A stretch of 32,336 nt of DNA from the NCBI GenBank assembly GCA_946478965.1, contig CAMLDQ010000020.1:1-32336 (forward strand), in the 5' to 3' direction. Within the stretch, counting starts at the first letter, position 1, and every line of letters starts with the position of its first letter. A program made the position numbers and the translations under genes. The notes beneath the pieces are model-generated. The model worked only from the letters and a program-made list of their open reading frames with translations, had not been told where the DNA came from and made no database searches. Below are positions 1 through 32,336 of the stretch, piece by piece. The stretch comes from an uncultured Methylobacillus sp. GTDB taxonomy: Bacteria > Pseudomonadota > Gammaproteobacteria > Burkholderiales > Methylophilaceae.

Positions 1-1
1 G

Positions 2-1816
2 GCGAAGGCCAGCATCGACGTCGGCGCCCAGCTCAGCATGCTGGACGACGGCCCCCAGGCTCTGGGCGGGGATTCGACACGCGTGGATGGACTCACGACC
101 TTGCCGGTCTCCTCAACTGGCGATCTGTACTACGTGAGCGGTGCGGATGGAGTCGGGGCATTTACCTTTGACTATGCGACCTATTACAACGCTGCGCATC
201 TTGGAACGTACGGACTTGAGGTGTTCAATGGCAGTCCGGATCCGCTGACCTATCACAACAACATCATTTACTACGCAACCTTCGACGGCGTGAATTATCA
301 CATCTTCGGCGATGGCAGTGGGGACACGGTTTCGACAGCAACTACCTTGTACGGCGTCACTTACGATGCGCAGGGTAACGTGATGGATGTGGTGTTCCAG
401 GTGACGCTTAATTCGGATGGAACCTATGACTTTACCCTCGATGACCAGTTGGATAAGTCGTCAGCAATTATCAACGTCGATCTGACGCAAGGGATTTCGG
501 GTGGCAATGACGGTTCCTACCTGCTGGGGTTGACCAAGCAGGGTAATACCGAGATCGAGAATAGCACTACGCTGGACGATATTCTGGTAACTCCGCTTGG
601 AACGGCTACTACCATCAACTCCAAGAATGGTGGGCTGGGTGCAGGTGGACAGAACCAGAACGCTAGCCTGTTCATCGACAATGCCAATGGTGCAGAAGGC
701 GTCAAGTTCGATTTCAAGACCGGATGGAATGGAACGGATTACACCGGAGACCGAGTCGTCAACAACGTCACGATTACCATGGGTGATACGCAGTCGGGCG
801 ACGCTGCCAGCGTCATGTTGCTGGCCTATGATGCCAATGGCAACCCGGTAACGATCACCGGTGTGACGAGTGTGGGGGGCACGGCCACGCTATATGATCC
901 AACACCTCTGTTGCCCAATAGCGGTGATGAGTACTGGATTGTGACCGGCCTGACGCAAGGCGAAACGTTTACCGTACAAACGACGAGCGGGTTCAATGAA
1001 CTGGCTGTCTACTGGTATGACGGAGGTACCGGAGGCAATGCTGGATTCCTGCTCTCGGACCTCAGCTACACCATCCCAACTTCAGGTGTGGAATCCGATC
1101 TGACCTTCCATTACACCGTGACGGATGCGGATGGCGATACTTCGGTCTCGACCTTTGCCGTAGCGATCGATCCCGGTGCGACCCATCTGGGCGACAGCGA
1201 CAATTCCTACATCGTGTCTTCCACGGGGGGAGAAACGGTCTATGGAGAAGGCGGGGCCGACACCATTACCGGCAACAGCGGGCATGATGTCCTTGTTGGC
1301 GGCGATGGCAATGACGTTCTGCATGGTGCCGGTGGTGACGACATCCTTCTTGGCGGTGCAGGCAACGACACGCTGTATGGCGATGCCGGCAACGACTCGT
1401 TGGAAGGTAACGCCGGCAACGATATCCTGGTCGGCGGGGCGGGCAACGACATCCTGACGGGTGGCGACGGCAACGACGTCTTCAAGTTCGTCTCCATGAG
1501 TGACGGGACGGATACGATTACCGACTTTACCATCGGCAATCCGGCGACGAATGCCAATGCGGACGTTCTCGACCTGCACGATGTGCTGACGAGCAGCCCG
1601 GATTACAGCACGATCCAGAATGCAGTCAATGGCGATATCACGGCGACGGTCGATAACTACATCTACTTCACTGTTTCGGGGACGACAGCAAGTTTGCACG
1701 TGGACCCGGCCGGCGGCGGTGCTGGCTCGGTGCTGGCGACATTTACCGTGGCCAGCGGGACAGATGGAACCACGTTGCTGAACCAGTTGCTCGGAAATAA
1801 CCAGATCGAAGTGTAA
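2..1816 (+). CDS. Large RTX adhesin exported by type I secretion (LapA/BapA-like), C-terminal part
   Basis: This is the C-terminal 604 residues of a giant surface adhesin. The frame is open to the left edge, so the true start lies outside and the ATG at 38 is only internal. The first ~350 residues are Gly/Asp/Thr/Asn-rich beta-type sequence. A segment around 1100-1170 ([13 protein letters not shown]) is typical of VCBS / T1SS-143 adhesin repeats. Nine RTX nonapeptides follow, then a DVFKF...DTITDFTIG...[10 protein letters not shown] segment characteristic of the VC_A0849-type secretion target domain, which ends the protein. Proteins of this family are secreted by LapBCE-type exporters, held at the outer membrane by an N-terminal retention module (not in the window), and released by LapG. 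The channel, protease, receptor, adaptor and ATPase genes that follow support that assignment. Base composition is lower in GC than the genes downstream, which is common in such adhesins. Confidence 0.9.
1226..1468 (+). repeat. RTX calcium-binding nonapeptide repeat block
   Basis: Nine in-frame 27-base units encode GGxGxDxxx-type nonapeptides, for example GNDTLYGDA and [10 protein letters not shown] tenth degenerate unit (GNDVFKFV) leads into the secretion domain. Such repeats form calcium-filled parallel beta rolls that fold after export. The DNA units are similar but not identical, so this is a coding repeat and not a CRISPR array. Confidence 0.93.
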
Positions 1817-1840
1817 GCAACGCTCCAAGTTGCATTTTCA

Positions 1841-1868
1841 AACAGGTGCCTGCCGGCACCTGTTTTTT
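1841..1868 (+). terminator. Intrinsic terminator of the adhesin gene
   Basis: A perfect 10-bp stem, AACAGGTGCC pairing with GGCACCTGTT around a TGCC loop, is followed directly by a T run. It begins 24 bases after the adhesin stop codon. Confidence 0.9.
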
Positions 1869-1909
1869 GTATGGAATAACCCCCCATTTAGGGTAGAGTC
1901 AGCCCGTAA

Positions 1910-1929
1910 TGCGCATGCTATAGTGCGCA
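1910..1929 (+). promoter_or_regulatory. Candidate extended -10 promoter for the TolC-family gene, flanked by two TGCGCA palindromes
   Basis: TGCTATAGT at 1916-1924 matches an extended -10 element (TGnTATAAT). No good -35 hexamer is present, as is usual for extended -10 promoters. Two copies of the self-palindromic hexamer TGCGCA (1910-1915 and 1924-1929) bracket the element, so a regulator could overlap it. Transcription from here would give a leader of about 165 bases before the gene at 2096. The promoter is inferred from pattern only. Confidence 0.4.
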
Positions 1930-1940
1930 AAGTACAACGC

Positions 1941-2063
1941 TGAGTGTATGTTTTTTGCAACACTCATATAAAAAATACGTGAATAGAAAACTTGCAAAGT
2001 TTTTTGTTTGCATAGAGTGGGTTGTTGGAATAAATTGATTCGGAGTCTAGCTTTTAAGTCCGA
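1941..2063 (+). other. AT-rich leader with three inverted repeats upstream of the TolC-family gene
   Basis: TGAGTGT (1941-1947) pairs with ACACTCA (1960-1966), and TGCAAA (1993-1998) pairs with TTTGCA (2007-2012). TCGGA (2040-2044) can pair with TCCGA (2059-2063). The stretch is much richer in A+T than its surroundings and encodes no supported protein. These could be operator sites or hairpins in a long untranslated leader. None has a following T run, and they do not resemble the terminators in the window. Confidence 0.45.
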
Positions 2064-2095
2064 ATAACGTTTAGTAGACCAAAAGAGGGGTTGAT

Positions 2096-3460
2096 ATGAT
2101 TTTCAAGCATTCCGTTCTGTTCTGTGCGGTGGCGGGGGTACTGATGGCTAGCCAGACCGTTTCTGCGCAGACGCTGAGCGAGGCGGTAGACCAAACCATC
2201 AAAACCAACCCGGACGTGCTGATCGATGCGCATCAGCGCCTGTCTGTAGATGAAGCCGTCAACCAAGCCAAGGGCGGTTACCGTCCCAAGATCGATTTAT
2301 CCGCGGGTGTGGGCACCGAGTGGAGCGAGAACGTTTCAACCCGGCCCGGCAGCGACCATCTTTGGCGGCGCGAATCTGCACTGACACTGTCCCAGATGAT
2401 TTATGACGGCTTCGGCACCAAGAGCGAAGTCCAGCGCCAGGAAGCGCGCGTGAGCTCTGCCGCGCACAAGGTGGCAGGGACTTCCGAACAGATCGGCCTG
2501 CGCGCTGTGGAAGTGTATCTCGAAGTGGTACGTCGCCAGGAGCTGCGTAACCTGACCCAGGACAACCTTGCCGCGCACGAACGTGTGTTCGAGCAGATCA
2601 AGCTGCGCTCCGATAGCGGGGTAGGCCGTAAGGCCGACCTGGAACAGGCCCAGGCCCGCTTGTCTTTGGCTCAGGCCAACATGGCATCGGCCGAAGCCAA
2701 CCTGCGCGAAGCCAATATCCAGTTTCAGCGCGTGATCGGCGCAATGCCGGCTGATGTAGCTCGCCCGGCGATCCCGGAAGGTGTTCCCGCTTCGGAAGAT
2801 GAAGCCCTGTCGATTGCCGATGCCAACCATCCGCTGCTGCTCTCGGCCGCGGCCGATGTGGAAGCCGCCAAGGCGCAAACGCGCGCCGGGGAGTCGCTGC
2901 TGCGTCCGCGCGTGGACTTGGAACTGGGTACCAGCTGGAACAACAATCTTGACGGCGTCCGCTACAAGAACAACGACGCCTACGCGATGCTTCGCCTCAA
3001 ATACAATCTCTACAACGGCGGTACCGATCAAGCGCGCGTAGCCGAGCGTCGAGTCCTCGAAATGGAAGCGCAGGAAGTCATGAACAAGACGCGTCGCCAG
3101 GTGGATGAGAGCACTCGCTTGTCCTGGAACTCGCTGCTGACTTCTGAAGACCGCTTGCCGAAGCTGAAGGCACATGCCGATGCAACCGAGCAGACACGCG
3201 ATGCCTATGCCAAGCAGTTCAATATCGGTCAGCGTACTCTGTTGGACTTGCTGGATTCGGAAAACGAACTGTACACGGCGCGCTCCGATTATATCGATGG
3301 CCAGTTCGTTCAGATGTTTGCCCGTTATAGATTGCTTGCCGATATGGGTAAGCTAGTCGAGACGCTGGGCGTGGCTCCACGTGAAGAAGCCAAGATCATG
3401 GCGGAAAACGGCGGTGCTCCGATGATGAAAAAGGAAGAAGAGCCGGCTCCGGCTCAGTGA
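2096..3460 (+). CDS. lapE: TolC-family outer membrane channel of the adhesin exporter (LapE role)
   Basis: The 454-residue product is the outer-membrane component of a type I secretion system. An N-terminal signal peptide (residues 1-24) has a VSA-Q cleavage site, and mature sequence starts QTLSEAV, as is common in TolC proteins. Two internally related halves rich in long amphipathic helices (QAQARLSLAQANMASAEANL; later RRQVDESTRLSWNSLL) are the OEP repeats of the family. Length is normal for TolC/LapE. The ATG is preceded by a GAGGGG ribosome site. The C-terminus is a short charged tail rich in Met, Lys, Glu and Pro. Its place between the adhesin and lapG/lapD, with lapB/lapC close by, points to adhesin export rather than multidrug efflux. 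Strong terminators on both sides suggest it is transcribed alone. The symbol is by role. Confidence 0.88.
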   Translation: MIFKHSVLFCAVAGVLMASQTVSAQTLSEAVDQTIKTNPDVLIDAHQRLSVDEAVNQAKGGYRPKIDLSAGVGTEWSENVSTRPGSDHLWRRESALTLSQMIYDGFGTKSEVQRQEARVSSAAHKVAGTSEQIGLRAVEVYLEVVRRQELRNLTQDNLAAHERVFEQIKLRSDSGVGRKADLEQAQARLSLAQANMASAEANLREANIQFQRVIGAMPADVARPAIPEGVPASEDEALSIADANHPLLLSAAADVEAAKAQTRAGESLLRPRVDLELGTSWNNNLDGVRYKNNDAYAMLRLKYNLYNGGTDQARVAERRVLEMEAQEVMNKTRRQVDESTRLSWNSLLTSEDRLPKLKAHADATEQTRDAYAKQFNIGQRTLLDLLDSENELYTARSDYIDGQFVQMFARYRLLADMGKLVETLGVAPREEAKIMAENGGAPMMKKEEEPAPAQ

Positions 3461-3503
3461 ATTGCGGCATGAGTCTGCTATGAGCTTCTAACAGCAGTCT
3501 TGG

Positions 3504-3534
3504 AAGGCAGGGGGTTCTTCTCCTGCCTTTTTTG
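3504..3534 (+). terminator. Intrinsic terminator after the TolC-family gene
   Basis: AAGGCAGG (3504-3511) pairs with CCTGCCTT (3522-3529) and is followed by more T residues. It lies 43 bases after the stop codon and upstream of lapG, which suggests that lapG-lapD has its own promoter or depends on readthrough. Confidence 0.85.
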
Positions 3535-3582
3535 TTGGGAGGGGTGAATGATCGGAATTTCGTGCGCCAGGATGGAGTTTGT

Positions 3583-4251
3583 GTGAATCCTTGGCGGATA
3601 AGCAAGGCTGTTGTGATTGTGTTGCTGGTCGCCTTCACTTCGATTGCGATTGGCGAAAACTTCACGGTCACGCTGACCGATCGTCAACTCGATGCGGCCG
3701 AGACGAAATACGGCCTGCCTGCACGCAAGCGGCTGACCGCCTGGATCAATCTGATGGCCGAAAACAAACAGAAGTCGGAGCAGGAGAAGCTGGTTCTTGC
3801 CAACGACTTTTTCAACCAGTTGCTTTTCGTATCGGATCTGGATCACTGGGGCGTGAACGATTATTGGGCTACGCCATTTGAAATGGTGGGGACCGGCGGC
3901 GGAGACTGCGAAGATTACTCCATCGGAAAATATTTCACTTTGCTCGCTCTGGGCGTATCCAGCGATAAACTGAAGATTACCTACGTCAAAGCAACCGGAT
4001 ACGGGCTGATTAACGCTGCGCACATGGTTCTGACCTATTACGCCACACCCGGCGCGATGCCGCTTGTCCTGGACAACCTCAATCCTGAAATCAAGCCTGC
4101 CGATCAACGCCCAGATTTGACGCCTGTGTACAGCTTTAACGGTGACGGCTTGTGGCTGGCCAAGGAACGCGGTGCCGGTAAGAGCGTGCCGGGTGGCAAC
4201 AAGATTGGACTCTGGCGCGACATGATGGCGCGCATGGGCAAGGAATTTTAG
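3583..4251 (+). CDS. lapG: LapG, periplasmic transglutaminase-like cysteine protease that releases the adhesin
   Basis: LapG-type proteases (bacterial transglutaminase-like cysteine proteinase family) cleave the N-terminal retention module of LapA-like adhesins in the periplasm. The Cys-His-Asp triad is visible: Cys109 in GGGDCEDYS, His147 in AAHMVLTYY and Asp164 in LVLDNLNPE (numbered from the chosen start). I chose the GTG at 3583 because GGAG lies five bases upstream and because it makes residues 1-24 a clean signal peptide (NPWRISKAVVIVLLVAFTS). Upstream in-frame TTG/GTG codons at 3532 and 3544 would add a charged tail before it. At 222 residues it has the usual family length. lapD follows 15 bases downstream, so the protease and its inhibitor are probably co-translated. 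Calcium-binding acidic residues expected near the active site are plausible (DLDHWGVND) but not proven. Confidence 0.93.
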   Translation: MNPWRISKAVVIVLLVAFTSIAIGENFTVTLTDRQLDAAETKYGLPARKRLTAWINLMAENKQKSEQEKLVLANDFFNQLLFVSDLDHWGVNDYWATPFEMVGTGGGDCEDYSIGKYFTLLALGVSSDKLKITYVKATGYGLINAAHMVLTYYATPGAMPLVLDNLNPEIKPADQRPDLTPVYSFNGDGLWLAKERGAGKSVPGGNKIGLWRDMMARMGKEF

Positions 4252-4266
4252 AGGAAGGAAACGGAA

Positions 4267-6222
4267 ATGACGCTACTCCGACAGTTGGTGATTGTGATTG
4301 TCACGCTATTCATATTATTGTTCGTCGGTACGTTGCTGCTCAGTATCAGCAACACGCGCGATTACCTCAACGAGCAGTTGCGTACCATTTCCCAGGATAC
4401 GGCCACTTCGCTGGGGTTGACGTTGACGCCACCCATGGCGGACAAGGATATGGCCGTGGTCGATCGCATGGTGAGCGCGGTCTCGGACAGCGGCTATTAC
4501 CGTGAAGTCGTGGTCAGCGATATCGAAGGCAAACCGCTGGTTTCCCGCAAGCAGGAAGTCAAGCTGGGTTCCGTCCCTCAGTGGTTCGTCGATATGGTGC
4601 CGCTGCAAACGCCGCGAGGCGAGGCGTTGATCATGGCGGGCTGGCAGCAGGCCGGTACGGTGAGCGTGGAGGCCAATCCCGGCTATGCCTACGTGGCGCT
4701 ATGGTCGAACACGGTGGAATCGTTCTGGTGGTTCCTCGGCGCATCCACCTTGACCTTCCTGTTGGGGCTTTTGGCGCTGAACGTCATCCTGCGTCCGCTA
4801 CGCGATGTGGAACTCCAGGCGCGTGCCATCTGCGATCGCGAATATCCCGTGCAGAAGAAGATTCCATGGACACTGGAATTGCGTAGCGTGGTGGAAGCCA
4901 TGAACCGCATGAGCATCAAGGTCAAGGAAATGTTCGATGAGCAGACGGCCTCGATTGAGCGGCTGCGTTCGGAAAATTATCGCGATTCCTTGACCGGTCT
5001 GGCCAATCGCCGCTTCTTCGAAATGAACCTCAAGCAGTTGATCGAGACCGGCAAGACCGGCGCCTTGCTGATGCTGGAACTCAAGGATTTCAAGCAATAC
5101 AACGAAAAACGCGGCTACCAGGCCGGTGACGATCTGCTGCGCAACACGGCCGAGTTTCTCGAGGCCGGGTGCAAGGCACAAGCCAATCTGGATTACTTTG
5201 CTGTGCACCTGTCCGGAGCCAATTTCGCGGTGGTGCTGAACAATGTCGTCGAGCAGGAAGCCATGGAGCTCGGTAGCCACCTTGCCAAGGCACTGACGCG
5301 TTTCAAGGAGCGCGGACTGGTGGATCTGGAGGAGGTGGGCCATATCGGCATTGCCATGTTCAGCGGGCAAAGCTACAGCGATTTGCTTTCGGCTGCTGAT
5401 ATGGCGTTACGTGCCGCCCAGCAAAGCGGGCCGAATGCGGTTAACTTGATCGACCCGGGCAAGTCCGGTGCGGCTGCGGTCCATACAGCTACGCAATGGG
5501 GCGATATCCTGCGCGAGGCATTGCAAAACAAGCGTATTTCGCTGCTTGTGCAGCCGGCCAAGGGGGCCGCGGAAGCAGCGCGTGCGACTATCCTGCATTA
5601 CGAGTCGCTGATGCGCTTGACGGACGAAAAGGGCGAAACTATTCCTGCTGTCGTCTATACCCCGGTGGCGAAGCGGCTTGGACTGGCGGGTGATTTTGAT
5701 CGCGCCATGCTTGCCGAGGTATTGAGCCGGCTGGCTGCAAAGCGTTATGGCGATGCCCCGGTTGCGGTCAATCTGTTCCCGGCCAGCCTGCAGAACAGCG
5801 GATTTGTCGATTGGCTATGCGGCGAACTGGCCAAGATGCCGGCCGCCGCCGCCAAACTCCTGATTGAAGTGGCCGAATACGGCGTGATCGAGAATATCGA
5901 TGCGCTACGCGACTTTACCTCACGCGTTGCACATTACGGCACGCGCGTCGGCCTGGATCATTTCGGGCGCGGTTTTTCTTCGTTCGGCTATCTGAGTACG
6001 CTCAAGATCGACTATATCAAGATCGATGGCAGCTACGTGCGCGGAATTCTGGAGAACAAGGACAACCAGTTCTTCATCGAGTCCATCATCAAGGTGGCGC
6101 ATGGCCTGGAAGTAAAGGTGTATGCGGTGTCGGTGGAAACCGAGGCGGAGCTCAACTTGCTCAGCAATCTGGGACTGGATGGCGTACAAGGCTACGGCGT
6201 AGGGCGGCCGGAAGAACGCTAG
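4267..6222 (+). CDS. lapD: LapD, inner-membrane c-di-GMP receptor controlling LapG
   Basis: This 651-residue protein has the LapD layout: TM1 (about 5-27), a periplasmic LapD/MoxY-type domain (28-150), TM2 (about 153-175), HAMP, degenerate GGDEF (about 235-395) and degenerate EAL (about 405-651). The GGDEF motif is replaced by SGANF (316-320). The EAL motif reads ESL (446-448), and the usual DDFGTGYSS reads DHFGRGFSS, so catalysis is not expected. Established LapD biology is that the EAL domain binds c-di-GMP and the periplasmic domain then captures LapG. Trp126 in GWQQ lies where the LapG-binding tryptophan of Pseudomonas LapD is found. A GAGGAAGGA ribosome site precedes the ATG. It probably forms an operon with lapG. 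Confidence 0.94.
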   Translation: MTLLRQLVIVIVTLFILLFVGTLLLSISNTRDYLNEQLRTISQDTATSLGLTLTPPMADKDMAVVDRMVSAVSDSGYYREVVVSDIEGKPLVSRKQEVKLGSVPQWFVDMVPLQTPRGEALIMAGWQQAGTVSVEANPGYAYVALWSNTVESFWWFLGASTLTFLLGLLALNVILRPLRDVELQARAICDREYPVQKKIPWTLELRSVVEAMNRMSIKVKEMFDEQTASIERLRSENYRDSLTGLANRRFFEMNLKQLIETGKTGALLMLELKDFKQYNEKRGYQAGDDLLRNTAEFLEAGCKAQANLDYFAVHLSGANFAVVLNNVVEQEAMELGSHLAKALTRFKERGLVDLEEVGHIGIAMFSGQSYSDLLSAADMALRAAQQSGPNAVNLIDPGKSGAAAVHTATQWGDILREALQNKRISLLVQPAKGAAEAARATILHYESLMRLTDEKGETIPAVVYTPVAKRLGLAGDFDRAMLAEVLSRLAAKRYGDAPVAVNLFPASLQNSGFVDWLCGELAKMPAAAAKLLIEVAEYGVIENIDALRDFTSRVAHYGTRVGLDHFGRGFSSFGYLSTLKIDYIKIDGSYVRGILENKDNQFFIESIIKVAHGLEVKVYAVSVETEAELNLLSNLGLDGVQGYGVGRPEER

Positions 6223-6233
6223 GCCGGAAATGC

Positions 6234-6272
6234 AAAGCCGCCGTTCCGATCGATGACCGGAACGGCGGCTTT
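6234..6272. terminator. Bidirectional terminator between convergent lapD and lapC
   Basis: A perfect 14-bp stem (AAAGCCGCCGTTCC pairing with GGAACGGCGGCTTT) surrounds an 11-base loop. The A-tract and T-tract at the stem ends allow function in both directions. It fills most of the 55-base gap between the two convergent stop codons. Confidence 0.92.
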
Positions 6273-6277
6273 ATTAT

Positions 6278-7669
6278 TTAGCGCTCCCGCAGCGCTTCGT
6301 ATTTGGCTTTCAGAATCGGTTTCAACAGATAATCGAGCACGGTCTTCTTGCCGGTGCGGATGTGCACGGTAGCAATCATGCCAGGGATGATCGGCAGTTT
6401 TTTGTGCGTTCCGGTAAACGTGGTGGTCTTGGTGCGCACCTGCACCAGATAGTAGCTCTCGCTCTTGCCGTTCTTGTCTTCGGTGATGGTATCGGCACTG
6501 ATGTTCTCGACGGTGGCTTCCAGCCCGCCGTAGATGGAGAAATCATAAGCCGTCAGTTTGACCATCGCCTCCTGGCCAGGATGAATGAAGCCGACATCGC
6601 GCGGGCTGACTTTGGTCTCGACCAGCAGCGTATCCTCCAGCGGCACGACGTCCATGATTTCCATGCCGGGCTGCAGAATGCCGCCCAGGGTGTTGACCTT
6701 GATCTGCTTGACAACGCCAGTCACAGGAGAGCGGACGTCCGTCCTGGCCAGCCGGTCTTCCGCAGCGACGTTTGTTGCGGCAGTGCCAGCCAGGTCGGCA
6801 CTCGCAAGGCTGGCGTCCGAGGCCGAGTCGGAGCGGAATTTGGCCCAGGCGGCGTCAATTTTTGCGCGCGCTTCGGAGGCCGCTTGATTCAGACGGGGGA
6901 GCGATAGCTGGGTGGAATCCATCTCGCCCTTGAGGTCGCTCAGCTGACGCTCCAGTCGCAGGATTTCCACCTCTGACATTACGCCTTGTTGCGCCAGCGG
7001 GCGGCTGATTTTGAGCTCCTTGTCGATCAGCCCATAGCTTTCCTGCAGTTGTTTCAGCTTGGCGCTGGTTTCCTTGAATTCCTGTGCGCGTTGCTCGGCC
7101 TGCTGCTTCAGCACGCTGACGGAAGTTTCCATTTCGCGTTGGCGCGACTCGTACAACATGCGTTCTTCGGCAACGACCCGGGGGTTGGATTTCACCAGGT
7201 CGGCAGGGAATTGCAAGGGTTTGCCTGTAGCTTCTGCGCTCAGGCGTGCGACTTTGGCCTGCAGCGCATCGTGCTTGGCCTGGGTTTCGCCCAGAGAAGA
7301 AGAAAAACGGGTGCGGTCGAGGTGGACGAGAATCTGGCCTTTTTGTACCAAGTCGCCTACCTTGACCGGAATATCAGAGATGATGCCGCCCTCCAGGTTC
7401 TGGATGACTTGTACCTGGCTGGATGGAATCACCTTGCCTTCACCAACCGTCACCTCGTCGATGTTGGCAAAATAGGCCCAGATGAAAAATGCAGCCAGAA
7501 AAGCCAGGAAACCGAACATGATGTAGGAGCCGAAGCGCGGCGTGTGCTGGAACAGCGCGGCGGTGCTGTCGTGCATGAGTTCAAGATCCGAATTGCTGGC
7601 CTGTCCGGCCATCATGCTTTGTTCGGGCAGAACGGCGTCTTTTGCAGCGGATTTAATTTTTTGCAACAT
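6278..7669 (-). CDS. lapC: LapC, HlyD-family periplasmic adaptor of the adhesin exporter
   Basis: This is the membrane-fusion protein linking the inner-membrane ATPase to the TolC channel. A short cytoplasmic N-terminus precedes one transmembrane helix (about 48-68, YIMFGFLAFLAAFFIWAYF). A lipoyl/biotinyl-like half (VQVIQNLEGGIISDIPVKVGD), a long coiled-coil hairpin (about 150-290) and a beta-barrel with the HlyD signature region (DVRSPVTGVVKQIKVNTLG) follow. I chose the ATG at 7669 because GGAGG stands eight bases upstream. The longer frame, opening at 7738, lies inside lapB and has no such signal. The resulting 463 residues match the family. The start overlaps the lapB stop by 17 bases, indicating translational coupling. 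Confidence 0.93.
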   Translation of the reverse strand: MLQKIKSAAKDAVLPEQSMMAGQASNSDLELMHDSTAALFQHTPRFGSYIMFGFLAFLAAFFIWAYFANIDEVTVGEGKVIPSSQVQVIQNLEGGIISDIPVKVGDLVQKGQILVHLDRTRFSSSLGETQAKHDALQAKVARLSAEATGKPLQFPADLVKSNPRVVAEERMLYESRQREMETSVSVLKQQAEQRAQEFKETSAKLKQLQESYGLIDKELKISRPLAQQGVMSEVEILRLERQLSDLKGEMDSTQLSLPRLNQAASEARAKIDAAWAKFRSDSASDASLASADLAGTAATNVAAEDRLARTDVRSPVTGVVKQIKVNTLGGILQPGMEIMDVVPLEDTLLVETKVSPRDVGFIHPGQEAMVKLTAYDFSIYGGLEATVENISADTITEDKNGKSESYYLVQVRTKTTTFTGTHKKLPIIPGMIATVHIRTGKKTVLDYLLKPILKAKYEALRER

Positions 7670-9827
7670 GCAGCTTGCCTCCAGACAGGGCTTCCAGGAC
7701 TTGTTCCTTGGGACCATCGGCGATAATGCGGCCGCCATCGACGACGATCAGACGATCCACCAGCGTCAGCATGGACGCTCGGTGTGTCACCAGCAGCAGC
7801 GTCTTGTTTTCCAGATGCTGCGACAGGCGCATTTTCAAGTTCTCCTCGGAGCGGTTGTCGAGGGAGTTGCTGGGTTCGTCCAGCACCAGCAAGACCGGAT
7901 CGAGCAGCAGGGCACGGGCGACGGCGATGGATTGTCGCTGGCCGCCGGAAAGCCCTTCGCCGCGCTCACCGACCGGCATTTCGAATCCTAATGGGTGCCG
8001 ATTGACGAATTCGGTGACGCCGGCGATCTCGGCCGCGCGCAGCATGGCGCGGTCGTCCACATACGGGGCGCCGAAGACGATATTGCTCTTGACCGTGCCG
8101 AAGAACAGGATGGGGTCCTGGGCGACATAGGCAATGTTGCGGCGCAGGTCGGCCGGGTCGATCTGCTGCAGGTCCACACCATCCACCCAGACCGAGCCCG
8201 ATGTGGGCTGGTACAGTCCCATGATGAGTTTTTCGATGGTGGTCTTGCCGGAGCCGATGCGGCCGATGATCCCTACGCGCTCACCTGCGGCGATGCGGAA
8301 TGAAATGTTTTGCAGCGCGGCAACCGGTTGCTGAGGGTAGTTGAAGGTGACGTCCTTGAATTCGATCGACCCCTTGAAGGCCGGGCGATGGACGAAGCTC
8401 TTGCCGGCTTCGCGTTCCAGCGGCAAGGCCATCATGCGATTGATGCCTTCAAGTGCGGCACGTGCATGGTGAAAGCGTGTAATCAGGCCAGCGACCTGGG
8501 ACAGCGGCGCCAGCGCGCGGCCGGTCAGCATGGTGCAGGCGACGAGGGCGCCGACGGTCAGTTCGCGTTCGGCAATCAGGTTGACGCCCACAATGACGAC
8601 GCCGACGCTGGCCATTTGCTGCAGAAAGGTGGCAGCATTGACGTTGGCGGAGGAAAGCAGTCGCGCTTTCAGGCCCAGTTTGCCCAGGTGGCCGATCAGT
8701 TGCTCCCAGCGACGCTGCATCGGCCCTTCGGCCCCGATGGATTTCAGCGTTTCCAACCCCGTCAGGCTTTCGATCAAGGTCGACTGGCGCTGCGACGAGG
8801 TACGGAAGGTTTCCTGGATCACCTTACCCAGGGGTTTCTGCAGCATGAAGGACACGATCAGGATCAAGGGCACCGTGGCAATCGCCGGAAGTGCCGCCAG
8901 GCCACCGATCCAGCCGATGAGAATCAGGAACAGGATCAGGAACGGCAAATCCACCAGGGTGGTGATGGTGGCAGAGGTGATGAATTCGCGAAAGGATTCG
9001 AATTCCTGCAGGCTGCTGGCGAATGCCCCTACCGACAAGGGGCGCGATTCCATACGGATGCCCATTACTTTTTCAAAGATGTTCGCAGACAGGATCACGT
9101 CGATTTTCTTGCCGGCAATATCGATGAAGTAGCCGCGCAAACTGCGCATCACGAAGTCGAAGATGTAAACGACGCCGACCCCGATCGCCAGGACCCACAG
9201 GGTCTCGATCGTATTGTTGGGAACGACGCGGTCGTATACGTTCATGATGAAGAGCGGCATGACCAGCGCGAACAGATTGATCAGCAGAGAGGCTAGCAGC
9301 ACTTCGCTGTAGATTGGCCATGCCATTTTGACCGTGCCCCAGAACCAGTGTTTCGGTTTGGGTATGAAACTCGTTTCGGAGCGCTTGTCGAAGCTGAATG
9401 CTGGTTTGACGAAAATGGCGAAACCGGTATAACGCTCTTCCAGTTCTTTCAGTGCGACCTCGGCTTCACCAGCGCCGGATTCCGGAAACACGACCTTGGC
9501 ATGGTCATCATGGCGTTCCAGCAGGATGCAGGCCTGGCCATCTTCGAGCAACAGCACGGCCGGCAGGGTGAGATTGATGATCTTTTCCAGCGGGCGTTTC
9601 AGGATGTGGGCGCTGATGTCGGCACGGGCTGCGGCGCGGACGAACAGCTCCGGTGTCAGGCGCGAAGCCTCCAGAGGCAGGCCGGCAGTTAGCGACTGCA
9701 GCGAGAACGGCCGGTGCTGCATGCGGGTGAGGAGTACGAGGCAGTTTGCCAGCGGGTCGTCGGGGAGCAAGGCCTCCTTGGGGATAGTCCATGCTTTTTC
9801 GTTATTGCTGCTGCCTTCCGCGGTCAT
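7653..9827 (-). CDS. lapB: LapB, type I secretion ABC transporter (permease-ATPase)
   Basis: The product powers export of the RTX adhesin. The N-terminal ~135 residues look like the C39-peptidase-like domain of RTX exporters, with the catalytic cysteine apparently absent (proline at the aligned place in DDPLANC). These domains bind substrate without cutting it. A six-helix ABC membrane domain (about 160-450) and an ATPase domain with Walker A GRIGSGKTT, signature LSGGQRQ, Walker B LLVLDEPS and the switch histidine (LLVTHR) follow. The ATG at 9827 is preferred over upstream in-frame codons because GAGG sits seven bases before it. That gives 724 residues, the usual length. It is first in an operon with lapC. 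Confidence 0.94.
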   Translation of the reverse strand: MTAEGSSNNEKAWTIPKEALLPDDPLANCLVLLTRMQHRPFSLQSLTAGLPLEASRLTPELFVRAAARADISAHILKRPLEKIINLTLPAVLLLEDGQACILLERHDDHAKVVFPESGAGEAEVALKELEERYTGFAIFVKPAFSFDKRSETSFIPKPKHWFWGTVKMAWPIYSEVLLASLLINLFALVMPLFIMNVYDRVVPNNTIETLWVLAIGVGVVYIFDFVMRSLRGYFIDIAGKKIDVILSANIFEKVMGIRMESRPLSVGAFASSLQEFESFREFITSATITTLVDLPFLILFLILIGWIGGLAALPAIATVPLILIVSFMLQKPLGKVIQETFRTSSQRQSTLIESLTGLETLKSIGAEGPMQRRWEQLIGHLGKLGLKARLLSSANVNAATFLQQMASVGVVIVGVNLIAERELTVGALVACTMLTGRALAPLSQVAGLITRFHHARAALEGINRMMALPLEREAGKSFVHRPAFKGSIEFKDVTFNYPQQPVAALQNISFRIAAGERVGIIGRIGSGKTTIEKLIMGLYQPTSGSVWVDGVDLQQIDPADLRRNIAYVAQDPILFFGTVKSNIVFGAPYVDDRAMLRAAEIAGVTEFVNRHPLGFEMPVGERGEGLSGGQRQSIAVARALLLDPVLLVLDEPSNSLDNRSEENLKMRLSQHLENKTLLLVTHRASMLTLVDRLIVVDGGRIIADGPKEQVLEALSGGKLHVAKN

Positions 9828-9862
9828 TTTTATCCTCATCAGCACATTTGCAAACCGAATGG

Positions 9863-9871
9863 ATTCTAGCA
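9863..9871 (-). promoter_or_regulatory. Candidate extended -10 promoter of lapBC
   Basis: Read on the minus strand this is TGCTAGAAT, a five-of-six -10 hexamer with the extended TG. It lies about 36 bases upstream of the lapB start. No convincing -35 hexamer is seen. It falls in the 112-base gap downstream of uup, where no clear terminator was found, so readthrough from uup also remains possible. Confidence 0.4.
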
Positions 9872-9939
9872 TGCCAAACGCGAGGAATGACGCGCCTTCG
9901 GCAGAAAAAACACCCGCTATTTCATTGAAACGATGACAT

Positions 9940-11841
9940 TTATCCGCGGCGGGTTTCGAGGGCTTCCCAACGTGTCATGGCCTGCTCGATTTCCTGGTCG
10001 AGTGCGGCAAGACGCGTCTGCAGCTTCTTGACCTGCTGCGGGTTCGTGCGGTAGATGTCCGGGTCGGCCAAGGCCGCATTGATGGCCGTCTGCTCGGTTT
10101 CCAGCGCTTCGATTCTTTCCGGAAGCGCCGCCAGTTCCTGGGTTTCCTTGAAGCTGAGTTTGGTCGAGGTTGGCTTCTGTGCCGGTGCTTTGGGCGCAGG
10201 GGTGGGCCTGGCTTTTTCTGCGGCCGCCGTGGCTGCACGCTGTTCGGTAAAGCGCTGCCAGTCGTCGTAACCGCCGCCGAATTCCGTGAGCACGCCGTTG
10301 CCTTCGAATGCGATGACCTGCGTCACCGTGTTTTCCAGGAAGGCGCGGTCGTGGCTGACCAGGAACAGTGTCCCGGCAAAATCCTGCAGCAGCTCTTCCA
10401 GCAGTTCCAGCGTGTCGATGTCGAGGTCGTTGGTCGGCTCGTCCAGCACCAGCACATTGGCGGGGCGTGCGAACAGGCGGGCCAGCAGCAGGCGGTTGCG
10501 TTCGCCGCCGGACAGCATGCTGACCGGCGCGCGGGCGCGCTGCGGCGGGAACAGGAAATCTTCCAGATAACTGATCACATGTTTGCGCTCGTCGCCGATC
10601 TGCACGAAATCGGAGCCGGGGCTGATAGTGTCGGCCAGCGTCGCTTCATCGTTCAGTTGCTCGCGCATCTGGTCGAAGTAGGCGATGGTGAGGTTGGTGC
10701 CGCGCTTGATTTGGCCGCTGTCGGGCTCCAACTCGCCGAGGATCAGCTTGAGCAGCGTGGATTTTCCGGCGCCGTTGGGACCGAGCAAACCGATGCGGTC
10801 ACCCCTGACGATGCGGGTGCTGAAGTCGCGAATGACGGCTTTGTCGCCGAAGGACTTGCTGACGTGTTCCAACTCGGCGACCAGCTTGCCGGAGCGTTCG
10901 CCGGTGTCCAGCGCCAGTTTCACCGTGCCCTGGCGGTCGCGCCGGGCGGCACGCTCCAGCCGCAGCCGTTCCAGGCGACGCACGCGGCCTTCGTTACGGG
11001 TGCGGCGTGCTTCTACGCCCTTGCGGATCCAGACTTCTTCCTGCGCGAGGAATTTATCGAATTTGGCGTTTTGCTGGGCTTCCACTTCCAGCAGTTCGGC
11101 CTTCTTGAGCTGGTAGGCACTGAAATTGCCCTTGAATTCGGACAAATGGCCGCGATCCAGCTCGACGATGCGCGTTGCGAGGCGGTCGAGGAAGCGGCGG
11201 TCGTGGGTGATGAACAGCAGCGCACCGCTGAAATCGAGCAGCATGGTTTCCAGCCATTCGATTGCGGCAAGATCGAGGTGGTTGGTGGGTTCGTCCATCA
11301 GCAGGATTTCCGGTGCGGCGACCAGCGCGCGGGCCAGCGCGACGCGTTTGCGCCAGCCGCCCGAAAGGGTCGATACCAGGGTGTCGGTCGGCAGGCTGAG
11401 GCGTGACAGTACGGTTTCCACGCGCGCTTGCACTTGCCAGCCATCCTGCGCTTCCAGATCATGCTGCAGCCGTTGCATGTGTTCCAGCAATGCTGCGGTA
11501 TCGGCGTCCGGCTCGCCCATGGCATGCGAAACCTGATGGTAGTCGAGCAGGGTCTGGCGCAGGCTGCCAAGCCCTTCTGCGACGGCTTCGAACACGGTGT
11601 GCTCGGGGTCCAGCGGCGGTTCCTGCGGGACATAGGCGATGCGGATGCCCGGTTGCCGCCACACGCTGCCATCGTCCAGCTTGATCTCGCCGGCCATGGC
11701 CTTCAGCAAGCTGGATTTTCCGGTGCCGTTGCGTCCGATCAGGCCGACGCGCTCGCCGGGGTCGAGCTGGAAGTCGGCATGGTCGAGCAGTGGCGTGAGG
11801 CCGTAAGCCAGGCTGGCATTTTCGAGGGTGATGTAAGGCAT
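9940..11841 (-). CDS. uup: Uup, ABC-F family ATPase
   Basis: The 633-residue soluble protein has two ABC ATPase domains and no membrane segments. Domain 1 carries GRNGTGKSS, LSGGWRKR and LLMDEPTNHLD. Domain 2 carries GPNGAGKST, LSGGERNR and LVLDEPTNDLD. A charged linker between them and a C-terminal coiled coil (about 545-630, after a Pro/Ala/Lys-rich hinge) are the marks of Uup among ABC-F proteins. E. coli Uup is almost the same length and has the same DNA- or ribosome-binding coiled-coil tail. In E. coli Uup is linked to precise transposon excision and to replication and ribosome function. It starts 37 bases after the rep stop codon, so the two are probably cotranscribed. No strong ribosome site is evident before its ATG. 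Confidence 0.92.
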   Translation of the reverse strand: MPYITLENASLAYGLTPLLDHADFQLDPGERVGLIGRNGTGKSSLLKAMAGEIKLDDGSVWRQPGIRIAYVPQEPPLDPEHTVFEAVAEGLGSLRQTLLDYHQVSHAMGEPDADTAALLEHMQRLQHDLEAQDGWQVQARVETVLSRLSLPTDTLVSTLSGGWRKRVALARALVAAPEILLMDEPTNHLDLAAIEWLETMLLDFSGALLFITHDRRFLDRLATRIVELDRGHLSEFKGNFSAYQLKKAELLEVEAQQNAKFDKFLAQEEVWIRKGVEARRTRNEGRVRRLERLRLERAARRDRQGTVKLALDTGERSGKLVAELEHVSKSFGDKAVIRDFSTRIVRGDRIGLLGPNGAGKSTLLKLILGELEPDSGQIKRGTNLTIAYFDQMREQLNDEATLADTISPGSDFVQIGDERKHVISYLEDFLFPPQRARAPVSMLSGGERNRLLLARLFARPANVLVLDEPTNDLDIDTLELLEELLQDFAGTLFLVSHDRAFLENTVTQVIAFEGNGVLTEFGGGYDDWQRFTEQRAATAAAEKARPTPAPKAPAQKPTSTKLSFKETQELAALPERIEALETEQTAINAALADPDIYRTNPQQVKKLQTRLAALDQEIEQAMTRWEALETRRG

Positions 11842-11878
11842 GGCGGCATTTTACCGCGTTGCCGCCTGCCGTGCGGGC

Positions 11879-13870
11879 TTAGCCTTTACCCAGCATGGCC
11901 CGGATGCTGGCCATTGCCGCGCGGCCGGTTTCCTTGCTGGCGGCGGGGCCCCCGCCCGGCATGCCGGAATGCTTGACGTCGTCCTGCGGCAGTTCGTCGA
12001 TGAAGCGGCTGGGTTCGCAGGATTCGGTCTCGCCGGCTCGCTTGCGCTTCTTGCACCAGGAAATATGCAGCGAACGCTGGGCGCGGGTGATGCCGACGTA
12101 CATCAGGCGGCGTTCTTCCTCGATGCGGCCGGTATCGACCGATTCGCGGTGCGGCAAGATGCCTTCCTCGACGCCGATCAGGAACACGTGGCCGTATTCC
12201 AGTCCCTTGGAGGCGTGCAGTGTGGACAGCTTCACAGCATCGGGCTCGCCTTCCTCACGGCCCTCCAGCATGCTCATCAACGCGACCATCTGGGTTAGCT
12301 GCAGCAGATTGCGCTCGTCCTCATCGCCTTTTTTCGTCAGCCAGCCGACGAAGTCCATCACGTTCTTCCACTTGGTTTCGGCGGCGCGCGGCTCCTCGCT
12401 GTCGTAGAGGTGCATCTCGTACTGGATCGCCGTGAGCAGATCGTTCAGCACTTCGCCTGCCGGGTCCTTGGTGGAGCGCTCCTGCATGCGGTTGATGAAG
12501 TTGCAGAAAGTGAGCAGGTCGTCCAGTTGCTTGGCGCCGACCAGCTTCTGGAACTCGCCTTCGAAGGCTGCTTCGAACAACGAAACATGCTTCTGTGCGG
12601 CATATTCGCCCAGGCGCTCCAGCGTGGTGTTGCCGATGCCTTTCTTGGGGGTTGTTGCCGCGCGGATGAAGGCGGGGTCGTCGTCCTCGTTGGCGATCAG
12701 GCGCAGGTAGGCGACCAGGTCCTTGATCTCCGCCTTGTCGAAAAACGATTGTCCGCCGGACACGGTATAGGGCACCTTGTGTTCGCGCAATTTTTCTTCC
12801 AGCAGGCGTGACTGATGGTTGCCGCGGTACAGGATCGCGTAATCCAGGAATTTTGTACGATGCTCGAACTTGTGCGCGAGCAGCTTCAGCACCACGGTTT
12901 CGGCCTCGTGCTCGTCGTCCTTCATCGCCGCGACGGTGATCATGTCGCCAGTGCCATGCTCGCTCCACAACTGCTTCTCGAACAGCTTGGGATTATTGGC
13001 GATCACGGTGTTTGCGGCACGCAGGATGCGTACGGTGGAGCGGTAATTCTGCTCCAGCTTGATGACCTTCAGTTTGGGGAAGTCCACCGTCAGCTGGCGC
13101 AGGTTCTCCACGTCCGCACCGCGCCAGCCGTAGATGGCCTGGTCGTCGTCGCCTACCGCGGTGAAGCGCCCTTCGATACCGGTCAGTAGTTTCACCAGGC
13201 GGTACTGGCAGGCATTGGTGTCCTGGTATTCGTCGATCAGGAGGTATTTCAGCTTGCGTTGCCAGCGTTCCAGCGCCTCCGGATGCTGTTCGAACAGTTC
13301 CACCGGCAGCTTGATCAGATCGTCGAAGTCGACGGCCTGGTAGGCCTTCAGCGTCTGCTGGTAGAGATGGTAGACCTTGGCGGCAGCATGCGTATCATCT
13401 TCGTCGGCCGTCGCGGCGGCCTTGTCCGGCGAGACGAAGGCATTTTTCCAGTTGGAAATCTGCGTTTGCGTGCGACGCAGCAGCTGCTTGTCGGTGGTGG
13501 CCAGTATGTCGGCGAGGATTTTGAAGCTGTCCGAGGAATCCAGGATGGAGAACTGCGGCTTGTAGCCGAGCAGCTGTGCTTCCTGGCGCAGCATCTGCAG
13601 GCCGAGCGAGTGAAAGGTGGTGACGGTCAAGCCCTTGCTGGCTTTGCTGTCCAGCAGGGTGGCGACGCGTTCCTGCATTTCCCGTGCCGCCTTGTTGGTA
13701 AAGGTGATGGCGGCGATTTCCCTGGGCGCGTAGCCGCATTGCTCGATCAGGTGGGCAATCTTGTGCGTGATGACGCGTGTCTTGCCGCTGCCGGCGCCAG
13801 CCAGTACCAGCAGGGGACCATCCAGGTATTTGGCGGCTTCGCGTTGCGGAGGGTTGAGTTTGGAAAGCAC
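11879..13870 (-). CDS. rep: Rep, ATP-dependent 3'-5' DNA helicase
   Basis: This superfamily 1A helicase has all the main motifs: I (AGAGSGKT), II (LLIDEYQD), III (GDDDQAIYGWRGA), IV (LEQNYRS) and VI (VGITRAQRSL). At 663 residues it is close to E. coli Rep (about 670) and shorter than UvrD. The N-terminus (LNPPQREA) and overall sequence are Rep-like. Rep helps replication forks pass protein roadblocks. The start appears to be GTG at 13870 with a poor ribosome site. The C-terminus ends in a short Gly/Pro/Ala-rich tail. It is the first gene of a rep-uup operon and is transcribed away from the signalling operon. Confidence 0.93.
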   Translation of the reverse strand: MLSKLNPPQREAAKYLDGPLLVLAGAGSGKTRVITHKIAHLIEQCGYAPREIAAITFTNKAAREMQERVATLLDSKASKGLTVTTFHSLGLQMLRQEAQLLGYKPQFSILDSSDSFKILADILATTDKQLLRRTQTQISNWKNAFVSPDKAAATADEDDTHAAAKVYHLYQQTLKAYQAVDFDDLIKLPVELFEQHPEALERWQRKLKYLLIDEYQDTNACQYRLVKLLTGIEGRFTAVGDDDQAIYGWRGADVENLRQLTVDFPKLKVIKLEQNYRSTVRILRAANTVIANNPKLFEKQLWSEHGTGDMITVAAMKDDEHEAETVVLKLLAHKFEHRTKFLDYAILYRGNHQSRLLEEKLREHKVPYTVSGGQSFFDKAEIKDLVAYLRLIANEDDDPAFIRAATTPKKGIGNTTLERLGEYAAQKHVSLFEAAFEGEFQKLVGAKQLDDLLTFCNFINRMQERSTKDPAGEVLNDLLTAIQYEMHLYDSEEPRAAETKWKNVMDFVGWLTKKGDEDERNLLQLTQMVALMSMLEGREEGEPDAVKLSTLHASKGLEYGHVFLIGVEEGILPHRESVDTGRIEEERRLMYVGITRAQRSLHISWCKKRKRAGETESCEPSRFIDELPQDDVKHSGMPGGGPAASKETGRAAMASIRAMLGKG

Positions 13871-13901
13871 GGGATAACACAGGTCGAAACGAAGGCTGCA
13901 C

Positions 13902-13931
13902 AGTGTACCTGCATAGAAGGTGAGGCGTCAC
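13902..13931 (-). promoter_or_regulatory. Weak candidate promoter for rep
   Basis: On the minus strand GTGACG (13931-13926) and TACACT (13907-13902) are spaced 18 bases apart. Each matches four of six consensus positions. The -10 lies about 30 bases upstream of the rep GTG. The evidence is weak. Confidence 0.28.
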
Positions 13932-13976
13932 TTTCCTGTCGCGGCCTTCTGAATCCTTCTTGGCTTTAATGGCAAG

Positions 13977-14017
13977 TGCAAGCTACCCGATTGACTCTTG
14001 TAAATCGAAAGCTTGCA
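13977..14017. repeat. 8-bp inverted repeat in the divergent rep / signalling-operon region
   Basis: TGCAAGCT (13977-13984) and AGCTTGCA (14010-14017) are perfect inverted copies separated by 25 bases that contain TTGACT. The 232-base divergent region holds no gene. No convincing -10 element was found for the plus-strand operon. The repeat could be an operator or a hairpin. Confidence 0.4.
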
Positions 14018-14102
14018 TGTTCCAATTGACGGCATTGGAGCTCCTGCCCTTGAGGTGATGAAGGCATGCCGGTAACAATAACAAGAACTGGATGCGACAT
14101 GA

Positions 14103-16679
14103 ATGCGCAGGATCGAATGCCTGAAGTGTCGTCAGCATGGAGTCGCGGGCCGATGGGCGCCGCGGGGGGTGCTGATGTGCCCTGAGTCCTCATTCTTGCC
14201 GGAACCGTCCGAATTCAAATGGCTCCAGTCGCTCCCACCGCGTGCGGGGGCCGAAATTGCCGAACGCCTCTTCTCGTTACCCGAATTTTCCGGCTGTTTT
14301 CCGGAGCAGGCGCCGCCCGCGTCTTTGAAGCCGCGCCTGGCGGCTGCATTCGATTGCATGCTGAAAGCCGACCCGTGCCGGGAAGGCGCGACCTGTTTGC
14401 CGCCGGAGCTCGGCAGGCGCGCTTTGCTCTTGGCCTGCCGGCAGTTTCTGATTTCTCACTTGTGCCGCCTTGCCGGGATGCACGCAGGCGATCCCGAGCA
14501 GTTCGCAGCGGCCTGCGGGGTCCTGGCCAATCGGGTGCTGCATGAAATCGGGAGCCTGCCGGATTTGCTTCCGGTTTGCGAATTGTCTGACCGTGCCGTA
14601 CTGCATGCGCGTATCCAGCAAGTGCTGGCGCAGGCCGAACGCAATTCGGTCATGGCCGCTGTCATGGTGGTCGATCCCGATCGCTTCAAGGTCATCAACG
14701 ATGCGGTGGGGTTCGAAGTCGGCGACTGGGTGCTCGCTTTGGTGGCTGAGCGGTTGGCTCGCTGCGTCCGGGCGACAGATATGCTGGCGCGCCACGTTGG
14801 CGACGAGTTCGTGTTGGCGCTGGCCAACGGCGAACAGATCGAGGACCTGGCCCGCGTAGCGCGCGCCGTGCTTGCTGCATTCGTCGAGCCGTTCGAAGTG
14901 GCTGGGCAGCAGCTGACGCTGACGGCCAGCCTGGGTATCAGCGTGTTTCCTCGGGATGGGCAAGACATCCCCACGCTGTTGAGAAATGCCGATTTTGCAA
15001 CGCAACGCGCCAAGGAAGCGGGGGGAAATCGCTTCGAGTTTTTTACTGCAGAGGCAAACGAGGCGGCACAAAAGCGTATGCAGTTGGCGACCGAATTGCG
15101 GCTGGCGCTGGCGCGCAAGCAGTTTGCATTGCATTACCAGCCCCAGGTCGATATCGGCAGCAGGCGCGTGGTGGGGGTGGAGGCCTTGTTGCGTTGGGAG
15201 CATCCGCAACTGGGCCGGGTCTCGCCCGTGGAATTCGTCCCGGTGGCCGAACAGGACGGCCTGATTCTCGACATCGGTGCCTGGGTGCTGAAGACGGCTT
15301 GTGCCCAGGCAACAGCCTGGCAGGCGCGTGGCCTGCCTCCGGTGCGCATGTCTGTCAATCTTTCAGCACGCCATTTTCATGGCGACGGTATTGTCGACCT
15401 GGTCGCGGCAACGCTGCAGGCGAGCGGACTTGAGCCGCGCCACCTGGAGATCGAGGTGACCGAAGGCGTGCTGCTGCAGCACACCGAAGCCTGTATCGCG
15501 AATCTGGGCGCCCTGCGTGCCCTCGGGGTTCACTTCTCGGTGGATGACTTCGGTACCGGCTATTCCAGCCTCAGTTACCTGAAACGATTACCGGTCAATG
15601 CTGTCAAGATAGATCAGTCCTTCGTCAGGCACCTGACGTCGGAGCCTGGCGATGCGGCGCTGGTCAAAGCCGTGATTGCAATGGCGCACAGCCTGGGCCT
15701 GCGTGTGATCGCGGAAGGTGTCGAAACCGAGGGTCAGCTGGTGCAGTTGGCGCGGCTGCATTGCGAAGAAATCCAAGGTTATTATTTCAGCAAGCCGCTG
15801 CCGGCTGAGGAATGCACCCAGTTCCTGCAGGAATCCCATCTTCTGGTATTGCCGCAAAGTGAAGAAGAGGCGGCGGAGCGGGTGCTGCTGCTGGTGGATG
15901 ACGAGGTCAACATCACCAACGCGCTGCGGCGCTTGCTGCGCCAGGATGGCTACCGCATCCTGGTAGCGGACAGCGGCCATGCCGGGTTGGAACTGCTGGC
16001 AACTCATCAGGTCGGCGTCATCCTCTCCGACCAGCGCATGCCGGAGATGACCGGCGTGGAATTCCTGCGGCGGGTCAAGGACCTGTATCCGGATACCATG
16101 CGCATGGTGCTCTCTGGTTATACCGAGCTCAAGTCGGTGACGGACGCCATCAACGAGGGGGCCATCTACAAGTTCATCACCAAGCCGTGGGAGGATGACC
16201 TGCTGCGCGAGCATGTACGTGAAGCCTTCCAGCGTCTTGGCATGAAACAGGAGAACATGCGCCTTTCGGAGGAAATCGCCGAAGCCAACCGCAAGCTGTC
16301 CGAGGTCAACCGGAGACTGGAGCAGCGCGTGGAGGAAAAAACCCGGGAAATCCAGCACAGCCTGCGTGTGCTCAAGGTCTCGCAGGAGGTGCTGGATCAA
16401 TTGCCGGCGGCAGTCGTCGGGGTGGACATGGAAGGCCTGATTGTGATGGCCAACCAGCAGGCGGATGCCCTGTTTGCTGGCGGCGGCGAACCGTTGCTTG
16501 GCTGCGATGCCAGGGAGCGCCTGCCGGCGGTGCTGTGCGCCCGCCTGGACAGCGGGGTGTGCGAGCAGACATTGCGTTTCGACGATGGCCGCCTGATGCA
16601 GGTGATTTGTAGCCAACTGGGCGATAACAGCGTCGCCACGGGCATGGTGCTGGTCGTGTTGCCGTTGAGCGAGGCGTAG
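14103..16679 (+). CDS. GGDEF-EAL-receiver-PAS signalling protein
   Basis: This 858-residue cytoplasmic protein joins c-di-GMP domains to a phosphorelay receiver in an uncommon order. Residues 1-165 are unassigned. The GGDEF domain (about 170-325) reads VGDEF at 232-236 with an intact RATD inhibitory site (223-226). The EAL domain (about 335-585) looks active: EALLRW at 360, DDFGTGYSS at 481 and the KID and EGVE motifs. A receiver (about 595-715) follows, with Asp599/Asp600, phospho-acceptor Asp643 and Lys694 in KPWED. A coiled coil and a C-terminal PAS-like domain (about 765-858) end it. I expect a phosphodiesterase tuned by phosphorylation; cyclase activity is doubtful. The start is uncertain: ATG at 14175 after a G6 run is an alternative. 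HDOD follows after 33 bases. It is the first gene of the operon. Confidence 0.88.
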   Translation: MRRIECLKCRQHGVAGRWAPRGVLMCPESSFLPEPSEFKWLQSLPPRAGAEIAERLFSLPEFSGCFPEQAPPASLKPRLAAAFDCMLKADPCREGATCLPPELGRRALLLACRQFLISHLCRLAGMHAGDPEQFAAACGVLANRVLHEIGSLPDLLPVCELSDRAVLHARIQQVLAQAERNSVMAAVMVVDPDRFKVINDAVGFEVGDWVLALVAERLARCVRATDMLARHVGDEFVLALANGEQIEDLARVARAVLAAFVEPFEVAGQQLTLTASLGISVFPRDGQDIPTLLRNADFATQRAKEAGGNRFEFFTAEANEAAQKRMQLATELRLALARKQFALHYQPQVDIGSRRVVGVEALLRWEHPQLGRVSPVEFVPVAEQDGLILDIGAWVLKTACAQATAWQARGLPPVRMSVNLSARHFHGDGIVDLVAATLQASGLEPRHLEIEVTEGVLLQHTEACIANLGALRALGVHFSVDDFGTGYSSLSYLKRLPVNAVKIDQSFVRHLTSEPGDAALVKAVIAMAHSLGLRVIAEGVETEGQLVQLARLHCEEIQGYYFSKPLPAEECTQFLQESHLLVLPQSEEEAAERVLLLVDDEVNITNALRRLLRQDGYRILVADSGHAGLELLATHQVGVILSDQRMPEMTGVEFLRRVKDLYPDTMRMVLSGYTELKSVTDAINEGAIYKFITKPWEDDLLREHVREAFQRLGMKQENMRLSEEIAEANRKLSEVNRRLEQRVEEKTREIQHSLRVLKVSQEVLDQLPAAVVGVDMEGLIVMANQQADALFAGGGEPLLGCDARERLPAVLCARLDSGVCEQTLRFDDGRLMQVICSQLGDNSVATGMVLVVLPLSEA

Positions 16680-16712
16680 TGATGAAATCCATGCAGAGCA
16701 GAGGAGCGCGAC

Positions 16713-17567
16713 ATGAACGGGCAGCCGCCAGACAATCTTGACAGCATACTGGATCGCGCCCAGAGGCTGCCCTCGCTGCCTGCCGTGGCGATGGATATCC
16801 TGGCTGCTTTCGACAACGACAACCTTGACGTGTCGACCCTGACGGGCAAGATATCGCGCGATCAGGCCATTGTGGCGCGCGTGATGCGTGTCGCCAATTC
16901 CGCGTTTTTCGGCTTGTCCGGCCAGGTGGCCTCGATCCCGGAGGCGATTGCCGTCCTGGGATTCAACAATCTGCGCAGCCTGGTGATCGCCGCCGCCATG
17001 ATGAATGTTTTTCCGCATTTCGATAGCGATTGCGATGGACTGCCATTCTGGCAGCATAGCCTGGGCGTGGCGGCCTGCGCCCGGGTGCTGGCTGCGAAAA
17101 CCGGCGTCAATCCCGAGAGTGCCTTTCTGGCCGGTTTGCTGCATGACATCGGTTGGCTGGTGATGGTGGCTTATCTGCCGGGATCCTACGATCGGGTGCG
17201 CGCCGCGTCGGACGGTTCGCAGATCGAGCAGATTCTGGCAAGCGAGCGCAGCATATACGGCTACGACCACGCCATGCTGGGCGAGAGGATGGTGCGGCGC
17301 TGGCATTTGCCCCCTGCCATCGTCGAAGCGGTCAGCCGCCATCATGCGGCTGATGATGCAGCGCCCGGCGCCAATTTGGTGCAGATTACCTATATCGCCA
17401 ATTTGGTCTCGTTCGAACTGGGAAATGTGTTTGTGGCGGAAAACCTGAATCCGAAATTGAACACGGCGCTGGAAACGCATCTTGGCATCGATGCCCAGGC
17501 GTTTGCGGTCATGCTGCCCGAAATTCAGCAGCAGTATGACGGCGCTATCATGCTTGGCGGCGAATGA
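16713..17567 (+). CDS. HDOD-domain signalling protein
   Basis: The 284-residue protein is almost entirely one HDOD domain, an HD-superfamily fold that usually lacks phosphohydrolase activity and acts as a signalling scaffold. The N-terminal signature LPSLPAVAMDIL, the helix VARVMRVANSAFF and the central HDIGWL (His144, Asp145) are typical. HHAADD resembles the usual later HH motif. A GAGGAG ribosome site lies six bases before the ATG. It sits between the GGDEF-EAL-REC-PAS gene and the first histidine kinase, and the gap to the kinase is only 13 bases. HDOD proteins often occur with c-di-GMP, chemotaxis or pilus genes, which fits here. The partner is not known. Confidence 0.9.
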   Translation: MNGQPPDNLDSILDRAQRLPSLPAVAMDILAAFDNDNLDVSTLTGKISRDQAIVARVMRVANSAFFGLSGQVASIPEAIAVLGFNNLRSLVIAAAMMNVFPHFDSDCDGLPFWQHSLGVAACARVLAAKTGVNPESAFLAGLLHDIGWLVMVAYLPGSYDRVRAASDGSQIEQILASERSIYGYDHAMLGERMVRRWHLPPAIVEAVSRHHAADDAAPGANLVQITYIANLVSFELGNVFVAENLNPKLNTALETHLGIDAQAFAVMLPEIQQQYDGAIMLGGE

Positions 17568-17580
17568 ACGGGAGGTTCCC

Positions 17581-18912
17581 ATGAACGAATCGCAGCAGCC
17601 CACCCCCTTGCCTGGCGGTGCCGACCCGGCGTTAAGCCCCGGCGCGCCGTCGTCCGAAGTCCAGCGCGTGGTCGTGGACGAGCCGCTCGCCAGCATTCTC
17701 GCCTCGCTTGACGATGCCGTGTGGTCGGTATTGCCGGATAATTACCATACGATCTACATGAGTCCGTCCGCCTTGAAGGTCTATGGCCGTGCGGCCGAGG
17801 ACTTCTATAGTCAGCCCAACCTGTGGCTGGATTGCGTCAACCCGAAAGATCGCGAGCGGGTGATGAAGATGCTGGATTCGCTCTACCAGCACAATGTGCT
17901 GGATCTCGATTACCGCGTGGACTGGCCGGACGGTTCCATGCGCTGGGTGCATGACCACGTGCGGCTGATTCGCGATGCCGAAGGCGTGCCGCAACGGCTG
18001 GACGGCATCTCGGTCGATATCACCAAACACAAGGAAGCCGAGCAGGAACTGCAGCGCCGCCACGACGAACTCAAGGAGGCTTACCGGCAGCTCGAAGCAG
18101 CGCAGTCGCAACTGCTGCAATCCGAGAAAATGGCATCCATCGGCCAGCTGGCGGCCGGGGTGGCGCACGAAATCAACAATCCGATCGGCTATGTGTATTC
18201 CAATCTCGGTGCACTGCAGAAATATCTGGACAGCCTGTTCGCGCTGCTGGATGTGTACGAAAAGGCGGAGCCGTTGCTGAACGGGCAGGGCGAAGCGCTG
18301 GCGGCGTTGCAGGCGGCCAAGAAGCGTGCTGACATCGCGTTCCTCAAGGAAGACGTCAGCAGCTTGATGGAAGAGAGCCGTGAGGGCATTACCCGGGTAA
18401 AGAAAATCGTGCAGAACCTCAAGGATTTTTCGCATGTCGGTTCCGACGAGGAATGGCAGTGGTCCAATCTGCGTGAAGGCTTGGACAGCACGCTCAGCAT
18501 CGTCTGGAACGAGCTCAAATACAAGGCCGAGGTGGTCAAGGAATACGGCGATATCCCGGATGTGGAATGCTTGCCTTCACAGCTCAATCAGGTGTTCATG
18601 AACCTGCTGGTCAACGCCGGGCACGCCATCGAGGAAAAAGGCACGATTACCTTGCGTACCGGCGCGGTCGACGGCCGGGCGTGGGTCGAAGTCGAAGATA
18701 CCGGCAAAGGCATTGCACCGGAGCATCTTTCCCAGATCTTCAACCCGTTCTTCACCACCAAACCGGTGGGCAAGGGCACCGGACTGGGCTTGTCCGTTTC
18801 CTACAGCATCATCCAGAAACATCATGGCGAAATCGACGTGCGCAGCGAACCCGGCAAGGGCACTGCATTCCGCGTGACCCTGCCGGTATGTCAGGAAAAA
18901 GGCGATGGCTGA
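17581..18912 (+). CDS. Soluble PAS-domain sensor histidine kinase (first of two)
   Basis: The product is a 443-residue kinase with no transmembrane segment. A PAS/PAC sensor (about 40-155) is followed by a coiled coil, a dimerisation domain with phospho-acceptor His196 in GVAHEINNP, and an ATPase domain. The ATPase has an N-box (Asn345 in LLVNAGHAI), a G1 box (DTGKGIAPEH), an F-box (FNPFFTTKPVGKGTGLGLS) and a G2 box. I chose the ATG at 17581 because GGGAGG precedes it by six bases; an upstream in-frame opening at 17482 lies within the HDOD gene. Its stop overlaps the start of the GTPase gene by eight bases. It has no receiver of its own, so the nearby receivers are the likely partners. The PAS ligand cannot be told from sequence. 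Confidence 0.92.
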   Translation: MNESQQPTPLPGGADPALSPGAPSSEVQRVVVDEPLASILASLDDAVWSVLPDNYHTIYMSPSALKVYGRAAEDFYSQPNLWLDCVNPKDRERVMKMLDSLYQHNVLDLDYRVDWPDGSMRWVHDHVRLIRDAEGVPQRLDGISVDITKHKEAEQELQRRHDELKEAYRQLEAAQSQLLQSEKMASIGQLAAGVAHEINNPIGYVYSNLGALQKYLDSLFALLDVYEKAEPLLNGQGEALAALQAAKKRADIAFLKEDVSSLMEESREGITRVKKIVQNLKDFSHVGSDEEWQWSNLREGLDSTLSIVWNELKYKAEVVKEYGDIPDVECLPSQLNQVFMNLLVNAGHAIEEKGTITLRTGAVDGRAWVEVEDTGKGIAPEHLSQIFNPFFTTKPVGKGTGLGLSVSYSIIQKHHGEIDVRSEPGKGTAFRVTLPVCQEKGDG

Positions 18913-19552
18913 TTACGATGAGGAGGCCGGCCGGCTGACCGTCAAGCTGGTGTATTACGGTCCTGCCATGAGCGGCAAGACCACCAATCTTATGCGCCTG
19001 CATGATCTGCTCACGCCGGAACTGAAGGGGGAAATCATGAGCCTAGAAACGCAGAACGATCGCACCCTGTTCTTCGACCTGCTGCCGCTGGGATTCCGCA
19101 CGCCTTCCGGCCTGCTGGTCAAGTTCAAGCTGTTCACCGTGCCCGGGCAGGTGGCGCACGACGCGACGCGCAAGGCGGTGCTGTCGCGCGCCGATGGCGT
19201 AGTGTTCGTGGCGGATTCGCAGCGTAATCAGGGGGTGAATAACGCCGAAGCGTTTCAGAATCTGGCTGACAACGCTGGCCGGGTGGGGCTGGATTTCGAG
19301 ACGCTGCCGCTGGTAATCCAGTACAACAAACGCGATTTGCCGGACATCTACGATGAGGACGAATTGCGCGCCCGCTGGGGGAGCATGCCATGGCCGCTGA
19401 CTTTTGCCATCGCCCTGGCGGGCAGTGGCGTTCGGGAAACCCTGCAGATGCTGATGAACCAGGTGTATCCAGCCCTGGATTACAGTTTCAGCCTGCAAAT
19501 GGCGCATGGCATGGATCGCGAACATTTTTCCGAGGCCGCGATGGGAGCTTGA
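18905..19552 (+). CDS. MglA-like small Ras-type GTPase
   Basis: The 215-residue protein matches the bacterial MglA family. The P-loop is GPAMSGKT (residues 19-26). The G3 region reads FTVPGQ, as in MglA, rather than the Ras DTAGQ. The segment GVVFVADSQ is highly typical, and the nucleotide-specificity motif NKRD is intact. In Myxococcus MglA-GTP sets cell polarity and directs type IV pilus and gliding machinery; MglB is its activator. No mglB-like gene is visible here. The start overlaps the upstream kinase gene by eight bases, and the next kinase begins one base after its stop, so all three are probably made together. The likely effector is the motor ATPase two genes downstream, but this is inference from gene order. 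Confidence 0.93.
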   Translation: MADYDEEAGRLTVKLVYYGPAMSGKTTNLMRLHDLLTPELKGEIMSLETQNDRTLFFDLLPLGFRTPSGLLVKFKLFTVPGQVAHDATRKAVLSRADGVVFVADSQRNQGVNNAEAFQNLADNAGRVGLDFETLPLVIQYNKRDLPDIYDEDELRARWGSMPWPLTFAIALAGSGVRETLQMLMNQVYPALDYSFSLQMAHGMDREHFSEAAMGA

Positions 19553-19553
19553 C

Positions 19554-20786
19554 ATGCAGGTGCGCCAGCAGCATTTCGACAGCGAATTCACTCTGGATGA
19601 ATTGTTGGCCGCGGTGGCCCGCGAGCCGCTGGCGGAATGCCTGACAGCCGTGCTGGGCGACGCATTCCGCCTGGTGGATGCACGAGGCAAGCGGCTGCTG
19701 GGGCAAGAGGCCTCCTGGAGCGATGCCAGCCGTTGCGAGCTACGTTTCGATATCGAGCCATTGGGCTATCTGGAGGCGCCGAGCGATAAAGCCGGGCAAG
19801 TCCTGGCCTGCGCCGGCCTGCTCGAAATCCTGTTCAAGACCGTTGCACGCTACCTGATGGCCTCGCATCTACACGAGGAAAACGTCAGCGAAAATTACCA
19901 GCGGCTGCAGCAGGAGCATGCCGCGCTGCTCAAGTCCGAACTGCGTTACCGGCAGTTGTCCGAAGAACTCGAAGCGCGCGTGGTGGCACAGGTGGAAACC
20001 ATCCAGAACACCGAACGTCAACTTTATCAGGCCGAGAAAATGGCCTCGGTCGGCCAGTTGGCCGCCGGGGTGGCGCACGAAATCAACAATCCCATGGGAT
20101 TTATCCGCAGCAATCTCGGTGCCGCGCGCAACTACGTGCAAACCTTTGCCGAATTGCAGCCGGCGATCAAGGCCGGTGACGGCAGGCTCACCCGACAAGT
20201 CTGGCAGGAAAACGACCTGGATTTCGTGGTGGGGGATTTCCTCTCTCTGTTGGACGAAAGTATTCTCGGCGCCGATCGGGTGGCACGCATCGTGGCCGAT
20301 TTGAAGGGGTTTTCCGAGATCGATCATGCCGGCGAGCAGGTGTGCGACATCAACGATTGCATTGCCTCGGTCTGTAATGTCGCGGCCTGTCAGATTCCGG
20401 CCGACATCGAGCTGGTCACGACGCTGGGCGATACGCCGCCTATCCGGTGCCGGCCGGGGCAGCTTAACCAGGCCCTGCTGGGCCTGCTGATGAATGCGGT
20501 ACAGGCCGTCAAAGGTGCCGGCGGGCGAGTGGAAATCGCCACGGCGCAGGAGGAGGGTGTGATCCGGCTCGAGGTGCGCGACAACGGCACGGGCATCGCA
20601 CCGGAACATCTATCGCGCATTTTCGATCCGTTTTTCACCACGCGCGAGGTGGGGAAGGGGATTGGCCTGGGATTGACCGTTTGCCGGGATATCGTGGAAG
20701 CGCATCGCGGCACGATCGAAGTGGCCAGTCGCGTGGGGGAAGGCACCTGCTTTACGGTGCGTCTGCCGATTATGGGAGGTGCATGA
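19554..20786 (+). CDS. Soluble sensor histidine kinase (second of two)
   Basis: This 410-residue kinase has an N-terminal ~110-residue domain I do not recognise, then a coiled coil (about 110-155), an H-box with His175 in GVAHEINNP, an N-box (Asn314 in LLMNAVQAV) and ATP-lid motifs (DNGTGIAPEH, FDPFFTTREVGKGIGLGL). The catalytic half closely resembles the first kinase, including a 29-base identical DNA stretch (18154-18182 and 20064-20092). The N-terminus is quite different, so the two should sense different inputs. No membrane segment is seen. The ATG at 19554 follows GGGAG and comes one base after the GTPase stop; an upstream opening at 19506 lies inside the GTPase gene. Its stop overlaps the next start. 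Confidence 0.9.
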   Translation: MQVRQQHFDSEFTLDELLAAVAREPLAECLTAVLGDAFRLVDARGKRLLGQEASWSDASRCELRFDIEPLGYLEAPSDKAGQVLACAGLLEILFKTVARYLMASHLHEENVSENYQRLQQEHAALLKSELRYRQLSEELEARVVAQVETIQNTERQLYQAEKMASVGQLAAGVAHEINNPMGFIRSNLGAARNYVQTFAELQPAIKAGDGRLTRQVWQENDLDFVVGDFLSLLDESILGADRVARIVADLKGFSEIDHAGEQVCDINDCIASVCNVAACQIPADIELVTTLGDTPPIRCRPGQLNQALLGLLMNAVQAVKGAGGRVEIATAQEEGVIRLEVRDNGTGIAPEHLSRIFDPFFTTREVGKGIGLGLTVCRDIVEAHRGTIEVASRVGEGTCFTVRLPIMGGA

Positions 20787-23026
20787 TGGCGTCGGTCTAT
20801 ACCTCGTTGTTCACCGGCGGCGACGCCCCGATCGAGCAAGCAAAGCCTGCCGAGCATGCCGGATACAACATCCTGCTGGTAGACGACGAGCCGAATGTGC
20901 TGAAAGCCTTGCAGCGCGTGTTCCGGCAGGAAAACTACCACATCATGACCGCGGCCGACGGTCAACGGGCGCTGGAGGCCCTCAAAGGCAGGGAATTCCA
21001 CCTGATGATCTCCGATTACATGATGCCGGTCATGAACGGCGCCGAGTTGTTGCGACGCGCCAAGGAAATGCATCCGCAGATGATCCGCATCATGCTGACC
21101 GGCCATGCCGACACCGGCGCGGTGATGGGTGCGGTCAACGAAGGCGCGGTGTATAAGTTTATCCTCAAGCCGTGGAACGATGACGATCTGCGTGTGACTG
21201 TGGCGCTGGCGCTGGAACAGTATGACCTGATGCGCAAGAACGCCCGTTTACAGCGGGAAAATCGCCAGAAAACCCAGGAACTGGCCTCGCTCAGCAAGCT
21301 GACTGTGACCAACCGGAGCCAGCTCGCCATCATGCTCAACAAGCGCAACCTGCTCAACAACCAGCAGGCGCAGGAGCTGCACCGGCTGCAGCAGACGCGC
21401 AAGGAGCCCATCATCAAGCTGCTGCTGGAGCGCGATTGGGTGAGCGAGAAGACCATACGCGACATCCTGCGCCGCGACTTGCTGGTGGAGGAGGTGGCGC
21501 TGGCGGAGTTCCAGGTCGACGCCGCGGTTGCCGCGCTGATACCACACAGTTTCTGCGAGCGGCAATTGGTCGTGCCGCTCAAGCTGGACGGCCGTCGCCT
21601 GATGCTGGCGGTGGCCGACCCCATGGACATGGGATTGATCGATGATTTGCGCTTTGTTTCCGGGCTGGAAATCCAGCCGGTAATGGCTGATGTGGCGGCG
21701 ATCCGGGCCAAGATTGCAGAAGTCTACGGCGAAGCGATGGAGGTCGATTTCAAGGAAATCGAAACGCTGGTCAGCAGCCCTGATCCGTATGAGAGCATCG
21801 AAATCGTCATCGAGGACGACAACGACCAGTCGATAGAAGAGTTGCTGCGCAGTACGGATGAGCCGCCGGCCATCCGGCTGGTGAACTCGGTAATGCTGGA
21901 AGCGATCCGGCTGGGCGCGAGCGACATCCATATCCAGCCGCGCGCCAAGAGCGTGGTGGTGCGCTATCGCATCGACGGCGTGCTGGTGGACAAGATCCAT
22001 ATCCCGCACCATATGCACCAGGCGCTGGTGTCGCGCCTCAAGGTGATGTCGGAACTGGACATCAGCGAGCGCCGTCGCCCGCAGGACGGCCGCATTACCG
22101 TGAAAAGCCCGTTGCGCGTGGTCGATCTGCGCATTTCCACGCTGCCCACCATCAACGGCGAAAAAATCGTCATGCGGCTTCTGGATCGCAACTCCGCGGT
22201 GCACGGCCTGAGCGATCTCGGTCTTTCGCCCAACGACCTGCCCAAGGTGCTGACCATGGTGGACAAGCCGCAGGGCATCATCCTCGCCACCGGGCCGACC
22301 GGCAGCGGCAAGACCACCACGCTGTATTCACTGTTGCAGCACAACGCCACGCCGACCAAGAACTACGTGACCATCGAAGACCCGGTGGAGTATTACCTGG
22401 ACATGGCCGGACAGGTGCTGATCCGCGAAAAGATCGGGCTGGACTTCCCCATGGTGCTGCGCGCCATCCTGCGCCAGGACCCGGATGTGGTGCTGCTGGG
22501 TGAAATCCGTGACCTGGAAACCGCCGAGGTGGCATTCCATGCGGCGCTGACCGGGCATATGGTGTTTTCCACGCTGCATACCAATTCCGCTGTGGCGACC
22601 ATCGCACGTCTGCTGGATCTGGGCCTGAAATCGTATGTGGTGGCCACGGCGATCGAGGGCATCATCGCACAGCGACTGGTGCGCAAGATTTGCGTGCACT
22701 GCCGCGAATCGGCGCCTGCCGACGCCAAATTGCTGGAGCGCATCGGCGGGCCTTTCATCATCGGCGCGCTGCAGTCCGCGATGCATGGCAAGGGCTGCAG
22801 CCATTGCAACAACACCGGCTACCGCGGCCGGTTGGGGATTTATGAAATCCTGATGCCGGACGAGGAAATGCGCGACTTGATCGCGAGCGGCGCCAGCCTG
22901 CTGGAAATATCGCGCATCGCACGCCAGAAGGGGGCGGCCTCGCTGGCCATGGACGCGCTGGAAAAAGTAAATGCCGGTCTCACCACGTTGGAAGAAGTTC
23001 TGCGCGTATTGGGGCCACAACCATGA
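20786..23026 (+). CDS. Receiver domain fused to a PilB/GspE-type motor ATPase
   Basis: The 746-residue fusion starts with a receiver (about 27-140) with Asp33/Asp34, phospho-acceptor Asp77 in ISDYMMP and Lys128 in ILKPW. A coiled coil, a GspE/MshE N-terminal-like domain (about 205-320) and a complete type II secretion / type IV pilus assembly ATPase follow. Walker A is GPTGSGKTT (503-511), Walker B is DVVLLGEIRD with Glu573, and the zinc cysteines Cys636, Cys639, Cys671 and Cys674 mark the PilB/GspE type rather than the retraction ATPase PilT. The N-terminal domain lacks a clear RLG...Q MshEN c-di-GMP motif. GGGAGG lies six bases before the ATG at 20786 (ATG at 20783 is the alternative). No pilin, PilC or secretin gene is nearby, so it must act on machinery encoded elsewhere. 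Confidence 0.92.
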   Translation: MASVYTSLFTGGDAPIEQAKPAEHAGYNILLVDDEPNVLKALQRVFRQENYHIMTAADGQRALEALKGREFHLMISDYMMPVMNGAELLRRAKEMHPQMIRIMLTGHADTGAVMGAVNEGAVYKFILKPWNDDDLRVTVALALEQYDLMRKNARLQRENRQKTQELASLSKLTVTNRSQLAIMLNKRNLLNNQQAQELHRLQQTRKEPIIKLLLERDWVSEKTIRDILRRDLLVEEVALAEFQVDAAVAALIPHSFCERQLVVPLKLDGRRLMLAVADPMDMGLIDDLRFVSGLEIQPVMADVAAIRAKIAEVYGEAMEVDFKEIETLVSSPDPYESIEIVIEDDNDQSIEELLRSTDEPPAIRLVNSVMLEAIRLGASDIHIQPRAKSVVVRYRIDGVLVDKIHIPHHMHQALVSRLKVMSELDISERRRPQDGRITVKSPLRVVDLRISTLPTINGEKIVMRLLDRNSAVHGLSDLGLSPNDLPKVLTMVDKPQGIILATGPTGSGKTTTLYSLLQHNATPTKNYVTIEDPVEYYLDMAGQVLIREKIGLDFPMVLRAILRQDPDVVLLGEIRDLETAEVAFHAALTGHMVFSTLHTNSAVATIARLLDLGLKSYVVATAIEGIIAQRLVRKICVHCRESAPADAKLLERIGGPFIIGALQSAMHGKGCSHCNNTGYRGRLGIYEILMPDEEMRDLIASGASLLEISRIARQKGAASLAMDALEKVNAGLTTLEEVLRVLGPQP

Positions 23027-24357
23027 CACTGGAGCCTTCGATCTTGCCTGAAATGGACACTGGCGCCGCGACCGGCAACCTGCTGTTCGTCGATGACGAA
23101 CCCAATATCCTCTCCGCGCTGCGACGCTTGTTCCGCCCGCTCGGCTACACCGTGTTCCTCGCCAATGGCGGTGCCGAAGGCCTGGAAGTCCTCGCGCGCG
23201 AATCCATCGATCTGGTGATTTCCGACATGCGCATGCCGGAGATGAACGGCGCCGAATTCCTGATGCAGGTGCGCGAGCGATCGCCCGAAACCGTCCGCAT
23301 TCTGCTGACCGGCTATGCCGATATTTCCTCGACCATCGACGCCATCAACCAGGGCCAGATCTATCGTTATATTGCCAAGCCCTGGGAAGACAACGACATC
23401 ACCACCGCCGTGCGCCACGCGCTGGAGCGCAAGCAGCTGGAACGCGAGCGCGTGCGGCTGGAAGCGCTGACGCAGCAGCAGAACGAAGAACTGAAATCGC
23501 TCAACGCTACGCTGGAAGAAAAGGTCAAGGCGCGTACCGAAGAGTTGCGGCAGACCATGGGCTTTCTCGAAGTTGCGCACGAGAAACTGAAAAAGAGCTT
23601 CATCACCTCGATCCAGGTGTTTTCCAGTCTGCTCGAGTTGCGCGAGGGCGAAATGGCCGGCCATTCGCGCCGCGTCGCCGACCTGGGGCGCAGGCTGGCG
23701 TTGCGGATGGGCTTGAGCCAGGTGCAGGCGCAGGAGGTGATGGTGGCCGCGCTGCTGCATGATATCGGCAAGATAGGCCTGCCCGATGCTTTGCTGCAGA
23801 AGCCTTTCGCGACCCTCAACAACGAGGAAAGGCATGCCGTCATCAAGCATCCCGTCGTCGGGCAGTCTGCCTTGATGGCGCTGGAACAGCTGCGCGATGC
23901 CGGCAAGCTGATCCGCAGCCACCACGAGCGCTTTGACGGCATGGGGTATCCGGATGGCTTGCGCGGCGAGGAGATTCCTCTGGGTGCGCGCATTCTGGCG
24001 GTGGCCAACGAATACGATGCGGTGCAGCTCGGACATCTGGTCAGCAAGCGACTCGGCGAGACCGATGCACGGCGTTATATTCAGGAAGGGCGCGGCAAGC
24101 GCTACGACCCCCAGGTGGTCGATGCATTTCTGGCGATGTTGGGCGGTGCGGTCGAGTCCATGCCGGAGCGTGAAATCCTGCTGCATCCGTGCGACCTCAA
24201 GCCGGGCATGGTGCTTGCGCGCGACCTTGTGGTCCGCGATGGTTTGCTGCTGCTGGCTCGGGATTATTTGCTGGATGAGGCGCTGATCGAACAATTACAT
24301 AATTTTGAAAAGACGGACGGGCACCCGCTGACAGTGTACGTCCGCACACCGAGGTGA
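23023..24357 (+). CDS. Receiver-HD-GYP c-di-GMP phosphodiesterase (RpfG-like)
   Basis: The 444-residue response regulator has a receiver (about 15-130; phospho-acceptor Asp68 in ISDMRMPEM, KPWED), a coiled coil (about 130-200) and an HD-GYP domain. The catalytic motifs are present: HSRRVADLG, HDIGKIG (His246, Asp247), KHPVVG, HHERFDGMGYPDGL (GYP at 308-310) and a later NEYDAV in place of the usual DxYDAL. Members of this family degrade c-di-GMP to pGpG or GMP when phosphorylated. A C-terminal ~60 residues (LHPCDLKPGMVLARDL) are common in RpfG relatives. The start overlaps the motor ATPase stop in an ATGA. This gives the operon a second probable phosphodiesterase besides the EAL protein. Confidence 0.92.
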   Translation: MTLEPSILPEMDTGAATGNLLFVDDEPNILSALRRLFRPLGYTVFLANGGAEGLEVLARESIDLVISDMRMPEMNGAEFLMQVRERSPETVRILLTGYADISSTIDAINQGQIYRYIAKPWEDNDITTAVRHALERKQLERERVRLEALTQQQNEELKSLNATLEEKVKARTEELRQTMGFLEVAHEKLKKSFITSIQVFSSLLELREGEMAGHSRRVADLGRRLALRMGLSQVQAQEVMVAALLHDIGKIGLPDALLQKPFATLNNEERHAVIKHPVVGQSALMALEQLRDAGKLIRSHHERFDGMGYPDGLRGEEIPLGARILAVANEYDAVQLGHLVSKRLGETDARRYIQEGRGKRYDPQVVDAFLAMLGGAVESMPEREILLHPCDLKPGMVLARDLVVRDGLLLLARDYLLDEALIEQLHNFEKTDGHPLTVYVRTPR

Positions 24358-24362
24358 CGATC

Positions 24363-24908
24363 ATGACACACATACTGCTGGTAGACGACGAAGAGAACAT
24401 TCTCAAGGCCTTGCGCCGCGCCTTGTCCTACGCGCCCGACGAGAATGCCGAGCGCTATGCCATCGAGACATTTACTTCACCGCAGTTGGCCTTGGTGAGG
24501 GCGCAGGAGGGAGTGCTGTTCGATATCGTGATATCGGACTATCGTATGCCGATGATGGACGGTGTGGCGTTTTTGAAAAGCTTCCGCCAGTACCAGCCGG
24601 ATGCAGTGCGGTTCATCTTGAGTGGCTATGCCGATCTCGATGGCCTGATCGGTGCCATTAACGAAGCGCGGATACATCGCTTCCTTTCCAAGCCGTGGGA
24701 CGATTTCACGTTGCGTGCCGATATCTGCAATGCGCTGAAACTGCGTGCGCTGCAACTCGAAAACCAGCGCCTCGCCGACGAGGTGCGCCAGCAGAAGGGC
24801 ATCATCAGCGCGCAGGAACTGGAGCTGCTGCGTCTGGAAGCCGAAACGCCGGGCATTACCAAAGTGCGGCGAACCCCAGATGGCGGGGTGTTGCTGGACG
24901 ATGATTAA
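24363..24908 (+). CDS. Stand-alone receiver with a C-terminal coiled coil
   Basis: The 181-residue protein has one receiver (residues 1-125; acidic pair in LLVDDEENIL, phospho-acceptor Asp59 in ISDYRMPMMDG, KPWDD near residue 117) and a ~55-residue coiled-coil tail ending in an acidic VLLDDD. No output domain is seen, so it could be a phosphate sink, a shuttle or an adaptor binding the other coiled-coil receivers. A short insertion (SYAPDENAERYAIE) follows the first receiver helix. GAGG eight bases before the ATG at 24363 favours that start over the GTG at 24354, which overlaps the previous stop. It is the last gene of the tight signalling operon. Confidence 0.87.
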   Translation: MTHILLVDDEENILKALRRALSYAPDENAERYAIETFTSPQLALVRAQEGVLFDIVISDYRMPMMDGVAFLKSFRQYQPDAVRFILSGYADLDGLIGAINEARIHRFLSKPWDDFTLRADICNALKLRALQLENQRLADEVRQQKGIISAQELELLRLEAETPGITKVRRTPDGGVLLDDD

Positions 24909-24930
24909 CCGTCAGCCGTGAGTTGCGTGA

Positions 24931-25020
24931 CTGTCGAGAGACGCTCGGCAGCGTGAGCCACGCTTGCGGTTCCACCCAAGGAGCCGGACGACAGAATCGA
25001 AAGTCTGTTTCCCGAAACAG
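24931..25020 (+). other. Possible structured RNA leader before the diguanylate cyclase gene
   Basis: CTGTCG (24931-24936) can close on CGACAG (24989-24994). Inside are a hairpin AGCGTG-AGC-CACGCT (24950-24964) and a second hairpin CGGTTCC/GGAGCCG with one G-U pair (24967-24986). After it comes CTGTTT-CCCG-AAACAG (25005-25020). The layout, one closing stem around hairpins and then a separate hairpin, resembles a leader RNA. It does not match the c-di-GMP-I riboswitch consensus, and no T run follows, so it is not a standard terminator. In GC-rich DNA some pairing is expected by chance. The stretch between the two genes (24909-25107) holds no supported gene. Confidence 0.3.
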
Positions 25021-25107
25021 CACTGCCCTGTGGCTGCGGGTGGAGATCGCTTCCTTCTTGCAGGCGCAACAGGCACAATGGCGCCTGCATCCAAAGAAAA
25101 CTCCCTG

Positions 25108-26277
25108 ATGGGCCTCCTCGATATTCGCACAATGATGGTCATGACGGCCTTGCTCACGCTGCTGCTGTCAGGCCTGCTCTTGCTTGCCAGCCTGCATGCC
25201 GGGAATATCCGCGGGATTCGCCATTGGGCCTTGGCCGAGTTGAGTATTGCTTTTGGGTTGGGGCTGGCCTATACCCAATTGCACCCGCCTGGGGAACCCT
25301 GGGTCATCGTGCTAGGCGCAACCTTGATCATTACGGGCATGAATCTGCAACTGCTCGGCATCCAGGCATTCAGGGGATGGCGTGTCGATGGACGCATGAT
25401 GGCGTTCTCCGTTGCCGTAGTGTTCGCCGGCAGCGTCTGGTTTAGCGTGCTGCATCATGATGTGGCGAATCGTGCCATTATCAATTCGCTGATCATCGGG
25501 CTGGTCAATGCGGCCAGTGCCCGGGCGCTGCTGAGGCGGGTCGAGCCGCCATTGCGCGCCGCCTTCCGCTTCACCGCGGCCACGTTCGCCCTGGTTTCGT
25601 TGCTTTCCTTCGCCCGCGCCATTTATCTGGCGTTTTTCCTGAATGCCGATTACGGGCTCTATTCGCCAATTCCGATCAATCCGGCCAGTTTCTTTTTCAG
25701 TAGCGTTCTGCAATTGTTGCTGACTTTCGGCTTCATGCTGATGATGCATTCCCGTATCGCCGCGGAACTGCAACGGCTTGCCGCGCGGGACAGCCTCACC
25801 GGTGTCATGAACCGGCGCAGCCTGGAGGACCAGTTCGAGCACTTGCGTGCGCTTTACGCCCGCAATGGCGGCGTCATCTCGGTGCTGATGATCGACATCG
25901 ATTGCTTCAAACTGGTCAACGACGAGCATGGGCACCTGGCCGGGGATACGGTATTGCGTGCCTTGGCCGGGCTCGGTGCTTCCCTGATTCGCAAGCAGGA
26001 TTACTTTGCCCGCTACGGTGGCGAGGAGTTTTGCATCCTATTGCCCGACACCATGGAAAAAGAGGCCGCCCAATTGGCCGAGCGGTTGCGGCAGGCCGTG
26101 AAAGGCTGTCCTATCGAACTCGACGGAGCGTCTTATACCGCCACCGTCAGCGTTGGGCTGGCCGATTCCATGACGGTTGGACTGGACTTTTCCGCACTCG
26201 TGGCTGCTGCCGACCAGGCCCTGTATCGCGCGAAGGACGCCGGTCGCAATCGTGTCGTGGCGTTTTCTTCGCTTTGA
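25108..26277 (+). CDS. Membrane-bound diguanylate cyclase (about seven TM helices, GGDEF)
   Basis: The N-terminal ~215 residues form about seven hydrophobic helices with short loops. A short linker and a GGDEF domain (about 225-389) follow. The active-site loop is intact, GGEEF at 304-308, and the inhibitory site RKQD lies at 295-298, exactly five residues upstream. Substrate-binding DxxxFKxxND is present as DIDCFKLVND. It should make c-di-GMP and show product inhibition. The start is uncertain: ATG at 25108 is preferred because the hydrophobic segment begins just after it, but its ribosome site is weak; ATG at 25078 and TTG at 24964 are in frame. It could be fed from the operon upstream or have its own promoter. 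It ends eight bases before the convergent MFS gene. Confidence 0.88.
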   Translation: MGLLDIRTMMVMTALLTLLLSGLLLLASLHAGNIRGIRHWALAELSIAFGLGLAYTQLHPPGEPWVIVLGATLIITGMNLQLLGIQAFRGWRVDGRMMAFSVAVVFAGSVWFSVLHHDVANRAIINSLIIGLVNAASARALLRRVEPPLRAAFRFTAATFALVSLLSFARAIYLAFFLNADYGLYSPIPINPASFFFSSVLQLLLTFGFMLMMHSRIAAELQRLAARDSLTGVMNRRSLEDQFEHLRALYARNGGVISVLMIDIDCFKLVNDEHGHLAGDTVLRALAGLGASLIRKQDYFARYGGEEFCILLPDTMEKEAAQLAERLRQAVKGCPIELDGASYTATVSVGLADSMTVGLDFSALVAAADQALYRAKDAGRNRVVAFSSL

Positions 26278-26285
26278 GCTAAGAA

Positions 26286-27521
26286 TCAGTCCGGCAGCAT
26301 GCCCTTGGCGGTCAGGACCGGATGGGCGGCCTTGCGTAACGCCGGCAACTGCCATCTGAGCACGAAGCCCATCACCGCCGAAAGCAGCCCGGCGCCCACG
26401 AATACCAGTTCCACGCCGATCACGTGCGCGATGCCGCCCGCCACCAGGCTGCCGATAGGCAGGATGCCGAGAAAGGCCATGGTGTAGATTGCCATGACGC
26501 GGCCGCGCAGATGATCAGGCACCATGGACTGCAGCAGCATGTTGCATGAGGCAACCGTAAAGATCAGGCTGGCGCCCACAAGTGCCTGCAGCAAGACTGC
26601 CGGAGTCAGCATCGTATTGTAGGCAAAGGCGGCCAAACCCAGGCCCAACCCCCAGCAGCCGGCGACGATGATGTTGCCCTGTCCCGCCACGGAACGGCGG
26701 TTGGCAAGATAGGTGGAGGCCAGCAGCGAACCGAGGCCGGCCGCACCCATCAGGGTTCCCAGCATGTCGGGGCCGCCTCGAAAAATATCCTTGGCATAGA
26801 TCGGCATCAGCGTCATGGCCGGGGCGGCCGCGATGCTTGCGCCGGTGACGACCATGATCAGCCATCGCGCCGGCGCGAATTCGCGCAAGTAAGCCAGCGC
26901 GTCGAGCAGCGACCCCCGTGCCGCGTCATGCGGCGCCTGGCGCGGCCGTATCGCCAGCAGGGTATACAGTGAGGCGAGATAGGACAACGCGTTGAGTGAG
27001 AAACAGGCGAATTCGCCGAACGCGGCCAGCAGCACGCCGGACAGGGCAGGCCCAAGCAGGCGGGCGCTGTTGAACGTCATGGTGTTGAGCGCGATCGCGT
27101 TGGTCATGTGGCTGCGGTCGTGCAGGAGGTCGATGATGAAGGCTTGCCGCGTCGGCATTTCCATCGCACCGGAGATGCCGAGCACGATGGAAGCCGTCAG
27201 CAGGATACCTTCCGAGAATGCATGTTCCCACGCTACCCAGGCCAGCAGGATGGCCACCGTCATTTCGATCACCTGGGTGGCCAGCAGGATGTCGCGCCGA
27301 TTGAATCGATCTGCCAGCGCTCCACCGAAGGGGGTCAGCAGCAGCATCGGGATTTGTCCGGAAAAGGCAATCAGGCCCAGCATGAAGGCGGAGCCGGTGA
27401 CGCGATACGCAATCCAGGACAGCGCGACCTGCTGCACCCAGGTGCCGATCAGGGAGACGGCCTGGCCGGAAAAATACAGGCGGAAATCGCGGGCAGCGAG
27501 GGCGCGGAAGGTGTGTTTCAT
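26286..27521 (-). CDS. Major facilitator superfamily exporter
   Basis: The 411-residue protein has about twelve hydrophobic helices. The N-terminus (FRALAARDFRLYFSGQAVSLIGTWVQQVALSW) and the loop-2 motif GGALADRFNRRDIL mark the MFS_3 / EntS-like group, whose members export siderophores or other small molecules. Nothing in the sequence fixes the substrate. The ATG at 27521 is preceded by a weak AGG about nine bases away. No regulator or biosynthesis gene adjoins it. It converges on the diguanylate cyclase gene with no room for a separate terminator, so transcripts may overlap. The 155-base stretch upstream (27522-27676) should hold its promoter, but I could not pick one out. Confidence 0.88.
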   Translation of the reverse strand: MKHTFRALAARDFRLYFSGQAVSLIGTWVQQVALSWIAYRVTGSAFMLGLIAFSGQIPMLLLTPFGGALADRFNRRDILLATQVIEMTVAILLAWVAWEHAFSEGILLTASIVLGISGAMEMPTRQAFIIDLLHDRSHMTNAIALNTMTFNSARLLGPALSGVLLAAFGEFACFSLNALSYLASLYTLLAIRPRQAPHDAARGSLLDALAYLREFAPARWLIMVVTGASIAAAPAMTLMPIYAKDIFRGGPDMLGTLMGAAGLGSLLASTYLANRRSVAGQGNIIVAGCWGLGLGLAAFAYNTMLTPAVLLQALVGASLIFTVASCNMLLQSMVPDHLRGRVMAIYTMAFLGILPIGSLVAGGIAHVIGVELVFVGAGLLSAVMGFVLRWQLPALRKAAHPVLTAKGMLPD

Positions 27522-27617
27522 AGGAAGTGCCTGGATATTTTTGAGGGCTGGATGATGTAGGCAACCGGCATCGCCGGATGTTCCCGATCGTCAAGCTGGC
27601 AGTGTACTGCCGATCGA

Positions 27618-27664
27618 GGAAAAAATCCTGCGCCCAGAGCTCCGGGGTGGAGTATGCGGCGCAG
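27618..27664 (-). terminator. Intrinsic terminator of the aldehyde dehydrogenase operon
   Basis: Read on the minus strand, CTGCGCC and GGCGCAG form a 7-bp stem, with an inner CTCC/GGAG stem in the loop, followed by GATTTTTTCC. It begins 13 bases after the stop codon of the small secreted protein. Confidence 0.8.
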
Positions 27665-27676
27665 GGGGAGATGAGT

Positions 27677-28195
27677 TTATTGGCCGACGGAATAGTTGCC
27701 GCTCCAGTCCACGACATAGCTGGCAGCGGAAGTAAAGTGCCCGTGATATTCGCCACTGCCTTGGATGCCGGCGTATTTACCGGTTCCTGCGACATATTTC
27801 CAGGTGCCTTCGAAGCGCGTGAGCGGCTTGCCGTCGGAGGCCGGGGTAGTCGTGACTTGCCCGCTCCATAGCGCGACGGTGGCATCGCTGCCCTTGGCCA
27901 GGGTGATATAGCCGCTGTGTGGGCCGCTGCCGCGGAAAAGCTGCCCGATTTCCCGGTTGGTGACTGCCGCGCCGTCCATGTAGTTCTGGGTGCCCGTGCT
28001 TTTGTTGACGCCTTTGACTTCCCCCAGCAGCACGAGGTGGTCCGGCGATTCGGCCACGGGTAAGGCGTCCTGCTTGGTATAGGTCAGTTCCATGCTGCCG
28101 CCGACCGCGTCGCTCCCCGCGTCGGCGATTCCGCTCAAAAGGACGCATGCGCCGAGGAATAGGGCCGATGCGATGAGCTGTGATGTGGATTTCAT
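27677..28195 (-). CDS. Small secreted protein of unknown function, possible beta-barrel
   Basis: The 172-residue product has a signal peptide (MKSTSQLIASALFLGACVLLSGIADA) whose mature part starts near GSDAVGG; a lipoprotein-type reading around GAC is less convincing. The mature protein is rich in Gly, Thr, Ser and Tyr, with alternating beta-type segments (FEGTWKYVAGTGKYAGIQG; GEYHGHF). This pattern resembles allene-oxide-cyclase-like or lipocalin-like small barrels, but I cannot assign a family. The start at 28195 is fixed by GGAGG six bases upstream, and an in-frame opening at 28255 would overlap the dehydrogenase gene and hide the signal peptide. It lies 38 bases after the aldehyde dehydrogenase gene and shares its terminator. 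No cysteine or catalytic motif stands out in the mature part. Confidence 0.75.
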   Translation of the reverse strand: MKSTSQLIASALFLGACVLLSGIADAGSDAVGGSMELTYTKQDALPVAESPDHLVLLGEVKGVNKSTGTQNYMDGAAVTNREIGQLFRGSGPHSGYITLAKGSDATVALWSGQVTTTPASDGKPLTRFEGTWKYVAGTGKYAGIQGSGEYHGHFTSAASYVVDWSGNYSVGQ

Positions 28196-28233
28196 GGTGT
28201 GCCTCCTGTCTTTGGTGGGTGAAGTGGGTGAGC

Positions 28234-29973
28234 TCAGCCGCGCATTGCCTGCCACATGACGCCGGGCAGACCGCGCCAGCGCGCATCGGCATCCAGCGCG
28301 ACAAGCTGGCGCAGGGTGTTGTGGGCGTTGCGATTGGACGGGAAATATCCGGGCTTGGGGAACATCGTCAGCGGAAAGCGCATCACGGTTTTTTCGATGC
28401 CTTCCAGCATGGGCGTGTTATGCACCCAGCCTCGGCCGCTCTGGATATTCGCCAGTGTCGAACCGGGATAGGCCCCCCATGGCGGCGATCCAAAGGCGAA
28501 GGCCAGCCCCGGAAAGGCATTGACCGCAACCGTGCCGTAGCGCAGGCGCGCGATGGCACGCTCTACCGCGAGTGCCGTGCTCTTGCCGCGCATCAGGCGG
28601 GGATGTACCACGAGCGTCGCTGAAAGCGTGCCCCATAGGCGCTGATTGACGAAATCGACAGCAGCCTCCAGGAATTCCACCGGGTCACGGCTGCCGACCG
28701 AGGTCTCGGCCAGGATGGGGCAGAATGCCTCACGCTGGAACAAAAGCTCATTGGGGCTGTTCGCAGCAAGGCCGGCGGCCAGTGTCCATGGCAGCCGGCC
28801 GTCGCCTGCTGTGCCCATTCGCAGCATATGCTTAGACCCGGTCGTCAAGCGTTCCCACAGCTCGTGAGCCCCGGGATAGTAGCTTTTGCGTGTGGGCGTT
28901 CTGCCCAGCACGCGCTGGAGGTGGCGCAGGAATCCCCGCCGTGGCGCCCATTGTTGCGGCGTGATCAGGACGCGGGCGGCATTGCACAGGAAGCCGGCAT
29001 TCATCATCGCATAGCTGGCGAGTTCCTCGGCCTGGTACGCGAGTTCGCGGTCGCTGTAAGGGCCGGGCACCAGGATCACCGGGGAGACATTGCCGAGCTC
29101 CGAGGTAACGGGCTTGTCGCATTTCGGGCTGCCGAGCTGCTGACGCATGCTGCGCTCCGCCTCCGTGGCACCCCAGACGATGGCATCGTGGGTTCGATCC
29201 GAACCGGTCAGGTGGATTTCGTCTATCCCTGCGTGCTGGGCGAGGTAGCTGCCCGTGTCGGCATCTCCATACGTCACGGCCAGATAACCCTCACGGATGG
29301 CGTCTGCAAAGGCTTGCTCGATGAACGGGCCGAGGTAGTCGTTGACCGGGTTCATCTTGAGCACGCACACCTTGCCTTCGTTGAACATCTTGGTGATGAC
29401 GTCCATCGCGCCGATGGCCGCGATGTTGCCAGCACCGAGTACCAGCACGACGCGTCCGCCATGATTGCCGCCCCGGTAAAAGCTTGCGCGCCGCTGTTCT
29501 ACCGCGCGGGCATCCTCACCGTGCTGCATCCGCACTTCCACCTTGCATTGCCGGAATAGCAGGCCATCGATCGCATTGGCGGGGAACACCTCGACGAGCG
29601 TGCGTGCGTCCGCCGCTTCGCTGATTTTTCCGATGGCGGTGTTGCCGGTTCGATTCAGCGTCTCAAGCTGCTCCCGCACCAAACGCAGGTGGCGGACGAC
29701 GCACCAGGGGCCGGTCGCCCATTCCTCGGCGGCGGACGGGCTGTCGAAGGGGATGCCCTTGGCCCGGCAGCCGGCACGCGCGCTGGCTTCCGCAATGCCG
29801 AGATAGCCCCGCTGCATTGCCGTGGCCAGCGCAATCCGGTCCTGAATCGCAAGCCTTGCGAAACGGCTGGCAGCGGCCCGGACTCTGGCGACGGAGGCAT
29901 CCAGCCGCTGCATCGTGTCGGCAAGTCCGGATTGGGGGCGGTTGTCGAAAAATTCAGAAACTTGATCGTCCAT
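28234..29973 (-). CDS. Divergent aldehyde dehydrogenase superfamily enzyme
   Basis: The 579-residue protein is longer than ordinary aldehyde dehydrogenases (about 480-500). The main catalytic features are visible: the nucleotide-binding region VVLVLGAGNIAAIG with KMNPVN, the general base Glu292 in ELGNVSPV, and the nucleophile Cys330 in GFLCNAARVL. The N-terminal ~130 residues (including EEWATGPWCVVRHLRLV) look unlike classical members and suggest a separate clade. NAD(P)-dependent oxidation of an aldehyde, or the reverse reduction of an acyl donor, is likely; the substrate is unknown. The ATG at 29973 follows AGGAGA by eight bases. It begins an operon with the small secreted protein and is divergent from the TPR/TolB-N gene 92 bases away. 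Confidence 0.85.
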   Translation of the reverse strand: MDDQVSEFFDNRPQSGLADTMQRLDASVARVRAAASRFARLAIQDRIALATAMQRGYLGIAEASARAGCRAKGIPFDSPSAAEEWATGPWCVVRHLRLVREQLETLNRTGNTAIGKISEAADARTLVEVFPANAIDGLLFRQCKVEVRMQHGEDARAVEQRRASFYRGGNHGGRVVLVLGAGNIAAIGAMDVITKMFNEGKVCVLKMNPVNDYLGPFIEQAFADAIREGYLAVTYGDADTGSYLAQHAGIDEIHLTGSDRTHDAIVWGATEAERSMRQQLGSPKCDKPVTSELGNVSPVILVPGPYSDRELAYQAEELASYAMMNAGFLCNAARVLITPQQWAPRRGFLRHLQRVLGRTPTRKSYYPGAHELWERLTTGSKHMLRMGTAGDGRLPWTLAAGLAANSPNELLFQREAFCPILAETSVGSRDPVEFLEAAVDFVNQRLWGTLSATLVVHPRLMRGKSTALAVERAIARLRYGTVAVNAFPGLAFAFGSPPWGAYPGSTLANIQSGRGWVHNTPMLEGIEKTVMRFPLTMFPKPGYFPSNRNAHNTLRQLVALDADARWRGLPGVMWQAMRG

Positions 29974-30014
29974 GATAGCGGTCTCCTGAGGTTGGACAGA
30001 TGATGCAGGGAATT

Positions 30015-30056
30015 TTCCAGATGACGTAGTGTGTGACTGTTAGTAACATTCCAGAT
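30015..30056. promoter_or_regulatory. Direct repeat TTCCAGAT in the divergent promoter region
   Basis: TTCCAGAT occurs at 30015-30022 and again at 30049-30056, 34 bases apart start to start, within the 92-base gap between the divergent aldehyde dehydrogenase and TPR genes. The short palindrome GTTAGTAAC lies between them. This would suit a shared operator, possibly for the TPR protein itself. No clear -35/-10 pair was found on either strand. Confidence 0.3.
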
Positions 30057-30065
30057 AGGGGGAAT

Positions 30066-31649
30066 ATGGGCTATCACGCACAACAATTTACGGAGGTAAA
30101 TCAGGCGCTGGTGCGAAGCTCGCTTCAGCGTGTGCTGGGTCACCGGTTATTCGTGCAATCTGCCCGCCAGCAGTCGCTGCTGCGCTTTATCGTCGAGGCG
30201 GCGCTGACCGGACGCGCCCATCAGCTCAAGGGCTATACGCTGGGCGTGGAAGTGTTCGGGCGCGGGCCGGACTTCGACCCCATGCTGGATTCCATCGTCA
30301 GGGTGGAAGTGGCAAGATTGCGTTCCAAGCTGGTGGAGTATTACGCGCACGATGGGCGCGGCGATGAAGTCGTATTCGAATTGCCCAAGGGCGCTTATGC
30401 CCCGTTGATCCATATCGGCAGGAAGGTGACGTTGCCCGATGTCGGCGATGCGCGGCCATCGCTGGCTGTTCTGCCCTTCGAGAATGTGAGTGACGATCCC
30501 GAACAGGGGTATTTTGCTGACGGTCTGACGGATGACCTGATCACCGATTTCTCCAAGCTGTCCGGCCTGATGGTCATCTCGCGCCAATCGACCTTCGTCT
30601 ATAAGGGCAGCGCAAAACGCACCAGCGAGATCGCCGCGGAACTGGGCGTTCGCTATCTGCTGGTCGGCTGTGTTCGCATCGCCGCGGGGAAGTTGCGCAT
30701 CTCCGCGCAACTGGTCGACGCACAGAGCGGTATTGACCTGTGGGCCGAGCGTTATGATCGCGCACTCGGCGACATCTTCGCGATCCAGGACGATGTGGCC
30801 AGGCACATCGTCAGTGCATTGCAGGTCAAGCTCTCCGGATTCGAGCGGGAGCGCTTGGGTTATGGCGGGACGCGCAGCGTGGAGGCCCACGATCTCCTGC
30901 TGCGCGGCCTGAATGCCTACTGGCGCTACTCCCAAGCCGCCTGTGCTGAGGCCCAGCAGCATCTCCGGCAGGCGCTCGATTTCGATCCCGGCTACGCCGT
31001 TGCGCATGCCTGGCTTGCCCGCAGCTATGTGCTGCAATGGTCGCTGGGCTGGAATACGCACCGGGAGGCGTCGCTGGATCTCGCGCTGCTGCACGCTCAG
31101 CGGGCAGTCGATCTCGACGATTTGCTGCCGATCGGGCATGCCATGCTGGGCTGGGCGCAACTGTGGAATGCCCATCCTGCCGTTGCCATTGCCGAAGAAG
31201 AGCGCGCCTGCGCCCTGAATCCGAATGATGCCGATGTCCGGCTGTTCCTCTCTTATGCATTGTCTGCGGAGGGGCGCGGCCAGGAGGCATTGCAACAGAT
31301 ACAGACTGCGCTTCAGCTGAGCCCGCACCCATCGACTATCTTCATGCACGTCCAGGCCCAGGCCTATTTCGCGCTGGAGGATTACGATGCCGCGATTGCC
31401 TGTCTTGAGCGCGGAATCGAGATCAACCCCGCGTTCCTGGCCAACCATGCCTACCTCGCGATCATCTACATCCTGCTGGGCATGCCGGAGCGCGCCCAAC
31501 CCCATGCCGTGCGCGCCCGGGAGATATGCCCGGGGCCTTTGCCGCACCCGATGTTTACCGAGCCGGCGCTTCGCCGCCGCTGGGATGAGGCCTATCGCCT
31601 GACGGGTTTTGACAGATCGGTTCGGGTCGATGAGGTCGGCAAGGTGTAA
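30066..31649 (+). CDS. TolB-N/FlgO-like domain plus TPR protein, possible regulator
   Basis: The 527-residue soluble protein has three parts. Residues 1-115 form a domain (LFVQSARQQSLLRFIVEAAL, then DSIVRVEVARLRSKLVEYY and FELPKGAYAPLI) that commonly precedes TolB-N-like/TPR regions in proteins annotated as adenylate-cyclase-like or transcriptional regulators. Residues about 130-235 are a TolB-N/FlgO-like segment (LAVLPFENVSDDPEQGYFADGL...AQLVDAQSGIDLWAERYD). The rest is about six TPR units (YAVAHAWLARSY; LNPNDADVRLFLSYAL; YDAAIACLERGIEINPAF). There is no nucleotide cyclase catalytic domain. The ATG at 30066 is preferred to the GTG at 30033 because AGGGGG stands just before it. Its divergent position suggests that it controls the aldehyde dehydrogenase operon. 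DNA binding is unproven. Confidence 0.82.
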   Translation: MGYHAQQFTEVNQALVRSSLQRVLGHRLFVQSARQQSLLRFIVEAALTGRAHQLKGYTLGVEVFGRGPDFDPMLDSIVRVEVARLRSKLVEYYAHDGRGDEVVFELPKGAYAPLIHIGRKVTLPDVGDARPSLAVLPFENVSDDPEQGYFADGLTDDLITDFSKLSGLMVISRQSTFVYKGSAKRTSEIAAELGVRYLLVGCVRIAAGKLRISAQLVDAQSGIDLWAERYDRALGDIFAIQDDVARHIVSALQVKLSGFERERLGYGGTRSVEAHDLLLRGLNAYWRYSQAACAEAQQHLRQALDFDPGYAVAHAWLARSYVLQWSLGWNTHREASLDLALLHAQRAVDLDDLLPIGHAMLGWAQLWNAHPAVAIAEEERACALNPNDADVRLFLSYALSAEGRGQEALQQIQTALQLSPHPSTIFMHVQAQAYFALEDYDAAIACLERGIEINPAFLANHAYLAIIYILLGMPERAQPHAVRAREICPGPLPHPMFTEPALRRRWDEAYRLTGFDRSVRVDEVGKV

Positions 31650-31664
31650 GCGCTCAGGTAGAAT
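31636..31664 (+). promoter_or_regulatory. Candidate promoter of ettA
   Basis: TCGGCA (31636-31641, four of six) and TAGAAT (31659-31664, five of six) are separated by exactly 17 bases. The predicted transcript would start near 31671 and have a leader of about 23 bases. The -35 falls inside the end of the TPR gene. Confidence 0.45.
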
Positions 31665-31693
31665 TCACCTTTTAATCGTATCCACTCAAGTAT

Positions 31694-32336
31694 ATGGCCC
31701 AATATGTCATGTCCATGCTCCGCGTGAGCAAGGTCGTCCCTCCCAAGAAACAGATCATCAAGGACATTTCCCTGTCCTTCTTTCCCGGCGCCAAGATCGG
31801 CCTGCTCGGCCTCAACGGCTCCGGCAAGTCCACCGTGCTGCGCATCATGGCAGGCGCAGACAAGGAATTCGAAGGCGATGTGCAGTGGCAGCCGGGTATT
31901 TCCATCGGTTACCTGCCGCAGGAGCCACAGCTCGATCCGAGCAAGACGGTGCGCGAGGAAGTCGAGTCCGGCCTGGGCGAAGTGATGGAGGCGAAGAAAA
32001 AGCTGGACGAAATCTACGCCGCCTACGCCGAGCCTGACGCCGACTTCGACAAGCTGGCGGAAGAGCAGGCCAAGTACGAAAATATCCTGGCAGTGAGCGG
32101 CGCCGACGTCGAGACCCAGCTGGAGATTGCGGCCGATGCGCTGCGCCTGCCGCCGTGGGACGCGCAGATCGAACACCTGTCCGGCGGCGAGAAGCGCCGA
32201 GTGGCGTTGTGCAAGCTGCTGCTGTCCAAGCCGGACATGCTGCTGCTGGACGAGCCGACCAACCACCTGGACGCCGAATCCGTGGAATGGCTGGAGCAGT
32301 TCCTGGTGCGTTTCCCCGGCACCGTGGTGGCCGTCA
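31694..32336 (+). CDS. ettA: EttA, energy-dependent translational throttle ABC-F protein (N-terminal part)
   Basis: The first 214 codons of an ABC-F ATPase are present; the gene runs off the right edge. The opening MAQYVMSMLRVSKVVPPKKQ is characteristic of EttA. Walker A (GLNGSGKST), the Q-loop region (YLPQEPQLDPSKTVREEVE), the alpha-helical arm-containing region, the signature LSGGEKRR and Walker B (MLLLDEPTNHLD) are all seen. EttA binds the ribosomal E site and gates the first peptide bond according to ATP/ADP ratio. No good Shine-Dalgarno sequence precedes the ATG. With Uup it is the second ABC-F protein in the window, from a different subfamily. Confidence 0.93.
   Translation, partial: MAQYVMSMLRVSKVVPPKKQIIKDISLSFFPGAKIGLLGLNGSGKSTVLRIMAGADKEFEGDVQWQPGISIGYLPQEPQLDPSKTVREEVESGLGEVMEAKKKLDEIYAAYAEPDADFDKLAEEQAKYENILAVSGADVETQLEIAADALRLPPWDAQIEHLSGGEKRRVALCKLLLSKPDMLLLDEPTNHLDAESVEWLEQFLVRFPGTVVAV

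Follow-up and report, generated by a model that had tools for sequence, protein, structure and literature searches.

A GTPase, histidine kinase and REC-PilB gene triad of fixed order within a c-di-GMP signalling operon of an uncultured Methylobacillus

Organization of the locus

The window, i.e., the whole 32,336-nt stretch analysed here from an uncultured Methylobacillus sp. (contig CAMLDQ010000020.1), contains eight genes on the forward (+) strand between positions 14103 and 24908 (10.8 kb), with intergenic gaps of no more than 33 nt. The first of these, g1 (14103..16679), encodes a GGDEF-EAL-REC-(PAS) protein and is followed after 33 nt by g2 (16713..17567), the gene for an HDOD protein, and after another 13 nt by g3 (17581..18912), which codes for a PAS histidine kinase with an HEINN phospho-acceptor motif. 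An MglA-like (Arf/MglA-like) small GTPase is encoded by g4 (18905..19552), which overlaps g3 by 8 nt, and a soluble histidine kinase by g5 (19554..20786), separated from g4 by a single nucleotide. Successive 4-nt overlaps join g5 to g6 (20783..23026), encoding a REC-MshEN-T2SSE ATPase referred to here as REC-PilB, and g6 to g7 (23023..24357), encoding a REC-HD-GYP response regulator of the NosR family; the lone REC gene g8 (24354..24908) overlaps g7 by 4 nt when read from GTG 24354 or follows it after 5 nt when read from ATG 24363. A membrane diguanylate cyclase (GGDEF) gene with a likely start at 25108 lies downstream, leaving a 199-nt gap after g8. We treat g4 to g6 as the core and the other five operon genes as accessory, g3 being the accessory second kinase. 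The original prediction of eight same-strand genes within about 10.8 kb, several of them overlapping, was borne out by the ORF list and junction DNA, and with the translations all nine ORFs were verified; the domains assigned to the nine genes were matched by Pfam, the PAS domain of g1 falling below cut-off. Scans for promoters and terminators returned signals no more frequent, or less frequent, than in shuffled sequence.

Among the accessory products, g1 retains intact EAL and DDFGTG motifs while its GGDEF motif is altered to VGDEF; judged by these motifs, it probably acts as a phosphodiesterase bearing a phosphorylatable receiver. Both the HD and GYP motifs are intact in g7, which passes the NosR model NF053512 (587.8 bits; cut-off, 400). 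The best NCBIfam match of g3 was NF038348 (T2SS_HK) with 354 bits; because all scores fell below the cut-off of 450 (349 to 395 bits for accessory kinases and 238 bits for g5), this family name was dropped. The predicted complement of four receivers and two kinases stood: the receivers are of one related type (40 to 48% pairwise identity), all four carry the residues for phosphorylation (acidic pair, phospho-Asp, Thr/Ser, and Lys; judged by eye for g1, g7, and g8), and both kinases have intact active sites. Likewise, mglB and pilus or secretion genes had been reported missing, and neither a roadblock domain nor a pilus structural domain was found among the 22 window ORFs scanned.

A constant triad with optional neighbours

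The constant part of this locus is the GTPase-kinase-REC-PilB triad, which occurs in one fixed order in many other bacteria. In the best 80 GTPase loci, a kinase directly follows the GTPase in every case, each scoring higher with the g5 query than with the g3 query, and REC-PilB comes third in 79, the contig of the 80th ending inside the kinase gene. Because the order recurs in 79 of these 80 loci, we consider it beyond chance. Two even samples of 398 and 274 genomes, the latter a class sample, together contained the triad GTPase in 11 genomes and a REC-PilB orthologue in 9, each of which also has the GTPase and shows the triad order. The original prediction hung on a conserved neighbourhood, and the best loci and the even samples both provide one. 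Genome G411 keeps the GTPase and kinase but is devoid of REC-PilB, and in one genome a GGDEF-EAL-REC protein occupies the place of REC-PilB. No match covering 80% of REC-PilB at an E value of 1e-120 was found among the PLSDB plasmids.

By comparison, the HD-GYP, lone REC, second kinase, HDOD, and GGDEF-EAL-REC genes are common but optional around the triad. Counted over 49 loci with 8 kb on each side of the triad, a g3-related kinase was present in 36, a g7 REC-HD-GYP relative in 33, a g8 lone REC relative in 30, a g1 relative (within 9 kb) in 21, and a g2 HDOD relative in 19. The lone REC gene of related loci often immediately precedes the GTPase gene; in 42 of the 80 loci, a g8 relative is the nearest match on the upstream side of the GTPase. 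In nine of the 49 loci, the triad stands with none of the accessory genes, and we therefore regard it as the minimal unit; such bare triads occur in Zoogloea ramigera, Hahella ganghwensis, Janthinobacterium fluminis, and Desulfogranum mediterraneum. The diguanylate cyclase, which had been noted as following the eight genes, did not prove to be a regular member. A near full-length relative was located near the triad in 2 of the 80 loci, 4.6 to 4.7 kb downstream of the GTPase, and in none of the 49; hence, we left this gene out of the unit.

A search limited to open PMC papers found no published description of the triad, in line with the earlier statement that no described system with this gene set was known. 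Passages of a Dechloromonas genome paper that concern a GTPase and type IV pili show no such operon and leave PilB unmentioned.

Sequence features of the GTPase, kinase, and motor

The g4 GTPase displays the G1 motif GPAMSGKT, an Arg finger at R53 (R53-T54), the G3 motif TVPGQ (with Q82), and the G4 motif NKRD; in an alignment of 28 rows, R53, TVPG, and NKRD are invariant, and Q82 is present in at least 90%. Its best matches among solved structures are MglA chains (E value, 7.8e-45), which we take to be MglA of the M. xanthus type, and its closest named relative is from a Methylotenera metagenome-assembled genome (82% identity). With an Arg beside the G2 Thr, TVPGQ in G3, and NKxD in G4, g4 agrees with the definition of Group 1 MglA given in passages of PMC4316618. 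The triad GTPase resembles the MglA of MglA/MglB systems in sequence, and PMC4316618 and PMC7519303 report a link to type IV pilus motors in M. xanthus. Unlike these systems, the triad has no adjacent mglB: a scan of 28 triad genomes for an MglB-type roadblock protein (PF03259) returned none for 22, and in the 6 that have one, it does not adjoin the triad by contig position. Furthermore, Group 1 MglA gene neighbourhoods are described in part of PMC4316618 as highly variable, whereas the triad GTPase is fixed beside a kinase and REC-PilB.

The g5 kinase comprises an N-terminal domain (approximately residues 1 to 76) without a Pfam family, a long helix (77 to 199), and a catalytic core, with HEINN at 175. 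In an alignment of 71 rows (the window plus 70 of the 76 full-length locus kinases), H175, N314, D343, and the G-box glycines are invariant. When viral_contigs were scanned with the kinase, relatives of its catalytic part were matched. Two known arrangements resemble this part of the locus. The actinobacterial conservons (CvnABCD) also combine a histidine kinase and an MglA-family GTPase in one operon, with a roadblock protein, CvnC, a membrane kinase and, according to PMC4316618, no response regulator. Their GTPase belongs to Group 2, with Thr replacing the Arg finger and GTPGQ, according to the same source; by contrast, the window locus has Group 1 motifs and no roadblock gene among its 22 ORFs, its kinase has no annotated membrane part, and its motor is a response regulator. 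In the NosP/NosK/NosR system, as described in PMC12570481, an HEINN kinase without a recognised sensor domain is controlled by an accessory protein encoded in the same operon, and the present locus is similar in having such a kinase and a REC-HD-GYP partner. The HD-GYP motifs are degenerate in NosR of B. pseudomallei (PMC12570481) but intact in g7. No FIST domain (NosP) was found in the 22 window ORFs scanned, where the GTPase stands instead; FIST lies no more than 10 kb from the triad in 2 of 28 triad genomes.

REC-PilB of the window has an intact receiver, Walker A/B motifs, His box, and two CxxC motifs, and the receiver residues D34, D78, T106, and K129 are conserved in 71 of 71 proteins. 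It shares with canonical PilB, MshE, and other pilus extension ATPases the MshEN-T2SSE architecture and the Walker, His-box, and CxxC motifs, and differs from them by its N-terminal receiver, its separate clade, and the lack of adjoining pilus genes in the window. The MshEN c-di-GMP motif of g6 is degenerate. Using the 24-residue RLGxx... motifs in the relaxed form taken from PMC5013675, with a Geobacter PilB stretch and the L173 ATPase (both motifs) as positive controls, we found the motif in none of the 71 REC-PilB proteins, the R and G of motif II being missing in all. The idea that c-di-GMP acts directly on the motor was therefore not sustained, and such gating appears unlikely from the motif, although PMC5013675 cautions that perfect MshEN motifs may be unnecessary for a c-di-GMP receptor. 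REC-PilB is not alone in this loss: among 17 other PilB-type ATPases fetched from triad genomes, 13 of 14 canonical PilB proteins also lack the relaxed motif (present in 1), while 2 of the 3 others have it. A separate canonical PilB scoring above cut-off was found in 25 of 28 triad genomes and in 8 of 8 further ones, i.e., 33 of 36 overall. G411, considered for a time as a pilus-less genome, also encodes a canonical PilB (787 bits).

A possible switch and its alternatives

We propose, with a likelihood that we place a little short of even, that the GTPase tunes the kinase, REC-PilB becomes phosphorylated, and a second extension motor for type IV pili is thereby gated, control presumably running in that direction. 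The MglA-type GTPase would be the signal-carrying partner of g5, a soluble kinase without a recognised ligand domain, and may shift its kinase/phosphatase balance by docking onto either the N-terminal domain or the long helix. In turn, g5 would phosphorylate the receiver of the adjacent g6 ATPase, and the phosphorylated receiver would gate assembly or activity of this ATPase. The cell would thereby gain a second extension motor, brought into use conditionally, for type IVa pili whose machine is encoded at another site. The second kinase g3 and the related receivers on g1 (EAL), g7 (HD-GYP), and g8 (lone REC) may couple the signal to c-di-GMP removal, so that a conserved three-gene switch would here be embedded in a larger c-di-GMP signalling operon. 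The proposal draws on the linkage and co-occurrence of the triad genes, their conserved active-site residues, the similarity of the four receivers, the roadblock and canonical PilB counts in triad genomes, the NosK example of a kinase controlled by an operon partner, and the divergence of the GTPase, which over 70 sequences follows the kinase more than the ATPase (values below); GTPase-kinase contact, phosphotransfer, and pilus output are inferred. A bolder version, which we think somewhat unlikely, is that the small N-terminal domain of g5 is a dedicated GTPase reader, perhaps a GAP, replacing MglB; this would make the triad a direct GTPase-to-histidine-kinase switch with a pilus motor as the response regulator, distributed across Beta- and Gammaproteobacteria as well as a few lineages of deltaproteobacterial type. 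If the proposal is true, GTPase state, His-Asp phosphorylation, and c-di-GMP would meet at a pilus motor that is itself a response regulator, and the triad suggests a route for cells to switch on an extra pilus motor. Its constant linkage opens two questions to testing, namely how Group 1 MglA proteins function in the absence of MglB and for what reason a second PilB is retained in many genomes, and the bare triads in named strains make genetics practical.

The GTPase might instead act on the motor as a polarity factor, delivering REC-PilB to a pole or to the base of the pilus, with the receiver set independently by the kinase. Passages of PMC4316618 report that SofG positions PilB and PilT in M. 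xanthus, and part of PMC7519303 that MglA stimulates pilus formation there; the triad GTPase shares Group 1 motifs with such SofG/MglA-type proteins. We nevertheless judge this unlikely, as no roadblock gene is present among the 22 window ORFs scanned, G411 retains the GTPase and kinase without REC-PilB, and, over 70 sequences, GTPase divergence tracks the ATPase (0.07) and MshEN (-0.02) domains least, compared with partial r values of 0.29 and 0.30 for the N-terminal domain and core of the kinase, a difference that constitutes weak evidence.

As for output, that REC-PilB drives type II secretion or another pseudopilus in place of type IVa pili seems improbable to us. The type IV-A PilB model TIGR02538 and the GspE model TIGR02533 score nearly equally on g6, both below cut-off (572.1 against 675.65 bits and 547.8 against 630.25 bits, respectively), yet PilB is the higher; and in a tree, the 71 REC-PilB proteins form a clade separate from 15 other PilB-type ATPases (the 17 fetched minus L168 and L173), with a stem of 0.86 and local support of 0.80, which would also suit a different machine. 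On the other side, triad genomes are enriched in canonical type IVa PilB relative to the class sample (33 of 36 versus 191 of 274; rough P of 0.003), a one-sided comparison in that it counts PilB and not GspE systems. It is very improbable, in our estimation, that REC-PilB serves as a signalling ATPase and controls matrix or c-di-GMP instead of extending a filament. Part of PMC5544727 reports M. xanthus PilB as an exopolysaccharide signalling protein, the neighbouring genes of the window encode c-di-GMP enzymes, and the GGDEF-EAL-REC replacement noted above would fit such a role; against this, REC-PilB keeps its motor motifs, and canonical PilB co-occurs with the triad.

Gene order around the MglA-like GTPase

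The ORF list and Pfam matches agreed with the original prediction of nine genes and their domains, and translations, together with junctions read as DNA, bore out the tight spacing claimed for g1 to g8, with the starts of the PAS kinase g3, the kinase g5, and REC-PilB (g6) better set inside the reported ORFs, at 17581, 19554, and 20783, respectively. We scanned an alignment of the g4 GTPase over genome contigs, which gave at least 567 confirmed stretches, and retained the best 80, which are non-independent matches of one search, many of them from MAGs. Judged by record title, most come from Beta-/Gammaproteobacteria or from unnamed Proteobacteria; three (L028, L038, and L059) are of deltaproteobacterial type, and one (L029) is titled Polarisedimenticolaceae. 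The conserved neighborhood that had been named as a check was found: among these best loci, a same-strand histidine kinase followed the GTPase in 80 of 80, and REC-PilB followed that kinase in 79, the sole exception being L044, whose contig stops within the kinase. REC-PilB was shortened by contig ends in several loci, and receiver-like genes intervened between kinase and REC-PilB in L015. A four-base overlap (offset -3) between a start and the stop before it is common in these loci and suggests that translation is coupled.

Neighbors of this triad were scored, by thresholds of our own, in the 49 of 80 loci with 8 kb on both sides. A further kinase was present in 36, a REC-HD-GYP relative in 33, a lone REC in 30, GGDEF-EAL-REC in 21, and HDOD in 19, while the triad stood without any of these in 9. 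Ten neighbor proteins analyzed with Pfam included PAS or GAF kinases and a REC-PAS protein; one of the kinases had a Cache match below the cut-off. REC-HD-GYP and REC lie upstream of the GTPase in most relatives and downstream of REC-PilB in the window. The membrane diguanylate cyclase g9 (25108-26277; GGEEF intact), originally placed after the operon, starts near 25108, 199 nt past g8. It was left out of the unit, given that just two of the 80 loci, L024 and L035, had a near full-length relative, lying 4.6-4.7 kb downstream from the GTPase, and that the 49 long-flanked loci had none; it may nonetheless be cotranscribed with the operon in the window's organism.

Co-occurrence in even genome samples

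Two even samples were searched, 398 genomes from the phylum of the triad genome G001 and 274 from the class, with G001 common to both; after a first look, candidates were scored per genome, only 2-3 for REC-PilB and up to 7-10 for the GTPase. In the phylum sample, the GTPase exceeded 290 bits in 5 genomes (next match, 86 bits), and a REC-PilB orthologue (E of 1e-130 or better) occurred in 4, all within those 5. In the class sample, the GTPase reached at least 225 bits in 7 genomes (next match, 69), and REC-PilB occurred in 6, all within the 7. As G001 was counted in both samples, the combined figures are 11 genomes with the GTPase and 9 of these with REC-PilB; all 9 (G001 and eight others) showed the GTPase-kinase-REC-PilB order. 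Fisher's P for the co-occurrence was about 1e-18, a rough value since sample overlap was estimated.

Two genomes carried the GTPase without REC-PilB. In G411 (L088, 5607-8816), GTPase and kinase were followed by a 1069-aa REC-PAS-GGDEF-EAL-REC protein (domains read by eye), possibly an output swapped in at the place of REC-PilB behind the same two genes. In G458 (L108, 9364-10143), a decayed triad GTPase stood alone, without kinase or motor neighbors, and no canonical PilB over the cut-off was found. Five more distant GTPases (66-147 bits) were also compared; no triad neighbors were found within the 9-15 kb fetched around L090, L091, L099/L109, and L100/L110, and the contig of L089 stops about 0.5 kb downstream. 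In the tree, the 81 triad GTPases grouped as a single clade to the exclusion of these five, with a local support of 0.85.

Relation to known systems

The g4 GTPase contains the P-loop, R53, TVPGQ, and NKRD, which are the motifs of Group 1 MglA according to PMC4316618, and the closest solved structures were MglA chains. Both window kinases carry a HEINN motif. Phospho-Asp and Lys were kept in the REC-PilB receivers (by count) and in the other window receivers (by eye), and REC-PilB kept Walker A, Walker B, the His box, and two CxxC.

In NosP/NosK/NosR, as described in PMC12570481, a kinase without a recognized sensor is controlled by a protein encoded in the same operon and phosphorylates a REC-HD-GYP protein. 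This system may serve as a working analogy for the triad, in which the GTPase would stand in the role of NosP and the pilus motor would be the constant response regulator. We observed linkage and residues, and infer all further steps of this module. Unlike NosP/NosK/NosR, the module has no FIST. FIST proteins occurred in 17 of 28 triad genomes, but just 2 of these genomes had one at a distance of 10 kb or less from the triad, namely the NosP-like genes of L050 (G021) and L040 (G020), 7-9 kb away. In conservons, too, an MglA-type GTPase accompanies a histidine kinase (PMC4316618), but the triad differs in its Group 1 motifs and absence of roadblock. The roadblock family PF03259 was present in 6 of 28 triad genomes and, by contig position, adjoined the triad in none; in G006 and G019, a second MglA-like gene adjoins a roadblock gene. 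Because it has no FIST, no roadblock, and Group 1 motifs, the module is classed under neither system.

The motor and c-di-GMP

In a tree with 15 other PilB-type ATPases, REC-PilB formed a separate clade with a local support of 0.80. Canonical PilB over the cut-off was found in 25 of 28 triad genomes and all 8 further ones, compared with 191 of 274 in the class sample; since many of these assemblies are MAGs whose completeness is not given, gene absences are soft. The MshEN c-di-GMP motif, as defined in PMC5013675, was found in 0 of 71 REC-PilB proteins even in relaxed form, which takes away the obvious direct c-di-GMP route to REC-PilB. The same paper states that imperfect motifs can still bind. 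Because 13 of 14 canonical PilB proteins of triad genomes likewise lack the motif, its absence is no proof that phosphorylation has replaced c-di-GMP control. Two of three other PilB-type ATPases of triad genomes had it. L173, an additional PilB-type ATPase in triad genome G400, carries both c-di-GMP MshEN motifs, and G400 therefore has at least two pilus-type motors that are gated differently.

The EAL and HD-GYP motifs are intact in the window enzymes, and GGDEF is changed to VGDEF in g1. A Lap-type adhesin export locus (38-9872), which lies about 4 kb away from this operon, encodes, by Pfam, an RTX-repeat protein, a TolC-like OEP, a LapG-like C93 protease, LapD, HlyD, and an ABC transporter; plausibly, it is another reader of the c-di-GMP level that the operon's EAL and HD-GYP enzymes set. 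Elsewhere in the window, a 579-aa protein (28234-29973, minus strand) has only a weak mid-protein match to aldehyde dehydrogenase, and we take it to be possibly of the acyl-CoA reductase type.
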